The position numbers and the translations under genes were made by a program. A stretch of DNA of 64,000 nucleotides from Verrucomicrobiia bacterium (GTDB lineage: Bacteria > Verrucomicrobiota > Verrucomicrobiia > Opitutales > Cerasicoccaceae). Of the stretch, positions 1 to 64,000 are shown piece after piece. The notes under the pieces are model-generated. The model was not told where the DNA came from and did no database searches. It saw only the letters and a list, made by a program, of their open reading frames with translations. Where the stretch lies: assembly GCA_030425485.1 (NCBI GenBank), contig JAUIAM010000015.1, positions 1 to 64,000 on the forward strand. Direction: 5' to 3'. Position 1 is the stretch's first letter; each line of letters starts with the position of its first letter.

Positions 1-1
1 A

Positions 2-664
2 GACATCATGATACATGGTAATCACGGCGGGGTGAAGTGGTCGGACCAACCGACCGAGGCGCAACTGCGTAAATTGCGACACTACTATGCGGCCAACATG
101 GCCATGATTGATGAACGTATCGGTGCCGTGCTCGCATCGCTCGAGCGCAAGGGGCTGCTGGAGGATACCATCATTGTCTTTACCTCTGACCATGGGGACA
201 CGCTGGGCGATCACTATCAGGTGCAGAAATGGACCATGTTTGACAGTGTGATGCGGGTGCCGACCATTGCCTGGGCCCCGGGGCGACTGCCCGGTGGCGT
301 GCGCTGCCGCGAATTGATTCAGCAGATGGACCTCGTGCCGATGATGTTTGAGCTGGCGGGGGTTGAACTGGACGATGCCCGCGAAGCCATGAATGCAGGG
401 CAAGTGTGTGCGGGTAAAGCCGCAGGCCGTGACGCGGTGTTTGCTGAACATGGGCGCTGCAACATGCTCCCCAACGTCGAGCACATGGCGATGGTGCGCA
501 CGCACGAGTGGAAGCTGGTGGCCTATGCGGGGGAGGACTTCGGCGAGTTGTACGACCTGCGTAACGACCCGCAGGAAGTGAAAAATCTCTGGTCCGAGCC
601 CGCCTGTCAGGCGGTGCGCCGCGCGCTTTCGCAGCGCCTGGAGGTCCATGCGGCCAGGGCCTAG
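2..664 (+). CDS. Sulfatase, C-terminal part (5' end outside window)
   Basis: This is the C-terminal ~220 residues of a type I sulfatase (alkaline-phosphatase superfamily), which hydrolyses sulfate esters, usually of polysaccharides. The frame is open to the window edge, so the ATG at 8 is probably internal and the N-terminal formylglycine motif (CxPxR) lies upstream. Visible family features are the metal-binding segment FTSDHGDTLGDH near residues 58-70, a later VRTHEWKLV strand and the closing ELYDLRNDPQEVKNLW motif typical of the sulfatase C-terminal subdomain. Many sulfatases are typical of marine Verrucomicrobiota that degrade sulfated glycans. Substrate cannot be told from this fragment. 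Confidence 0.9.
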   Translation, partial: DIMIHGNHGGVKWSDQPTEAQLRKLRHYYAANMAMIDERIGAVLASLERKGLLEDTIIVFTSDHGDTLGDHYQVQKWTMFDSVMRVPTIAWAPGRLPGGVRCRELIQQMDLVPMMFELAGVELDDAREAMNAGQVCAGKAAGRDAVFAEHGRCNMLPNVEHMAMVRTHEWKLVAYAGEDFGELYDLRNDPQEVKNLWSEPACQAVRRALSQRLEVHAARA

Positions 665-700
665 TGTCGTGTTAGCTTAGTTCTTGTCTAAACGATTTCA

Positions 701-793
701 CCGCAGAGACGCAAAGGCGCAAAGAGCTTCAGATATGAGCTTTATCTTAGGCAATGCCTAATGCTCTTTTGTGTTTTTTGTGCCATTTTGCGG
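701..793. repeat. Imperfect inverted repeat, CCGCAGAGACGCAAAGGCG family
   Basis: The left arm at 701-727 (CCGCAGAGACGCAAAGGCGC...) faces a degenerate complementary arm at 763-793 ending in TTTTGCGG, with about 35 bp between. The same family recurs at 3411, 3657-3770, 31628 and 41668, and resembles the arms of the GxxExxY element at 49689. It reads as a gene-less remnant or short derivative of such an element. Confidence 0.6.
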
Positions 794-810
794 CTCTGCG
801 CCCTCAAGCT

Positions 811-850
811 CCGCAGCAGGCTTAGGCTGCACTTTCATGCTGCCGCATCG
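811..850. repeat. Dispersed 40-bp repeat with small hairpins, copy 1
   Basis: The segment (CCGCAGCAGGCTTAGGCTGC then ACTTTCATGCTGCCGCATCG) matches 36002-36041 at most positions, including the shared core GCTGCACTTTC / CCTGCACTTTC. Both copies lie in gaps beside other hairpins. Function unknown. Confidence 0.5.
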
Positions 851-895
851 CGTCTGAGATTACGGTACACGAAGATGCTCTAAGCCGCCCTTACG

Positions 896-2092
896 CTACA
901 GGACGCCCATGCTGTAGAGCAGGATGATGACCATGAGGGCAAAGAGGGCGGCGGTGGCGAACTTGACCCAGGCGATGTGCTTTTGGAAGAAGGCGGTCAG
1001 ACGGTCGTTGCTGAGGCCGTAGCAGGCCAGGATGATGACCACGATCAGGGGCAGAATAAAGGCCACGTTGTACAGGACGAGGTAGGCGCTGGCCATGAGG
1101 GTTTCTGTGCCACGCTGCTGCATATACATGATGGTGGGGAGATAGACTTGGCCGGTGCAGGCGAGTTCGAGCAGGGCCACGATCACCCCGGTAACAAAGG
1201 CGGCGAGGACGAAGCGGCGGTGGTGGGCGCTTTCGCGGATGGCGCGGTTGATGCGTTTGCGCAGGAAGAGGGGGAGTTTTAGGGCGGTGTCCTTGAGCTT
1301 GCCCCGGAGGCAGAGGATGCCGTCGCGAAAGCTCAGGATCGCGAGGATGAGCGCGAAGGCCACGAGCAGCCAGTTGAACGCGAGGGCGAGACTGCGCATG
1401 GCCTGGGCCTCGGCCAGTGCACGGGCGAGGCCAAAGCCCAGTGCGAGGTAGGTGAGGAAAATAGCCAGGGCAAAGGCGAGGCCGACCTGGAGCATCTGGG
1501 CCGGGCTGCGGCGGGCCATGTGCAGGTAGGAGAGAAAAAAGATGATGGTGGCGAAGGCGCAGGGGTTGACCCCGTCGAGCAGGCCGGCGGCGATGACGAC
1601 GCCTGCGGTGAGGCGCGAGAATCGCTCGGCGATGCGGGAGTCTGCCTCGGTGCCGGGAAGTTCGGCGTCAAGGAGGGCGTCCCACTGGGCGGCGACCTCG
1701 GGGTCATATTCACGGGCGGCGACGGCTTCGTCGAGGAGCGCGGCGAGCTGGCCAAAAGTGATGTCGTTGCGCACGAGCGCTCCGGCCTGGGTGAAGACAG
1801 CGGGGGCTACCATGCGGCGGTATTCATTGAGCCCGGCGTGGTCGGCCAGGGCTTCGTTGAGGCGCAGGGAGGCGGGCGCTTTGATGTTGTAGTGGGCAAT
1901 GGCGAGCTCCGGCATGGCCTCATGCAGTTCCTCCAGCCAGCCTTCGACGCGTTCGCAGTCTCCGCAGCCGACCTGGTAAAACACGACGACGCGGGTGTTG
2001 GCCTCGGGGGCGTCTTGCCCATGGAGCAGGCAGGCGGAGGCGAGCAGCCAGCACGTCAGTGTCCAGGTAAGCATGCGGCGGTGCGGAGGCAT
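896..2092 (-). CDS. Thioredoxin-like / CcdA (DsbD-type) membrane fusion protein
   Basis: A 398-residue protein with an N-terminal signal segment (a second start at 2074 would suit it better), a thioredoxin-like domain with a CGDC redox motif at residues 43-46, and a C-terminal polytopic domain of about six hydrophobic segments of the CcdA/DsbD family. The two conserved membrane cysteines are seen in NPCAFATI and CTGQVYLP. CcdA/DsbD proteins carry electrons from cytoplasmic thioredoxin across the membrane to periplasmic thiols; here the periplasmic acceptor appears fused in front. Its likely role is reduction of periplasmic thiols, perhaps for cytochrome c maturation, which would fit the CcsA-like gene at 54.5 kb. 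It is transcribed away from the membrane protein at 2300. Confidence 0.75.
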   Translation of the reverse strand: MPPHRRMLTWTLTCWLLASACLLHGQDAPEANTRVVVFYQVGCGDCERVEGWLEELHEAMPELAIAHYNIKAPASLRLNEALADHAGLNEYRRMVAPAVFTQAGALVRNDITFGQLAALLDEAVAAREYDPEVAAQWDALLDAELPGTEADSRIAERFSRLTAGVVIAAGLLDGVNPCAFATIIFFLSYLHMARRSPAQMLQVGLAFALAIFLTYLALGFGLARALAEAQAMRSLALAFNWLLVAFALILAILSFRDGILCLRGKLKDTALKLPLFLRKRINRAIRESAHHRRFVLAAFVTGVIVALLELACTGQVYLPTIMYMQQRGTETLMASAYLVLYNVAFILPLIVVIILACYGLSNDRLTAFFQKHIAWVKFATAALFALMVIILLYSMGVL

Positions 2093-2299
2093 GTTGGGAG
2101 CATTTCAAAGCCGCGGGTTGAGACAAGCTTATAGCCGTGGGGGAGGCCGTGTTTATTTGGAGTGTTTCGTTCTGTCTGTAATGGCGCAGATCGGTGGGAG
2201 TCGTCGTTTGGGTTTCTAGGGGTATTCCCTGGTTTTTGACAAAAACTTTTCTGAGAGGGGCATTTCATACTGGAAAGGTAGGTGCTTGAGAGCTAAGAG

Positions 2300-3397
2300 A
2301 TGGCACTCTGTTATTCTACTCCATTGCTTATTATGGCTGAGCCCGGCGTTCTTATAGACAAACTTCCCCCCTCCAGCAGTAATCCTCCACCGCCCACGCG
2401 GGTGGTGACGAGTCCGGACCTTGAGGCTCAACTGGCGGACCCTTCCGCGGTCAACACGGTGACAGAGGTGCCCTACGACGGGCCGACGATCACGGGCTTT
2501 CAGCGTCTGACTTATAACTCTTTTATCCTGGACCTGGTGGTGTTCGGGGCGGTGGGCATGTTTTTCTTTGCCCAGGCGTTTCGCAAGCGGGCGGAGGTAC
2601 ACTTTAATGCCATGCTGGGCTATGGGGTGTTTCTCTTCATCCTGGCCTTCAGTTTCTTTTTGGGTAAGGGGTTGTTTCGAGACTTCTTATGGGGCGAGTC
2701 CGAGAGCTACAGCCTGTTCACGCGCGGGGTGACGTGGACGATTCTTGCGCCGCTGCTGTTTTTCATGCTTTCGCGGCTCATTCACGTGACCAAGAAGGAC
2801 AAGCCGATTTACGGTTTGATGTTCCTTATCGCGGCGGGCTTGTTTCTGTTTATCGCGCTGTCCAACATCGAGGGGCTGGCCCGTCCGGCTGCGCTTTTCC
2901 TGTCGCTGGGTTCGTTTACGTGTTCGGCCGCGCTGATTATCATGCTTTTCCTGACCCTGGGCTCACTGCCGGAAGACGTACCGGCGCACCTGCGTCGCGG
3001 TGTAACGACGATCGTGGTGACGATAGCCTGTGGGTGGTTCCTCTATCCTTTTTTCAACCTGCTCTCGCAGTTTATGGAAAACAGCTCGCTGTATCCGCTG
3101 CTGCTGAACCTGGTCGACCTGGTGACGGTCGGGCTGATTACCTACGGGTACTATCAGGGCGCGGGCAAGAAGTCTGACCGTATCGTGATGAAGCCTGCCT
3201 TCCGCAAGGCCAAGGTGGCACCGTCGACCATGGCCGTGAAGGCGGTCAAGCCCGTTAAGGGCGAGGCGAGCCAGCCGGCGGAGGCCGACGACGGCGTTAT
3301 CCCGTTCCCGGATCAGGCGGAGGCCGAAGAACCGGCCAAACCGGAAGGACCAGCCAAGCCCTCGTTCCGCAAGCCCGCCAAGCGAATCAAGGACTAG
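2300..3397 (+). CDS. Polytopic membrane protein of unknown function
   Basis: A 365-residue protein with about seven hydrophobic segments between residues ~75 and ~285, a proline-rich N-terminus and a highly charged C-terminal tail (residues ~290-365) rich in Ala, Pro, Lys and Glu, ending FRKPAKRIKD. The tail is probably cytoplasmic. I recognise no named family. The start may instead be the ATG at 2333, which removes an odd leader. It is divergent from the thioredoxin/CcdA gene, with about 200 bp between them where promoters may sit. Confidence 0.7.
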   Translation: MALCYSTPLLIMAEPGVLIDKLPPSSSNPPPPTRVVTSPDLEAQLADPSAVNTVTEVPYDGPTITGFQRLTYNSFILDLVVFGAVGMFFFAQAFRKRAEVHFNAMLGYGVFLFILAFSFFLGKGLFRDFLWGESESYSLFTRGVTWTILAPLLFFMLSRLIHVTKKDKPIYGLMFLIAAGLFLFIALSNIEGLARPAALFLSLGSFTCSAALIIMLFLTLGSLPEDVPAHLRRGVTTIVVTIACGWFLYPFFNLLSQFMENSSLYPLLLNLVDLVTVGLITYGYYQGAGKKSDRIVMKPAFRKAKVAPSTMAVKAVKPVKGEASQPAEADDGVIPFPDQAEAEEPAKPEGPAKPSFRKPAKRIKD

Positions 3398-3551
3398 GCC
3401 GAGGCTTTTACCGCAGAGACGCAAAGGCGCAGAGACGCCTGGCGACCTCATAGGCATTTTGTGTGTTTGGGTGGCTATTAGCTTATACCGTCTTCCCATA
3501 AAAATGATAAAGCCCGTGGGCCGGGTAGGGCTGTCTGTCTCAGGCAGCCAC

Positions 3552-3573
3552 GGACGGCTGAGGGCAGCCGTCC
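3552..3573. repeat. GGACGGCTG hairpin repeat, copy 1
   Basis: A perfect 9-bp stem (GGACGGCTG / CAGCCGTCC) with loop AGGG, followed by CTACCAA. The same hairpin on the other strand is at 40230-40251, preceded there by TTGGTAG. A degenerate copy follows TTGGTAGGG at 31606. There is no U-tract, so it is not a classic terminator. Confidence 0.65.
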
Positions 3574-3656
3574 CTACCAAGATCTTAGCAATCATAGATG
3601 GAATCGGACTTAGCTTTTAAAAGGCTGGGTACTTTGATTTGAAATGTGGTTTTTTT

Positions 3657-3770
3657 CTCACGCAAAGACCGCAAAGCAGTTGAAGAAGGCTCGTCTGGTT
3701 AAGTTCATTAGAAGGGAACGCTTCTCGTTTGATAGTAATCGACCCGCTGCGCTCTGCGTCTCTGCGGTTT
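3657..3770. repeat. Facing repeat arms (CGCAAAGACCGCAAAG ... CTGCGTCTCTGCGGTTT)
   Basis: Two oppositely oriented members of the CCGCAGAGACGCAAAG family enclose about 70 bp without a gene. This geometry is like that of the GxxExxY element at 49689-50128 but without the coding sequence. Confidence 0.5.
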
Positions 3771-3894
3771 AAAATGATGAGTTATTTTGCGTACACAGCC
3801 TAGGCATCGGTAAGGGCGTGGCGGGGAAACGTTTCTGTGCGCGGCTTGGGCTTCGGGGTTGACCTGTGGCGGCTGGGGCGGAGACTGCTCGTTT

Positions 3895-4803
3895 ATGGCA
3901 AATGTTGAGTCCCCCTCACTGACGATTTTAGGCTGCGGATACATCGGCACGGCGGTGGCGCGTCGTGCGCTCCAGCGCGGTTGGCAGGTGTCTGCCCTGA
4001 CCCGGAATGCGGAGGCTGCGGCGGGCTTGCGCGAGCTCGGCCTGCAGCGGGTCGTCGAGGCGGAGATCGACAGCGATAGCTGGCATGGCGAGCTGGACGC
4101 GGAGCAGGACTACGTACTCAACTGCGTCAGCTCGGGCGGCAATGGTTTAGAAGGATACCGGAAGTCATACGTGAATGGGCAGCGTTCGCTGGTCCAGTGG
4201 GCCGGGCGTGGGCGCCTTGGGACGGTGGTCTACACCAGCGCCACCAGTGTCTACCCACAGAGCGAAGGCGAGTGGGTGGACGAAGACACGCCGACGCAGG
4301 GTTGCTCGCCCACGGGGGAGCTATTGCTGGAGTCCGAGCGTGTACTGGCTGAAGCCGTGGCGGGAATTGGTCGCTGGTTCGTGCTGCGTCTGGGGGGCAT
4401 CTATGGGCCACAGCGGCACTTCATGCTGGACCGCATTCGCGGGGGGGACACGCACTTTAGCGGCTCACCCGAAGGGTACATCAACTTGATTCGCCAGGAG
4501 GATGTGGTCAGTGCGGTGGAGGCGAGCTTTGCCGCACCGGAGGGGCTGGCCAACCGGATTTATAACGTAATAGATGGCAGTCCTGTAACACGGGAAGCAT
4601 TCTACGGCTGGCTGGCGGAGCAGTGCGGACAGGGCGAGGTGAGCTTTGACCCGGAGGCTGAAGGTCAACGGGATAACGGTCGACGGGGAAGCAGAGGTCG
4701 CTTGCCCAACCGCCGGGTGAGCATTGACCGGATACGTGAAGAGCTGGGCTGGGCGCCGCGCTTTGCCGATTTCCGTGCCGGGTTCACGGAAATGTTACAC
4801 TAA
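3895..4803 (+). CDS. NAD(P)-dependent epimerase/dehydratase (extended SDR, YeeZ-like)
   Basis: About 302 residues from the ATG at 3895, chosen because the upstream in-frame start at 3859 is a TTG and adds a non-conserved leader. The Rossmann nucleotide loop LGCGYIGTAVARR comes right at the N-terminus. Further extended-SDR features are TSATSVY with the catalytic serine, LRLGGIYGP, and a substrate-side NLIRQEDVV segment. The conserved YxxxK is not obvious at its normal place, as in several YeeZ-type proteins, so catalysis may be altered. It probably acts on a nucleotide sugar or similar substrate in the cytoplasm. The porin gene follows 44 bp later and may be co-transcribed. Confidence 0.75.
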   Translation: MANVESPSLTILGCGYIGTAVARRALQRGWQVSALTRNAEAAAGLRELGLQRVVEAEIDSDSWHGELDAEQDYVLNCVSSGGNGLEGYRKSYVNGQRSLVQWAGRGRLGTVVYTSATSVYPQSEGEWVDEDTPTQGCSPTGELLLESERVLAEAVAGIGRWFVLRLGGIYGPQRHFMLDRIRGGDTHFSGSPEGYINLIRQEDVVSAVEASFAAPEGLANRIYNVIDGSPVTREAFYGWLAEQCGQGEVSFDPEAEGQRDNGRRGSRGRLPNRRVSIDRIREELGWAPRFADFRAGFTEMLH

Positions 4804-4847
4804 AGGCGTTGCGTGGAGGGGAATAGTCGGCGCACATACGCAGCGCC

Positions 4848-6215
4848 ATGCCACTCTCTCTACGCCATCTGTTTGTCGTGCTGCTATGGGCTGGCCTGCT
4901 AACGGCCTACGCCGATGACGATGTGCTGGTGCGCGAGCTGGAGAAGAAAGGCTACCTGACGCATCAGGAGGCGGAGGAAATCCTAAACATGGACAGCGTG
5001 CGGGTGGAGCCCAAGGGCAAGCACACCGAGATGATTCGCATCAGCGGGCTGTTTCAATTCCAGTATAATTACATGGAGTTTGACGACGGGGCGGGGCTCA
5101 ACCCGGCTTCGCGCAACAACTTCCAACTGCGCCGTATCTATCTGGGAGTAGACGCCAGTCTGGGCAACGGCTTTGGGGCAATTGTGATGCCGAACTTTGG
5201 CGGGGGAAAGGTGCGGCTGGACCACGCCTACATTTACAAGCAAATGGAAAACCCGGACATCAACCTCTACGCGGGTTTGCGCAAGGTGCGCTTTAACCAG
5301 GAGGAGTACAGCTCGACCACGGCGCTGCGCACGATCGAGCGGTCGATTGTCAGCGGGTATTGGGGCAATGATACCGGGACGGAGGATGAGCTGCCGGAGG
5401 GGACGCAGTCCAATGGGGACCTCGGTTTTGCCGCCCAGCACATGGGGCTCTTTGCGCATTACGATGTGAGCGACTCGCTGGGCATGGAGCTGTCCATCGT
5501 CAACGGCTATGCGGGGGAGTCTTCGCACAACGCCTTTCAGAACAGCCTCGGGATTTACACCCAACTGTATACGAGCTGGGACTTTGCCCAGCGGGAGGAT
5601 GAAAGGCTGATGTTGACCGCGGGCATCAGCGCGGGCTACCAGTCGGCGGGGAATTCCTTCTGGCAGCCTACGGACAACGGCGCCAGCACGGGGCTTCAGA
5701 TCGGTAACTCCGACGGCACCGCGATGTCGGTCGGGCTCAACCCGTACTTCTTGCTGGAGTGGGACGGCTTTATCCTGACGGGGGAGTTTCTTATCAACTG
5801 GATTGAGCACGGCAAGCTCTACACCCCGCAACAACTGGCTGTGGCGGCGACTAAGCCGACCTCGGCTCAGGCGGCGCCCTATGGCTTTATCGTGACGCCC
5901 TCGTACCGCGTTAGCGAGGATGTGGAGCTGGTTTTCCAGTACGCCTACCTGAACACGGACGGGCGCGGTGCGATGTTGGACTCCACCCTGCCCAACGGCG
6001 AAGGGGTGGCTCTGCGCCGCTTCTTCGACAGCGCGCAGGCCTACTACTTTGGGGTCAACTGGTACATCTACGGCAACGACCTGAAGGTCCAGCTCGGCTA
6101 CCAGTACACCGAATACGCCAACAGCTACCTGAACTTTGGCCCCAACGCGGGTACCTTTACCGGTCCGGGTTTCAGCGTGAACAGCATCCGCTCGCAACTG
6201 CAGTTGGTCTTTTAG
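4848..6215 (+). CDS. Outer-membrane porin, OprP/phosphate-selective-like
   Basis: A 455-residue protein with a signal peptide (hydrophobic residues ~8-20, cleavage near TAYA-DDD) and a short charged region (residues ~25-50, VLVRELEKKGYLTHQEAEEI) that is common in such porins. A long beta-barrel follows, beginning RISGLFQFQYNYMEF, with alternating aromatic strands and the terminal strand SIRSQLQLVF, which ends in Phe as outer-membrane proteins do. OprO/OprP-type porins form trimeric channels for anions or small solutes; specificity here is unknown. A 404-codon antisense open frame across this gene is a compositional shadow. Confidence 0.8.
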   Translation: MPLSLRHLFVVLLWAGLLTAYADDDVLVRELEKKGYLTHQEAEEILNMDSVRVEPKGKHTEMIRISGLFQFQYNYMEFDDGAGLNPASRNNFQLRRIYLGVDASLGNGFGAIVMPNFGGGKVRLDHAYIYKQMENPDINLYAGLRKVRFNQEEYSSTTALRTIERSIVSGYWGNDTGTEDELPEGTQSNGDLGFAAQHMGLFAHYDVSDSLGMELSIVNGYAGESSHNAFQNSLGIYTQLYTSWDFAQREDERLMLTAGISAGYQSAGNSFWQPTDNGASTGLQIGNSDGTAMSVGLNPYFLLEWDGFILTGEFLINWIEHGKLYTPQQLAVAATKPTSAQAAPYGFIVTPSYRVSEDVELVFQYAYLNTDGRGAMLDSTLPNGEGVALRRFFDSAQAYYFGVNWYIYGNDLKVQLGYQYTEYANSYLNFGPNAGTFTGPGFSVNSIRSQLQLVF

Positions 6216-6220
6216 GTGGA

Positions 6221-8242
6221 TTAACCGCCGGTCATTTCGCTGTAGCGGAGCCAGTCCTGAATGGCGGCTTCGAGGTCGATGCGGATGGGGATGTCGAGCA
6301 CGATGGGGACGGTGGCGCCGGCGACTTGCGAGCTGCCCTCGACGTGGATCTCCACCCGCGGTGTATCCCCTGCGCGTGGATGGACCTGGAGCTGGAAGGC
6401 GTCAAGCCGGAGGTCGCGCAGGGCGAGCTCGGTCACGAGGGTTTCACCGCCGGGGAGCTGAAAAATCTCATCGATACGCTTGCCCGCGACGAGCTCGTCA
6501 ACCTGCTCGGCGCTCATGCCGCTGAGCTGCCAGGAGCCGCGCGCGATACTGAGCGCACCCGGGCTGCCGCCATCCATGCTGAGTTGCCCCTGCTGGATGA
6601 GGACTTGGCCTGCGTGTAAGCTGGCGTTGAGCTGGCCACTGATTTTTCCGCTGATAATGCCCTGAAAGTCGGGGATGAGTTGAGCCAGTTGCTCGGCGTC
6701 GACGTGCTCGAGCACGAGAACAGCGCGGACGTCCTGCGGATTGTCGAGCGGCGCGAGGATGCGGGTCTTGATTTTACCACCGAGAAAGTGGGTGTTGAAG
6801 CGGACGTCGGCCTGGGGGGATTGCTCGCTGCCGGGCTGGAGTTCGAAGAGGATGTTGCTGTCTTCAAAGGTGTATTGGCCGACGCTGAGCGAGGCGAAGT
6901 GCAGCTGCTGGGCGATGTCCGTGGCGGGCGGTAGCAGGCTGGAGAGGGCGATGTTTCCGCTAAGGTCGGTGAGCTCCGCCTGATAGGCGGGGGCCTGCAT
7001 GTTGGCCTGGAGGAGGTTGAAGTTCACGGTGCCGTCGGGCAGGCCGTTGTCCCAGCGGAGGGTGGACTTGGCCGAGAACTCGCCCGCGAGTGAGGTGTCG
7101 CCCTGACTGGCAGTAAAGGCCTGGGCGGGGATGGCGAGCTTGATGCGGTGGCCGGGGGTGAAGTTTTGAAAGTCAAACGCACCGATGGCAGCCAGGCTGA
7201 CCGTGCCCTCGGGCAGCGCGGCGCGGAGCGTATCCCGGTAAAAGGCAGGCTGCTGCAGGGTGATGTCGAGCCGCTCGCCTCCGCGCAGCTCGGCGGTAAA
7301 CTTGCTCCAGCTCATGCCACTTTGCTCATAGGTGGCCTGGGCAAAGTCGAGGGTCAGCCAGAGGTGTTCGGGGACGCTGCCTCTGCCGCTGGCACCGAGG
7401 GCGAGGTTGAGGTAGCCGAAATCATAAGGTGGGAGTTCGAGCGTGCCTTCGGTATTGGCCAGGATGAGGGCCCAGTGGGCGGGGCGGGCGTTCTCAATGG
7501 CGAGGGCGGCATCGAGTTGGAGCGGGCCGGAGCTGAAGTTAACCGCCTGAAAATCCTCGGGCATGAGTGAGGCGTAGGGCAGCAGGGCGGGGGAGAGCTC
7601 ACTGAACTCAAAGGTCAGCGTGACGTCGCCATCGGCGGTGGCAAGCTGCAGGTCTGCGCCGAGGGTAAAGGCGCTGGTGGGGCCTTCGCCAATGAGGTTG
7701 AGCTGGCAGTCTTTCCCGCCGCGGAAATTAGCCTGCAAGTCCCAACTGAGGGAGTGCTGCCCGAGGTGTACCCTGAGCTGGCTGTCGGCCAAGAGGAGGC
7801 GATCGAGCGGGATTGCCGAGGGGAGGGTCTCGCGAAGTGAACTTTCCGCAGGCGTGCTATCGGTAGGCTCGTGCGGGCTGGGCGCAAGCAGGGCGTCTAG
7901 CTGGATGTCGGCATTGAGCCCGGTAATGATAGCCGACTCCAGACGCCTGGAAAGCAGGCTTAGCGGGTCGTAGGCGAGCTCGATATGCGCAATACTGAGG
8001 GCGTGGCCTTGCCAGGTAAGGTGCAGGTTTTCCACCTGCAGGCTGGTCAGACCGAGATGGCTAATACTGAGGTGGACGTCCTCCATGTCCATCGCGGACA
8101 GGCGTTCGCGCAAGAGATGCGCCAGGGGAAGGCGTCCCCACCAGGGTGCCGTGAGCAGGGCCAGCAGGCAGGCTGCAAAGAGCCCGGAGCCGACGAGGCA
8201 CAAGCGGCGAAAGCGGTGAGGTGGTGTTGGCGTAAGTGTCAT
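6221..8242 (-). CDS. YdbH-like AsmA-family envelope protein
   Basis: A 673-residue protein with one N-terminal membrane anchor (residues ~12-32) followed by a long beta-rich periplasmic region typical of AsmA-like bridge proteins. The C-terminal part (residues ~540-665, from GQLSMDGGSPGALSIARGSW to VPIVLDIPIRIDLEAAI) resembles the C-terminal domain of E. coli YdbH, which helps move phospholipid between inner and outer membranes together with TamB and YhdP. It lies 27 bp downstream of the LolA-like gene on the same strand. The family is judged from overall pattern, so the assignment is moderately secure. Confidence 0.65.
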   Translation of the reverse strand: MTLTPTPPHRFRRLCLVGSGLFAACLLALLTAPWWGRLPLAHLLRERLSAMDMEDVHLSISHLGLTSLQVENLHLTWQGHALSIAHIELAYDPLSLLSRRLESAIITGLNADIQLDALLAPSPHEPTDSTPAESSLRETLPSAIPLDRLLLADSQLRVHLGQHSLSWDLQANFRGGKDCQLNLIGEGPTSAFTLGADLQLATADGDVTLTFEFSELSPALLPYASLMPEDFQAVNFSSGPLQLDAALAIENARPAHWALILANTEGTLELPPYDFGYLNLALGASGRGSVPEHLWLTLDFAQATYEQSGMSWSKFTAELRGGERLDITLQQPAFYRDTLRAALPEGTVSLAAIGAFDFQNFTPGHRIKLAIPAQAFTASQGDTSLAGEFSAKSTLRWDNGLPDGTVNFNLLQANMQAPAYQAELTDLSGNIALSSLLPPATDIAQQLHFASLSVGQYTFEDSNILFELQPGSEQSPQADVRFNTHFLGGKIKTRILAPLDNPQDVRAVLVLEHVDAEQLAQLIPDFQGIISGKISGQLNASLHAGQVLIQQGQLSMDGGSPGALSIARGSWQLSGMSAEQVDELVAGKRIDEIFQLPGGETLVTELALRDLRLDAFQLQVHPRAGDTPRVEIHVEGSSQVAGATVPIVLDIPIRIDLEAAIQDWLRYSEMTGG

Positions 8243-8269
8243 AACCCGCGAGGATGCGCGGGGGGATTA

Positions 8270-9058
8270 TCAGCGGTCACTGAAGTAAGAGTCAAACACA
8301 CCCTTATTGGGAATAACAGAATCCCACAAAATCACCTGCTCTTCGCCGTCGCCGGAGCGGGTGCGCACCTCGTAGGCAATGGGGATGCCCTCGACGAAGC
8401 GGTAGTCGCTATAGAGGCTGCTGATGACCTTTTCACCCGAGTCGCTGGGAAAGGTGACAACGCGCTTGAGTAAGGTGCCGGTTTCCTTTTCGAGGTAAAA
8501 GACTTCTTTGCCGGGCATGTTGGGGCGTTGAACTTCGACCACGTAGCACGGCGTGCCCTGAACGCGGGCATCATTAAGCAGGGTGTAGGTGTAGCCCGAG
8601 CGCTTGTAATGAATCAGGGGATCGATGAAGTCGGCCTCTCGGATGACAACATCGCGCTCCTCCAGGCCGAGCTCCATGCGGGGGAGGCGCTGACCGTCCA
8701 GCTCGCGGCGCACCCAGGCGCGGATGCCGTCGTAGCCGATGACCATGCGCATGTTGCCCTGCTCCAGCACAACCCGCGACATATTGGGCTGCTTCTGGAC
8801 GTTGACGATTTCGAAGACCTTTTTGTCGCCCTCGAAAATCGCTCCCGTGTAGGTCAAGCTGGCGACTTGGACAAGCCGTGCCTGACCGCCTCGACTCTCG
8901 ATGTACTCATCGAGCACTTTAATCAAAGCCGGATCAGTGACCGTGCCTGCCTCCTCAGCTTTCAACCCGGAGAGGAGGAACAGGCCGTAAAACAGGACGA
9001 GGAATGGGAGTATTGGGCGCATGTTGGGTGTATCAATCGGCAGGGCGAGTTGTTTCAT
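8270..9058 (-). CDS. LolA/LolB-fold outer-membrane lipoprotein-sorting-like protein
   Basis: About 262 residues from the ATG at 9058 (GGGGA lies just upstream); an ATG at 9022 would begin exactly at the signal peptide MRPILPFLVLFYGLFLLSG. The mature part has the half-barrel pattern of LolA-like proteins: an early YIESRGGQARLVQVASLTYTG, a central VIGYDGIRAWVRRELDG and later strands KEVFYLEKETGTLLKR and YRFVEGIPIAYEV. Such proteins bind lipids or lipoproteins in the periplasm. With the YdbH-like gene downstream it may form a small lipid-handling unit. Confidence 0.65.
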   Translation of the reverse strand: MKQLALPIDTPNMRPILPFLVLFYGLFLLSGLKAEEAGTVTDPALIKVLDEYIESRGGQARLVQVASLTYTGAIFEGDKKVFEIVNVQKQPNMSRVVLEQGNMRMVIGYDGIRAWVRRELDGQRLPRMELGLEERDVVIREADFIDPLIHYKRSGYTYTLLNDARVQGTPCYVVEVQRPNMPGKEVFYLEKETGTLLKRVVTFPSDSGEKVISSLYSDYRFVEGIPIAYEVRTRSGDGEEQVILWDSVIPNKGVFDSYFSDR

Positions 9059-9120
9059 TAAGGGATTTCCCCGCCTGAGTGACAACTGTATTCGCCCTGC
9101 CGTGTGTGTGGTGGTACTTA

Positions 9121-11526
9121 TCAGGCTAAAACCTCGTAATCGATCTGGATGTCGAAGTCGTCCATGCCTGCGTCGGCGGTGTTGGGGATCTCGACACGGC
9201 GGTCGGCCAGGTCTTGCCCGTCGTCGGGCAGGATGACGGCACCTTCGCCTGCGCCGATCTCGTGCGCGTTGTCTCCGATGGTGGCGCGGTTGGTTCCGTC
9301 GAAGCGGTTGATGTCCAGCGCGCCCGAGGCGATGGCCGTATCGTTGTTTTTCACGATAGCCCGCGTGATGATGGCGTTGGCTGGCAGGGTGTCGCGGCTG
9401 GAGCTGGCCACGTAGGCCGCGCCGCCGTTTGCATCGAGACCAAATGCCCGCAGCGTGCCACGCTTCTGCGGGTGGCTCCAGGTGGCACCCGTTACCGAAA
9501 GCAGCCCGTCGTAGTGGTTGCTTGACTGGTCCTTCGGCTGGTAGCCGACGCCCTCACCAAAGCGATAAGACCCGACCGCACCCACATTGGTAATGGTAAT
9601 ATCCTTGAAGTAGATTTCGTTATCATCCACTGCACCTGTCGCCGTGAAGACCTGGTCATTCCCGTCGTACAATTCGATTTGAGGTGTTGCGTAATTCGGC
9701 TGTATGAAAAACTCAATATAAGTCCAAGTACCAACTACGCTGGTGAATGCCCCATCGCCGGTAGCGCCAGTCGATCTCACATTACCGACCAATAATTCAG
9801 TAAAGGGGTCGGTGAACTGAGATGCTGAATCCAAGTGGCTTTGAAAATCGAAGCCATCGACGGCGGTATTATCGCTCGGTATGTAATACCACATCGAAAC
9901 CTTGTAAGTCTGCCCAACTTCAAACGCGCCCAAGAAACTAAAATAGTGGTTGCCCAACGTACCCGCAGCGGGATAGCAACGCAGCACGCCATCAAAGCTT
10001 GTTACGCCGTCGCTGATACCGTTGACTTCATCTACGGTAGCATTGTTAGTTCCCGCATCCGATGCTGCGTATACCGTGCTATCGGCCGGTGTGGCCCAGC
10101 GTAAAAAAGGCTTAACCGCGCCGTTGCCGATGGCGTCAGGCGTGAGGGCGAGGTTATAAACGTCCAGCGCTGCGACTGCGCCCTTGAAAAACTGATCTGC
10201 CGTTCCGTTGTTGTTTCGGGCCGCCAGATAGAGCGCGGGCACACTGGCCGCACTCATATCAAGCGAGCTGATGTCCTCCGCTGAGCCGTAGGCCGTGCCG
10301 TTGACGTAGAGCTGCATCTCGTGCGCGGCGGTGTCGATGGCCACGAGCAGCCATGTCCAATCGCTAGCGCCGTCCGAAAAATAGGCCACGCTGGTGTGGG
10401 TGACCGTGCTCGTGCCGTCGCCAATCGCGATCACAATTTGACCGCTGGAGTTGACTGACAGGGTAAAGGTATCGTCACTCGCGTCCGTCGCGCCGATGAG
10501 GGTCTGCGAGCCGGAAGGCTGGCCGTCGTCGAGCTTGACCAGGAGACTGATAGTGGCGTTGCCCGCGAAAATACCAGAAAGCGAGGCGGGCAATCCGACA
10601 TACCCTGTTGCCCCGCTGAAGAGCACAGCCGGGGGTTCAGCGCGATTCTGGTCGATGAGTGCGTTGACCTCTGCCTGGGTGTACTTATCCAGATCGGTGA
10701 TGTCGCCCTCGGTGTGCGTGTGCGAGGCGTTGGCCTTACCAGAAAGCCCGGCGTCTACGTAGGCTTTGACGCTCTGCTGGGAGGGAGCCTGGGCGGCAGT
10801 GTCGCTGGACATGTCGTCCTCGTCGATCAAGTCCGTGGTTGCGATGTCTCCCAACCCGAGGTTGTCCCGTGCCGAGCTGGTATCGGATATATCAGCCAGG
10901 TTTTGGCTGCGCTGGGCATAGCGCGCGTCTGACTGGACGGTATTATAATAATCCTCACCCGGAGCATCGAGGTCGGGGCCACCGGATTGGCTGAGGCCTC
11001 CGCCCAATACGCGGATGCGCCCTGCGCAGACAGTGCGCGTCTGGCCCGGGTCATCATTGGTGGTGATGGCGATGGTCAGCCAGCGATCACCCGCGGCGAT
11101 GTTGCTCTCGCTGGCACTGAGCGCAATTTGCGCGTGACAGTGCGCGGCCTCATCGGTTTCCCACTGAGGCTGGGTCAGTCCGGTGTTCAAGGCGCTGGCG
11201 GCAACCGTCTTGCTGCGAATCGGGCTCAGGCTGAGGTCGGGGCCGCGCAGGTCGTAGTTGTCCAACTCGTCATCTTCATCGTTGTCGGTGTCGTAGCGTT
11301 CGATAACGCTCAGGTCCATCGGCTTGATCTCCATCGTGACGGAGGCAATGCCGGAAAGGTCCTGCAGCGTGCCGTTGTTAAAGAAGCCGAGCTCAAACTG
11401 CACATCGTCCCCGGCGCGGAATTTCGGCACATAGCCGTCGAGGTCAGCGCGCAGAAGGTCGCTGAAGTTAGTAAAGGAAAACAGGTCCGCCTGAATGCGG
11501 ATACGGGTTTTAGGAATGCTGCTCAT
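9121..11526 (-). CDS. Phage tail-fibre-like protein with LamG domain
   Basis: An 801-residue protein, last of the phage cluster. Residues 1-~190 form a beta-rich domain with no name I recognise. Then comes a tail-fibre style segment (NLADISDTSSARDNLGLGDI, QQSVKAYVDAGLSGKANASHTHTEGDITDL), a LamG/concanavalin-like domain (residues ~298-470, with LYVNGTAYGSAEDI), a second carbohydrate-binding-like beta region (~480-640) and a C-terminal region. Such proteins normally sit at a virion tip and bind surface glycans. It is odd that a receptor-binding-type protein remains while every tail-assembly gene is missing. Confidence 0.7.
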   Translation of the reverse strand: MSSIPKTRIRIQADLFSFTNFSDLLRADLDGYVPKFRAGDDVQFELGFFNNGTLQDLSGIASVTMEIKPMDLSVIERYDTDNDEDDELDNYDLRGPDLSLSPIRSKTVAASALNTGLTQPQWETDEAAHCHAQIALSASESNIAAGDRWLTIAITTNDDPGQTRTVCAGRIRVLGGGLSQSGGPDLDAPGEDYYNTVQSDARYAQRSQNLADISDTSSARDNLGLGDIATTDLIDEDDMSSDTAAQAPSQQSVKAYVDAGLSGKANASHTHTEGDITDLDKYTQAEVNALIDQNRAEPPAVLFSGATGYVGLPASLSGIFAGNATISLLVKLDDGQPSGSQTLIGATDASDDTFTLSVNSSGQIVIAIGDGTSTVTHTSVAYFSDGASDWTWLLVAIDTAAHEMQLYVNGTAYGSAEDISSLDMSAASVPALYLAARNNNGTADQFFKGAVAALDVYNLALTPDAIGNGAVKPFLRWATPADSTVYAASDAGTNNATVDEVNGISDGVTSFDGVLRCYPAAGTLGNHYFSFLGAFEVGQTYKVSMWYYIPSDNTAVDGFDFQSHLDSASQFTDPFTELLVGNVRSTGATGDGAFTSVVGTWTYIEFFIQPNYATPQIELYDGNDQVFTATGAVDDNEIYFKDITITNVGAVGSYRFGEGVGYQPKDQSSNHYDGLLSVTGATWSHPQKRGTLRAFGLDANGGAAYVASSSRDTLPANAIITRAIVKNNDTAIASGALDINRFDGTNRATIGDNAHEIGAGEGAVILPDDGQDLADRRVEIPNTADAGMDDFDIQIDYEVLA

Positions 11527-11617
11527 GGTGGCGGATGGCGTGAAAGATTGTGTGCGTATGGCGAGGGGTATGTGGTGTCGTGAAAAAATGGATACGGTGC
11601 CTGGTCTGATGGCACAG

Positions 11618-12079
11618 CTACAGGCCGCGCAGGTCGCGTCCGGTTGTGCGCTGCTCGCGCTTGCGGGCGACAGTCAGCCCAAAGCTGGTCCGGACCTCGG
11701 GGGCGTCCTCCGGCTCATCGGGCAGACTGACGGGGAGCTCCCCGTCGCGCACGCGGTCCAGCACGTCCTGCGCCTCGGCGATAAAATCCATTTGCTCTTC
11801 GGTGAGCATGATGCCACCGATGCGCCCGGGCAACTGTGCCAGCACAAGCAGGCAGGCCGTGCGCTTTAGCTCCGGCGGAATGGCGGAGACATTTTCAGCC
11901 AGTGCGTTCGTCGGCTGGCTACGGATGGCCGAGCGGATGCTGGCCGTCGTGTCGTCGAGTGCGGGCGTGAGCGGGTCGCTGCTCTGCCCTCGGCTACTGC
12001 GTGTCAGCAGGGTCTCTGCCTGAGCGGCGTTGAGGTGGGCTTTAATGTCGTCTTCGCTTAGAGTAATCCAGGTCTTCAT
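11618..12079 (-). CDS. Mu gp36-like (DUF1320) head-tail protein
   Basis: A 153-residue protein starting WITLSEDDIKAHLNAAQAET, the usual opening of gp36/DUF1320 proteins (short Thr-Glu start, then a helix). The central helical part (ELKRTACLLVLAQLPGRIGG) and the following segment MLTEEQMDFIAEAQDVLDRV fit the family, which occupies the head-completion/neck position after the major capsid gene in Mu-like phages. It follows the capsid gene by 57 bp on the same strand. Family judged from position and pattern. Confidence 0.6.
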   Translation of the reverse strand: MKTWITLSEDDIKAHLNAAQAETLLTRSSRGQSSDPLTPALDDTTASIRSAIRSQPTNALAENVSAIPPELKRTACLLVLAQLPGRIGGIMLTEEQMDFIAEAQDVLDRVRDGELPVSLPDEPEDAPEVRTSFGLTVARKREQRTTGRDLRGL

Positions 12080-12136
12080 GGTAAAAAAAAGAGTGGGGAG
12101 GGCGGGTAGCTGGGCCGTCCGCCCTCCCGGTTGGGG

Positions 12137-13078
12137 TTAGGATTCGCTGATGGCGAGCTTGCGCACGCCCAGGTCGCTGGTCACGACCACGTTGCTGTAG
12201 TGTTCGACCGTGAGGTCGGTGTACTTGGTGGATTCTTCGAGGTAGACGCGGTAGCTGCCGCCGCCGTCTACCGGCGTGACGAAGCGCTTCAGGTTCGACG
12301 GCTCGTCCTTGGTTACGCCGCTTTGCTCGTAGAAGGCATAAACGGCGTCACCCACGATGCCCGACTTTGCGTCGGCTGCGCTCTGATAGCGCGCCCCCGC
12401 GATGCGCACACCCTCAACGAGGAGCTTGCGCGCCAGGCTTTCGGGGTCGAGCGGCAGCGAGCCAAACGCGCCCGCCGTGGTCTGCGCCTCATAGGAAGCC
12501 GCGCGGATGTCCCACGCACCTTCGCCAAAGAGCAGGCGGTTCGGGCGCACACCGCTGAGGTCGGTTGCCGCGATGAGCTCGGCGCGGATATCCGCGTCCG
12601 GCGTGGCACTGTCGTCCCAGGTCTTGTTGGCAGAGACAGCGGCGCTGTCGAGCATGGCAATGGCTCGGCGAAGCTCGTTGCGCAGCAGGCGCTGGAGCAA
12701 GAGCTGGACGTAACGCTCCTGCCAGTCGTCGCCGTAGACTTCGTCATGGTCGATGCGCATGGTCAGGCCCTTGTTGAGGGTCTTCGTGCTCACGGTTTCG
12801 CCGCTGTACTCGACGCGCTTAAAGGCGCTGCCGATCGCGCGCACGTCGTCCGTCTCGGAGAAAAAGGCCTCGGCGTTGGTGGCCTGCTTGAACTCGAAAC
12901 GGCGGCCGACATCCACGCGCGGAGCGATGAAGTCGAGCAACTCGTCGAGTTTTGACGGGTCTTTCCAGCCCACCGTGAACGCAGTCAAGGGCTCGGAATA
13001 GTGGGCGGCATCGAAGCGGCTTTCGTTAGCCACGGCGATTTCGCCGGAGTCGGGTTGGGTAAGGTTTTTCTGTGTCAT
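12137..13078 (-). CDS. Phage major capsid protein
   Basis: About 313 residues from the ATG at 13078; an upstream GTG at 13117 overlaps the previous stop and is less likely. The N-terminal part (FDAAHYSEPLTAFTVGWKDP, DFIAPRVDVGRRFEFKQ) and the later GLTMRIDHDEVYGDDWQERY and LLRNELRRAIAMLDSAAVSA read as an HK97-fold capsid protein of the kind with the 'P-domain' helix of paired arginines. The gene sits directly after the cement gene, as in other phage head modules. It would form the shell into which the terminase packages DNA. Confidence 0.75.
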   Translation of the reverse strand: MTQKNLTQPDSGEIAVANESRFDAAHYSEPLTAFTVGWKDPSKLDELLDFIAPRVDVGRRFEFKQATNAEAFFSETDDVRAIGSAFKRVEYSGETVSTKTLNKGLTMRIDHDEVYGDDWQERYVQLLLQRLLRNELRRAIAMLDSAAVSANKTWDDSATPDADIRAELIAATDLSGVRPNRLLFGEGAWDIRAASYEAQTTAGAFGSLPLDPESLARKLLVEGVRIAGARYQSAADAKSGIVGDAVYAFYEQSGVTKDEPSNLKRFVTPVDGGGSYRVYLEESTKYTDLTVEHYSNVVVTSDLGVRKLAISES

Positions 13079-13116
13079 GGTAATGGATGTTGGTTGACGT
13101 TGTATCGGAAAAGTCA

Positions 13117-13656
13117 CTACGCCTGCTCGATCATGATGAGCTTGTCCGGAGCGGCTTCGAGGGCTGTGGCCAGGCTGTTCAAGTCCGTGGCTGGCGTGCC
13201 GACAAAGGCGTTGAGAACCAATGTCTTGCGCGGAGCGATCGGCATGACCTCAAGTGGCGAGCCATTACCCGAGGCAGGAGTTAAGGCCCGCCCGACGTGG
13301 TAGTAGGTGCCTGCGATGGATGGCTGGTCCTGGACGAGTCCGTTGGCTGCGGTGTAGACGTCCTCGCCGGCGCTGATGGCTTCACTGGCCACCATGAGCA
13401 CGGTGCTCGGACTGTTGCTCAGCAGGCAGACGTTGACCGCTCCGGCCTCTTCGCCCGTATCGGTGATGACGCCGAGAGGCAGGTCTGATGCGTCGCAGAC
13501 AGCGACCTCGTTGGCCTGGCTGCCCTGCGTGCCGATCAGGTTACGGGTGCTTACACTGCTATCAAGCAGGCGGGTGACTTGTCCCTGATGCGTGCCTTCG
13601 GCCACGTTGGAGAAGACCGGGAGGCGATGGAATAAGATTTTGATGAATCGAATCAT
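13117..13656 (-). CDS. Capsid cement/decoration protein (DUF2190-like)
   Basis: A 179-residue beta-rich protein between protease and capsid genes. The segment AISAGEDVYTAANGLVQDQP with a following VGRALTPASGNGSPLEVMPI is typical of small decoration proteins that stabilise HK97-fold shells. The C-terminal part (ATDLNSLATALEAAPDKLIMIEQA) is helical. The stop lies 39 bp before the capsid ATG. In its 5' gap lies a near match to the GTATC-N9-GATAC palindrome (13711-13729). Confidence 0.6.
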   Translation of the reverse strand: MIRFIKILFHRLPVFSNVAEGTHQGQVTRLLDSSVSTRNLIGTQGSQANEVAVCDASDLPLGVITDTGEEAGAVNVCLLSNSPSTVLMVASEAISAGEDVYTAANGLVQDQPSIAGTYYHVGRALTPASGNGSPLEVMPIAPRKTLVLNAFVGTPATDLNSLATALEAAPDKLIMIEQA

Positions 13657-13710
13657 GATGTTTTGAATTTTTGGGTTAATTATTCTCCAGATGCGGTAGG
13701 GGAGTGTGCC

Positions 13711-13729
13711 GTATCAGAAAGTTGAATAC
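13711..13729. promoter_or_regulatory. GTATC-N9-AATAC, one mismatch from the bipartite palindrome
   Basis: GTATC at 13711-13715 and AATAC at 13725-13729 with the same 9-bp spacing as the exact copies. It lies in the gap between the protease stop (13732) and the cement gene start (13656). Confidence 0.35.
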
Positions 13730-13731
13730 AT

Positions 13732-14832
13732 CTAGCTGATGAAAAGCTGGTCGTAGAGCTCGGGGCGGTCGCGCTTGAGCTGCGACCACGCCGTGGTAAA
13801 GTCTTCACCTGTGGTGTCCGCGCGCTCGTTAACCAGCGCGAGGAAGTCGCGCCGCTTCTGGATACGTGGCTGGCGCTGGCCCAGGCCGTCGGTGCGCGGT
13901 CGGGTGGTGAGTTGGCAGGCACTGTTGCAGAGCTCCTTCAGACCGCTATCAAAGTCTGACTCCAGCCCCTTTTGCCAAGCTTCGCGCTCGTGGGGAAGGA
14001 TGCGTCCGCGTAGCAAGGCGTGGTCAAGCAGCAGGTCTATACGGGCCTGCCGCTCGTTGGCCAGCGCTTCCTGAGCGCTTTCGCGTGCTTTGTCGCTCTC
14101 GCAGGCGATGCGGTAAAAGCGTTCGTTCTCGGCCGTAAGCTCGTCATTGCCCTGAGCAAGCTCGCCGCCCTCGGCTTCCCAGCGCCGGGCGTTAGCGGCC
14201 AGGGCGCGGCAAGCGGCCTGCCAGTCGCCCTCCGGGTCAACACCGATCAACTCCAGTACGTCAATGGCTTCCACGCTCGCGGGGTATTCCTCCTCATTCG
14301 CCGAAGCTTCAGCCTCGGCCTGCTGTAGTGATTCTGTGGATACAGACTGGTTGGCGATGGCTTCGCCGGGGATGTTGGGCTGATTCGTTAGTCCAATGGA
14401 GATCAGGCGTACGGGCTCGTAGGTGTCGCCGTCAAGATGGCGCATGGCCCAGCGGGGCGAGAGGAACTTATAGAAGGCGTTGCTCAGCAGGTCTCGCCCG
14501 GCTTGTGACCAGCGGGGCAGGATGTACAGGCCATCCTCGCGGGCCTGCATGTCGGTTATCCAGGCGTAGGCGCGGGTGTCGCTGTGGCCGTTTTGGCCGG
14601 AGAATCCCGGGTCGTCGGGGTGGCCGATGTAGACGGGGAGACCGCCAAATCTGCGGGCGAGCTTGCCGCGCAGCGATTTGAAATAGCCGACCATCTGCTC
14701 GGCGGCTTCGTGGGTGAGCTGTTGCAGGCCGCGCGGGTGGGGCCAGTTGCCGTACTCGGCCAGGCGCAGCCAGCCGCCAGTGGCGTTGGGCCATTCGTTG
14801 GATACGCCGATTGTAATGCTGTCTTCTTTCAT
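13732..14832 (-). CDS. Mu gpI-like prohead protease/scaffold
   Basis: A 366-residue protein of the Mu I-protein family. The N-terminal ~160 residues carry the family landmarks: GGLPVYIGHPDDP, AYAWITDMQAREDGLYILPRW, AFYKFLSPRWA and LISIGLTNQPNIPGEA. The C-terminal half is long, helical and charged, as expected for a scaffold domain cut off during maturation. It is placed between portal and cement genes. The start lies in a 42-bp gap that also holds a near match to the GTATC palindrome. Confidence 0.75.
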   Translation of the reverse strand: MKEDSITIGVSNEWPNATGGWLRLAEYGNWPHPRGLQQLTHEAAEQMVGYFKSLRGKLARRFGGLPVYIGHPDDPGFSGQNGHSDTRAYAWITDMQAREDGLYILPRWSQAGRDLLSNAFYKFLSPRWAMRHLDGDTYEPVRLISIGLTNQPNIPGEAIANQSVSTESLQQAEAEASANEEEYPASVEAIDVLELIGVDPEGDWQAACRALAANARRWEAEGGELAQGNDELTAENERFYRIACESDKARESAQEALANERQARIDLLLDHALLRGRILPHEREAWQKGLESDFDSGLKELCNSACQLTTRPRTDGLGQRQPRIQKRRDFLALVNERADTTGEDFTTAWSQLKRDRPELYDQLFIS

Positions 14833-14854
14833 GGTTTTAGTGTCTTGAAAATGT

Positions 14855-14873
14855 GTATTGATAAAGTGGATAC
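14855..14873. promoter_or_regulatory. GTATT-N9-GATAC, one mismatch from the bipartite palindrome
   Basis: GTATT at 14855-14859 and GATAC at 14869-14873, spacing 9 bp, in the short gap between the portal stop and the protease start. The centre is AT-rich like the exact copies. Confidence 0.35.
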
Positions 14874-14874
14874 G

Positions 14875-16077
14875 TTATGCTTTAGGGGCTTGGTCTTTTC
14901 CCAGAATACGCCGCGTCAGATTTGCGATGACGCGCGGGATGGCCGTGCTGACAATGTCCCGGGCCGTGTCGAGTTCCTCCGCTGAGAGACCGCTCTCTTT
15001 GTGTTTGATAACGACACGGGCACGCGGCTGGTCGCTCTTAAACAGATAGCGCAAGACAGTGCGGTCGATCTGGGTATGGAGCGTGCCGGCAATGTGCTGG
15101 GCGTCCTCGCGCTCGATCAGTGCGGTTTCTTTACCCTGGAGGGATATGCCGGCGCCGGAGTCGACCACCGTGCCCATACTGCTACCGCGCCAGAGGGTGG
15201 CGATGGCCTTGTCCATACGGTCTACGAGTGCCGGGTAGGGCAGCTCGCCGCTGCCGCGCAGGTCGATGGCTTCGATCTCGGTCCCGCGCGACATGAGGGC
15301 GTGAAACTCTGCTCCGAAGTCCTGCACGGCCTCCCTCGCCGCCTCCCACTCTGGCGTGCCGGGGGCGGCATCGGTGACGCCCCGTACGCCGGGCATGCCG
15401 TTGCGCTCGCAGTACACCAGCCAGTCGCGCAAGGGCAGGTGTTTAAAAAGGTAGGCAATGGCCGTCGCCTCCATGAGCCCGTCGCCGGTGGTCACGAGCC
15501 AGCCGTCCTTGTCCAGCGTGCGCCCCTCAATGGCGTTATCGCTCTCCAGGAAGCGCAGGGCTCCGGTGCGGTTTTCCATAAACCATAGGGGGACGAAACG
15601 CAGGTCAGCCGTGAGCAGGGTCCGTGGCATGGCGGGGTCATCGCTGCTTGGGGTGTTGATCGGCTTCCATACGATTTCGTGCACGGCGTAGCGCTTGCCG
15701 ATAGCGTCCATCATCTGGCGTACGAGCAGGGAAAACCCACCGCTCTCGTTCAAGTCGCAGGCGTGGGTGGCGGTGAGTTGGCGGTAGAAAAACTCCAGCG
15801 CGCTGCGGTGGCGCTTGGCCTCGTCGGAGTCGTCAAAGGTTTCCACCTCCCAGCCGAAGCGACCAATGGCTTTCTTGCGTTTGGTGGCGACGGCCTTGAC
15901 GACATCATCGCGCTGCTCGATAGCCTCCCAGGCGAGTGCCGCTGTGCGCAATTCGCCAGCGTGAAAGGCGTCCAGCATGCGCACGAGCGAGTCGGGCGTG
16001 AGGTGGCGTATGGGGTTAAAGCGGGCGCGACGAGAGCTCAGGGCGCGGCCTTGCGGGATGAGGGATGCGGTTTTCAT
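14875..16077 (-). CDS. Phage portal protein (Mu gp29-like, DUF935)
   Basis: A 400-residue protein. It opens with the DUF935 pattern (FNPIRHLTPDSLVRMLDAFH, then ALAWEAIEQRDDVVKAVATKRKKAI), continues through a central GDGLMEATAIAYLFKHLPLRDW and YCERNGMPGVRG, and has the later ISLQGKETALIEREDAQHI helix. Portal proteins form the dodecameric ring at the unique capsid vertex through which DNA is pumped. It lies 35 bp downstream of the terminase gene. The length is slightly shorter than Mu gp29, but all regions look present. Confidence 0.8.
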   Translation of the reverse strand: MKTASLIPQGRALSSRRARFNPIRHLTPDSLVRMLDAFHAGELRTAALAWEAIEQRDDVVKAVATKRKKAIGRFGWEVETFDDSDEAKRHRSALEFFYRQLTATHACDLNESGGFSLLVRQMMDAIGKRYAVHEIVWKPINTPSSDDPAMPRTLLTADLRFVPLWFMENRTGALRFLESDNAIEGRTLDKDGWLVTTGDGLMEATAIAYLFKHLPLRDWLVYCERNGMPGVRGVTDAAPGTPEWEAAREAVQDFGAEFHALMSRGTEIEAIDLRGSGELPYPALVDRMDKAIATLWRGSSMGTVVDSGAGISLQGKETALIEREDAQHIAGTLHTQIDRTVLRYLFKSDQPRARVVIKHKESGLSAEELDTARDIVSTAIPRVIANLTRRILGKDQAPKA

Positions 16078-16112
16078 GGTGTCGATAAACAGTGGGATTG
16101 GCGGGAGGCGGG

Positions 16113-17483
16113 TTAGCGCCGGGCGTTGGCCGGCATGGATTCGTAGTGGCTGGAGGCAGCGGGACTGCGAGCGGCGTGCAGTGCCAGAGCGAGGGCCCAG
16201 AAGCGGTCGGCGTGGCCGTTGGCCCCGCGGTCGGCGGTAAAGCGGATGTTACCGCTCTCGGTGGATTCTTTTTTTATGGCGCGCAGGTCGGCGCGGATAA
16301 ATTTGTCCGCCGGGATGCGCAGCGTGCGGTCTTCGAAGCGACAGCGCACCGGGTAGGCTAGCGTTTCCTTCAGGCTGGCGGTAAAGGTGAGGCCCTCGAT
16401 CCGGTAGGCGCCGTAGCGGCTGGCAGCACGCTCGGCGAACTGCCGCCCCAGGCCGCTCTGGTCGATGCAGGCGCGTCGTAGGTTGGGCAAAGCGAGGTAG
16501 GCGTCGAGGATTTCTTCCTGCTCGGAGAAAGGCGTCTGGCGCAGGGTTTCCACGCGGCGCGTCATGAGGATGTCGCCGACGCGCTCCACGAGCCAAAAGA
16601 CGGTCAAGTCATGCTCGCGTCCGAGATCTACACCGAGATAGAGCTCGCCCCGTGTGGGCTTGGCTTGTGGTCCGAGCGGGAGCTCCCAATCGCTGCCATC
16701 CTGATACTCGCAGGCGGCAATCAGGTTCCACGGCAAAAAGGCCGAGACGTCATCAGCAGGTTTGCAAAGGTACTCCTGTTGGAAAGATTCCTCGTCGGCG
16801 CAGGAGCTGCGAATAAAGTCGTAGTAGGCCGCTTCGTCCATCTGTTGGCGTGGGTCATCTTCGGGCAGCTTCTGCTTCAGCTTGTTAAGTAAGCCTTGTT
16901 CCAGCGCGTCTTGCAGGGTGACGCGGTGATGGGAGAAACCCATCGGGTTACCGCGCTCGCGGATGTCGGTTACCAGGCGATTGAAGAAGTTCTGCGACCC
17001 ACGGTGGGTTGAAATGATTTCCAGTTGCCCGCCCCAGGTGATGCCAGGGTAGGCGATGGTGTAGAGCTGCCGCGGGTCCGGGTGCAGGGCAAACTCGTCC
17101 AGCAGTCTGCTGCCGCGCTTGCCAGCCTGGGCATCGGGATTGCTGGAGAGGCAGTGCAGGCGTGAGCCGCTGGCAAACTCCAGCACATAGGCCGAGTGGG
17201 CGCGCTCGCCGAGCACGGTGCATCCCAGGTCGCGGGCGGCGAGGTCGAGGATGCGGGCAAAGGCCTTGGCGTCTTCCAGAAAAAGTTTGGCCTGCGCCTC
17301 GTCGCGGGAGGATATCCACGCGTCGAGCCGGCTCCGGGAATCAGCCTGAGAGCGCACCGTGCGGTAGGCCGCCGTCCAGCTCATGCCGATCTGGCGCGAC
17401 TTCTCCATCAGCTTGAGCCGGGACTTATCCTCGATCCAGCGCTGTTGGTAGGGCAAGAAAAAGGTGGAATCTACGCTGCTCAC
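16113..17483 (-). CDS. Phage terminase large subunit (Mu gp28-like)
   Basis: About 456 residues. I chose the GTG at 17483 because AAAGGAGG lies just upstream (17488-17495), the clearest Shine-Dalgarno in the phage cluster; an earlier in-frame start at 17558 would add an unrelated leader. The ATPase domain has an adenine-binding LPYQQRWIEDKSRLKL, a Walker A-like EKSRQIGMSWTAA and a Walker B-like GSRLLDEFALH. The RNase-H-fold nuclease domain begins LYLGVDLGREHDLTVFW with the metal-binding Asp. It would translocate and cut phage DNA during packaging. Two exported-protein genes sit upstream on the opposite strand. Confidence 0.8.
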   Translation of the reverse strand: MSSVDSTFFLPYQQRWIEDKSRLKLMEKSRQIGMSWTAAYRTVRSQADSRSRLDAWISSRDEAQAKLFLEDAKAFARILDLAARDLGCTVLGERAHSAYVLEFASGSRLHCLSSNPDAQAGKRGSRLLDEFALHPDPRQLYTIAYPGITWGGQLEIISTHRGSQNFFNRLVTDIRERGNPMGFSHHRVTLQDALEQGLLNKLKQKLPEDDPRQQMDEAAYYDFIRSSCADEESFQQEYLCKPADDVSAFLPWNLIAACEYQDGSDWELPLGPQAKPTRGELYLGVDLGREHDLTVFWLVERVGDILMTRRVETLRQTPFSEQEEILDAYLALPNLRRACIDQSGLGRQFAERAASRYGAYRIEGLTFTASLKETLAYPVRCRFEDRTLRIPADKFIRADLRAIKKESTESGNIRFTADRGANGHADRFWALALALHAARSPAASSHYESMPANARR

Positions 17484-17487
17484 GCTG

Positions 17488-17495
17488 CCTCCTTT
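17488..17495 (-). promoter_or_regulatory. Strong ribosome-binding site of the terminase gene
   Basis: Reads AAAGGAGG on the minus strand and ends a few bases before the GTG at 17483. It decides the start of the terminase gene. The other phage genes lack such a strong site. Confidence 0.65.
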
Positions 17496-17569
17496 GAAAA
17501 GGGCGTAAAAACCCGGGCAGGGAGCCTGCTCCTTGACACTCGCTGAGCACGACGACACAATGTGTTGCC

Positions 17570-17929
17570 ATGAACGCGATCGTACGCCTCATGATTATCA
17601 CGGTCTGTATCGGTTGGCTGATGCACCCGCTCGCTGCACAAAATAGTGGAGTGACCACGCGCAAGCAAACGTCCCAACAGGAGCTTCCCAGTGTGAATAC
17701 AAAGCTTAACCAGCTCATTCAGGGCCAGGGGGGGCGCTATGTGTTTCTCGTGTCGCAGGGCGAGTTGATCCGGCTCGATACGCAGACCGGTAAGGTCGCT
17801 TTCTATAACCTCGTGGCTGGGGCCGCGTGGTATACGCTGGATATTCCCGATAAGACCGTGAGGCCGGGCAATGCCTTCTACGAGCAGTATGTCCAGGTCC
17901 TGGACAAAATCGATTTCAACACGAATTAA
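17570..17929 (+). CDS. Small exported protein inside the phage cluster (paralogue A)
   Basis: A 119-residue protein with a clear signal peptide (MNAIVRLMIITVCIGWLMHP, cleavage near LAAQ). The mature part holds RYVFLVSQGELIRLDTQTGKV followed by a GAAWYTL strand. The next gene encodes a similar protein with LIRFDSATGEY and GAWVAVEL, so the two look like diverged duplicates. No family name is known to me. It lies on the strand opposite to the phage genes, between terminase and the gp27-like gene, the arrangement expected of 'moron' cargo genes. The antisense frame across both is rejected because it has no family signal. Confidence 0.65.
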   Translation: MNAIVRLMIITVCIGWLMHPLAAQNSGVTTRKQTSQQELPSVNTKLNQLIQGQGGRYVFLVSQGELIRLDTQTGKVAFYNLVAGAAWYTLDIPDKTVRPGNAFYEQYVQVLDKIDFNTN

Positions 17930-17956
17930 CCCCTCACCTACGGAAAGATTATCCAC

Positions 17957-18325
17957 ATGAAATACATCGAACGCATCATCATGCTCCTGCTCATTATCGC
18001 CGTCGGCGTGCTCGCCTACGGCCAGTCTGCTCCGGATAGCGAGCCGCATAGTGCGCAGAAAACGCGCGGCGATTTTAAGGAAGTGGAGCCCGTCGAAACC
18101 AGTGGACTGATTATCGGCCCGGGCCGCTTCGAACTGGAAATGACGCCCACTACGCAGGGGCAGCGCGCCGTCCTCATCCGCTTCGACTCCGCCACGGGTG
18201 AGTACGCCGTGCTGGATACCGAGCTGGGGGCATGGGTCGCCGTGGAGCTTCCGCTCATCAAGCCGCAGGGCCGATACGACAACGACGCGCACATTCGCCT
18301 CATCAGCGATATGGTCTTTGAGTAG
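17957..18325 (+). CDS. Small exported protein inside the phage cluster (paralogue B)
   Basis: A 122-residue protein with a signal peptide (hydrophobic RIIMLLLIIAVGVLAYG). The shared core with its neighbour is GRF...RAVLIRFDSATGEYAVLDTELGAW by pattern. It starts 28 bp after the preceding stop, so the two are probably one transcript, and ends 5 bp before the convergent gp27-like gene. It is expected in the periplasm. Function unknown. Candidates are superinfection exclusion or a host-fitness cargo, both by analogy of position only. Confidence 0.65.
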   Translation: MKYIERIIMLLLIIAVGVLAYGQSAPDSEPHSAQKTRGDFKEVEPVETSGLIIGPGRFELEMTPTTQGQRAVLIRFDSATGEYAVLDTELGAWVAVELPLIKPQGRYDNDAHIRLISDMVFE

Positions 18326-18330
18326 GCCGT

Positions 18331-18918
18331 TCATAGCAGTTTCAGGAGTTGTTCGATTTCGTGGAGGGTGTCTTGCCGGATGCCCTCTGCGCCCTCGCTT
18401 TTGCTGAGTACGCTGAGGATTTCGGCCTTCTTGACCTGGCGGTCTTCTTCGTCGCGCTCCTGGTCATGAACCTTCAACTCCAGGTTCTTGATCTGGGTGG
18501 AGGCAGACATCAGTTTCTGGATAACGGAAGCGAGGGTGTTCATGGTGGGAAGCTCCTCCTTCATCTTGGCTTCGTTGTCGTCCAAGGTTTTATAAACTAG
18601 GTCCCAGGCGGCCTCCATGGCACCGCTGGCTTTGGTATGGCCGGGGCAGACGCGGGAGAGGATTTCCAGCGTGCGGCGGTTGGTGTTCTTCAGGTGATTG
18701 AGGTGCAGGTTAAAAGGCTCGGGGATGGCGACCGTCGAGGGGGCAGGGCAGTGAGCCCCGCCCGCCTCTGGGTCGTTGTGCCGGATGTCCCCCGTCTGCC
18801 CTTGTCTGTTGGCCGACGCGGTGGGCCCGTCCGGTGCGGGGGTCTTGTTACTGCTATGGCTACTCTGGTCTGTCCCCTTGTCCGGTTGCCCGGAGAAAAC
18901 TGTCGTTTCTGTATCCAT
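18331..18918 (-). CDS. Mu gp27-like phage protein (DUF3486-like)
   Basis: A 195-residue protein with a disordered, polar N-terminal ~65 residues and a helical C-terminal part (LEILSRVCPGHTKASGAMEA, then MNTLASVIQKLMSASTQIKN). It sits upstream of the terminase large subunit where Mu carries gp27; proteins there are thought to help DNA packaging, possibly as a small terminase-like partner. An exact GTATC-N9-GATAC palindrome overlaps its start codon. Identity rests mainly on position and helical pattern. Confidence 0.5.
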   Translation of the reverse strand: MDTETTVFSGQPDKGTDQSSHSSNKTPAPDGPTASANRQGQTGDIRHNDPEAGGAHCPAPSTVAIPEPFNLHLNHLKNTNRRTLEILSRVCPGHTKASGAMEAAWDLVYKTLDDNEAKMKEELPTMNTLASVIQKLMSASTQIKNLELKVHDQERDEEDRQVKKAEILSVLSKSEGAEGIRQDTLHEIEQLLKLL

Positions 18919-18929
18919 GTTTTCGATAC
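18911..18929. promoter_or_regulatory. GTATC-N9-GATAC palindrome at the gp27-like start codon
   Basis: GTATC at 18911-18915 and GATAC at 18925-18929. The minus-strand start codon at 18918-18916 lies inside the motif, a place where a bound protein could block transcription or translation start. Confidence 0.5.
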
Positions 18930-18952
18930 GGTAAAAGTTGTCGTAGGGGTGA

Positions 18953-19219
18953 CTAGGAGGTCAGGCCTTGCTCATCCAGGTAGTCCTGGCCGGCGGCGGT
19001 CACACGGTGACGCTTGTCAGAGGGGTCGATGTCGGGCACATGGCTCTCGATCAGCCCCTTGTCGCAGAGGTAGGCCAGCTCCTTGAGGAGCGCCTTTTGC
19101 TTGATCTCGAATCCGGCGGCGTGGACGCCCTGCAGGAGGGTGTCGGCGGGTAGAGAGGTGGGTGCTGCGGCCTCGAGCTGGAGCAGAATGGCCTGACGTA
19201 GTAATTGGTTTCGTCTCAT
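18953..19219 (-). CDS. Small winged-helix-like phage protein
   Basis: An 88-residue protein: an N-terminal helix (NQLLRQAILLQLEAAAPTSL), then a helix-turn-helix style segment (ALLKELAYLCDKGLIES), a wing-like strand pair (KRHRVTAAGQDYLDE) and the end. The pattern fits the short winged-helix proteins found just upstream of gp27/gp28 in Mu-like phages. It could bind DNA as part of packaging or of late-gene control. Position is between the holin-like and gp27-like genes. Confidence 0.55.
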   Translation of the reverse strand: MRRNQLLRQAILLQLEAAAPTSLPADTLLQGVHAAGFEIKQKALLKELAYLCDKGLIESHVPDIDPSDKRHRVTAAGQDYLDEQGLTS

Positions 19220-19259
19220 GGATGAATGTCGTGTATGGGTCGTGAAGAAAGGCTTGGGG

Positions 19260-19703
19260 CTAGGTGCGGTTGGCGAGGGAACCGCCGAAGTAGAGGCCGA
19301 TAATTGCGCTGAGCAGGTGGGTATCCAGCGGGGTCATGACGAGCCCGTTGAGGGTAATCCACTGGGTTTCCTCGGTGTCAGAAGTGAAGAACAGGAAACC
19401 CTCGCTGATCTGGGTAAAGGCCACGTGAACGGGTGTGCCCGGCATCCACACGGCGACGATTTTCGGAAAGGCCACGATGAAGAACACGGCGATGAGCGCG
19501 ATGGCGCGGCGCGTCCACTGGAAGCCTGTATTGGAAAACTGACGGGCGGCTTCGACATGCTTGAACTTCTCGTTCATGGCCTGGATGCTCAGCAGGCGCT
19601 CCTGGCGTTTGTTTTCCTGCGAGGTGGCGATGAGCTTCATCACGCCGCCGAAGAGCGATGAGCCGAGGAGGGTGACGAGTTCCGTGGGAAAAGGTGCGAT
19701 CAT
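19260..19703 (-). CDS. Holin-like phage membrane protein
   Basis: About 147 residues from the ATG at 19703; an upstream start at 19784 adds a polar leader. It has a short amphipathic N-terminus (PTELVTLLGSSLFGGVMKLI), a charged linker (SQENKRQERLLSIQAMNEKF), a strong hydrophobic segment (RRAIALIAVFFIVAFPKIVA) and a C-terminal weakly hydrophobic stretch (LLSAIIGLYFGGSLANRT). This matches the layout of three-segment holins. Holins open the inner membrane for lysis. No endolysin or spanin gene is near, so its current role is uncertain. Confidence 0.5.
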   Translation of the reverse strand: MIAPFPTELVTLLGSSLFGGVMKLIATSQENKRQERLLSIQAMNEKFKHVEAARQFSNTGFQWTRRAIALIAVFFIVAFPKIVAVWMPGTPVHVAFTQISEGFLFFTSDTEETQWITLNGLVMTPLDTHLLSAIIGLYFGGSLANRT

Positions 19704-19941
19704 GGGAGGGTTTGATTGAGATGGAGGGAGGCGGTATTGCCCCGTTGGCGATGCCGATATTATCACGGATTTTTTTCCCGGCAACGAATCGGTTGGCTTG
19801 GTTTGAACGGTTGGAATTTATACCTGAATTGTTGGGTAATCCTATCGGCTAGTGCCTTGTACTAAATGCATCGCGTGCGTTATCCCGATTGCCCCATGGC
19901 TTGCTCGTGCTATAGTCCCAACTCTGTTTGTCCCCATTGCT

Positions 19942-22900
19942 ATGAAGGCTCCTCTACGCACGATCCTGTTGATTGCCGTATGCACCTATGCGGGCGTTTG
20001 GGTGATGACGGCGGGCGGGAAGTGGCAACCCAGTGCCGACGTGGCAGATGCCGCGCGCAAGGTTGCGCCAAGCTATCCCACATCGGAGCAGTCAGTGCCT
20101 GTGGCGCATGCCACACCCGGACAAGCGCTTAGCGTGCCGGTGGATAAGGTGCGGGCCGAGACGCTCACCGCCGAGCTGCCAGCGCGTTCTCCCTGCATGG
20201 CGTTTTATCCGCAGGCGCGCGTGCTGGAGGAGCGTACCGTGCTGTTTTCGGACACGGAAGTCCGGCGCACGCGATTGCTCAAGCCACAGCGTGGGGAGCG
20301 GACGCTGCTCACCGTAGAGGACTGGGAGTGGCAAGCCGGAGCCTGGGTGCTGCGTCGCGAGGAAGTCATGGTGGCCGATCACGTACTTGTCTCGCTGGGG
20401 GATGCCGGGCAGGCAGAGTTGGTTCGCCGCGCATTGAGCCGCTCTGGCTATGAGGTCGAGTCAACGCCATCGCCCTTTCTGCTCATGGTACAGCTTGGTC
20501 AGCCAAGTCTGGGCGGCGTGCCCGACGCTGTTGCTGAGCTAGGCAAACACCTTTCCCCTGGCAGCACTGTTGAGCCGGACTACCTGTATTTTCCGACTTC
20601 CCGGCCCGACGACCCCGGACTTCAGCGCCAGTATGCTCACGCACTGATGCAGACTTACGAGGCGTGGGAATCTGGCCCGGGTGGCCACGATGTGGTCATC
20701 GCGGTGCTGGATTCCGGAATCGACCCCGAGCACGAAGACCTGGCCGAAAACCTCTGGTCGAACCCCGACGAGATTCCCGGAAACGGTATCGATGACGACC
20801 AGAACGGCTACATCGACGATGTGCACGGTTGGGATTTTTACGATAATGACGGGTCGCTATCGGATAGCCTGGGGCACGGGACCCACGTGGCGGGGATTGC
20901 GGGTGCGGTCGGGGGGAATGGGCTGGGGGGCAGCGGTGTCTGTGCAGAGGCGAGCATGATTGGCCTGCGCTGTGGCGATCAAAGCTTGTCTGCCAGCCAG
21001 GCCATTCTGGCACTGGACTATATCTATCAGCTTAAAGTCAACCAGGGGGTGAACGTCGTCGCATCGAATAATTCCTATGGCACGGTATCGAATAGTGACG
21101 CCTTACGGGCGGCGATCGTGCGCCAGCGAAATGCCGGAATACTCTTTGTGACATCGGCCGGAAACGCTACACAGGATAACGACGCTACGCCTTTCTACCC
21201 GGCTTCCTACGGGCTGGAGAACATCATCGCTGTGGCCAATAGTGACTCAGCGGACAACCTTGCCCCAGACTCTAACTACGGCCTCGGCAGTGTCCACCTG
21301 TCTGCCCCGGGTGTGGATATCTATTCAACTTTGCCGGGGGGCGGCTACGGCTACGATTCCGGTACGTCTATGGCTACGCCGCAAGTGACAGGAGCCATTG
21401 CCTTGGCCTATGCGCTTGTGCCGGGGCTATCCTGGCAGCAGGTGCGCGCCGCCCTGCTGGAGAGTGTGGACCCTATCCCGTCGCATGCCGGAAAGACGGT
21501 GACGGGTGGACGCCTGAATGTTTACGCCATGCTGCTTGAGCTGGCAGACGATCAGGAGATGCACATCAGCTCGCCCGCATTCGCAGTGCAACTGTTTTCG
21601 GCTCAGCATGCCCTCATTTGTGAGGCTGAGGTGAGGCGTGACGGCCTGGTTGCGTCGCCGGATAGTCCGGTGCAGTGGCGTGTCTCTCCGTCCTCTGGCG
21701 TGGTTGTCGAGCAGCTTGGAGATTCCCGTGCAAGGCTTAGTTTTCCCGCCCATGGTGTCTATGCCGTTACGGCTACCATGCGGTCGGGTGGTATCCAAAA
21801 AATGGATACACGCAGCGTTGTCGTTGGGTCGGTGGATAGCGTGCTCGATGAAGCCCTCTTGGCCAGATGGGACTTTGAAGGCGCAGGGGACGGCGTGACG
21901 GATGGTTCCGGCAACGGCTGGCAGGGCACACTGCTTGGTGGCGCTGGCCGGGAGCCTGGTATGGTGGGGGATGCCTATCGGGGAGATGGCACCGCGGGCT
22001 CTCGGGTCGAAGTTACAGGTCTGCCCAGCATGCCCGTGACGACTATTGCGGCCTGGGTAAAGTCTGAGCCGCTCGGGCCAGACGACACTTCATTTCCACG
22101 CGTCTTTGAGAGCGAGGAGTACACCTTCTTTCTGGGGTTCGACGAGGGAGCGGGTAATGCCAATAATCTCAAGTTTCTGGCCCAGCGCGACCAGATTGAG
22201 TCCATCTGGTTTACAAAAAAAGGCACCATCCACCCCGGGGAGTGGAATCACGTAGCCGTGAGCTTTGACCAGTCACGTGGGTTGCCCATGCTGTACATCA
22301 ACGGCGAATACCAACCCGCTTCATTACAGTCGGAGGGGCTTGGAGATTTTATCAGCCAGGCAAGCGATGTCAGCTTGGGTAATAATGCCGCAGGTTCGCG
22401 CGGCCTCAACGGCTTGCTCGATGCATACAGCTTGTATTCACGAGAGTTGAGTGAGGAAGAAATCCGGCTGCTGGCAGCGTTGCCAAGCTTGAGCGTCGCG
22501 CCCGAGGTAGGGGAGTTGTCCTCACAGCTGGCTCCGCTGGGGCAGGCCTGGAGCCCCTTGGTCGAGGTGAACCATGCTGAGGGCCCCCTGAGCTACCAGT
22601 GGGAAGTTGTCTCGGGCACGGAGGCGGTCCTGGATGACGCCGATAGCCCGCTCCCGTCTCTGACCTTTCTCGCCGCGGGGTCGGTGAGGCTACGCCTGAG
22701 TGTGAGTCATGGCAGCGTGACCGTTTGCCGGGAGTGGAGCATATCCACCGGTGGCGAATTGCCGCACATCCGTATCAGTAATTTGGATACAAAACTGTTG
22801 GGAGAAGCGGGCGCGGTTGCGCAGATTCGCATCGAAACAAACGGGGCCATTCCCGAGCCGCTCCACCTGAGCTACCAGACTACCGGTAGCGCGGTGCCCG

Positions 22901-23496
22901 GGGTACATTACGAGGCCCTGGATGGCGCGCTGTTGCTGGAGCCCGGTGCGAGTTCGGCCACGATTTCGGTACATGCGCTTGCGCTGCGCTCTGGCCAAGC
23001 CCGGACGCTCGTGTTGACGCTGGATGCTGGTGCGGGCTATGCGCTGGAGGGGGCACCTTCAGTGCAGGTGAGGCTGCTGCCTTGCACGTTTGAAAACTGG
23101 TCCAGCCACTATCAGGCCATGTCAGGAAGTTCGGGGAGCAGTTGGCGGGCAAACGCAGATGCGAATGCCAATGGGACGAGTAATCTGGTGGAGTATGCGC
23201 TGGGGCTAAGTCCGCTCGCGGTGGATATGGTCGAGCTGCGCCGCCGGCTTCCCCGGGTGGCGGTCAATGAGCAGGGGCAACTGACCTTAACCTACATTCG
23301 TCCAGAGGGGGTGCCTGCCTCTTGCTATCAGGTGGGCTACAGTATGTCGCCCAACGGCGATGATTTTACCCCGCTGGCTGCCACGGGGGATGTGGTTGTG
23401 AACGGCGATGGGACCGAGACCGTTACGGTGACAGACTCCGGTCCGCTGTCTGCGCCCCAGACGCGCTTTCTGCGTTTGCGGGTGGTTGAGCACTGA
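19942..23496 (+). CDS. Secreted subtilisin-like serine protease with LamG and Calx-beta domains
   Basis: About 1184 residues from the ATG at 19942, which begins a signal peptide (MKAPLRTILLIAVCTYAGVW). The S8 catalytic triad is complete: Asp in VVIAVLDSGIDPEHED (~residue 258), His in GHGTHVAGIAG (~313) and Ser in SGTSMATPQVTG (~475), with the oxyanion Asn in TSAGNAT. A LamG/concanavalin-like domain follows at ~636-845, an Ig-like region, a Calx-beta-like domain at ~940-1045 and a C-terminal DANANGTSNLVEYALGLSP segment common in Verrucomicrobiota exported proteins. Two GTATC-N9-GATAC palindromes lie inside the gene. It starts next to the phage module but is a host gene by composition. Confidence 0.85.
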   Translation: MKAPLRTILLIAVCTYAGVWVMTAGGKWQPSADVADAARKVAPSYPTSEQSVPVAHATPGQALSVPVDKVRAETLTAELPARSPCMAFYPQARVLEERTVLFSDTEVRRTRLLKPQRGERTLLTVEDWEWQAGAWVLRREEVMVADHVLVSLGDAGQAELVRRALSRSGYEVESTPSPFLLMVQLGQPSLGGVPDAVAELGKHLSPGSTVEPDYLYFPTSRPDDPGLQRQYAHALMQTYEAWESGPGGHDVVIAVLDSGIDPEHEDLAENLWSNPDEIPGNGIDDDQNGYIDDVHGWDFYDNDGSLSDSLGHGTHVAGIAGAVGGNGLGGSGVCAEASMIGLRCGDQSLSASQAILALDYIYQLKVNQGVNVVASNNSYGTVSNSDALRAAIVRQRNAGILFVTSAGNATQDNDATPFYPASYGLENIIAVANSDSADNLAPDSNYGLGSVHLSAPGVDIYSTLPGGGYGYDSGTSMATPQVTGAIALAYALVPGLSWQQVRAALLESVDPIPSHAGKTVTGGRLNVYAMLLELADDQEMHISSPAFAVQLFSAQHALICEAEVRRDGLVASPDSPVQWRVSPSSGVVVEQLGDSRARLSFPAHGVYAVTATMRSGGIQKMDTRSVVVGSVDSVLDEALLARWDFEGAGDGVTDGSGNGWQGTLLGGAGREPGMVGDAYRGDGTAGSRVEVTGLPSMPVTTIAAWVKSEPLGPDDTSFPRVFESEEYTFFLGFDEGAGNANNLKFLAQRDQIESIWFTKKGTIHPGEWNHVAVSFDQSRGLPMLYINGEYQPASLQSEGLGDFISQASDVSLGNNAAGSRGLNGLLDAYSLYSRELSEEEIRLLAALPSLSVAPEVGELSSQLAPLGQAWSPLVEVNHAEGPLSYQWEVVSGTEAVLDDADSPLPSLTFLAAGSVRLRLSVSHGSVTVCREWSISTGGELPHIRISNLDTKLLGEAGAVAQIRIETNGAIPEPLHLSYQTTGSAVPGVHYEALDGALLLEPGASSATISVHALALRSGQARTLVLTLDAGAGYALEGAPSVQVRLLPCTFENWSSHYQAMSGSSGSSWRANADANANGTSNLVEYALGLSPLAVDMVELRRRLPRVAVNEQGQLTLTYIRPEGVPASCYQVGYSMSPNGDDFTPLAATGDVVVNGDGTETVTVTDSGPLSAPQTRFLRLRVVEH
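21791..21809. promoter_or_regulatory. GTATC-N9-GATAC palindrome inside the subtilase gene (1)
   Basis: GTATCCA AAAAA TGGATAC, a perfect 7-bp-arm palindrome with a 5-bp A-tract centre, in coding sequence. Confidence 0.5.
22772..22790. promoter_or_regulatory. GTATC-N9-GATAC palindrome inside the subtilase gene (2)
   Basis: GTATCAG TAATT TGGATAC: the outer GTATC/GATAC arms are exact and the centre is AT-rich. It lies about 1 kb from the previous copy. Confidence 0.45.
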
Positions 23497-23582
23497 CGAC
23501 GTATAGACGGCGCCGGAGCTTTGCCTTCACGGCGTGGGGGCTTTTGTTTTGATTTTACGCGTGAATCATCTTTGCTCGTAGC

Positions 23583-24674
23583 ATGAAGGTCGTCTTCCGC
23601 AAGAAGGTATTTGATCACGGGCACGGGTTGCCGCCGGGGCAACTGGTGCGTGTCGATCAGTCACTCAAGCCGGACAAGGTGCGCATCCGCCTCATGGCGT
23701 ACAGTGCGGAAGAGTTTGTTGAGGTGGAGGACATCTCGCTGGACGAGCTCCGGCAGCAACTGGAGAACTGGCCGGTATGCTGGGTACATGTCTATGGAGT
23801 GGGGGACGAGGAGCTTATCCGTAAACTGGCCAAACTGCTCAGCATCCACTACCTGGCTACGGAGGAGATTCTAAACACCCGCACCCGTCCGAAGTTTGAG
23901 GAGTACGGGCGCGATCTCTTTGTCGTGACGAAGTCTGCCCAGCTCTTTCAGGATGAGCGCGAAATTCATATCGAGCAGGTATCTTTTTTCGTCAGCAACA
24001 ACGTCCTCCTGAGTGTACAGGAAAGCACGGACGAGCTCTTTACGCCGGTACTAAACCGGGTGCGGGAGTGCTCCGCCCGCCTGCGCAGCCGCGGCACGGG
24101 TTACTTGCTCTTTGCGCTGCTTGACATCAAGAGCGACGGCATCCTCTCCATTCTCGATATGGTCGAGGCGGACATCGTGGAGGTCGAGGAAGACCTGCTC
24201 GGTGAGGATGAGGACTTTAGCATCGAAACTATTTATCGCCATAAGCGTGTGGTGTTGGCCATTATGCGATTTGTGCTCCCGATGCGCGACAACGCCCATC
24301 GCCTGGAGGTGATCGACCACCCGCTGGTGCATGAGGAAGACCACTACTTTTTCCGCGACTTGGCGGATAATACCCGGCGGGCGGCGGACCGCATCGAGCA
24401 TTCGCGTCTCATCCTGCAGAACATGCAGGAGTACTACCACCTGATGGAAGAGCACAAGAACAACAAAATCATGAAGGTGCTGACCATTATCGCTACGCTC
24501 TTTCTGCCGCTGACCTTTATCGCGGGCGTGTACGGGATGAACTTTGACCACGAGGTTAGCCCGTGGAATATGCCCGAGCTCTACATGCGCTACGGCTACC
24601 CGCTATGCCTGCTGTTTATGTTCTGTTTCTTTGCGGGCATGCTCATGTGGTTCCGCAAGATGAAGTGGATTTAG
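23583..24674 (+). CDS. corA: Magnesium/cobalt transporter CorA
   Basis: A 363-residue protein with the CorA layout: a long cytoplasmic alpha/beta domain, a coiled stalk helix (HLMEEHKNNKIMKVLTIIAT) and two C-terminal membrane helices. The signature YGMNFDHE follows the first helix, and the second helix is followed by the basic end WFRKMKWI. CorA pentamers carry Mg2+ (and Co2+ or Ni2+) into the cell. No regulatory element is seen in the short gap from the subtilase gene, so it probably has its own promoter there. Confidence 0.95.
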   Translation: MKVVFRKKVFDHGHGLPPGQLVRVDQSLKPDKVRIRLMAYSAEEFVEVEDISLDELRQQLENWPVCWVHVYGVGDEELIRKLAKLLSIHYLATEEILNTRTRPKFEEYGRDLFVVTKSAQLFQDEREIHIEQVSFFVSNNVLLSVQESTDELFTPVLNRVRECSARLRSRGTGYLLFALLDIKSDGILSILDMVEADIVEVEEDLLGEDEDFSIETIYRHKRVVLAIMRFVLPMRDNAHRLEVIDHPLVHEEDHYFFRDLADNTRRAADRIEHSRLILQNMQEYYHLMEEHKNNKIMKVLTIIATLFLPLTFIAGVYGMNFDHEVSPWNMPELYMRYGYPLCLLFMFCFFAGMLMWFRKMKWI

Positions 24675-24810
24675 AACGTCGATTCCACGCCGTAAGGGCC
24701 CATTGCTTACCGCTCTGAGCGTTTACCCAGGGCGGGTCTTAATACCTCATTCATCAGAAACGGTATAAGTGCCCAGTGTCTCCTCGTTGCGAGGTTGAAA
24801 GACACAGAGC

Positions 24811-27800
24811 CTACTGGTTTTCAAGGTCGGGGCCGAGGCAAAGGCGGAAGCCGATGGATGAGGAAATCGTCGATGCGGCGAGGCTATCCGTGCGCGAGGC
24901 AGCACGGGCGCGATTGACGTTGGTCTCCCAGCCACCACCACGGACGACGCGTCGCCCGCCGCCGATGTTGCGCACCCAGTCCTCGACGCTGCCGCCGGGC
25001 AGGCGGCCGTTGTAGTAGTCCAGGCACCACTCGGCTACGTTGCCATGCATGTCATAGAGGCCGAAGGCATTGGGGGGGTATTGGCCAACGGCTGTCGTGC
25101 CGTAGAGGTCGGGATCTTCCAGAACCGAGGTCGTACGTTCACGCGGATACAGGCCGCGGAAATTCGCATCGCTGGTGCCTGCAGTGCTGCCCCAGTAGAA
25201 GGGGGTGAGGGCTCCGGCGCGGGCGGCATACTCCCATTCAGCCTCGGTGGGCAGGCGGTAGACGTAGCCTTCGGGGAGGCGTCCAGCCTGGCGCTCAGTG
25301 GCATTGATCTTGCGGCAAAAGGTCATGGCATCATCCCAGGAGACTTTCTGCACGGGGTGGTTTTCGCCGCGAAATTCAGAGGGGTTTTTATCCATGATCT
25401 CGCGGTACTGCTCCTGAGTGACCTCGTACTTGCCGAGCCAGAAGCCCTGGGTGAGGGTGACTTCGGTCTGGGGACCCTCCTCGGGGAGGCGGGCATTTTC
25501 CTCCTTGGGGCTGCCCATGATAAAGCTGCCTGCGGGAATCCACTGCATGGGGATGTCGCCCATGGAGACCATGTAGGGGGCGTTCTTCACCGGGCCGGGA
25601 ATGGGCTCCATAGTCACATCCCAGGTATATTTTTCATTGGGGTTGAGCAGGAGTGATTTGTGCACGGGCATGTAGCCGGGGGCATCCAGGGTGAGGTGGT
25701 ACTGTCGGTAGGGTTTGAGGGAAAAGGTGCGCAGCTCGCGCAGGTGGTAGTCGCGCCCGTTGGCGTTCACGGTCAGGTCGATGTCGTCTGGGCTGACGGC
25801 GAGCGTGAGCACGGCGGGCTTGGCCTCCATGTTAAGCTTGAGTGGATAGGTCCTGCCGTCTTCGAGGTCTTTTAAGTTGTATGTGATGTCGAGGTAGGCC
25901 GGGTGGGTGACGAGCAGGGTGACGTCGCCCTCGGGCACGCGGTCAAGCACACTGGCCGAGCCGGGGTAACTCTGGTCCCCGATATGGTAGGTAACGGCGT
26001 TGAGCAGCTCGGTGGTGGCGGGGTTGCCATCAAAGGTGAGCTGCGGTACAATCTCGCTGGAGCGCGGGGTGAGCTCGCCGAAGTCAAGCACCATGCTGGT
26101 GTTGGGGGGGAGGGTGACTTCTAGCGCCTTGGTGCGATAGCCCGGTTTTTCCAGGGTGACGATAAAGGCTTCCTCAACGGGCAGGCCGCTGATGGTGGCA
26201 TTGGTCAGGCCGAGCTCCTTGCCCTCAATGTAGATGTTGGCATCCTTGGGGATGGAGCGCACGCGCAGGGTGCCCGGGATGGGGGAAAGCATGTACTTGA
26301 CGCTGTTGAGCTTGTCGTCAGCAAACTTGAAATGCTCGATCTCCAGCGGGAGGTAGTCCTCCTTTTCCATGCGCAGGGTGTATTCGCCCGCCATGAGCAT
26401 GTCCGCGACCATAAGCACGCCGTCGTCGTTGGCGAGGCCGAGGTTATAGGTCTTTCCGTTGGAGTTGATGGCCAGCGCGCGCACGCCGGGATTGGTTAGG
26501 ATTTCCACATCTGCCATCGAGGGCTCCAGCGCGATCGTAATTTGCTGCGGTTTGTCTTCGATGGCCAACAGCTTGATCTGTTTTTTGTGGTGCGGGGCGG
26601 TAAACTCGAAGCGGTAGTTGCCGGGAAGGATGTTTAGCTCTAGCTGGCCATCCTGCACGGGGAAGGAGAGCTTTTCGCGGGACAGGGTGACCATGGCGGA
26701 CTCCGGCTCCAGACTAAAAGACAGTTTGGGCTTCTTCCCTTCGGGAGTACGAATGGCTACATTTCCCTCGGGGATGGCGTCTCCGCTAAAGGCAAGGCTG
26801 TAGAAACTGATGACGATGTAGGCAAAAACGACGGCGAAGACGCCGATAACAGCCAGGCGGAAGGCACGCTCGTTACCTTTGCCACGCTTTTTAATCTGCT
26901 TGGGAACGGGGATGAAGTCGATGTGGCGAAAGACGGACTTCGTCTCCGATGTGCCGGGCTCCAGCGGCTCGATGCGCTCCTTGACCTCGTTGAGGTTGTT
27001 GAGGTCCTTGAGTACCGATTTGGCCGAGCCGTAGCGCTTCTCCTGGCGGCGTTCCAGGCAATTGGCGATGAGGGTGTCCCAGTGCGGGTTGATATCGGGG
27101 TTGAGCTCCGAGGGGGGCTTGTACTCGTAGCTGGGTTTTTGCCCGGTAAGGAGCCAGTATGCCGTGATGCCAAAGGCGTAGATGTCGGCTCGCTCGTCGC
27201 CCTCCTTCCCCATGCGGACCTCGGGCGCGAGAATGTCCACCGTGTTGATGCGGATGCGGCGCGGACCGAGCGAAATCGGGGGGATGCCAGCCGAGACGAG
27301 TTCCTCAAAGAGGGATTTTCCGGCAATGCTCATCAGCCCGAGTTCGACCAGCTTGATCTGCCCTTCCTCGTTGCGGAGGATATTGGTCGGGTTGAGATTC
27401 AGGTGGAGCACGCGCTGGCTGTGGGCGTACTCGAGTGCTTCGAGTATCTGGTTGAGGATGTCCTTTACCTCGTCTTCGGGGAGGCCCGTGGCAATGTCTG
27501 CCAGGAGCTCGTCTGACTCGCTCTGCTGCTTGCCTTGCTTGTCAAGGGCGATGGATTCGAGGTAATCGGCGAGATTCTGCCCGTCAAAGTCTTCCTGAAA
27601 GAGGACAAAGCGGTTCTTGATGGTGTCCACGTCCTCAATTTTGAGGATGCCGGGGTGATCGAGCTTTGAAAGCTTACTTGAGGCCTGAAAGCAGCGTTCG
27701 CGAAAGCTTGAGTCGCCCTTGACCAGAGGCGGGAGGACAAAGAGGGTCCGATTGTCCTTCTGGCGCGTTTTACGGACCTGATAGAGGCTCCCCATCAAGT

Positions 27801-27936
27801 CGTAGGAAAGACACTTCAAGATTTGATAATCGCCGAATTTCTCACCTGGGGTCAGCACTTCATAGGCGCGTCCAGGGGGTGGGGTTCGGTTGGTCGAGTC
27901 GGCTGAATCCGTTGCCATGGTTTCTGATCTGGTCAC
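24811..27936 (-). CDS. Pseudokinase - PEGA repeats - FGE-like fusion, membrane anchored
   Basis: A 1041-residue protein. Residues ~30-310 have a protein-kinase fold with APEV and DIYAFGITAYWLLTG intact, but the active-site motifs are lost: the catalytic loop reads HLNLNPTNIL instead of HRDLKPxN, the DFG position reads VELG, and the usual VAxK lysine is replaced in TLFVLPPL. One membrane helix lies at ~355-385. Several PEGA-like repeats follow to ~760 (LRVRSIPKDANIYIEGKELG). The C-terminal ~250 residues (MQWIPAGSFIMGSPKEENAR ... RVVRGGGWETNVNRARAASR) form a formylglycine-generating-enzyme fold without its catalytic cysteines. It probably acts as a scaffold or sensor rather than an enzyme. Confidence 0.85.
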   Translation of the reverse strand: MTRSETMATDSADSTNRTPPPGRAYEVLTPGEKFGDYQILKCLSYDLMGSLYQVRKTRQKDNRTLFVLPPLVKGDSSFRERCFQASSKLSKLDHPGILKIEDVDTIKNRFVLFQEDFDGQNLADYLESIALDKQGKQQSESDELLADIATGLPEDEVKDILNQILEALEYAHSQRVLHLNLNPTNILRNEEGQIKLVELGLMSIAGKSLFEELVSAGIPPISLGPRRIRINTVDILAPEVRMGKEGDERADIYAFGITAYWLLTGQKPSYEYKPPSELNPDINPHWDTLIANCLERRQEKRYGSAKSVLKDLNNLNEVKERIEPLEPGTSETKSVFRHIDFIPVPKQIKKRGKGNERAFRLAVIGVFAVVFAYIVISFYSLAFSGDAIPEGNVAIRTPEGKKPKLSFSLEPESAMVTLSREKLSFPVQDGQLELNILPGNYRFEFTAPHHKKQIKLLAIEDKPQQITIALEPSMADVEILTNPGVRALAINSNGKTYNLGLANDDGVLMVADMLMAGEYTLRMEKEDYLPLEIEHFKFADDKLNSVKYMLSPIPGTLRVRSIPKDANIYIEGKELGLTNATISGLPVEEAFIVTLEKPGYRTKALEVTLPPNTSMVLDFGELTPRSSEIVPQLTFDGNPATTELLNAVTYHIGDQSYPGSASVLDRVPEGDVTLLVTHPAYLDITYNLKDLEDGRTYPLKLNMEAKPAVLTLAVSPDDIDLTVNANGRDYHLRELRTFSLKPYRQYHLTLDAPGYMPVHKSLLLNPNEKYTWDVTMEPIPGPVKNAPYMVSMGDIPMQWIPAGSFIMGSPKEENARLPEEGPQTEVTLTQGFWLGKYEVTQEQYREIMDKNPSEFRGENHPVQKVSWDDAMTFCRKINATERQAGRLPEGYVYRLPTEAEWEYAARAGALTPFYWGSTAGTSDANFRGLYPRERTTSVLEDPDLYGTTAVGQYPPNAFGLYDMHGNVAEWCLDYYNGRLPGGSVEDWVRNIGGGRRVVRGGGWETNVNRARAASRTDSLAASTISSSIGFRLCLGPDLENQ

Positions 27937-27976
27937 TGACGATACATGGGCTACGCTGTAGAAGCGGCAGCGCTAG

Positions 27977-28279
27977 TCAAGGCTTGAGGGTGTCGGGGGC
28001 GTTGCGGTCCTTGCCCGCTACCTTGTGGTAGGTGCCAGTGAGCTTGTCGCGCTCGTACTTGGTAAAGCCGGCTTTCTCGACGTTGTTATTCTCGAGTTTG
28101 CTGCGGGTGGCGCCCGGTGTGTACTTGGTGGCGAGATTGGGTGGCTGGTATACGCGCCTGACGGGTTCGCCGGTCAGGGGGTGCTGGGTGAGGGCCGGAG
28201 CACTCATGGGCTGCTCGATTTCAAAGGTCTCTCCCTCGCCGCCGTTGGCCTGTACGACTTCATAAACATAAATAGGCAT
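27977..28279 (-). CDS. FmdB-like protein lacking the zinc-ribbon cysteines
   Basis: About 100 residues from the ATG at 28279, where the typical FmdB opening MPIYVYEV begins; an upstream start at 28348 encodes an unlikely leader. FmdB-family proteins have MPIYEYxC..CG and a second CPxCG. Here the Cys positions are replaced (VVQANGGEGETFEIEQ, QHPLTGEPVRRVYQPP), so no zinc can be bound in the usual way. The rest (SKLENNNVEKAGFTKYERDK) keeps the family pattern. Function unknown. Confidence 0.65.
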   Translation of the reverse strand: MPIYVYEVVQANGGEGETFEIEQPMSAPALTQHPLTGEPVRRVYQPPNLATKYTPGATRSKLENNNVEKAGFTKYERDKLTGTYHKVAGKDRNAPDTLKP

Positions 28280-28465
28280 TTCCGAAGCATAGTGATTCCA
28301 GCCAAAATGGAAACTCAGATTTTGGCATGGGTTATGGAGCCTATGCATAAGGATACATTTGAAAGTGTAGGTTTGCTAAAAAAGATACCTCATATTGGAC
28401 TAGGGCTTATCCCGGAGGCAGTGAAGCCTTGTCACACAGTGACTTGCAGTTAGATTTAATGCCAG

Positions 28466-31531
<3,066 letters not shown>

Positions 31532-31602
31532 GCGCATGACTTTCGGCTTTTCGCTCTTGGCGTGACAGAATAATTATCCCGTTTTCCTATATGGTTGATA
31601 AC

Positions 31603-31662
31603 GCATTGGTAGGGAGGGCTGCCCACGGTCGCTTTGCGTTCCTTGCGTGCTTTGCGGTTAAA
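31603..31662. repeat. Degenerate copies of two repeat families
   Basis: TTGGTAGGGAGGGCTGCC (a degenerate copy of the GGACGGCTG hairpin family, hairpin lost) runs directly into a CTTTGCGTTCCTTGCGTGCT arm of the CCGCAAAG family, in the gap between the histidine kinase and peptide deformylase genes. Confidence 0.5.
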
Positions 31663-31681
31663 TATTTATCCGCTGTGCTAC

Positions 31682-32260
31682 CTAGCGCTTGTTGGCCTTG
31701 AGCCAGTCGCGGGTGTCGCGACGGAGGCGTCGGACCTTGGACTCGATCATGCGGAGGACTTGTGGTCGCATGCGGTCGATGAAGAGCACGCCCTGCAGGT
31801 GGTCGTACTCGTGCTGGATCACGCGGGCAAAGAGCCCGTCGCAAATGATCTGGTGCGCCTTGCCGTCGAGGTCCTGGTAATCCATTTTCACGGAAATGGG
31901 GCGCTCGACCTTGCCGCGGATATTGGGAAAGGACAGGCAGCCTTCTTCGTAGGGGGCGTCTTCGCCCGAAAGCTCAATCACGGGATTGACCACGACCAGC
32001 GGCATGATGAGGTCCAGCGGCGGACACTTGCCATCGACGGTGTAGGTGCTGTGCCCGCCATCCATCTCGGACGGTAGCTCCATGACGAACAGTTGAATCG
32101 CCTGGCCGATCTGCTGGGCGGCCAGCCCGATGCCCTCGGCCTCGCGCATGGTCTCGATCATCTGCTCGGACAGCTTGCGCAGGGCGGCGTCAAACGCCGT
32201 TACCGGGGCTCCTTTTTCCTTTAAAATGCTTTCTCCGTATTGCGTGACACGTAGGCTCAT
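31682..32260 (-). CDS. def: Peptide deformylase
   Basis: About 192 residues from the ATG at 32260 (SLRVTQYGESILKEKGAPV), the usual opening; an upstream start at 32314 adds an unrelated leader. All three metal/active-site motifs are present: GIGLAAQQIG (motif 1, residues ~42-51), EEGCLSFP (motif 2, with the metal Cys) and QHEYDHLQG (motif 3, HExxH-type). It removes the N-formyl group from new proteins and binds Fe2+ or a similar metal. It is monocistronic here. Confidence 0.93.
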   Translation of the reverse strand: MSLRVTQYGESILKEKGAPVTAFDAALRKLSEQMIETMREAEGIGLAAQQIGQAIQLFVMELPSEMDGGHSTYTVDGKCPPLDLIMPLVVVNPVIELSGEDAPYEEGCLSFPNIRGKVERPISVKMDYQDLDGKAHQIICDGLFARVIQHEYDHLQGVLFIDRMRPQVLRMIESKVRRLRRDTRDWLKANKR

Positions 32261-32304
32261 TGACCAAGCATCTTGGCCACCTTTCCCCTCTTTGGAAACA
32301 ACAA

Positions 32305-32480
32305 ACAAACGCACGGCATTTGATCCGCCCCAAACGCGCGGCGTTTGATCCGTTTGATGGGGGCTCTGCCCCCATCGCTCCCGATGGTCGCTGCCCCCGG
32401 TGTGCGGCGTTTGATCCGATCAAGTATCAGTGATCCGAAGGATCACGGGTGAAGGGCATTGCCCTTCTCACGGGTGCAGG
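32305..32480. repeat. Hairpin-rich repeat region with GCGTTTGATCCG direct repeats
   Basis: Three copies of a CGG(C/C)(A/G)TTTGATCCG unit (about 32314, 32338 and 32402) surround a perfect 9-bp hairpin (32356-32364 with 32368-32376, GATGGGGGC/GCCCCCATC). Downstream are smaller hairpins (TGATCC-GAA-GGATCA and GAAGGGCA-T-TGCCCTTC). The segment 32359-32396 closely matches 50196-50235 in reverse orientation. The region lies 5' of def and 3' of the chemoreceptor gene and may help end its transcript. Confidence 0.55.
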
Positions 32481-32492
32481 GCTTTACCTTTC

Positions 32493-34601
32493 CTAGGTCT
32501 TGAAGCGCTCGATCTCGTTTTGGAGGACGTCGGCGCTGCGGCGGAGGTTGCTCAGCATGCTGTGGGTTTGCTTGACCGCAGCGGCGGTCTGCTGGGCGGA
32601 CTCGCTCAGGTGGGCCATCGCTTCGTTGATCTGCTCCGCGCCTGCGCTCTGGGACTCCATGCCCTCAAGGATCTGGTCAAAGCGCGGGGGCAAGCCCTGC
32701 ACCTGCTGGATGACGTCCGTCAGTCGCTTGCTGATGCCCACGATTTCCTCCACGCTGGTTTCCACCTTGCGGGAAAAGTCGTTCATGCTCTTCACGCCGG
32801 TGCCGACCGCGCTCATCATGTCCTTGACGCTGGACTCGATTTCGAGCGTGGAGAGGGCGGCCTGATCGGCCAGACGGCGAATCTCCGTGGCCACGACAGA
32901 GAAGCCGCGCCCGGACTCGCCCGCCTTGCGCGCCTCGATGGCGGCGTTGAGCGAGAGCAGGTTGGTCTGGTCGGCCACCTTGGTCATGGTCAGCACAATG
33001 CTGCTGATGGCGGTGGCCTTTTGCTGGATAAGGTTGAGCTGGTCGGAAACGTCGGAGTTAGACTCCTGCAGTTCGGACATCGAGTCGCCCAGATTCTGAA
33101 GCAGGTCCAGGTCGGACTCGGCGTTGAGCGCGACTTTCTGGGTGATGTCGTTGACGTTGTGCATGGTCGTGGTCAGCTCCTTGGCCGTGCTGGAAATCTG
33201 GCGCGCAGTGGCGTTGACCTCAACCGAGGAGGTGCCCGTCTGCTCAGCGATGGTCACCTGCTGGCGTGCGGCGGAGGAGATGTGCTGCGCGGTTTTGGCG
33301 ATCTCGCCCCCGGCGATTTTGACCTTGCCGATGAGGGACTTGAAGTTCGCGGTCATGGTGCGCGCGGCCTGGGCCAGTTGCCCAATCTCGGTGCGGGAGC
33401 GGCACGGGATGTCCACCGTCAAGTCGCCATCGGCCATGCGGTTTGCGGCGGTGGTCAGGGTGAGGATCGGCTGGGTAATGCCACGCGAGAGCAGGATGGC
33501 CACGGCGATGACAATGATGGCGGTGATGCCGGCCACACTGAGCGAAATGTGCGAGAGGTAATCAATCGGCTCGAAGACCTCGTCCTTGTCGATCTTGAGC
33601 ACGAGGCCCATGCGGAGGTTCGGTAAGTACTCCCAGCCAGCCAGGACATCCACGCCGCGGTAGTCGGTGACGAGGCTGCCGCCGCTCTCGCCGCGCACGG
33701 CAAGCTGCACGGGTGTCATGGCTTCGCCCGGCTTGGGTGTGAAGGGGACGGAGTAGTTGAAGGCGGCGTCATCGATGTGGCGCACGTCGTTGAGGAAGAG
33801 AATCTGATCGCCCTCGCGGGAGGCGAGGATGATTTCTCCGCTCTTGCTCATGCCGGAGTAGTCGCTGACCACGTCGAAGATGTCCTCGTTTTTAGGCGAG
33901 AGAATGACCATGCCGAGGTAGCGGCCATCGTGCAGCACGGGGGCGCTGATGAAGAGCGCGGGCTCGCCCGTGGTCGGGTCGATGCGGAAGTCCGAGGTCT
34001 GCGAAGACATGAGCCGCTCCGTGCGGTGAAAGAGCCGGGCCATCTCGGTGTCGGCATTCCCCTCGGCGTTGAGGTCGCGGTAACCGCTCTCGATGTCGGG
34101 CATGGCGTAGACGACGACGCCTTCTGCGTTGACCAGATAGAGGCGGTTAAAGCCCAGCTCGGTTACGAGTTTTTTCAAGCCCCGGCTATGGTGGAGAAGC
34201 AGTTCCTTGTAGGCGGGGGTTTTTTGATAAGTCTCGATCTGGTCCGAATCGATGTCCTTGAGCGTTTGCAGGGTCATCCAGGCGCCGGGGCTGGCTGAGA
34301 CGAGCGAGACGATGTTCTGCGTCTCGTGCAGGTAGGTGTGGATGCTGTTGACCTGGCGGACGGCGATGGCCTCCAGGTATTCCGTCTCTGTTTCGAGGAG
34401 AGTTTTTTGGGCCAGGATGAAATTGACCGTGGCGACGATGCCCAGCGGGATGAGTGCGATGAGCAGAAAGGAGACCATGATCTGGCGGCCGAGACGGCTC
34501 CGGCGCACGGACTCGGTGCTCTCGCGGACCGGGGGCGTGGCCTTACGGACCGGACGCGTGGTCTTGCTGCCAAAGGGGAAAGATTTATCGGTATCGGCCA
34601 T
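32493..34601 (-). CDS. Methyl-accepting chemotaxis protein with Cache-type sensor
   Basis: About 702 residues from the ATG at 34601, 11 bp after the stop of the binding-protein gene. It has a cytoplasmic basic N-terminus, a membrane helix (IMVSFLLIALIPLGIVATVN), a periplasmic dCache-like sensor (~100-360), a second helix (VAGITAIIVIAVAILL), a HAMP linker (TTAANRMADGDLTVDI) and a signalling domain with the conserved hairpin tip (DQTNLLSLNAAIEARKAGES). It would relay signals to CheA/CheW. Coupling to a periplasmic amide/urea-type binding protein suggests attractant sensing through that protein. Confidence 0.88.
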   Translation of the reverse strand: MADTDKSFPFGSKTTRPVRKATPPVRESTESVRRSRLGRQIMVSFLLIALIPLGIVATVNFILAQKTLLETETEYLEAIAVRQVNSIHTYLHETQNIVSLVSASPGAWMTLQTLKDIDSDQIETYQKTPAYKELLLHHSRGLKKLVTELGFNRLYLVNAEGVVVYAMPDIESGYRDLNAEGNADTEMARLFHRTERLMSSQTSDFRIDPTTGEPALFISAPVLHDGRYLGMVILSPKNEDIFDVVSDYSGMSKSGEIILASREGDQILFLNDVRHIDDAAFNYSVPFTPKPGEAMTPVQLAVRGESGGSLVTDYRGVDVLAGWEYLPNLRMGLVLKIDKDEVFEPIDYLSHISLSVAGITAIIVIAVAILLSRGITQPILTLTTAANRMADGDLTVDIPCRSRTEIGQLAQAARTMTANFKSLIGKVKIAGGEIAKTAQHISSAARQQVTIAEQTGTSSVEVNATARQISSTAKELTTTMHNVNDITQKVALNAESDLDLLQNLGDSMSELQESNSDVSDQLNLIQQKATAISSIVLTMTKVADQTNLLSLNAAIEARKAGESGRGFSVVATEIRRLADQAALSTLEIESSVKDMMSAVGTGVKSMNDFSRKVETSVEEIVGISKRLTDVIQQVQGLPPRFDQILEGMESQSAGAEQINEAMAHLSESAQQTAAAVKQTHSMLSNLRRSADVLQNEIERFKT

Positions 34602-34612
34602 GATGCGTTCGG

Positions 34613-35920
34613 TCAGGGTGCCGTCTTGCGTGGAGCGGACCAGCGACCTCCCCAATCGCGGTTGAGTTTAGCCAGGTATTCGTCCCACTCGTCCATGCTG
34701 CGAAAAACCGGGTAGGGGTCGGGGCGCACGGGTATCTCGCTCTCCCAGACGATGTCAAAGTTCCCATCCGGGCGAATGCGGCCGATGCGCACGATCTTGA
34801 ACAGGTGCTGGTTCTCCGGGTGGACGAAGACCATGCCGCCGGGGGCGTCAAAGCTCTGTGTGCTCAGGTAATCACGTACCGCTGCCGGATCGTAACTGTG
34901 GGCGTGCTGTTTGATCTCGCTCTCGTGCGCATTGGCAATGGCCCGGGCCCAGAGGTAGACGCCGATGTAGGCCGCCTCCATCGGGTCGGAGGCGATGACT
35001 TCCTCGCCAAAGCGGGCCTTGAGTCGTTGGATAAAGGCGCGGTTTTCCGGCGAGCTGACGGACTGGAAGTAGTTCCACGCGGCGTAGTCGCCCGCCATTT
35101 CGCGGGCTCCGGCCTTGCGCAGTTCGATTTCGCCCATGCTGAAGGACAGGGTGGGGATTTCCTCCGGGGTGATGCCCGCCTCGCGCAGTTGGTGGAAAAA
35201 GAGCGTGTTTACCTCGCCGTTGAGGGTGTTGACGATGACGTCGGGCCGCTTCTGGGCGATCTCGTCCACCAGCGCGGCCAGTTCACCCTCTCGGAGGGCG
35301 TTTGCGGCTAGCGGCAGATAGGCTTCGCCTACGGGCTCCGCTCCGAACGCCTTCAATTGGTCCGTGATAATGGTGTTGGCCGTATGAGGAAAAACGTAGT
35401 CCGAGCCCACGAGGTACATGCGCTCGCCCAGCTCCTCCATCGCCCAGTGAATGGCCGGGATGATTTGCTGGTTGGGGGCCGCGCCGAGGTAAACGATGTT
35501 GGGGGAATTTTCGATGCCCTCGTACTGCACGGGGTAAAAGAGCAGGCTCTCGTACTTCTCCACCACGGGTTTGACGGCCTTGCGGCTGGCCGAGGTCCAG
35601 CAGCCGAAGATAGCCACGACCTTTTCCTCTTTAATTAAACGTTCGGCCTCGCGGGCGAACACGGCTGGGTCCGACCGCCCGTCGGCAATGACGTACTCGA
35701 CCTTGACGCCCGGGATGATGCCCTCGGCGTTGATTTCCTCGATGGCGAGGATGGTGGCGTCCACCACGGGCTTTTCGGACTCCGCCATCGGACCGCTCTG
35801 CGAGTGCAGGATGCCGACCTTGATCGTCTCCATCTCACGGGCCGAAGGGCCGCAGCCCGCCAACAGCCACGCCATCAGACAGGGTGCCAGCAAGGTCAAC
35901 GCGTAGTGCAAGCCTCTCAT
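34613..35920 (-). CDS. UrtA/FmdD-like periplasmic substrate-binding lipoprotein
   Basis: A 435-residue protein with a lipoprotein signal (LMAWLLAGCG). It has the UrtA/AmiC family features: IKVGILHSQSGPMAESEKP, FGCWTSASRKAVKPVVE, SLLFYPVQYEGIENSPNIVY, IPAIHWAME and YVFPHTANTI. Such proteins bind urea or short amides and usually feed an ABC permease (UrtBCDE). No permease genes are adjacent; instead the chemoreceptor gene follows by 11 bp, so it may serve sensing rather than uptake. The ligand is not proven. Confidence 0.85.
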   Translation of the reverse strand: MRGLHYALTLLAPCLMAWLLAGCGPSAREMETIKVGILHSQSGPMAESEKPVVDATILAIEEINAEGIIPGVKVEYVIADGRSDPAVFAREAERLIKEEKVVAIFGCWTSASRKAVKPVVEKYESLLFYPVQYEGIENSPNIVYLGAAPNQQIIPAIHWAMEELGERMYLVGSDYVFPHTANTIITDQLKAFGAEPVGEAYLPLAANALREGELAALVDEIAQKRPDVIVNTLNGEVNTLFFHQLREAGITPEEIPTLSFSMGEIELRKAGAREMAGDYAAWNYFQSVSSPENRAFIQRLKARFGEEVIASDPMEAAYIGVYLWARAIANAHESEIKQHAHSYDPAAVRDYLSTQSFDAPGGMVFVHPENQHLFKIVRIGRIRPDGNFDIVWESEIPVRPDPYPVFRSMDEWDEYLAKLNRDWGGRWSAPRKTAP

Positions 35921-35980
35921 CTTTAGGCGATTGTTCCGAATCCACGCGTTGCTTCAATCTTTTTGTGGGCCGGGTGTGTA

Positions 35981-36045
35981 GTGGGGCTGCGCGCCCCACA
36001 CCCGCGGCAGGCAAAGCCTGCACTTTCGATGCTACGCATCGTAGC
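35981..36045. repeat. Three short hairpins in a row, including dispersed repeat copy 2
   Basis: Consecutive perfect stems: GTGGGGC/GCCCCAC (35981-35999), GCAGGC/GCCTGC (36007-36021) and GCTACG/CGTAGC (36031-36045). The stretch 36002-36041 matches the repeat at 811-850. The block lies in the 575-bp gap 5' of the binding-protein gene. Confidence 0.6.
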
Positions 36046-36087
36046 TTGGATTCTCGCAGTCAGCTTCACTGACTGCGAGAATCCAAG
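36045..36087. repeat. Perfect 19-bp-stem hairpin
   Basis: Arms 36045-36063 (CTTGGATTCTCGCAGTCAG) and 36069-36087 are perfect reverse complements around a 5-base loop CTTCA. There is no T-run after it on either strand, so a standard terminator is unlikely. It is the longest perfect hairpin I found in the window. Confidence 0.7.
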
Positions 36088-36158
36088 AAATGCATCAAAA
36101 CCGAGCCACCTCAAAGCCAATAGGCCGAATGGCTTGGAACATGAGGGTTAGACTATTT

Positions 36159-36320
36159 TCACATCTTACATATCAATACGAAAAAACTAGCTCCCATAAC
36201 GAAGAGGAACATTGCCAATAGAATGGCGACGATGCATATCGTGTTTGCGGGCGTTACGTCCGAAAGCAGAGCGCGAACGCTCTGGACTAATACTATCCAT
36301 GGAATAAGTTTCTTATCCAT
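36159..36320 (-). CDS. Possible 53-residue membrane protein
   Basis: A short open frame that starts ATG at 36320 (MDKKLIPWIVLVQSVRALLS) and continues into one strong hydrophobic segment (ICIVAILLAMFLFVMGASFF), ending VLICKM. A single-span small protein of this form is plausible, but there is no clear ribosome-binding site and no family match I can name. It fills most of the otherwise empty part of the 575-bp gap between the binding-protein gene and the gene at 36496. The rest of that gap is hairpins and AT-rich sequence. Confidence 0.35.
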   Translation of the reverse strand: MDKKLIPWIVLVQSVRALLSDVTPANTICIVAILLAMFLFVMGASFFVLICKM

Positions 36321-36495
36321 GTGAACAGAGCCTAATAGCTCTGGTGCTTCGTCAACTGGGGTGATATGATGTTGTGGTAAGGTTTTAATTTATTGATCTT
36401 TAGTATCTTATATAATAATAGCAGTGTCATCTCTCTCTTGCGATTTTTCTCTGCTATCTCCGCTTCCTCCTGTTAGATAATCCATCAGCCCAACC

Positions 36496-38160
36496 ATGAA
36501 ATTTATCGCCTGCATCGCGCTCGTTCTTGCTCTCCTGGCCGCCCTGGCCGGGGTGGTGGTGCCGGTGCAGTTTGGGTCGGTCTCGGAGACGACCCTCGCT
36601 GCCGCCGGACGGGCGGAGGGCAACGTTAGTCTGCGACAGCGGGCGGAGGAGCTCTTTGCCCTCGGCAAGACCGGACCGGCGGAGCTGCTTTTGCGGGCCG
36701 AGGCGGAGTCCCTGCGTTTGCAGGGGATTGAGCCGGAGTTGTCGCCACTCATGGACGAGATCGCGGCCTACCGGGCCGAGCACCCCATGCTGACCTACGC
36801 GGGCGGGCCAGATGTCTTTTTCGATCAATTTCTCAAACTCATTCGCCTGCCCGAGGAAGAGCGGGGGAGCGTCTCGGTCAACGCCCTGCTCATTCCCGCG
36901 GGAAACCGGGCCGAGCTCCTGGACTACCTCAAGCAGTCGAGTAACGCCACCGTGCTCAAGCTGTTGGAAACGCGGCGGCTGACCTCCGTCACGCGCTTTA
37001 TGCCCGTGTCTGCCCCGGCGGGCGCACCGCTGGATTCGGCCATCCTGACCAGCGCATTGCTGGTACAGGGGAACTATTTGCAGGAGTCGCTCACGCGGGA
37101 AATTCGCGGGCTGGCCGTGCGCGCGCTTGAGCTCGACCACCGTGCGACCGACCAGCTCGAAGCCTTCTACCTCTCCGTCCTCGGCTCCGGGCAGCGCCTG
37201 AACTGGATAGCGCTGGCCGAGTGGGTGCGCCCGGTGCAGTCCTGGCCCGAACTGGTCAGCTTGACGACCTTTTTGCGTCAAAACCCCGAGCAACTGTCGC
37301 TACTTTACGCCGCAGTGGTGCTTTCGGGCGAGCCACAAGCCGTAACCGCCTACCTGCGGGCGGACAACACCACGCCGTGGCAAGATCTCGCCCTCGGCCT
37401 GTCCCACGGCAAGCTCGCGCTCGACGCGCTGCTGGAGTCCGGGCGCCCGGTTTCGCGCACGCCTTTTTGGCTAAAGCCGCTGGTAGAACAAGTGCCGCCG
37501 GAGTTTGCTGACTGGGCCTTTCGCGCCCCGGCGCTGGCCCTCGGGCTCAAACTCGCCCTGTTTTTCCTCGCCGGACTCTTCCTCGCCATGAGTTTGAAGC
37601 GTTTCCTGGCCGGTGAGTCCGTGCGGGAAACGCGCCGCCGCGGCCCCCTGGCCGTCATGACCGACGTCGGCCTTGGCGGCGTATTGGTGGTCATCCTCGT
37701 GCTGGCCACCGAACCGAACTTGCTTGCCCAGACCGTGTCGGAACCGGGTAAGCTGTTTTTGGAGTTTGAAATCACCCAACCCAGCGACATCGTGAATCAA
37801 GAAACTATGGACACCTCCGGCCTCGACCAGATCACCCTGCTCGTGCTGCTCATCTTCTTCGTCGTGCAGCTCGTCATCTACTCGGTTTGCCTGCTCAAGC
37901 TCGCGCAAATCCGCAACGCCCCTGTGCCGGCAGATACGAAGCTCAAACTCCTCGAAAACGAGGACAATCTCTTCGACGCCGGGCTCTACGTCGGCCTCTC
38001 CGGCACGGTCATCTCGCTGCTCATGCTGGCGATGGGCATCGTGCAGGCCAGCCTCGTCTCGGCCTACGCCTCGACCCTGTTCGGCATCATCTTCGTCGCC
38101 CTGCTCAAGATCCTCAACGTCCGCCCCATGCGCCGGAAGCTCATCCTGGAGACAAATTGA
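36496..38160 (+). CDS. Membrane protein with MotA/ExbB-like C-terminal region
   Basis: A 554-residue protein with an N-terminal membrane helix or signal anchor, a helical extracytoplasmic region (residues ~30-345), and then about four hydrophobic segments (~350-375, ~390-410, ~440-465, ~495-545). The last pair (LFDAGLYVGLSGTVISLLML, then SAYASTLFGIIFVALLKILN) resembles the paired helices of MotA/TolQ/ExbB proton-channel proteins in its Gly/Thr pattern. The gene two places on encodes a protein whose N-terminal helix carries an Asp as in MotB/ExbD. Together they may form an ion-driven complex; this is inference. Confidence 0.6.
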   Translation: MKFIACIALVLALLAALAGVVVPVQFGSVSETTLAAAGRAEGNVSLRQRAEELFALGKTGPAELLLRAEAESLRLQGIEPELSPLMDEIAAYRAEHPMLTYAGGPDVFFDQFLKLIRLPEEERGSVSVNALLIPAGNRAELLDYLKQSSNATVLKLLETRRLTSVTRFMPVSAPAGAPLDSAILTSALLVQGNYLQESLTREIRGLAVRALELDHRATDQLEAFYLSVLGSGQRLNWIALAEWVRPVQSWPELVSLTTFLRQNPEQLSLLYAAVVLSGEPQAVTAYLRADNTTPWQDLALGLSHGKLALDALLESGRPVSRTPFWLKPLVEQVPPEFADWAFRAPALALGLKLALFFLAGLFLAMSLKRFLAGESVRETRRRGPLAVMTDVGLGGVLVVILVLATEPNLLAQTVSEPGKLFLEFEITQPSDIVNQETMDTSGLDQITLLVLLIFFVVQLVIYSVCLLKLAQIRNAPVPADTKLKLLENEDNLFDAGLYVGLSGTVISLLMLAMGIVQASLVSAYASTLFGIIFVALLKILNVRPMRRKLILETN

Positions 38161-38164
38161 GGAA

Positions 38165-38578
38165 TTTAGAACGCTGAATGCTGAGTGATGAATAAATGCA
38201 AGATTACCTGTGGATTGCTTGTTTTCTCCTTAGCGGTTAATGGCTATCTGTTCCTGCAAAGCTCGATAGCTGATACCAAACGGGAGTTGATTGACCACTG
38301 GACAAGTATTCGTCCCGGGGAATCCATCGACTCAGTGGTCGAGCGCATGGGGGACTACTCGTATCATTATACAGCAAAAGAAGGATGGGACCGTACTGAA
38401 CCATTTTTCGACCAACTGCCGCCCTACTATGTCCAACCGCATGAGGTATATGTTTTCATTATAGGTGGGGCCCATCCCTATCTGTTCTATGTCTTTACGG
38501 ATGAAGATAAGAAGGTCGTCTACACATGGGCAGAACGTACCTGATCTCCATTCATCATTCCTCACTCTTAGCTCATAA
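38165..38578. repeat. Imperfect inverted repeat around the small gene at 38188
   Basis: Left arm 38165-38193 and right arm 38550-38578 match in inverse orientation at 19 of 29 positions, with GATGAAT / ATTCATC exact at the inner ends. The start codon of the enclosed gene lies in the left arm and its stop just before the right one. The layout parallels the GxxExxY element at 49689. Confidence 0.45.
38188..38544 (+). CDS. Small exported or membrane-anchored protein, BamE/SmpA-like pattern
   Basis: About 118 residues from the ATG at 38188 (a GTG lies at 38185). The hydrophobic N-terminus (CGLLVFSLAVNGYLFLQSS) is a signal or anchor. The rest has IRPGESIDSVVERMGDYSYH and a terminal strand YLFYVFTDEDKKVVYTWAE, which recalls the BamE/SmpA fold (a 'GMxxxxV' helix followed by strands carrying a Val-Val-Tyr edge). 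It interrupts the two motor-like genes and has lower GC than they do. Function unknown. Confidence 0.6.
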   Translation: MNKCKITCGLLVFSLAVNGYLFLQSSIADTKRELIDHWTSIRPGESIDSVVERMGDYSYHYTAKEGWDRTEPFFDQLPPYYVQPHEVYVFIIGGAHPYLFYVFTDEDKKVVYTWAERT

Positions 38579-38587
38579 CTCTTATCA

Positions 38588-40093
38588 ATGAACCGTTCCC
38601 TCCTCCTTATCATCTGCGATTTCCTGCTGCTGAGTCTGCTCGCGCTGGCGCGGTTTGACGAGCCCGAGGAGCAGCAGCAGACCGAGACCGTGCAGGAGCT
38701 CCAGCAGGACACCCTGGCCGATCAGGACTTGATCGAGGTGCTGCGGATGTCGCTCGAAGCCGAGCGCGACGACCGGGCGGACCTGACCGGGGACTTGCAG
38801 GCTACCCAGCGCGAACTGGAAGAGCGCGAGCAGGCCCTGCGTCAACGCGAAGCCGATCTCGTCCAGACCCAGCAGAAAGCGGCTGACCTCGAAGCCCAGC
38901 GCAAGCAACTGGCGGAGGAGTCGGCCCGCATCGCCGCCGAGCGCGAGCAGGTCACCCAGCAATTTCAGCAGAGCCAGCAGCAGCTCGACCAGATAGAAAA
39001 GGAGCGGCAGGAGCTGGCTTTAGCCAACTCTCAGCTCAAGCAGACGTCGGACATCTCTCAGGAGCGCATCCGCATGGTACAGGAGGAATTGGCGAAAAAG
39101 GAAGCTGCCCTCGCTGCCGCCGAGCAGGAGAAGCAGCGGCTGGCCCAACAAAAGGCGGAGGCCGAGCGCGCCCAACAGCAGCTTTCCACCCAGCTTGAGG
39201 TCGCCCAGGCGCAGTCACAGGTGCTTTCGCAGAGCCTCGAAGTGGCTCGGCAGGATATCGAGGTCACCCGTCAGGAAAAGGCCCAGGTCATGGAAACCAC
39301 GGACAAGCTGGCCGAGGGCGTCAGCACGCTGGCCAAGAGCACCGACACCCTGGCCCAGCGCACGGACGAGATCCGCGACGAGGTCAAAAAGAGCAACCCG
39401 CTTTCGGCTAACACCATCTTTGACCGCTACACCAATAACCGCGTCACGGTGCGCTTCCAGACCACCGAAGACGCCCTCATCGGCACGACGAACCGCAACT
39501 ACACCACCCGCACCGGTATTGTGACCGACGGCGAGCGCACCTTTGCCATCCTCTACGCCGACGACACGCCCTTTAGCCTCGACTCCCGCAAGGGTGTCCG
39601 CGCCATTGACGGCACCTTTGAGCTCGGGGGCACCCGCTACCGCATCACCAACGTCTACTTTCTGACCGAGGACCCGCGCCTGCTCGCGGTTTACATCCCG
39701 CAAAACCTTATCGACACCGCCGGGCTCCAGACCTTTAAGCTGGCCGACGAGCCCCTGCGCTTCCCCGACGCTGTGCTGATCGACAATCAGGACAACGGTT
39801 ACGGTAAGGTCGCCTTCAAGCTCGACCCGCAGGACAAGCGCTACCTCGAAATGGAAGGCGGACTTTTCACCAGCCTCTTTGGCGACTTCTCCCCCGGCAG
39901 CGGGGACGAGGTCTTCTCCCAGATGGGCGACTGGATTGGGCTCATGGTCAACGGCGACACCGCGATGGCCCTGCCGCGACTGGGCGTCAATGCCAAGGTC
40001 GAGCTCGGGGCCAAGTACGACCCGAGCGAGTACGAGCGCATCCTCAACGCCAAACGCGCCCAGCTCCAAAACATGCCCCGCGGCTTGCGTTGA
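38588..40093 (+). CDS. Coiled-coil membrane protein with MotB/ExbD-like anchor and degenerate trypsin-like end
   Basis: A 501-residue protein. The only membrane helix is at the very N-terminus (SLLLIICDFLLLSLLALARF) and has an Asp in it, as MotB, TolR and ExbD do. Residues ~35-270 form a long Gln/Glu-rich coiled coil. The C-terminal ~220 residues are beta-rich; TTRTGIVTDGERTFAILYAD and GSGDEVFSQMGDWIGLMVNG resemble strands of a trypsin-like barrel, but no canonical GDSGGP or catalytic His is seen, so it is probably inactive as a protease. Likely partner of the product of the gene at 36496. Confidence 0.6.
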   Translation: MNRSLLLIICDFLLLSLLALARFDEPEEQQQTETVQELQQDTLADQDLIEVLRMSLEAERDDRADLTGDLQATQRELEEREQALRQREADLVQTQQKAADLEAQRKQLAEESARIAAEREQVTQQFQQSQQQLDQIEKERQELALANSQLKQTSDISQERIRMVQEELAKKEAALAAAEQEKQRLAQQKAEAERAQQQLSTQLEVAQAQSQVLSQSLEVARQDIEVTRQEKAQVMETTDKLAEGVSTLAKSTDTLAQRTDEIRDEVKKSNPLSANTIFDRYTNNRVTVRFQTTEDALIGTTNRNYTTRTGIVTDGERTFAILYADDTPFSLDSRKGVRAIDGTFELGGTRYRITNVYFLTEDPRLLAVYIPQNLIDTAGLQTFKLADEPLRFPDAVLIDNQDNGYGKVAFKLDPQDKRYLEMEGGLFTSLFGDFSPGSGDEVFSQMGDWIGLMVNGDTAMALPRLGVNAKVELGAKYDPSEYERILNAKRAQLQNMPRGLR

Positions 40094-40221
40094 GGATTAA
40101 ACAGGAAGGCCGGGAAGAACGGAATAACTGTGATTCCGATTCTATTTATCTCGCGCAAAGCCGCCCAGGCGCAACGTGGGGTAGGGTAAGTAATGCCGTT
40201 TCCATGTCGGATTGATGAAAT

Positions 40222-40251
40222 GTTGGTAGGGACGGCTGCCCTCAGCCGTCC
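40222..40251. repeat. GGACGGCTG hairpin repeat, copy 2
   Basis: TTGGTAG leads into the 9-bp stem GGACGGCTG (40230-40238), loop CCCT, and CAGCCGTCC (40243-40251). This is the same hairpin as at 3552 in reverse orientation. Upstream CCGTTTCCAT and GATTGATGAAA are also partly shared with the other copies. Confidence 0.65.
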
Positions 40252-40331
40252 GCGGCTGGCTTGAGTGCAGCGGGCGTGAGATATCCTTTCATACTGTTCC
40301 AACTGGAGTGCGGTGAAGCTGGCTCAGTTTC

Positions 40332-41531
40332 TTACAAAGCGTATTCGAGGGCCTCACCTTCGTGGGTGAGGGTGAGGTGGTTCTGGCCGCCTTCGCGCTG
40401 GCTCTCCTCGGTGTGGCCGATGACCTGCGCCTCCACGCCGAAGCCGCGGATGATCTCCAGCAGGGTGTCGGCGGACTCGTGCGGGCAGTAGACCTCCATG
40501 CGGTGGCCCATGTTAAAGACCTGGTACATTTCCTTCCAGCTCGTGCCGCTGACTTCGCGGATGACCTTGAAGATCGGGGGCAGGGGCATGAGCTTGTCCT
40601 TGACGAAGTGAACCTTCTGCCCGAAGCGCAGGCACTTGCCCTGACCGCCGCCGGAGCAGTGGACGAGCCCGCGCACGGCCTCGGGCTGCTCGGCTAAAAG
40701 TTTGGTGATGATCGGCGCGTAGGTACGGGTGGGGCTGAGCAGGGCCTGGCCGACGCTCATGTCCGAGCCGGGCAGGGTGTCGCCCAGCTTGTAGGGGCCG
40801 CAGTAGACGTACTGCTTGTCGGTGGCCTTGTCGAAGGTCTCGGGGTACTTCTCCGCGTAGTAGTGGGAGAGCAGCTCGTGGCGGGCGCTGGTCAGGCCGT
40901 TGCTGCCAATGCCGCTGTTGGGGAAATCCTCGTAGGTCGCTTGCCCGGCGGAGCTGATGCCGATAATGGCCAGCCCCGGGACGATCTTTTGCCCCGTGAT
41001 GACCTGATCGCGGTCCATGACGGCGACGGCGCAGCTGTCCACCGTGACGGTGTCGGTGATGTCGCCCACGTCGGCCGTTTCACCGCCGCCGCTGACGATG
41101 TTCACGCCGAACTCGCGCAGCTTGGCCAGAAAGGCCTCGTTGCCGTTGATGAGCTCGGCCAGGGCCTTGCCGTCAAAGTTGCGGGCGTTGCGGTTGACCG
41201 TGCTGTTAAAGAGAATGGGCCCGGTGGCGCCGACGCAGAGCAGGTCGTCGAGGTTCATGACGATGCTGTCCTGCGCGATGCCGCGAAAGATGGAGGCCTC
41301 GCCCGTTTCCTTGTAGTGCAGGTAGGCGATGAGGGACTTCGTGCCGCTGCCGTCGGCGTGGATGAGGTTGCACTTCTTCGGGTCTCCGGTCAGCACGTCG
41401 GGCACGACCTTGCAGAAAGCGCCGGGGAAGACGCCCTGGTCGAGCTTGTCCACGGCGTCGTGGACTTCGGTCTTGGTGGCGGAGACGCCGCGTGCGGCAT
41501 AGCGGCCCTGATCTGGTGTTTCCTTAGTCAA
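40332..41531 (-). CDS. purM: Phosphoribosylformylglycinamidine cyclo-ligase (AIR synthetase)
   Basis: A 399-residue PurM protein. It makes 5-aminoimidazole ribotide from FGAM with ATP in purine synthesis. Family features are the N-terminal [20 protein letters not shown], a glycine-rich [39 protein letters not shown], the nucleotide-binding [13 protein letters not shown] and the C-terminal [14 protein letters not shown] with [11 protein letters not shown]. The length exceeds the E. coli enzyme (345) and resembles the longer type known from Bacteroidota. It is not clustered with other purine genes here. Confidence 0.9.
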
Positions 41532-41586
41532 TGTATGTTCCTCAGACAGCGGGCACAGGGATCACGGAGGGGGAAATAATTGCTCT

Positions 41587-41699
41587 ATTTTTTAACCACA
41601 GATTTCACGGATGACAGGATGAACTGGGTTTGTGCTATTTGCGTCATCCGTGGTTAAAAAGATAATTTCTCTGCGTCTCTGTGTCTTTGCGGTTAAAAA
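41587..41699. repeat. Inverted AACCAC-CGGATGAC repeat plus CTGCGTCTCTGTGTCTTTGCGG arm
   Basis: TTTTTAACCAC (followed by an extra AGATTTCA) then CGGATGAC at 41587-41615 faces GTCATCCGTGGTTAAAAA at 41643-41660. Directly after it is a CTGCGTCTCTGTGTCTTTGC arm (41671 onward) of the CCGCAAAG family. Fills the gap between purM and the thrH-like gene. Confidence 0.6.
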
Positions 41700-41704
41700 T
41701 TAAA

Positions 41705-42304
41705 TTATAAAACTTTCAAAATTTCGGCCTTGAGCTCGTCGTGCAGGTGGGCGACGGGGAGCTCGGGGTTTTCGGCGGCGAACTGCTCCGAAGGGCGGAA
41801 GAGGATGCCGTGGTCGGCACTCTTGAGCATGGTCAGGTCGTTGTAGGAATCGCCCGCGGCGATGATCTCGAAGTTAAGCGAGCGGAAGGCTTCGACCGCC
41901 TTGCGCTTCTGGTCTTGCTGGCGGAGCTGGTACCCGGTGATGCGTCCCTCGGCGTCGACCACGAGCTCGTGGCAGAAGAGGGTGGGGTAGTCGAGCTGGG
42001 CCATGAGCGGCTGGGCAAACTCGGCGAAGGTGTCGGACAGGATGATGACGCGGGTCTGGCTCTTGAGCCAGGCGGTGAACGCCTGCGCGCCTTCGAGCGG
42101 CGTGAGTGTGCCGATGACTTCCTGAATCAGCGGCAGGCGGATGTCGTGCTGGTCGAGCAGGTCGAGCCGATAGCGCATGAGCACGTCGTAGTCGGGCTCG
42201 TCCCGGGTGGTGCGCAGGAGGCCCTCGACGCCGGTTTTCTCGGCGACGGCTTTCCAGATTTCCGGGATGAGGACTCCCTCCAAGTCCAGACAGACGATCT
42301 TCAT
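41705..42304 (-). CDS. thrH: ThrH-type phosphoserine phosphatase / homoserine phosphotransferase
   Basis: A 199-residue HAD-family protein from the ATG at 42304; the longer open frame upstream has no family pattern. Motif I is CLDLEGVLIPEIW (DxE form typical of ThrH), motif II is ILSDTFAEF, and motifs III/IV are KRKAVE and AGDSYNDLTMLKSADHGILF. ThrH dephosphorylates phosphoserine and can pass the phosphate to homoserine. The methyltransferase gene lies upstream on the same strand. Confidence 0.88.
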   Translation of the reverse strand: MKIVCLDLEGVLIPEIWKAVAEKTGVEGLLRTTRDEPDYDVLMRYRLDLLDQHDIRLPLIQEVIGTLTPLEGAQAFTAWLKSQTRVIILSDTFAEFAQPLMAQLDYPTLFCHELVVDAEGRITGYQLRQQDQKRKAVEAFRSLNFEIIAAGDSYNDLTMLKSADHGILFRPSEQFAAENPELPVAHLHDELKAEILKVL

Positions 42305-42375
42305 GCCGCGGATGCTCCCCGCGCCCGCGTCCGGCGTCAAGGCTTTTGCCCACAGAATGCGCCTTCGGGGGGAGC

Positions 42376-43056
42376 TTATTGATTGGGAAAAGTCCACAGC
42401 CGGGCCGAGAGCAAGTGGCCGAATATCTTTTCCGCCTGCAACTGTAGTCTGGCCGCTTCCATGAGCGGACGGGGCTCGCTGAGCCGCCGGGCAGGGAAGT
42501 CGCACCATGCCCCGAGGAAGCGATAGCTCGCCGCCAGCAGGGCGCGGTTGCGCAAGTGGCTGAGCGTGCCCGGGGCGTCGGCCAGAAACTCCGTGTCTTG
42601 CCACAGGCCGCCTGGGGCCAGTGCCTTGAGCCCGGTTTGGAGCAGACGTTCTTGATCGCGGGGCGGAAACAGGTCGAAAAGGTAGTGGGTGACCACGGCG
42701 TCAAAGCCCGCAGCGGGCAAGTCCACCGTGAGCACCGAGTCCTGCCGCCAGGTGACGCGTTCGCGCTGGGCGGGCGTCAGCCTTTTGCGGGCATGGGCAA
42801 TCATGCGCGGGCTGATCTCGACCACGGTCACGGTGCAGGAGGGGTTGGCGTCGAGGAGTTTTTGCAGGAAGCGGCCATTGCCCTCGCCGAGCAGGAGGAG
42901 GTTTTTCGCGGTCGTGAGTTCGGGCAGGAAGGCCAGCCGCCCGCGCTCGAGTTTTCGCCCGTAAACAAGCCGCTCAAGCTGCGGGTAGAGCCCCGCCACG
43001 CGGTCAAAGCCGGGCCGTTGCGGGGGAGGGGAGTTCCCTGTTGAGTCCGTACTCAT
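42376..43056 (-). CDS. Class I SAM-dependent methyltransferase
   Basis: About 226 residues from the ATG at 43056, which overlaps the stop of the previous membrane-protein gene by 4 bp (ATGA), a sign of translational coupling. The SAM-binding motif I appears as NLLLLGEGNGRFLQKLL, followed by VTVVEISPRMIAHARKR, DAVVTHYLFDLFPP and a late LKALAPGGLWQDTEFL. It may methylate a lipid or quinone-like product together with the membrane protein encoded just upstream. The substrate is unknown. Confidence 0.75.
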   Translation of the reverse strand: MSTDSTGNSPPPQRPGFDRVAGLYPQLERLVYGRKLERGRLAFLPELTTAKNLLLLGEGNGRFLQKLLDANPSCTVTVVEISPRMIAHARKRLTPAQRERVTWRQDSVLTVDLPAAGFDAVVTHYLFDLFPPRDQERLLQTGLKALAPGGLWQDTEFLADAPGTLSHLRNRALLAASYRFLGAWCDFPARRLSEPRPLMEAARLQLQAEKIFGHLLSARLWTFPNQ

Positions 43057-43904
43057 GACCAAAAATACAGGCCCACCCATACCCACGGCAGGAGCAGGAG
43101 GCTGTCGGCCAGCACGCGGAACACCTCGGGACTGAGGCGCTGGCCGAGGGTTTGCAGGGCGATGAGCCCCAGGCTGCATGCTGCGACAAGCGCGAATGCG
43201 GCTTGGGAAAAGTGCGCGCCCGCCAGCCAGATAAGGTGAACTGCGAGCAGCCCGATGATGAGCCAGATGCTCAGTGGCCAGCGCCGGGCCAGCGAATGCC
43301 GCCCCATGAGCTGGTCCAATTCGCGTTCACGAAAGGCGATGATGACGCAGTTGCCCAGCGCGAGCAGAAACAGGCTGTTTAGCATGGGGTAGCCCCATTC
43401 ATGCATGCAGTTGCAGTGCTCCCCCCAGTGAAACGGTACAAAGAGACAGACGCCTGCGGTGAAAATCCCCGCCACGAGCAGCTCTTTGGGGATTTTCCAG
43501 CGTCGGTGCACGGCCACGGCGTACAAGAGTGTCACCCCGAGCAGGGCAAATCCGGCCTGGAGCTGCTCCCGGCTCAGGCCGCCCAAGGCGATGGCAACGT
43601 CCGCCACCAGCACCGTGCCCCAGATGAGGATGATTTCCTTTTGCCAGCGGCGGGCGAAGCGGTGACGCGCCGTCACGAGTTGGTCAGGGCGCAGGGCGCG
43701 GGCATCCAGCCAGCGGTCGGCGGTATAGACCAGCCAGACGGAGAGGCCGAGGACAACCGCCGCAGCCAGCCCCAATCCCCCCATGGCCAGCACTTGCTGC
43801 CAGCCCACGGCGATCAGTGCCGCATCAAGCGCGAGCACGTTGGGCCATTGCCACCAGCGGATGCGGGCAGGGGCGGAGAGGGCTGATTCATCGGGCACGG
43901 ACAC
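43053..43904 (-). CDS. Polytopic membrane protein, UbiA-prenyltransferase-like
   Basis: About 283 residues with eight or so hydrophobic segments. I took the GTG at 43904 as the start; a TTG at 43958 and a GTG at 43898 are alternatives. The first cytoplasmic loop has YTADRWLDARALRP, which resembles the first Asp-rich motif of UbiA-type prenyltransferases, though the second motif is weak, so it may be a diverged relative. It is coupled by a 4-bp overlap to the methyltransferase, which fits a two-step lipid or quinone-type modification. Confidence 0.5.
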   Translation of the reverse strand: MSVPDESALSAPARIRWWQWPNVLALDAALIAVGWQQVLAMGGLGLAAAVVLGLSVWLVYTADRWLDARALRPDQLVTARHRFARRWQKEIILIWGTVLVADVAIALGGLSREQLQAGFALLGVTLLYAVAVHRRWKIPKELLVAGIFTAGVCLFVPFHWGEHCNCMHEWGYPMLNSLFLLALGNCVIIAFRERELDQLMGRHSLARRWPLSIWLIIGLLAVHLIWLAGAHFSQAAFALVAACSLGLIALQTLGQRLSPEVFRVLADSLLLLPWVWVGLYFWS

Positions 43905-43976
43905 GTAAGTCCGAGCTTGCGCCAAGCCTGCCCACGGTCCAAGCGTTCTTTTATGCAAATCTCGCGCTGCTGTGCC

Positions 43977-44690
43977 TTACTTAGCTTGGCCCAATGGAGG
44001 TAATTCGGCAGGATTTTGGAAGGTAAATTCCCGGATCGCGTTGTGGGCATCCGGCTCGACCAAAATCAAGCGCCGTCTGTTTCCCTCAGCGAGCACAACG
44101 GATGCGACATCTTCACCATGTGCCCAAGCGAGTGCGACCAAGCTTTGCCGCTCAGAGGGGTCTTCTACCCAAACGGGTTCATCCTCTGTGAGATGCGAAG
44201 CATTTATGGCATTTCCAGCTGAAATTGCAGCCTCATCGCTGTCTTCAAAATGTGTTACCCTTTGTTTACGATGATCTTTGGTTAGATCATAAAGCATGAT
44301 AACGCTTGTCTTGGTTTCGTCCGGCCCGAATCTTGGGTAAAAGCGCTCGTAGAGCAGATAGCGGTTGCTCGGGGATAGCGCAGGATTCATCCCTATGAAA
44401 ATGTCCAGCGGCTCAAAGTCGTTTAATGAAATCAAAACGAAGAGCTTAACGTTTGAGCTTAGTTCACCTTGGACGAGCAGCTTATCGTCGTGTTGGAGCA
44501 TTTTCTCTACCCGCGCCATTTTTGCCGGGAACTGATATTGGCGGTCAGATGTGCTATCTTTGAGGAGAAAAACCTTACCTTGCGGGCATTGGTCGCAGGG
44601 AGTCTCACCGATGCTGTAGTCTTCATGCTCAAGGGCGATGCAGCTTGACGCACTCAGGTAGGCCAATGTGAGATAGAGGAAACGTTTCAT
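43977..44690 (-). CDS. Exported protein of unknown function
   Basis: A 237-residue protein with a signal peptide (KRFLYLTLAYLSASSCIALE) and a CDQCP pair of cysteines at ~32-35. The rest is beta-rich (MNPALSPSNRYLLYERFYPR, SVIMLYDLTKDHRKQRVTHF) and reads like a few blades of a propeller-type periplasmic protein. The gene is noticeably less GC-rich than its neighbours, which may point to separate origin. No family is recognised. Confidence 0.6.
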   Translation of the reverse strand: MKRFLYLTLAYLSASSCIALEHEDYSIGETPCDQCPQGKVFLLKDSTSDRQYQFPAKMARVEKMLQHDDKLLVQGELSSNVKLFVLISLNDFEPLDIFIGMNPALSPSNRYLLYERFYPRFGPDETKTSVIMLYDLTKDHRKQRVTHFEDSDEAAISAGNAINASHLTEDEPVWVEDPSERQSLVALAWAHGEDVASVVLAEGNRRRLILVEPDAHNAIREFTFQNPAELPPLGQAK

Positions 44691-44820
44691 AGGGCAGGTT
44701 TACGGAGTAACTGTATCGCTCCGCTGCGACTGTCATCCTGAGTGGTATGATTTCATTTTTCAACAGCCTAATTCCTCCGGTTTGAGCGATTGCCTAATTT
44801 ACAGAAAACCATTTGTAGGT

Positions 44821-45273
44821 ATGTTACTCCATATGCAAATCTCGCGCAAAATCGTGTCCCTGTCTCTGCTGGCCCTTCTGAGTGTGCTGGCGGCATGTTC
44901 GGCGGATTCAGATGCTCCGGCCCGGGAGACTTTTATCGCGCAATGGAAACAGGCCCACGCGGCGGGTGATGCTGACGCGCTCATGGGCCTTTACTGCTGG
45001 GACGGGGTGGAGGACTCCCACCGGAGCTTTGTCCGCCAGAGTGTGATTTACGACTGCGAGTTGCCCCTGGCTTCGGTCGAGATCATCCCGTTGCAGGATG
45101 CGTCGGACTTTGATTATACCCACGAGGGGCAGCGATTTGGGCCCAATCTGGAGCCTGTGGCCACGCTGGAGGTGGTTTTTGCCAACGACGAGCGCCTCCA
45201 CGTGCAGCACCCGCTGGGGCGCCAGGAGGGGCAGTACCTGATGGTAAATCCGCGCCCGCTGTCCGGGGATTAG
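44821..45273 (+). CDS. Small lipoprotein of unknown function
   Basis: About 150 residues from the ATG at 44821 (ATG at 44833 also fits; the earlier TTG at 44782 is unlikely). A lipobox LSVLAAC gives a diacylglyceryl-Cys anchor. The mature part starts SADSDAPARETFIAQWKQAH and then AGDADALMGLYCWDGVEDSH, a pattern like NTF2-like small proteins, ending in a beta-strand segment EVVFANDERLHVQHPL. No precise function can be given. Confidence 0.6.
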   Translation: MLLHMQISRKIVSLSLLALLSVLAACSADSDAPARETFIAQWKQAHAAGDADALMGLYCWDGVEDSHRSFVRQSVIYDCELPLASVEIIPLQDASDFDYTHEGQRFGPNLEPVATLEVVFANDERLHVQHPLGRQEGQYLMVNPRPLSGD

Positions 45274-45435
45274 TGATGGTTGAAAGTAACTGAAACGTGA
45301 ATAGCCGATCTAATCCCCCACCGTCCATTGTGACTTTTATGTTGCACAGGAGGTTGATTTCTCCAGTTTCTGCATAACATTACTTACAGGTGTGAGCCAC
45401 CAGCAAAGTAAATTCAGTCTCTGTTATTATACACT

Positions 45436-45771
45436 ATGAAAATCAAAGCCTATCTGAAACCGCATTGTGGCTGGAGCAAGGGCGTGCGTGCGATTTTTAG
45501 CAAATACGACCTCCAGTACGAAGACATCGACATCATTAACTTCCCGGAAAACTACGCCGAAATGGTGGAAAAATCCGGCCAGTCCCTCTCTCCCTGCGTG
45601 GAGATCGACGGTGTGATGTTGGCTGATGTCAGCGGCGAAGAAGTCGAAAACTACATGCTGAGCAACCAACTGGTTCAGCCCAGCGAGCAAGAAGTCAACG
45701 TGCCCATCGATGCTCCCTGCACCGACGAAGAGCACGAGCGCATGGCCTCCAAGACCATCCGTTTCTTCTAA
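45436..45771 (+). CDS. Glutaredoxin-like thiol protein
   Basis: A 111-residue protein with a glutaredoxin fold. The N-terminal strand KAYLKPHCGWSKGVRAIF carries a CGWS motif at the active site, a monothiol-like variant (CGFS is the usual monothiol form) with only one active Cys. The following YDLQYEDIDIINFPENYAEM, the SPCVEIDG (cis-Pro region) and VMLADVSGEEVENYML match the fold. It may serve in Fe-S cluster transfer or thiol reduction. A clear terminator follows. Confidence 0.8.
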   Translation: MKIKAYLKPHCGWSKGVRAIFSKYDLQYEDIDIINFPENYAEMVEKSGQSLSPCVEIDGVMLADVSGEEVENYMLSNQLVQPSEQEVNVPIDAPCTDEEHERMASKTIRFF

Positions 45772-45794
45772 ACATTTTCGCCCTGTGCGAGAAG

Positions 45795-45823
45795 AAAAGC
45801 CGCCTGCAACCGGGCGGCTTTTT
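45795..45823 (+). terminator. Rho-independent terminator after the glutaredoxin gene
   Basis: A 10-bp perfect stem AAAAGCCGCC (45795-45804) / GGCGGCTTTT (45813-45822) with an 8-base loop and a short T-run. It lies 23 bp after the stop codon of the glutaredoxin gene. Confidence 0.85.
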
Positions 45824-45881
45824 CTGTGCCTGCCGATAACGGCTCGACTCCGCCCCGCGAGCGGGCATGGTGGGGGGCGTG

Positions 45882-47825
45882 ATGGAACCGAAGGGAGAAG
45901 CGCCGGGCGATACGCCATTACCAGCCGATCCGGCACCACAGGTTGCAGGCGATACCCGTAAGCAGACCATTCAGCGTGGACTGACCCTGGCCGCGCTCGG
46001 GGTGGTCTTTGGGGACATCGGGACGAGCCCGCTTTACGCCATGAACGCCACGGTCGCCTTTGCCGACCAGAGACATTTAAACGAATCCATCATCGGCATC
46101 GTGTCCCTGTTTTTCTGGACGCTCATGCTCGTCGTTACGATCAAGTACCTCGTTTTCATTATGAAGGCGGACAACGACGGCGAAGGGGGCGACTTCTCTA
46201 TGCACGCCCTGCTGGAGGATGTGATGGGCCGCCCCAAGCGCACCCCGTTTATATACCTGCTCATCGCCTTCGGCGCGGCCCTCCTGGTGGGTGACGGCGT
46301 CATCACGCCATCCATTTCGGTGCTCAGCGCGATCGAGGGGCTGGAGGTGGCCGGGCCCGACCTCGGGCATGCCATCATTCCCATCGCGCTGATTATTTTA
46401 ATCACCCTGTTTGCCATCCAGCGCTTTGGCACGGGCGGCATTGGCAAGGCCTTTGGTCCGGTCATGCTCGTCTGGTTTGCCATACTGGGCGGGCTGGGTC
46501 TGTGGCAGCTTTTTGAGCACGGGATAACTATCCTCCATGCCTTCAATCCGGTTTATGCGGTGGAGTTTCTCTGGCATGAGCGCGGGCAGGCCCTGATGGT
46601 GCTTGGCGGGGTGGTCCTCTGCGTGACGGGCGTAGAGGCACTCTATGTTGATATGGGGCACTTTGGCCGCAAAGCCATCCAGCGCGGGTGGCTCTTCGTC
46701 GCCATGCCGGGCCTGGTCCTGAATTACTTTGGTCAAGGCGCATTGGCCCTCAGCAGCCCGAAAATGCCCGACAACCTTTTCTTCAGCCTGGTGCCCAGCG
46801 GGTGGATGACCTACGTGCTGGTGGCACTGGCGACGGTGGCGACGGTCATTGCCTCGCAGGCCGTTATCTCAGGGGTTTTTGCCCTGACCCGCCAGGCCAT
46901 CCAACTGCGCTACTGCCCAAATCTCCCCATCGTGCACACCTCGGACAAGGTCGAGGGGCAGATCTACGTGCCGATCGTAAACCTCCTGCTTTGCGTGGCC
47001 TGTGTGCTCACGGTGGTGCTTTTTCGGACCTCGGTCAATCTGGCCGCAGCTTATGGTATGGCGGTGACGGGGGCGATGGGCATCACTTCGCTGGCCTACT
47101 GTTATGTGCGGGTTAAAGTCTGGAAAAAGAGCCTTGCGGCCAGCCTCTTGTTGCTGGCTGCATTCTGGATCATCGATATCGCCTTTCTCGCTTCGACGCT
47201 GCTCAAGTTCGTCGATGGAGCCTTCTATCCCCTGATGATTGCAGCGGGCATCTTTATCATGATGCTGACATGGCGCATGGGGCGAAAGGCCATCGTGCAG
47301 TCCTTCTTTGAAAAGCAGGAACCGCTGGAGAAATTCCTCCAGGACCTGCCGCAAAAGGAGTTTACCCAGATGCCGGGCACGGGCATTTTTCTCACAGCGG
47401 ACAACCACTACGCGCCCAGCGCGATGCAGGACCAACTCGCTTTCTTCAAGGTGCTGCGCGAGGAGAACATCCTTATGACCGCCGTGCCTGATGTGAAGCC
47501 GCGGGTGCGCCACGGGCGCATTATCGAGATGGAGAAGCTCGAGCACGGTTTCTTCCGCATCACCTTCCGCTATGGCTACCGCGAGCAGCCCGACCTGTTG
47601 GAGATTCTCAAGCATGTGCGCGACGAGGTGGGCGGAAAGATCGACCTCGACGACGTGCTCTTTAACTTCAACCGCGAGCGGGTTTTCGTCACCCGTGCCC
47701 GCACGCTGGCCTATCCGCTCAAGCTGCTCTTCGTTCTGCTTGCGCGTAACTCGCAGCCCATGCAGGAACAGTTCAAATACCCGCCGCGTAAGGCCGTCGA
47801 GACCGTTCATCCGGTCTTCCTATAG
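45882..47825 (+). CDS. kup: Potassium uptake protein Kup
   Basis: About 647 residues from the ATG at 45882, preceded by GGGGGG; an in-frame ATG at 45867 is less likely. It has the Kup opening LAALGVVFGDIGTSPLYAMN, then NDGEGGDFSMHALL and LLVGDGVITPSISVLSAIEG, and about twelve hydrophobic segments up to residue ~465. The C-terminal hydrophilic domain (residues ~490-645, MPGTGIFLTADNHYAPSAMQ and the late FGYREQPDLLEIL-type helices) is present and intact. Kup is a K+/H+ symporter. It is single here, without other potassium genes. Confidence 0.92.
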   Translation: MEPKGEAPGDTPLPADPAPQVAGDTRKQTIQRGLTLAALGVVFGDIGTSPLYAMNATVAFADQRHLNESIIGIVSLFFWTLMLVVTIKYLVFIMKADNDGEGGDFSMHALLEDVMGRPKRTPFIYLLIAFGAALLVGDGVITPSISVLSAIEGLEVAGPDLGHAIIPIALIILITLFAIQRFGTGGIGKAFGPVMLVWFAILGGLGLWQLFEHGITILHAFNPVYAVEFLWHERGQALMVLGGVVLCVTGVEALYVDMGHFGRKAIQRGWLFVAMPGLVLNYFGQGALALSSPKMPDNLFFSLVPSGWMTYVLVALATVATVIASQAVISGVFALTRQAIQLRYCPNLPIVHTSDKVEGQIYVPIVNLLLCVACVLTVVLFRTSVNLAAAYGMAVTGAMGITSLAYCYVRVKVWKKSLAASLLLLAAFWIIDIAFLASTLLKFVDGAFYPLMIAAGIFIMMLTWRMGRKAIVQSFFEKQEPLEKFLQDLPQKEFTQMPGTGIFLTADNHYAPSAMQDQLAFFKVLREENILMTAVPDVKPRVRHGRIIEMEKLEHGFFRITFRYGYREQPDLLEILKHVRDEVGGKIDLDDVLFNFNRERVFVTRARTLAYPLKLLFVLLARNSQPMQEQFKYPPRKAVETVHPVFL

Positions 47826-47834
47826 GCAGTGTGG

Positions 47835-48542
47835 TCAGGTTTTATTTGTGAGGCGAGCCAGCAAGCCCGGCCTTTTTGCTACCCATTTGATCTGTGTCTC
47901 ATTCCTGAAATACGGAGCGACGATAGGATGCTTGGCGTACTTCCTCATGGCGGCATAGACGGAGTGCCCCAGAATGCGGTGATTGTGTTTATAGTGGTGC
48001 AGCGAGCCCTGTGGTGATTGCGCTCCCGCATGGTACGTTTCCCGCGACCGCTTTACGATGTCTTGCATCTTTTCTCTGTATTGCTCGACGTTTACGCTGA
48101 GCCCAAGAAAGCCAATGGTGTTGCGAATCGAGAACGGATCGCTGACCACATCCTCGTAGCGCAAGACATGCTTGTCCTGCCGGGCTTGGTCAAAGTACTT
48201 CACGCAGCGCATGTAGTAGCCTACTTCACGCTGTATGCTGCTGTGCTGCCGGGGCTTGATACCTGAGCGCAGGCAGTGTGAGGTGATGGCCTCGATGGGA
48301 TCGCGTACGAGTAATATCAGCCGTTCTGCTCGGGCACCATCAATCTCCTTTGGGTCGTGCTCTTTTTGCAACAGTATCTGTTCGCGGTCCTTGTACTGGA
48401 TTAGGTTTGAACGCGCTGAGTAGTCGTTATGGCTCTGGTCTTCCACGGTTCTTGAGTCGATGGTTCTCATTCGAGTGGTACTCTCCAGTAAAAACCTGAC
48501 ATAAGAGTTTCCGGATCTTGGATAAGAGAGAAGATAATTCAC
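47835..48542 (-). CDS. Sulfotransferase-family protein
   Basis: A 235-residue protein with the PAPS-binding signature at the N-terminus (LLSYPRSGNSYVRFLLE, the 5'-phosphosulfate loop) and the 3'-phosphate motif LILLVRDPIEAITSH at ~residues 75-90. The middle (QREVGYYMRCVKYFDQARQD, VLRYEDVVSDPF) and the C-terminal basic end agree with bacterial sulfotransferases. It probably transfers sulfate to a sugar or lipid. The gene is less GC-rich than the neighbouring kup gene and stands alone, which hints at acquisition. Confidence 0.75.
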   Translation of the reverse strand: MNYLLSYPRSGNSYVRFLLESTTRMRTIDSRTVEDQSHNDYSARSNLIQYKDREQILLQKEHDPKEIDGARAERLILLVRDPIEAITSHCLRSGIKPRQHSSIQREVGYYMRCVKYFDQARQDKHVLRYEDVVSDPFSIRNTIGFLGLSVNVEQYREKMQDIVKRSRETYHAGAQSPQGSLHHYKHNHRILGHSVYAAMRKYAKHPIVAPYFRNETQIKWVAKRPGLLARLTNKT

Positions 48543-48696
48543 ATTTATACCTTATGTTGTAGGGGTAACAGGGGTAGGGTACTACGTTTATCGTGTGCTT
48601 TCAAGTGGTGGGGGCATTCTACGTCCAAAGTGGAATTATCATCCCGTTCTGGAATTAGGCTTTTGCTTTTTAATCTCGAGTCCCTAGGATGCCCGC

Positions 48697-49644
48697 ATGC
48701 CTAAGGAAGCCCCATTGCGTTGCGGGGTGGCTGGGGTCGGCTACCTCGGTCAGCACCACGCGCGAATCTACCATCAACTCGATGGCTGCGAACTGGCTGG
48801 CGTCTACGACGTCGACCCCAAGCGCGCGAGAGAGATTGCCAAGCAGCACGGCGGGGCGCACGTGTGCGCATCCCTCGACGAACTCGGTCAACGCTGCGAC
48901 GCGGTCAGCATCGTGGTGCCGACGGACCTCCACACCGAAGTCGCGCTCAAGCTGCTGGACCACGACTGCCACCTGCTGATTGAGAAACCCATCTGCCCCA
49001 CGCTGGAGGAGGCCGAGCAGATTACCGCCGCTGCCGTGGCCAAGGACCGCATCGTGCAGGTGGGCCACATCGAGCACTACAACCCGGTCATGAGCTTCCT
49101 GGAAAAGCATGTCAAGGACCCGCGCTTTATTACCGCAGACCGCTTGGCCGAGTTTAAGCTGCGCGGTGTCGAGGTCAGCGTGATCCTCGACCTGATGATT
49201 CACGACATCGGCGTCATCCTGCAACTGGTCAAAAGCCCGCTCGTGCGGGTGGACTCCGTTGGCGTCAACGTCCTGACCAAGAGCGAGGATATTGCTAACG
49301 CGCGCCTGACCTTTGAGAACGGCTGCGTGGCCAACATCAATACCTCGCGCGTCAGCCGCAAGCCCGTGCGTGAGATCCGCGTCTTCCAGCCCAACGCCTA
49401 CCTTTCGCTCAACTTCGCCGAGCAAAAAGGGCACCTCATCCGCAAGGGCAAGCTCGGCCTGAGCAAGAAAAACATCCCGATCGAAAAGGGCGAGCCGCTC
49501 CTGCTCGAACTGGCCTCCTTTAGCGACGCCATCCGTCAGAAGCAAAACCCGAAGGTCGATGCCAACCTCGGCAAATCCGCCCTCGAAGTGGCCCTGCAAA
49601 TCACCCAGCAAATCCGACAAGGTAACGCATTGAGAGAGGGTTAA
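48697..49644 (+). CDS. Gfo/Idh/MocA oxidoreductase (lipid-A-linked, GnnA-like?)
   Basis: A 315-residue protein with an N-terminal NAD(P) Rossmann loop (CGVAGVGYLGQHHARIYHQL), the catalytic EKPICPTLEEAEQI region and a C-terminal alpha/beta domain. It lies before lpxB, interrupted only by the GxxExxY element. Gfo/Idh oxidoreductases placed beside lipid A genes are known to include GnnA, which oxidises UDP-GlcNAc for 3-amino lipid A; the assignment to that role is inference because no GnnB aminotransferase is seen here. Confidence 0.75.
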   Translation: MPKEAPLRCGVAGVGYLGQHHARIYHQLDGCELAGVYDVDPKRAREIAKQHGGAHVCASLDELGQRCDAVSIVVPTDLHTEVALKLLDHDCHLLIEKPICPTLEEAEQITAAAVAKDRIVQVGHIEHYNPVMSFLEKHVKDPRFITADRLAEFKLRGVEVSVILDLMIHDIGVILQLVKSPLVRVDSVGVNVLTKSEDIANARLTFENGCVANINTSRVSRKPVREIRVFQPNAYLSLNFAEQKGHLIRKGKLGLSKKNIPIEKGEPLLLELASFSDAIRQKQNPKVDANLGKSALEVALQITQQIRQGNALREG

Positions 49645-49688
49645 GCACGCATTCAACCGCAAAGGACGCGAAGCGCCGGAGCTATTTT

Positions 49689-50128
49689 TCACACGGAGGC
49701 ACAGAGGCACGGAGATGACTGAAAATCAGATTGGGGATATTGTAGTTGACGCAGCCATTCGACTTCACCGCGAGCTAGGCCCGGGCTTAATGGAATCGGT
49801 TTATGAAGCGATTTTAGCCAAACAGTTTATGCTCGGTGGGCTCACTGTTATTCGCCAAGTTGCTATTCCTATTACCTTTCAGGGTGAAACCTATGACGAG
49901 GGCTTCCGGGCGGATTTAATTTTGAATAACAAAGTCATTCTTGAACTAAAATCCGTAGAGAGACTTACCCGTGCGCACCATAAACAATTGTTAACTTATC
50001 TAAGGTTTACTCAAATGAAGCTTGGGTATCTGCTCAACTTCGGTGAAGAACTGATGAAGACGGGAATTAGCCGTGTCATTAACGGAAGCCTCTCATCTTA
50101 ATCTCCGTGCCTCTGTGCCGCCGTGTGA
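49689..50128 (+). mobile_element. GxxExxY element: gene enclosed by 28-bp inverted repeats
   Basis: Left arm 49689-49716 and right arm 50101-50128 are inverse copies matching at 27 of 28 positions (consensus start TCACACGG, end GGCACGGAGAT). The left arm contains GGAG and the first two bases of the ATG start codon of the enclosed gene, and the right arm overlaps the last base of its stop. Such precise packing suggests a unit that moves or is copied together. It splits a Gfo/Idh-lpxB pair. Confidence 0.7.
49715..50101 (+). CDS. GxxExxY protein (PD-(D/E)XK nuclease-like)
   Basis: A 128-residue protein that carries the family name motif in LHRELGPGLMESVYEAIL and a nuclease-like core (GFRADLILNNKVILELKSV, with Asp then Glu-x-Lys). 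GxxExxY proteins are common in Verrucomicrobiota, Planctomycetota and Bacteroidota and are assigned to the PD-(D/E)XK superfamily; their role is not known. The gene starts and ends inside the inverted repeats around it and has lower GC than lpxB and the oxidoreductase gene. A self-mobile or homing role is possible. Confidence 0.85.
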   Translation: MTENQIGDIVVDAAIRLHRELGPGLMESVYEAILAKQFMLGGLTVIRQVAIPITFQGETYDEGFRADLILNNKVILELKSVERLTRAHHKQLLTYLRFTQMKLGYLLNFGEELMKTGISRVINGSLSS

Positions 50129-50143
50129 GTAATTATTTTTTTC

Positions 50144-51391
50144 ATGAATCTCCCCGCACCCAATAGCTTGCCTGCGCCACATGCCCGCCCATCCCAAGGG
50201 GTAGCGACCGAAGGGAGCGTAGGGGCGGAGCCCCTCAATGCCAGCGGTTGTCCACCGCCGCCCGATGTGCTCATCCTGGCCGGTGAGCACTCCGGTGACC
50301 AGCACGCTGCCCGCATGCTGCGTCAGGCTCTCGCCGAGCGACCAGAGTTATCGGCTTGCGCCATCGGTGGCACAGAGTTGGAAAAGGCCGGGGCGCAGCT
50401 CTTGTTTGACCTCGTGCCGCACTCTGTCGTGGGGCTCTTTGAAGTGCTCAAAAACTACGGTTTTTTCAAGGAGTTGATGGACAAGACCGTGGCCTGGATA
50501 ACCGCGCACCGTCCGCGCGCCGTCTGCCTGATCGACTACCCCGGCTTTAACCTCCGCCTGGCTGAGCGGCTGCGCAAGGAAGGCGTCAGCACCAAGGGCG
50601 GGGGAGACGTCTCCGTCGTCTACTACATCAGCCCGCAGATTTGGGCCTGGAAGGCGCACCGCCGCTTTAAGATGGCCAAACTGCTCGACGCCATGTCGGT
50701 CATCTTTCCCTTTGAGGTCGAGTGCTATGCGGACACTGAGCTGCCCGTGACCTACGTCGGCCACCCCTTTACGGAGCCGGACTACGAGCTACCGCTACGC
50801 TACGATGGGGAGGGTCCGGTTCTCCTGCTTCCCGGCAGCCGAAAGACCGCTATCAAGCGCATCTTTCCGCTCATGCTGGCAGGTCTTCAGCAGTACTATC
50901 GCGAGCACCCGGATGCACCGCCAGCGATCTCGATTTATCCCTCGGAGGAGTTGGGCGAGCTGCTCAAGTCCATCCTCAGTGCGTATCCAAAAATCCATGA
51001 CAAGGTGGAGTTGTTCCCGATGCGTGACGACATCACCGCTGCGCGGGCGGTGCTTACCAGCTCGGGCACGATGTCGCTCAACTGTGCGCTTGCGGCCATC
51101 CCGGGGGCGATCGTCTACCGGGCCAACCCCTTTACCTACATGATTGGCCGCCGGGTGGTGAAAATCGACCGCCTCGGCATCGCAAACATCCTGCTCGAAC
51201 GCGACATCTACCCGGAGTTCCTTCAGGGTGCGGCATCGCCCACGGCTTTATCGCAGGAACTGCACACCTGCCTGAGCAATCCCGGTCGTCGGGAGTTCAC
51301 CGCAGCGGCCAGTGCGGAGCTGTTTTCGCTCCTGAGTGAGCAGCGGGAGATGTCCCCCGGGCAGTGGCTGCTCAAGCAAATTCGCGCTTAA
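50144..51391 (+). CDS. lpxB: Lipid-A-disaccharide synthase LpxB
   Basis: A 415-residue protein. The family core starts at PDVLILAGEHSGDQHAARML (residue ~39), with ISPQIWAWKAHRR and LLPGSRKTAIKRI further on. LpxB joins lipid X to UDP-diacylglucosamine in lipid A synthesis at the inner membrane. The first ~37 residues (GVATEGSVGAEPL region) are not part of the family and are coded by a dispersed hairpin repeat (50196-50235). No other ATG occurs before the core, though a GTG in the PDVL codon would give a normal start. An extra N-terminal tail would be odd but tolerable. Confidence 0.88.
   Translation: MNLPAPNSLPAPHARPSQGVATEGSVGAEPLNASGCPPPPDVLILAGEHSGDQHAARMLRQALAERPELSACAIGGTELEKAGAQLLFDLVPHSVVGLFEVLKNYGFFKELMDKTVAWITAHRPRAVCLIDYPGFNLRLAERLRKEGVSTKGGGDVSVVYYISPQIWAWKAHRRFKMAKLLDAMSVIFPFEVECYADTELPVTYVGHPFTEPDYELPLRYDGEGPVLLLPGSRKTAIKRIFPLMLAGLQQYYREHPDAPPAISIYPSEELGELLKSILSAYPKIHDKVELFPMRDDITAARAVLTSSGTMSLNCALAAIPGAIVYRANPFTYMIGRRVVKIDRLGIANILLERDIYPEFLQGAASPTALSQELHTCLSNPGRREFTAAASAELFSLLSEQREMSPGQWLLKQIRA
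50196..50235 (+). repeat. Dispersed hairpin repeat inside the 5' part of lpxB
   Basis: The segment (GGGTAGCGACCGAAGGGAGC, then GTAGGGGCGGAGCCCCT) holds a 6-bp hairpin at 50221-50235 and matches the inverse of 32359-32396 closely. It is read in frame in the proposed lpxB start region. Confidence 0.55.
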
Positions 51392-51399
51392 ACTGCCGC

Positions 51400-52371
51400 T
51401 CACTCCCCGCCGCAGGCCAGCCGTTGCCAGTGGCGAAACTGTGCGGTATCGGTCGAGGTGACGCGCAGGGCGAGGTTGCCAAAGGCGTCGAGGGCCTCCA
51501 CGTAGCTGCAGTAGGAGTAGCCGTCAAAGTGCATGCCAATCCAGATGCTGGTCACGGTCGGGAGGTACAGATGCATGGCCTGGCTGGAGCCACCCACATA
51601 GAGCCAGCTCTTGGGGTTGCGCTCCGACATGCTGGGGTAGAAGGGCATGCTCATGCGGCCAAACTTACCCGCTACGGTCAGGATGAGCTGCGACTGTGCT
51701 TCGACCGCGTCGCGAAATAGCTTGGCCCAAAAGGCATCACTGGAGGGATAGCCTTGCTCTTGCAGGGAGATGCCTTCTTCCCAACTGGGGATAGCTGCGC
51801 CCGCCGGGTCTTGCTTGAGTGAGTACTCGGTGGCGAGCTGCGGCGTCTGGCGGTACTGCGTACGCAAGTCCCCCACGCGGTACCAACTGGCCAGCTCCGC
51901 CTCGGGCACATCGCGCACGACATGCGCCTGGAGGCACTGGCGGTAGCGGTAGACTTCCGAGTCCGGCGCGAGGAAAATCCGGCACAGGGCGCGATGATGT
52001 TGGTCAAAGCTCTCCATCCCCACCATCAGGCGGTCATCGACATGGGTTTCGTGTACCGTGTAGGTGTGGTCCCACTGGCTGGTGTCCCAGCGGATGTCGG
52101 CGTACTGATTACTACCCCGGTAGTAGGGACCGATGTGCTCCATGTCTGGCAGGCACAGGGAAGAGCCGAGGATGCAGTGCTGGTTGCGCACAAAGCAGAT
52201 CATCTCGCCAAACTGTGAGAGCTCCGGGAGGAGGCGGGTGTAGTCCTGGGCCAGTTCTGCCGCGTAGGCGTACTTGGGCTGGCAACCGCAGTTGCAGGAC
52301 TTTTGTCCGTTCGGATCAGAGCGATGTCCGTTGCTTTCGCCGGACTGTGGGTTAAATCTGCGCTCGCGCAT
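51400..52371 (-). CDS. HmuS/ChuS-like heme-handling protein
   Basis: A 323-residue protein with the two-lobed pattern of the HmuS/HemS family. The N-terminal lobe has LLPELSQFGEMICFVRNQHC and GMESFDQHHRALCRIFLA; the C-terminal lobe has TVTSIWIGMHFDGYSYCSYV followed by a DAFGNLALRV strand, each resembling the family's conserved strands (LQFFDxxGxAVHKIYL and ELFDxxGELIxxFFG). These proteins bind or open heme in the cytoplasm. The start lies only 9 bp after the flavodoxin gene, which could supply electrons. CNCGC at ~26-30 is an unusual cysteine cluster near the N-terminus. Confidence 0.6.
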   Translation of the reverse strand: MRERRFNPQSGESNGHRSDPNGQKSCNCGCQPKYAYAAELAQDYTRLLPELSQFGEMICFVRNQHCILGSSLCLPDMEHIGPYYRGSNQYADIRWDTSQWDHTYTVHETHVDDRLMVGMESFDQHHRALCRIFLAPDSEVYRYRQCLQAHVVRDVPEAELASWYRVGDLRTQYRQTPQLATEYSLKQDPAGAAIPSWEEGISLQEQGYPSSDAFWAKLFRDAVEAQSQLILTVAGKFGRMSMPFYPSMSERNPKSWLYVGGSSQAMHLYLPTVTSIWIGMHFDGYSYCSYVEALDAFGNLALRVTSTDTAQFRHWQRLACGGE

Positions 52372-52379
52372 TAGTCGGC

Positions 52380-52829
52380 CTAGCGAGTAGCGAGTTGCTG
52401 GGCCAGAAAGGTCTCCACCCAGGCGTCAAAGTCGCTGTCGAAGTCGATATCCAGCTCCAGACGCTCGCAAAGGGGCGTTCCGCCACCGGCCTTTAAGGCC
52501 TCGTCGAGGCGGCGCGCGCAGCCGCAGAAGTCGTCATAGGAAGTATCGCCCAAGCCCACCACAGCGTATTCGAGGTGGTCTACCTTGGCGTTCTGGTCAT
52601 ACAGGCCCTCGCAGAAGTCGATGGCGTCGTCGGGTGGCTCACCGTCGCCCCAGGTGGAGAAAATCAGCACGACGCGATGGGTACTGGCGAACTTTTCCAG
52701 CGGCCAGTCCTCCACCGACGTAATGGTGTGCGGGTAGTCTTCCGCCTTGCAGCGGTCGGCCAGGCGGTTGGCCAGGTCCTCGGCGTTGCCCGTCATGGTG
52801 CCGAAAATAATGTGCAGTGTATTGTCCAT
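52380..52829 (-). CDS. Flavodoxin
   Basis: A 149-residue flavodoxin. The FMN phosphate loop is HIIFGTMTGNAEDLANRLAD, the isoalloxazine loops are FSTWGDGEPPDDAIDFCE and YAVVGLGDTSYDDFCGCARRLDEAL. It carries electrons at low potential. It lies just upstream of the HmuS-like gene on the same strand, an arrangement that fits a reductant for a heme enzyme. The conserved short length fits a free flavodoxin, not a reductase fragment. Confidence 0.9.
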   Translation of the reverse strand: MDNTLHIIFGTMTGNAEDLANRLADRCKAEDYPHTITSVEDWPLEKFASTHRVVLIFSTWGDGEPPDDAIDFCEGLYDQNAKVDHLEYAVVGLGDTSYDDFCGCARRLDEALKAGGGTPLCERLELDIDFDSDFDAWVETFLAQQLATR

Positions 52830-52943
52830 CTCAGTGTAAATTTACAGGTGAAAAGCCCTATGAGTGCGCAAATGAGACTCATTTTCAAGAAATTTCTGCA
52901 CAAAATCTCCCGCGGTCTCTCTGGGCGGGCAATCGGGTGCTGA

Positions 52944-53390
52944 CTACTCGCTGTCTGGGCCGTGCATGGGCACGACTTTGCCCAGGGTCTTGGTCAAACC
53001 ATCGGCCAGGGCCGTGCGCTCGGTTTCGGTCAGCTTCGCCTTGGGGTGCATCCAGGTGTAGCTTTCGAGGGGCATCCAGCCCTCTGAGGCGGCGTCGGGA
53101 GCCTCATCTGCATCGCGGCCATAGCCTTCGACGTTGATGTTAAAGTGCTCGCGGCCTTCGCTGACGTGGTCGGAGAGCCAGAGGGAGACGGGGGCAACCT
53201 TAGCGTACCAAGGCCAGACGGTCTGGTTGCTGTGGCAGTCTGCGCAGGCGTTGTAAAAGAGCTCCTTGGTCTGGGGGCTGTCCCAGAGGGGCTCCACTTC
53301 GACGGGTGGGTTGGTCGTTTCAACCGGGATGAACTGGATGCCGATGGCGGCAACGATGAGCAGCAACACAATAATTTTCAGCACCTTCAT
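52944..53390 (-). CDS. Heme-binding-domain cytochrome (single c-type heme)
   Basis: A 148-residue protein with an N-terminal signal anchor (LKIIVLLLIVAAIGIQFIPV), a single CxxCH heme c site (NACADCHSNQTVWPWYAKVA) and a WLSDHVSEGREHFN helix, which is the pattern of the 'heme-binding domain' proteins (Haem_bd family). It is expected in the periplasm with covalently attached heme. It sits among heme genes and upstream of the flavodoxin gene. Confidence 0.82.
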   Translation of the reverse strand: MKVLKIIVLLLIVAAIGIQFIPVETTNPPVEVEPLWDSPQTKELFYNACADCHSNQTVWPWYAKVAPVSLWLSDHVSEGREHFNINVEGYGRDADEAPDAASEGWMPLESYTWMHPKAKLTETERTALADGLTKTLGKVVPMHGPDSE

Positions 53391-53476
53391 GATGGGAACT
53401 GTATCTCATGGTGCATCGAGTAAATCAATGGCATAACACCTTTGCCTTCAGGATTTAAGCAAGCTGGTAAATGCTA

Positions 53477-54514
53477 TTACTCCCCGCCGCGGATGGCGGA
53501 CCACACGCGCTGGGCGCGCTCGACGATGGCGCTGCGGGCGCGTTCGACTTCGGCTTGGCGGGCCTTGAGGTTTTCGTTGGCGATTTCGGCCAGGTCGTCG
53601 AGGTTGTAGAGGTAGACGTTGGAGAGCCTACCCACACCGGCTTCCACATCGCGCGGCAGGGCCAGGTCGATCAGAAACAGCGGACGCGTCGGGCGTTCCT
53701 TTAGCGCGGGCTTGACCTCCTCTTTGCGCAAAATGGGCTCGGTCGCGGCGGTCGAGCAGATCACGACGTCGTGATAACCGAGCACGCGGGGTGTATCCGA
53801 AATGCTGATACAGGGGCCGCCAAATTCGTCCGCCAGGCGACGTGCGTTGATGAGGTTGCGCCCGGCCACGGTGACGTGCTTCACGCCCCGGCTGACGAGG
53901 GCCTGAGTTGTTTTTTCGGCCACCTCACCCGTACCAACGAGTAGCACGGAGATGTCGGCCAAGTCGCCGCAAACGCGTTGGGCGAGGTCAGCGGCCACGT
54001 TGCCAATGCTGATCTGTCCGCGTCCGATGCCCGTGTGCGTACGGGCCCACTTGGCGGCTTGGAAGCTTTTCTGGAAAATGCGGTTCAGGATGGGGCCAGT
54101 TGCGGCCAACTCTGCCGCACCCGCGTAAGAGCTCTTGACCTGCCCGAGGATCTCCGTCTCGCCCAGCATCTGCGAGTCCAGCCCTGCGGCTACCTCGAAG
54201 GCGTGGCGCACGACTTCCTCGTCCGTCAGCCAGAAACCGTGTTTGAGAAAGGCCTGCGCGTTAAAGCCATCGGTTTCGCTGAGTGATTTCTCGAGCGCCT
54301 CGCGGGAGTTGTCGTTACCCGCTACACCGTAGATTTCGACGCGGTTGCAGGTGTTAAGGATGAGGCACTCGTTCAGCCCGGGTGCTGTTTTGAGCTGGCG
54401 GTAAAGCTGCTGCGCACTCTCCATACCGAGCGCAAAGGACTCCCGTACCTCAATCGGTGCGGTCTGGTGAGAGCTCCCAAGCAGGAACAGGTGCGTGGGT
54501 TCAGGGTTGGGCAT
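53477..54514 (-). CDS. hemA: Glutamyl-tRNA reductase, short C-terminus
   Basis: About 345 residues from the ATG at 54514, which overlaps the preceding CcsA-like gene by 14 bp. Family motifs are LLGSSHQTAPIEVRESFALG, ILNTCNRVEIYG (with the catalytic Cys) and LGETEILGQVKSSYAGA, then the NADPH-binding LLVGTGEVAEKTTQALVSRG. It makes glutamate-1-semialdehyde, the first step to heme. The protein stops at ERAQRVWSAIRGGE, about 75-100 residues short of the usual dimerisation domain, and no continuation is seen after the stop. It also holds a GTATC-N9-GATAC palindrome. Confidence 0.88.
   Translation of the reverse strand: MPNPEPTHLFLLGSSHQTAPIEVRESFALGMESAQQLYRQLKTAPGLNECLILNTCNRVEIYGVAGNDNSREALEKSLSETDGFNAQAFLKHGFWLTDEEVVRHAFEVAAGLDSQMLGETEILGQVKSSYAGAAELAATGPILNRIFQKSFQAAKWARTHTGIGRGQISIGNVAADLAQRVCGDLADISVLLVGTGEVAEKTTQALVSRGVKHVTVAGRNLINARRLADEFGGPCISISDTPRVLGYHDVVICSTAATEPILRKEEVKPALKERPTRPLFLIDLALPRDVEAGVGRLSNVYLYNLDDLAEIANENLKARQAEVERARSAIVERAQRVWSAIRGGE
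53792..53812. promoter_or_regulatory. TGTATC-N9-GATACA palindrome inside hemA
   Basis: TGTATC at 53792-53797 and GATACA at 53807-53812 around a 9-base centre, so the arms are 6 bp here. Exact match to the outer consensus, in coding sequence. Confidence 0.5.
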
Positions 54515-55364
54515 CGTCGTGCATGCCGGTAGTGACGGCGGAGGCTTTTTCAGCACTGCGCAGGGTCAATGGCCAGAGCGAGAGCAGGGCGGCAATAAAC
54601 AAAATCACGCAGGCCCGGGCGAAGGGAGAAGCAATGAGCTTGTGGGTGTTGCGCAGGTAAAGCAGAATGCCATAGGCAGCCCAGACGGCTACTGCTACGA
54701 GGAGCTTGAGCAGGCCAACCGTGCCCGGCGTGGCCAGCCAGTTCAGAAAGCCGATGCACACGGCCACGGTGAGCACGCTGACGCCAAATACGATGAGTTT
54801 GCTGTTGATGTCCTCAAGCTGCCGGATGGCCGGGAGCAGGTTAAAGAGCTTGCCCGATTTACGCTGCGTCAGTCCGTAATTCTGGATCAGATACATGATC
54901 GAGGTGATGGCCAGCACGCCGAAGACCCCGTAGCTGAAGATAGCCAGCGCGGCATGAAAGCCCACCCAGGGACTGCCGCTGGTGACGCCTTGCCTCACGG
55001 TATAGTCCCAGTCCGGATTGGTCAGCGAGAGCACGCAGAGCAGCATGCTCAGGCCCGCGCTGAACACATTGAGCAGGTTCAGCTTGAATACCTGCCGCAG
55101 GACGAGGTTGATGCCGACCGCGCACCAGGCCATGACTTGCAGGATTTCGAAGGGATTGGTTAGGGGAAAGGCGTGCTCCTCGATGCCGCGAAAGTACAGC
55201 CCCAGGCTTTGAAAAATAAATCCGCCCATCAGGAGCGTCATGAAAATCGAGCGCAGCAGGCGCTTTTCGCTGCTGAGGGAGACGAGCGCGAAAAAGAAGG
55301 CCATCGTGTAGAGCACGGAGCCTATCCAGAAGAGGGCGCGGTCACTGTAAATATCAGGCGGCAT
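54501..55364 (-). CDS. CcsA/HemX-like cytochrome c assembly membrane protein
   Basis: A 287-residue polytopic protein with about eight hydrophobic segments. The family core is PLTNPFEILQVMAWCAVGIN, WVGFHAALAIFSYGVFGVLA and MYLIQNYGLTQRKSG. The tryptophan-rich WWD-type loop is not complete as in CcsA proper, which suggests the HemX group that lies next to hemA in many bacteria. It may deliver heme to cytochromes or stabilise HemA. The overlap with hemA points to one transcript. Confidence 0.75.
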   Translation of the reverse strand: MPPDIYSDRALFWIGSVLYTMAFFFALVSLSSEKRLLRSIFMTLLMGGFIFQSLGLYFRGIEEHAFPLTNPFEILQVMAWCAVGINLVLRQVFKLNLLNVFSAGLSMLLCVLSLTNPDWDYTVRQGVTSGSPWVGFHAALAIFSYGVFGVLAITSIMYLIQNYGLTQRKSGKLFNLLPAIRQLEDINSKLIVFGVSVLTVAVCIGFLNWLATPGTVGLLKLLVAVAVWAAYGILLYLRNTHKLIASPFARACVILFIAALLSLWPLTLRSAEKASAVTTGMHDDAQP

Positions 55365-55459
55365 AAATAAAGATTGGCTAACACGCTACAGGGTTTTCAG
55401 GCGGCTTTGCAACGCCGGATGAGGTCCGCTATAAGAGGTTCGGTAGCGGGTGAGCTGGC

Positions 55460-56485
55460 CTAGCTCACCGTTTCAAGCCACTTGTCCACGCGCCCGGAAA
55501 GCATCTTGATAAAGGCAGGGTGGTCGTTCAAGCAGGGGATTTGGACAAAGTCCTCGCCGCCGGCCTTGAGAAACTCCTCTTTGCCCTCCATGGAAATTTC
55601 CTCCAGCGTTTCCAGGCAGTCGGCCACGAAGGCGGGGCAGAGAACGCGCAAGCGCTTGATGCCCTTTTTCGGAAACTCCTCCAGCATCTTGTCCGTGTAG
55701 GGTGTCAGCCACGGGTCGCGCCCGAGCCGGGACTGGAAGGAGACAAAGGTCTTCTCCTCGGGGATGCCGAGCGCGGCCGTGAGGGCCCGTGTGGTGGCAA
55801 AGCACTGGTGACGGTAGCAGGTGGCGTGCGCGGGGTGGCAGGTAGCGCAGCAGTCCGGCACCGTCAGGCAGTGGGCGTGCGAGGGGTCCGACTTGCGCAG
55901 GTGGCGCTCCGGTATGCCGTGGTAGGAAAACAGCAGCATGTCGAAGTCGTCCTCCAGGTAGGGGCGAGCCTTTTCCGCCATGGCGGAGATGTAGTCCTCG
56001 TCTTGGTAAAAGGGCTGCAAAATGCTGGTTTTGACCTGCCAGTTCTGGGCGGCGATTTCCTCCGTCACGCGCACGAGCACCGTCTCGTAACTGCTCATGG
56101 CATAGTGCGGGTACAGCGGCAGGATAAAGAGGTCCGTCACCCCGGCTTTGCGCAGGCGGGTGATGGCAGCCTCAATCGAGGGTGTGCCGTAGCGCATGGC
56201 CAGCTCGACGGGGAAGTCCCGCCCTTCGGACAGGAGCTCGCGCTGCTGCATGCTCGTCACGATGAGCGGCGAGCCCTCATCCGTCCACACCCGGGCATAG
56301 GCCGCCGCGGATTGCTTCGGTCTTGTAGGCAGGATGAGCCCGCGCACGACGAAGTTGCGGATGGGGGCGGGGGCATCAATCACGCGCTCGTCCAATAGGA
56401 ATTCTTTTAGATACTTGCGCACGTCCGAGACCGAGGTCGAGTCCGGCGAGCCGAGGTTGAGCAACAATACGGCGGGTTTGGCCAT
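55460..56485 (-). CDS. hemH: Ferrochelatase
   Basis: A 341-residue ferrochelatase that inserts Fe2+ into protoporphyrin IX. The family features are [20 protein letters not shown] at the N-terminus, [20 protein letters not shown] with the metal-side His, and [20 protein letters not shown]. Between them is a cysteine-rich stretch ([20 protein letters not shown]) found in several bacterial HemH proteins. The cluster position is between the CcsA-like gene and the hicBA pair. Confidence 0.93.
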
Positions 56486-56546
56486 AATTATTTAGGTAAC
56501 GGAATCCCCTGCGATTGCAACGGGAGAGAGGGAAAAAGTTCGTCTC

Positions 56547-56762
56547 CTATAAGTCATTTGGCTTCAGTCCGGTATGCTTTGCGATTCGCGCCAGCATGCG
56601 TGGTCCAATTTCAATGCCATTATGGAACGCCCATACGTAGTCTGGCCAACCTTCTCGCTCTAGTATGCGGTGTGAGCCTCCAGTCTCCCGCTTAATTTTC
56701 CAGCCCATCCGTAAGAGTGCCTTCAGCACTTTTTGCGATTTCGTAGAGGGCCACTGGCTCAT
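56547..56762 (-). CDS. hicA: HicA-like mRNA interferase toxin
   Basis: A 71-residue protein with the HicA/YcfA dsRNA-binding-like fold: SQKVLKALLRMGWKIKRETG followed by GSHRILEREG with the catalytic-type His, and IGPRMLARIAKHTGLKPNDL at the end. HicA cleaves mRNA. It overlaps hicB by 4 bp (56759-56762), which couples their translation. The pair sits inside the heme operon between hemH and hemG. Confidence 0.85.
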   Translation of the reverse strand: MSQWPSTKSQKVLKALLRMGWKIKRETGGSHRILEREGWPDYVWAFHNGIEIGPRMLARIAKHTGLKPNDL

Positions 56763-56962
56763 GCCGCTACAATCGAAAACACACCCTTCAGCTCGGGTAC
56801 GTTCTCACCATGCTCAAGTCGATCGGCTATCACACGCAGGGCGAGGGCTTCGGCTTTGGCCACTGCCTGAGCCTCAGTCTCTCCGTAGGCGAGCACGCCG
56901 GGTATCTCGGCAATCTCTGCTACCCAGCGTCCGTCCTCCTCGCGTTCAACTTCGAGTTTCAT
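56759..56962 (-). CDS. hicB: HicB-like antitoxin
   Basis: A 67-residue protein with a HicB-like partial RNase-H fold (EREEDGRWVAEIAEIPGVLA, then YGETEAQAVAKAEALALRVI). It lacks the DNA-binding domain present in longer HicB antitoxins, so autoregulation by this protein alone is unlikely. It is transcribed first in the pair, 43 bp after hemG. Antitoxin first then toxin is the reverse of many hicAB loci. Confidence 0.8.
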   Translation of the reverse strand: MKLEVEREEDGRWVAEIAEIPGVLAYGETEAQAVAKAEALALRVIADRLEHGENVPELKGVFSIVAA

Positions 56963-57005
56963 GGATGCGATTATCTGTGGTGCTTAGCGTGTCGTCAATG
57001 CCAGG

Positions 57006-58367
57006 TTAAGGTTGCTGTTGTGCGGCAATCTCCCGCCCCAACGCGACGCCGTTGCTCAGGCATTGGCCTACGGCGATGCCGCCGCGGTAGTTGCCGCACA
57101 GGTGCAGGCCGGGATGGGTGGCTTCTGCCTTTTTGCACATGGCCATAAAGTCGCCGTGGCCGACCTGGTACTGTGGGATGGCCCGCTCCCAGTGGCTGCG
57201 CTCGCTAAAGACCGGCTCGCCAAAGGCACCGACGATGTCGGCGAGCTCGCCCTTGAGGAGTGCCAGTTGCTCGGCTTCGGGCAGTTGGGCGACGTCGGGC
57301 TGGCGCATACCGCCGAGGAAGGCCGTCAGCAGGACATGATCTTCGGGGGCGCGGTGAGGAAAAAAGGCCGAGGGAAAGAGTACGCCGAGCACGCGACGAT
57401 TTTCCACGCTCGGGACGAGTACGCCGAAGCCGTCCAGCGCGTGCGCGATTTGCTCCCGGCGGTAGCCGAGCGAAAACGAGGTCACGGGCGGGTAGGGAAT
57501 CTCGTGCAGGTCGTAGATGGAATCCAGTACGCTCTGGGGCAGGGGAAGCTTACGCAGGGAAAAGGCCGGAGCGGCCAAGATCAACTCATCGGCAACGTAC
57601 TCCCGCGTCTCCCCGTCGCGCTCCCAAGTCACGGTCCAGCGGTCGCCGTGGGTGATGCTTTTTATGACGCAGTTGCACTCAAGGTCTTGGCCGAGCTGTG
57701 CGGCTAAAGCTTCGATCAGCGTGTGCATGCCGCCTTGGAAGGAGGCCATGACGGGCTTGAAGCTGCCCGCGGGTTTGCTCTTGCCTGCCTTCATCGCGCC
57801 CTTGATGAGCGAGCCGTGCTCACGCTCCAATTTATCCAGTGCGGGAAAGGCGTGCCGGGCCGAGAGTCGCTCGGGATCGCCCGCGTAGATGCCGGAGACG
57901 AAGGGTTCGGCCATCTGGTCGAGCACCTCGCGCCCCAGACGACGCTCGACGAACGCGGCCAGGCTTTCCTCGGCCAGATTACAGGGGCGCTTGATAAACG
58001 GCTCGCGCAGGAGGCGAAACTTGCCGCTACAGGACAAGAGCGGGCTCTTTAAAAACTTACCCGGCCCCATTGGCACGGGCACCATCTCGCCGCCCTTGAG
58101 CAGGTAGCGGTTTTTAGCTGCATCGTTAGGGAGGAGCAACTTGTCGCTCAGCCCCAATTCGCCTAGCAACATGGCCGTGTTGAGGCTGTTGACCATGAGC
58201 GAGTGCGGCCCGCGCTCGACCAGAAAGCCGTCCCGCTGCACGCTTTGGATGGCACCACCGGGGCGGGGGGCTTTTTCCAACACGCGGACGTGCACGCCCG
58301 CCTTTTTCAAGGTCGCGGCTGTGGCCAGCCCGGTAACCCCGGTTCCGATAACGAGTGCGCTTTTCAT
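57006..58367 (-). CDS. hemG: Protoporphyrinogen oxidase (oxygen-dependent, HemY type)
   Basis: A 453-residue FAD enzyme that oxidises protoporphyrinogen IX (or coproporphyrinogen III in some lineages). The FAD loop is ALVIGTGVTGLATAATLKKA with VLEKAPRPGGAIQSVQRDGF; also seen are LVERGPHSLMVNSLNTAMLL and a C-terminal second FAD motif GLHLCGNYRGGIAVGQCL. The type name HemY fits better than the menaquinone enzyme HemG of E. coli. It lies between hemN and the hicBA pair. Confidence 0.9.
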   Translation of the reverse strand: MKSALVIGTGVTGLATAATLKKAGVHVRVLEKAPRPGGAIQSVQRDGFLVERGPHSLMVNSLNTAMLLGELGLSDKLLLPNDAAKNRYLLKGGEMVPVPMGPGKFLKSPLLSCSGKFRLLREPFIKRPCNLAEESLAAFVERRLGREVLDQMAEPFVSGIYAGDPERLSARHAFPALDKLEREHGSLIKGAMKAGKSKPAGSFKPVMASFQGGMHTLIEALAAQLGQDLECNCVIKSITHGDRWTVTWERDGETREYVADELILAAPAFSLRKLPLPQSVLDSIYDLHEIPYPPVTSFSLGYRREQIAHALDGFGVLVPSVENRRVLGVLFPSAFFPHRAPEDHVLLTAFLGGMRQPDVAQLPEAEQLALLKGELADIVGAFGEPVFSERSHWERAIPQYQVGHGDFMAMCKKAEATHPGLHLCGNYRGGIAVGQCLSNGVALGREIAAQQQP

Positions 58368-58381
58368 GCTGCTATCTCTGC

Positions 58382-59743
58382 TTAGACGGTTTTCGAGTAA
58401 CGGTTCTCAGTGGAGGATAGCGTACCGTCGAAGCACATGGCAATGTTGCGGATGAAAAATCTCCCGGTATGCGTAACGCTGATAAAACCCCCTTCTCGCG
58501 TTAATAGTCCGTCGGCTTGCATCTCCACCAGGGCAGCCAGGGCCTCGGCAAAGTGCTCCTCGAAGTTGATCCCGTACCGCTCCTCGAAGGAGGTGAAATC
58601 CAGGGCGAGGTCGCACATGAGGCGCGTGATGACCTCGCGGCGCAGCTTGTCCTCATCACTGAGGAGGTAACCGCGAGCGAGTGGGAGCTTACCCGCGGCC
58701 ACGGTCTCTTGGTAGGTCTTGAGGTCTTTGATGTTCTGGCGGTAGCTACCGGTGGTTTGTGAGATTGAGGACAGGCCGAGGCCGACAATGTCGAGTCCGG
58801 CGCGGGTGCTGTAGCCCTGGAAATTACGCTGCAAGGTACCCGCACGCTGGGCCACGGCCAGCTCGTCGTCCTGCCGGGAAAAGTGGTCCATGCCGATGTA
58901 AACGTAGCCTGCATCGGACAGGGTTTCGACGATGAGCCGCAGCAGGGCAAGCTTGGTCTCGGGCGCGGGCAGGCCCGCGCGTTCGAGCATTTTCTGGGCG
59001 GGCTTCATCCACGGCACATGGGCGTAGTTAAAGATGGCGAAGCGGTCCGGGTTGATCGAGAGCACCTCGTCGAGCGTTTCGCTAAAACTCTCCGGGGTCT
59101 GCTTGGGCAGGCCGTAAATGAGGTCGAGGTTGAGCGAGGTAAAGCCCGCCTCGCGCAGCATGCGCGCGCAGTCGTGGTTAAGCTCCGTGGGCTGGATGCG
59201 GTGGATGGCTTCCTGCACGTCGGGGTTGCAGTCCTGCACACCAAAGGAGGCCCGGCGTACGCCCATGCGGGCAAAGGCCTCGACATGTTCACGGGTGAGA
59301 CGGCGCGGGTCCAGCTCCACGCTACACTCGGCCTCCAGCTCAAAGTCAAAGTTGTCGCTCAATAGCTGGCCCACGCGGTCGAGTTGTGCCGGAGTGAGAA
59401 AGTTCGGGGTGCCGCCGCCGAAGTGCAGTTGGGCCACTTTGCGGTCTGGCTTGAGCAGGGGCTTGAGGAGAGCGATCTCCTGCTCCAGCGCGTCGAGGTA
59501 GGTGTCGGCCCGGCTGCGTTCGGTCGTGGTAATGGTCTGGCACCCGCAGAACCAGCAGAGGGTTTCGCAGAAAGGCAGGTGCAGGTAAAGTGAGAGTGGG
59601 CCGCTGTCGGAACTGACTTCGTCCCAAAGTGCGTCAGCGGATACCTCTTCGGAAAAATGCGTGGCGGGCGGGTAGGAGGTATAGCGCGGCCCGGGTCGGT
59701 TGTACTTGGCGATCAGGGCGTCGTCGGGAAAAGGTGCGTTCAT
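58382..59743 (-). CDS. hemN: Oxygen-independent coproporphyrinogen III oxidase
   Basis: A 453-residue radical-SAM protein. The Fe-S ligands are in FCETLCWFCGCQT (Cys 59, 63, 66, 68, the CxxxCxxCxC form of true HemN). Other landmarks are GGGTPNFLTPAQLDRVG, NLDLIYGLPKQTPESF and DHFSRQDDELAVAQRAGTLQ. It makes protoporphyrinogen IX without O2. It overlaps hemE by 4 bp (ATGA at 59740-59743). The presence of hemF as well gives an aerobic alternative. Confidence 0.94.
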   Translation of the reverse strand: MNAPFPDDALIAKYNRPGPRYTSYPPATHFSEEVSADALWDEVSSDSGPLSLYLHLPFCETLCWFCGCQTITTTERSRADTYLDALEQEIALLKPLLKPDRKVAQLHFGGGTPNFLTPAQLDRVGQLLSDNFDFELEAECSVELDPRRLTREHVEAFARMGVRRASFGVQDCNPDVQEAIHRIQPTELNHDCARMLREAGFTSLNLDLIYGLPKQTPESFSETLDEVLSINPDRFAIFNYAHVPWMKPAQKMLERAGLPAPETKLALLRLIVETLSDAGYVYIGMDHFSRQDDELAVAQRAGTLQRNFQGYSTRAGLDIVGLGLSSISQTTGSYRQNIKDLKTYQETVAAGKLPLARGYLLSDEDKLRREVITRLMCDLALDFTSFEERYGINFEEHFAEALAALVEMQADGLLTREGGFISVTHTGRFFIRNIAMCFDGTLSSTENRYSKTV

Positions 59744-60771
59744 TGGAATTGTCGTACCGTATCGACCAGCGCGGCCACGTTTTCAAGTTTTGCCGTGGGG
59801 TGGATGCCGTGGCCGAGGTTAAAGATGTAGCCGGGCTGTCCGCGCATGGATTCAAGGATGCGGCGGGTTTGCATGACGGTGTTGTGGACGTCGCCATCGA
59901 GCACGGAGGGGTCGAGGTTGCCCTGCAGCGCGATCGGCGTGTCCAGGCCCTCGCGGTAGCTGGCCAGCTCTACGCTCCAGTCCAGGCTGAGTACGCGCGC
60001 TCCGCTGGAGACGAGCTCCCGGCGACACCCGGCCTTGCCCTTGGCGTAGAGAATGATGGGAAAATCTTCGGGCAGTGCGTCAATGATCTGGTGTATCCAT
60101 TTTATGGATACATCGGCGTAGCTCCCGGAGACCAATGCTGCCCAGCTGTCGAAAATCTGGATGGCGTCGGCTCCGGCGGCGATCTGCATTTTAAAATAGG
60201 CGACGAGTGCGGCAGTCAGCTTTTCCATGAGTTCGCCAAAGAGCACGGGCTCGCGGCGGACGAACTCCAGGTAGCGGGGGAAGCCGTCCGCGCTTCCGCC
60301 CTCGACCATGTACGCGCCGAGCGTCCAGGGTGAGCCGCCAAAGCCGAGCAGTGCCGTTCTGTCCTTGAGCTCATGGCGGGTCATGCGGAGGGCTTCACCG
60401 ACATAGGCCAGCCGCTCGGTGATGGCGTCGGTTTCGAGCGCACGGATCTGTGCGGCGCTTTCCAGCGGGTAGTCCATGCCGATGCCGCCTTGTTCGCGGA
60501 AGTGGTAGGGCTGCCCCATGGCCTCGGGGATGACGAGGATGTCGGAGAAAATGATGGCCGCGTCAAAGCCATAGCGCGTGATGGGTTGCAGCGTGACTTC
60601 GGTGGCTAGCTCAGGCGTCTTGGCCAGGGTGAGGAAGTCGTGCTTGGCCTTGAGTGCGCGGTACTCGGGCAGGTAGCGGCCCGCCTGGCGCATGAGCCAC
60701 ATGGGCGGGCGGTCGAGCACCTCGCCGTTGACGGCGGCCAGGAAGCGTTCTCGGGAAGTCATATCAGTCAT
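59740..60771 (-). CDS. hemE: Uroporphyrinogen decarboxylase
   Basis: A 343-residue protein that removes four carboxyls from uroporphyrinogen III. It has the N-terminal signature PPMWLMRQAGRYLPEYRALK, DAAIIFSDILVIPEAMGQPY, LLGFGGSPWTLGAYMVEGGS and the C-terminal YIFNLGHGIHPTAKLENV. A GTATC-N9-GATAC palindrome lies inside at 60092-60112. Order hemF, hemE, hemN, hemG follows the pathway's last steps almost exactly. Confidence 0.94.
   Translation of the reverse strand: MTDMTSRERFLAAVNGEVLDRPPMWLMRQAGRYLPEYRALKAKHDFLTLAKTPELATEVTLQPITRYGFDAAIIFSDILVIPEAMGQPYHFREQGGIGMDYPLESAAQIRALETDAITERLAYVGEALRMTRHELKDRTALLGFGGSPWTLGAYMVEGGSADGFPRYLEFVRREPVLFGELMEKLTAALVAYFKMQIAAGADAIQIFDSWAALVSGSYADVSIKWIHQIIDALPEDFPIILYAKGKAGCRRELVSSGARVLSLDWSVELASYREGLDTPIALQGNLDPSVLDGDVHNTVMQTRRILESMRGQPGYIFNLGHGIHPTAKLENVAALVDTVRQFQ
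60092..60112. promoter_or_regulatory. TGTATCCA-N5-TGGATACA palindrome inside hemE
   Basis: The best copy of the motif: 8-bp perfect arms TGTATCCA (60092-60099) and TGGATACA (60105-60112) with spacer TTTTA. It lies within coding sequence. Confidence 0.55.
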
Positions 60772-60784
60772 GAAAAAACAGTTG

Positions 60785-61702
60785 TTAGTCGGCCAGCCAG
60801 TCGCACGGAGGCAGGTAGTTGGCCAGCAGGTCGGCCTCGGGGGTGCCGGGCTCGGGCAGCGCGTGGTAGTCCCAGCGGGTCAGTGGGGGCAGAGACATGA
60901 GAATGGACTCTGTCCTCCCGCCCGACTGCAGCCCGAAGAGTGTGCCGCGGTCGTAGACGAGGTTAAACTCCACGTAGCGGCCCCGGCGCTGGAGTTGCCA
61001 CTGACGTTCGCGCTCGCCGTAGGGGGTATTCTTTCGGCGGTCGAGGATGAGCGGATAAGTGCTGAGGTAGGCCTCGGCCACGCTCTGGGTGAAGGCGAAA
61101 CTCTGGTCGAAGCCGCCCTCGTTGTAATCATCGAAAAAGAGGCCGCCGATGCCGCGCGGCTCCGCCCGGTGTTTGAGGTAAAAGTACTCGTCGCACCAGT
61201 GCTTGAAACGCGGGTAGTGGTCGGCCCCGAATGGCGCGCAGGCGTCGTGGGCGGCTTGATGCCACTGGCGGCAGTCTTCTTCGAAACCGTAGTAGGGCGT
61301 CAGGTCGAGCCCGCCACCGAACCACCAGATGGGGTGCTCGCCCTTGGCCCCGGCGCAGAAGAAGCGCACGTTCATATGTGAAGTGGGGGCGTAGGGGTTG
61401 GTCGGGTGCATGACGACGGATACACCCATGGCGCGGAAGGGTTTCCCCGCCAGCTCGGGGCGTCGCGCACTGGCACTGGGGGGGAGTTTTGCGCCCTGCA
61501 CGTCGGAGAAGTTCACGCCGCCTTTTTCCAGTGCTGGCCCGTCAGCCAGGACGCGGGTGATGCCGCCGCCGCCTTCAGCCCGATCCCATTGTTCGGTGAG
61601 AAAACCCGCACCGCCATCGACTTTTTCCAAGGCAGCACAAAGCCGGGCCTGAAAGTCCAGTAGCCAGGTTTTTACGGTCTCAGGGTCGGGGGCGTTGTTC
61701 AC
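60785..61702 (-). CDS. hemF: Oxygen-dependent coproporphyrinogen III oxidase
   Basis: A 305-residue HemF. Landmarks are [20 protein letters not shown] with the active His, [20 protein letters not shown], and the dimer-side [20 protein letters not shown], and [18 protein letters not shown] near the end. It decarboxylates coproporphyrinogen III using O2. It precedes hemE by 13 bp on the same strand, so is presumably the first or second gene of the operon. Confidence 0.95.
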
Positions 61703-61786
61703 AAAAAATGAGGCAAGCCCTTGTCTCCGGGCGTGGCAACGTTTATATGATAGCGTCGCGTGGGCATGTCAGCGTTCTGCACCGCC

Positions 61787-62047
61787 TCAGGGCTGGAAGG
61801 TGCCCACGACGTGTGCGCTTTCCCACAGGAACCAGAGCAGGCCCAGGACCAGGGGGACGCCCACCAGCCACCGGGTCCAGCGCAGGCGTAACTTGGGCGG
61901 GTCGTATTTGCCGAAGCGTTCGCGGTCGAACACGCTGTGCTTGAAACGCTTGAACGAGCGCGGGGCGCGCTTCTTGCCGTGCAGGCGGTGCTGGGCCGCC
62001 CGTTGTTGGCGGTAGTGGTAGAGCCAGCGATAAAAACGACCTATCAT
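61787..62047 (-). CDS. Small single-span membrane protein, unknown
   Basis: An 86-residue protein rich in Arg and Lys (GRFYRWLYHYRQQRAAQHRL, GKKRAPRSFKRFKHSVFDR) with one C-terminal hydrophobic helix (RWLVGVPLVLGLLWFLWESA). It precedes hemF by 84 bp in the same direction and could be the first gene of the heme transcript. No family is recognised; the very basic cytoplasmic part might bind nucleic acid or lipid. Confidence 0.6.
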   Translation of the reverse strand: MIGRFYRWLYHYRQQRAAQHRLHGKKRAPRSFKRFKHSVFDRERFGKYDPPKLRLRWTRWLVGVPLVLGLLWFLWESAHVVGTFQP

Positions 62048-62192
62048 ACGTGAACATAGAACTTAGTCACAGAGTCTGGCTTTGCAAAGTCGATTTCTCA
62101 AAATGATGGGCCAAATCTCTCCGTGGGGCAGGACTATGCGGCCCTGTCTATTCGCTTGCAACCCACCGCGGCCTGCATTGCCATATGCGCCT

Positions 62193-62972
62193 ATGACGAA
62201 GATCACGACCAAGGCCATCCGCCAGCTCAAGGGCAAGCGCCCCGTCGTCTGCCTGACCGCCTATGACGCCATCACGGCCAAGCTGGCCAGCGACGCCGGG
62301 GTGGACATCATCCTGGTCGGCGATTCCTACGGCACGACACAGCTCGGCTTCGAGACTACGATTCCCGTGACAGTTGAGATGATGCTCCACGCTACCGCTG
62401 CCGTGGTCCGGGCCAAGCCCAACTCCCTCGTCATTGGCGACGTGCCCTTCGCCATCGCCCGCCGCGCCCCGCAGGAGGTGCTGACCGTTTGTGCCCGCTA
62501 CCTGCAAGAGGCGGGAGCGGACGGGGTCAAGCTCGAGGGAGGAGTGGAGATTGCCGACACAATCAAGCTGCTGACCGACTCGGGTATCCCGGTCTTTGGC
62601 CACATCGGCCTGTTACCGCAACAGGTCAACCAGCTCGGCGGCTACCGCAAGTTTGGTAAATCGCAGGCCGAGCAGGACAGTCTTGTGCGCGATGCCCGGG
62701 CCCTCCAGGAAGCGGGCTGTTTTGCCTTTGTCGGTGAGATGATAAACGACGACGCCGCGCGCGCGGTCAGCGACTCGGTGGAGATCCCCCTGGTCGGCAT
62801 CGGCTGCGGTCCGCACTGCGACGGGCAAGTGCTCGTCTCGACCGACATGCTCGGGCTCAACCCCGGCAAGGTGCCGAGCTTCGTCAAGACCTACGCGACT
62901 TTAAAGGACGACATCACCAGGGCCTTTTCCACCTTCGCCGAAGAAGTCCGCGAACGAAAGTTTCCCACATGA
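62193..62972 (+). CDS. panB: 3-methyl-2-oxobutanoate hydroxymethyltransferase
   Basis: About 259 residues from the ATG at 62193, where the family opening KITTKAIRQLKGKRPVVCLT begins; the upstream open part is not conserved. It has VDIILVGDSYGTTQLGFETT, GADGVKLEGGVEI with the substrate Lys, the catalytic-Glu region FVGEMINDDAA and IGIGCGPHCDGQVLVSTDML by pattern. PanB makes ketopantoate for pantothenate. It overlaps gpsA by 4 bp. Confidence 0.93.
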   Translation: MTKITTKAIRQLKGKRPVVCLTAYDAITAKLASDAGVDIILVGDSYGTTQLGFETTIPVTVEMMLHATAAVVRAKPNSLVIGDVPFAIARRAPQEVLTVCARYLQEAGADGVKLEGGVEIADTIKLLTDSGIPVFGHIGLLPQQVNQLGGYRKFGKSQAEQDSLVRDARALQEAGCFAFVGEMINDDAARAVSDSVEIPLVGIGCGPHCDGQVLVSTDMLGLNPGKVPSFVKTYATLKDDITRAFSTFAEEVRERKFPT

Positions 62973-63973
62973 ACATTACCGTCCTCGGAGCGGGTGCCTG
63001 GGGCACCGCTATGGCCATCCACCTGAACCGCATCGGGCACCGCGTGACGCTCTGTTCGCGGCGTTTCGAGCACGCGCTTGAACTGGCCAGTGCGCGGGAA
63101 AATGTGGACTATCTTCCTGGCCACACCTGGGGCCCTGACTTGCAGGTTGGCTGCGAGTTCAAGCCCGCCACGATGGAGGCGGACCTTATCATCCTGGCTT
63201 GCCCCATGAAGGGCCTGCGCAGCTTTTGCGAAACCCTCAAAGCAGACCGCGCATCGGCCTGGCAGGTGAAGATGATTGTGACGCTCTGCAAGGGGGTCGA
63301 GCCGGAGACCCTGTTGACACCCTCGGCCATTGTGGAGGAGCTCCTGCCGGGCATCGCCGTGGGCGCGCTCTCCGGACCGTCCAACGCCGCCGAAGTCGCG
63401 GCGGGTCGTCCGACGGCGGTCGTGTTGGCCAGCGAGGCTGACGAGACCCTGACCACCGAGATGCAGGAGACCTTAAACGGCGGTTCCCTGCGCGTGTACC
63501 GTTCGGCGGACCTGCTCGGGGTTGAGCTGGGCGGTGCGTTGAAGAACCCCTACGCCATCGGCGCAGGGCTCTGCCAAGGGCTCAAACTGGGTGACAATGC
63601 CAAGGCAGCCTACTTGACGCGTTCCCTGCACGAGATGGTCCGCGCGGGTGTCGCGCTTGGTGGACAGGCGGAAACTTTTTACGGGCTGAGTGGCTTCGGC
63701 GATCTCGTGGCGACCAGCACGGGTGAGTGGAGCCGCAACCGTTCCTTTGGCGAGGCCGTGGCCAGCGGCACCGCGATTGACGAATTGCTGGGCAACCGCA
63801 AGACCGTGGTCGAGGGATACGCGGCCCTGGCTGGCTTTCACGCGCTGATTCAAAAGCATGGTGCCGAGACGCCCATCCTGGAGCACCTCTACGCTATCCT
63901 CTACGAAGGGCTGCCGCCCCACGAGGCGGTGGAGTCGCTTTTCGCCCGCGCTCCCAAGCCGGAACGCCATTAG
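62969..63973 (+). CDS. gpsA: Glycerol-3-phosphate dehydrogenase [NAD(P)+]
   Basis: A 334-residue GpsA that makes sn-glycerol 3-phosphate for phospholipids. Features are the N-terminal NAD loop NITVLGAGAWGTAMAIHLNR, VTLCKGVEPETL, ALSGPSNAAEVAAGRPTAVV and the catalytic region GVELGGALKNPYAIGAGLCQ with Lys. Translation is coupled to panB (ATGA overlap). The gene is complete and ends 27 bp before the window edge. Confidence 0.95.
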   Translation: MNITVLGAGAWGTAMAIHLNRIGHRVTLCSRRFEHALELASARENVDYLPGHTWGPDLQVGCEFKPATMEADLIILACPMKGLRSFCETLKADRASAWQVKMIVTLCKGVEPETLLTPSAIVEELLPGIAVGALSGPSNAAEVAAGRPTAVVLASEADETLTTEMQETLNGGSLRVYRSADLLGVELGGALKNPYAIGAGLCQGLKLGDNAKAAYLTRSLHEMVRAGVALGGQAETFYGLSGFGDLVATSTGEWSRNRSFGEAVASGTAIDELLGNRKTVVEGYAALAGFHALIQKHGAETPILEHLYAILYEGLPPHEAVESLFARAPKPERH

Positions 63974-64000
63974 TGTGCGGTTAGCCAAGTTCTTTTATAA

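Follow-up and report, generated by a model that had tools for sequence, protein, structure and literature searches.

A conserved Mu-type head module in an order of Verrucomicrobiota: a candidate domesticated DNA-packaging particle with a graded loss of the tail

All gene transfer agents (GTAs) known to us have tails. The GTAs of Rhodobacter capsulatus (Rhodogtaviriformidae), Bartonella, and Brachyspira combine phage-derived head and packaging genes with vertical transmission and maintenance by selection; they form clades apart from phages, lack mobility genes at the locus, and are sometimes divided among several loci. The block of genes described here shares each of these features, but it differs in having a Mu-type head from a transposable phage, in belonging to another phylum, in having a reduced or absent tail, and in that its packaging and transfer of DNA are putative. 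The GTA families recognised so far belong to Alphaproteobacteria and spirochaetes, and structural proteins of the RcGTA type are biased toward cheap amino acids (PMC9662315). This bias was not found in the block, where the GC-adjusted effect on carbon per residue was -0.007 for the portal, +0.019 for the major capsid protein (MCP), and +0.061 for the large terminase (TerL). The literature searched, which did not extend to subscription papers and whose silence is not proof of absence, contained no description of a GTA from Verrucomicrobiota.

The nearest free relatives of the block are Mu-like transposable siphophages from IMG/VR (G276 and G282). Their genes run in the order winged-helix protein, TerL, portal, protease, cement, MCP, gp36, c2, a presumed tube protein of ~310 aa, c0, fibre, tape measure, and hub. 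Block and phages have this order in common, the phages being set apart by a MuA/MuB module, gpF or gpG, the ~310-aa protein, and the tape measure. G282 encodes MuA- and MuB-type proteins and gpF. The G276 tape measure matches PF10145 at 7e-22; the 533-aa tape measure of G282 is named by its position alone, and a simple gene caller did not resolve the G282 terminase and gp27. A block has also been published under another description. ‘Ca. Marcellius’ has two prophage regions, and the one on scaffold_15 was called a degraded remnant containing two Mu-like proteins and a terminase (PMC6920513). The record ‘Puniceicoccaceae bacterium 5H scaffold_15’ carries the block (locus L104), and the published region is very probably this same locus. 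The published account gave it three phage genes and the status of a degraded remnant; the comparison made here finds a conserved, selected module.

In the window, the whole 64,000-nucleotide stretch analysed, the block occupies positions 9121-19703 and consists of ten Mu-type genes, running from a holin-like gene to a fibre gene (Table 1). A preliminary description had reported all ten frames to be open, and no internal stop was found in any of them. It had also called the genes collinear, which is not strictly so: it missed two small plus-strand ORFs, sA and sB, between gp27 and the terminase. On balance, the block rather likely encodes a DNA-packaging particle that was domesticated long ago, functions much as a GTA does, and lost its tail progressively.

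Table 1. Genes of the block and its flanks. E values follow the family names; dN/dS values (NG86) are approximate, as dS is frequently near or above 1.
Feature	Coordinates	Strand	Length (aa)	Family match	dN/dS
YdbH-like host gene	6221..8242	-		PF11739 3e-23	
LolA-like host gene	8270..9085	-		PF17131 4e-5	
Fibre, LamG-type domain	9121..11526	-		PF13385 5e-15	
gp36-like head-tail adaptor	11618..12079	-		PF07030 3e-4; phrog_195 1e-6	
Major capsid protein	12137..13078	-		phrog_1005 8e-12	0.02-0.26
Cement or head decoration protein	13117..13656	-		PF09956 0.005; phrog_673 7e-10	0.13-0.69
Head maturation protease, Mu gpI type	13732..14832	-		PF10123 3e-19	0.05-0.21
Portal, Mu gp29 type	14875..16077	-		PF06074 1e-56	0.03-0.14
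Large terminase	16113..17558	-		PF17289 1e-13; phrog_2 3e-36	0.06-0.25
sA, small ORF, signal-peptide-like start	17570..17929	+			
sB, small ORF, signal-peptide-like start	17957..18325	+			
gp27-like, possible small terminase role	18331..18918	-	195	PF11985 0.01	0.06-0.74
Winged-helix protein, Mu gp26 position	18953..19219	-	88	phrog_436 2e-6	
Holin-like small membrane protein	19260..19703	-	147	phrog_38283 7e-13	
CorA transporter	23583..24674	+		PF01544 2e-58	

Individual assignments draw on both similarity and position. The label holin-like denotes a match to phrog_38283, a family of unknown function, together with apparent membrane segments; relatives are found at the corresponding position in Cerasicoccus, f10, f21, and f26 loci (f numbers denote families). 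The winged-helix gene is syntenic in the blocks and in Mu-like phages. The Pfam matches of the cement and gp27 proteins are weak, and both assignments are kept because synteny across dozens of loci backs them. The fibre has a conserved N-terminal anchor common to phage fibres, and its N-terminus aligns with that of the free phage G276 (alignment A7). Sequences in the PDB include relatives of the portal (8rka, 9khx), but a search there with the capsid gave nothing useful. Neither sA nor sB matched a family in the searches made; in other genera of the family, relatives of sA occupy the equivalent position in Cerasicoccus and in genome G083, which also has an sB relative there. None of five proteins tested matched a defence system. 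The GC content of the block genes (0.59-0.65) is consistent with that of the window (0.60). The terminase may start ~25 codons further in, and the capsid gene, given here from the ATG at 13078, has a longer GTG frame that reaches 13117.

Host genes adjoin the block directly, as first described: the LolA-like and YdbH-like genes downstream, and an S8 protease and CorA upstream. These flanking genes are retained across genera and families. CorA lies beside the block in both the window genus and Cerasicoccus, LolA follows the fibre in the window genus and in f21, and the YdbH-like gene is downstream in the window genus and adjoins the split-off fibre half in f5. The f21 gene that follows LolA resembles the YdbH-like gene by eye, without a Pfam match. 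Both the fibre and the adjacent S8 protease contain PF13385, and a recent exchange of LamG domains between them was considered; direct BLASTP between the two was not significant, leaving the idea unsupported.

Genes that would make the block a complete phage are missing from the locus. Compared with an active Mu-like prophage, the locus has the Mu-type order of head genes and neither a MuA/MuB module nor a complete tail. Searches of the whole window genome (G000) gave no match to gpF, Baseplate_J, or a tail hub, in agreement with the reported absence of head-tail joining and tail-assembly genes. MuA and MuB are absent from the locus and its flanks, the region over which the reported lack of transposition genes is borne out, and no integrase or replication genes occur at the locus. 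The sole tape-measure-like match in this genome is to a gene of a lambda-type prophage on contig C54 that is unrelated to the block and has a GpA terminase, a portal, and a serine recombinase of its own. An interrupted Mu prophage, with its missing tail elsewhere on the replicon, was therefore rejected for this genome, transposase having been sought at the locus only. Among 24 block-bearing genomes, gpF occurs in one and Baseplate_J in one, both distant from the block. Tape-measure matches, all under the Pfam cut-off, are confined to G000, G020, G039, G083, and G054; there are none in G129, three Cerasicoccus genomes, or the 0.7-1.1 Mb genomes, all of which have the block. A tape measure is missing from the blocks themselves, and the 310-aa presumed tube gene from nearly all of them (L147 retains a version). 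The lack of a tail in the window genome, set against the tails of known GTAs, counts against the reading we prefer.

A sample of 273 genomes of the order (Opitutales/Puniceicoccales) yielded portal relatives in 91. Counting block-type matches by their score and identity places the block in ~77 of the 273 genomes, mostly as a single copy. The carriers span 13 family-level groups, five of them with genomes of ~0.7-1.1 Mb, and include Cerasicoccus arenae, C. maritimus, C. frondis, Puniceicoccales MAGs, and other Opitutales MAGs. Portal matches outside the order are few in a 338-genome sample of the phylum and lie in larger open frames, like phage portals.

The block has a single origin and descends vertically with the host genome. 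A portal and capsid tree, from a quick search that leaves several deep forks open, separates 31 block copies from 22 Mu-like phages and prophages by one branch (SH-aLRT 99). Families f1, f17, f21, and f26 are recovered inside the block clade and, as far as sampled, also group in an rpoB tree. Mantel correlations with rpoB distances are 0.87 for TerL, 0.71 for MCP, 0.58 for the protease, and 0.45 for the portal (p ~0.001 or less). The portal value is only moderate and counts against the preferred reading. The block resembles GTAs in the structural origin of its genes from a tailed phage, in vertical transmission as a clade apart from phages, and in being kept by selection.

Evidence for that selection comes from both substitution rates and frame integrity. 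The core head and packaging genes are under purifying selection, with dN/dS far below the values near 1 proposed at the outset as the sign of relaxed selection, and comparable figures hold for the flanking CorA (0.08-0.21, NG86). Cerasicoccus frondis and C. maritimus, whose copies of this locus retain no more than the head part, give 0.044 for the portal and 0.036 for the capsid when compared with each other. Ratios for gp27 and cement are looser than for the other head genes, and the fast change of these two could reflect partial relaxation. The Walker A, Walker B, and nuclease aspartates of the terminase are conserved in every block copy compared. Among named loci, short copies away from contig ends number 0 of 41 for TerL, 0 of 57 for MCP, and 3 of 71 for the portal, and one portal among the order-wide matches has an internal TAG. 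Broken frames and relaxed selection, the features of degraded prophages, do not characterise the block.

Reduction of the tail is graded across families. No tail genes were found in the window genome, whereas a hub and a tube-fold ring occur in other families. Families f7, f10, f17, and f25-f27 retain gp36, c2, c0, and the hub, with the fibre as well in f7, f25, and f27. The predicted model of the hub (c1) resembles contractile-injection hubs, Mu gp44, T4 gp27, and VgrG; the fold predicted for c0 is of tube or neck-ring type, a weaker match than that of the hub. The window genus has head, gp36, and fibre, as does C. arenae, G083 has head and gp36, and G069 (a Cerasicoccus genome) has the head alone. 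G094 and G104 also have only the head at this locus, with fibre-like matches on other contigs; that of G104 shares its contig with a gpF match. In other cases the block is divided: G031 and G047 have the gp36-c2-fibre half on a separate contig, gp36 is on a second contig in f5, and the terminase end is separated from the portal in f17. Three Cerasicoccus genomes are missing gp36, and heads without it might fail to hold DNA.

Several other origins for a tailless head module have been considered, including two raised in the preliminary description. A very recent deletion was ruled out by the order-wide sharing of the block, since the same tail-poor form is common to 13 family-level groups, and by its low dN/dS and intact frames. 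It is very improbable that the block is a satellite or split element that borrows the tail of another phage. The unrelated lambda-type prophages of G000, G020, and G039 do carry tail genes, and the division of the block between two places in f5 and f17 would suit a split element. Against this, the locus has none of the integrase or mobility features of PICI-like satellites and no replication genes, the block is usually present once, between conserved flanks and by vertical descent, and it persists in genomes where gpF, Baseplate_J, and tape-measure genes all went undetected; G129, the three Cerasicoccus genomes, and those of 0.7-1.1 Mb have it without a tape-measure match. A decayed prophage remnant whose frames stay open by chance would account for the loss of tail and mobility genes, for the three portals in pieces inside contigs and the one with an internal stop, and for the description of one copy in PMC6920513. 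We regard this as extremely improbable given core-gene dN/dS of 0.02-0.26, TerL and MCP genes that are broken only at contig ends, and a single origin with order-wide retention that extends to genomes of 0.7-1.1 Mb.

A domesticated capsid that does not transfer genes and instead serves, for example, as a DNA store or a phage decoy, or acts on competitors, is rather unlikely. It would fit the absence of a tail in the window genome and the purifying selection that persists on head genes where gp36, fibre, and tail are lost (G069). The terminase catalytic residues and the portal, however, are conserved throughout, which points to DNA packaging, and most lineages retain fibres and the adaptor. Such roles remain open above all for head-only forms. 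The suggestion of a GTA-like or capsid-only particle, also made at first description, is supported by the order-wide vertical inheritance, purifying selection, absent tail and mobility genes, and intact terminase motifs. In sum, the block probably serves the cell, perhaps in the delivery of DNA to kin, rather than being a dead virus. Its workings are probably GTA-like, although we do not class it as a GTA.

A domesticated DNA-packaging particle could have arisen and operated as follows. An ancestor of the order would have captured a transposable Mu-like siphophage a single time. Its genes for transposition and most of those for the tail would then have disappeared, and the remainder would have passed down with the chromosome as a module that the host maintains. 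We infer that particles form, contain host DNA, are released, and transfer that DNA. The gp27 protein, large terminase, and portal would load host DNA into a protease-matured, cement-stabilised capsid, gp36 would seal the portal, and LamG-bearing fibres may attach to a surface glycan. Exit would be by lysis, perhaps via the holin-like protein. Where hub and tube-ring genes persist, DNA might enter kin through a stub tail; where they are gone, it might be released and taken up via ComEC. ComEC was present in all 24 block genomes tested and in 10 of 14 controls, so it only permits this uptake route. In a wider reading, which in our judgement is evenly balanced, blocks across the order form a GTA-like family of independent origin, with a transposable Mu-like phage as its source; the tail would have gone step by step while packaging stayed under selection, leaving the cell with a tailless, DNA-filled capsid as a tool. 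There is an equal chance either way that the losses ran from a long tail to a neck-ring-hub stub, then to head plus fibre, and finally to a bare head.

Blocks of this kind have entered the record under the label of defective prophage (PMC6920513) or viral contig (L147, L148), a warning for the annotation of others. Cerasicoccus strains in culture collections, among them C. arenae KCTC 12870, C. frondis NBRC 105381, and C. maritimus NBRC 105382, carry the block, which makes it directly testable. The graded loss of the tail poses the question of what use a selected DNA-packaging head has without one. If the reading proposed here is true, an independent, order-wide, Mu-derived system maintained even in genomes of 0.7-1.1 Mb would be relevant to why bacteria domesticate phage heads and how commonly they do so.

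The S8 protease flanking the head gene block and the block's own fibre both contain a LamG-type domain, and direct comparison of the two proteins gave no significant similarity. Within the block, two small ORFs with signal-peptide-like starts lie on the opposite strand. Other genera of the family have relatives in the same position, whereas three genomes from the window's genus yielded none at the block, and searches of Pfam and a defence library with these ORFs returned no match. Additional small genes separate the fibre from the LolA-like host gene in two close relatives, L035 and L037; these genes, which have no relatives in the window, are possibly a lysis cassette.

Features in and around block copies and in separate prophage or prophage-like regions
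Feature	Location	Content
Opposite-strand ORFs	window 17570-18325	
Flanking S8 protease	window 19852-23496	LamG-type domain
Small genes, L035 and L037	fibre-LolA interval	lipoprotein-like (167-174 aa); protein of 154 aa
Small gene, L035	fibre-LolA interval	additional membrane-like protein (90 aa)
Lambda-type siphophage prophage (L232, L233)	G000:C54:20001-60000	GpA terminase, lambda-family portal, tail genes, serine recombinase
Four tape-measure-like genes (L237-L239)	G083:C1:4487448, 4523168, 4558888, 4594608	

The window's genome also harbours a prophage separate from the block (G000 C54). Its tape-measure region has a relative in G020 and matches in G039, two other block-carrying genomes of the order. 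The single-contig genome G083 has four tape-measure-like genes spaced exactly 35,720 bp apart, and self-comparison at that shift shows 97% identity across 24 kb, representing either prophage copies in a tandem array or an assembly artefact.

Block copies are also present on two IMG/VR 'viral' contigs (L147 and L148). Because housekeeping-like genes adjoin these copies (leucyl-tRNA synthetase-like and exonuclease III-like, neighbours named by eye), both contigs look like chromosome fragments misfiled as viruses.
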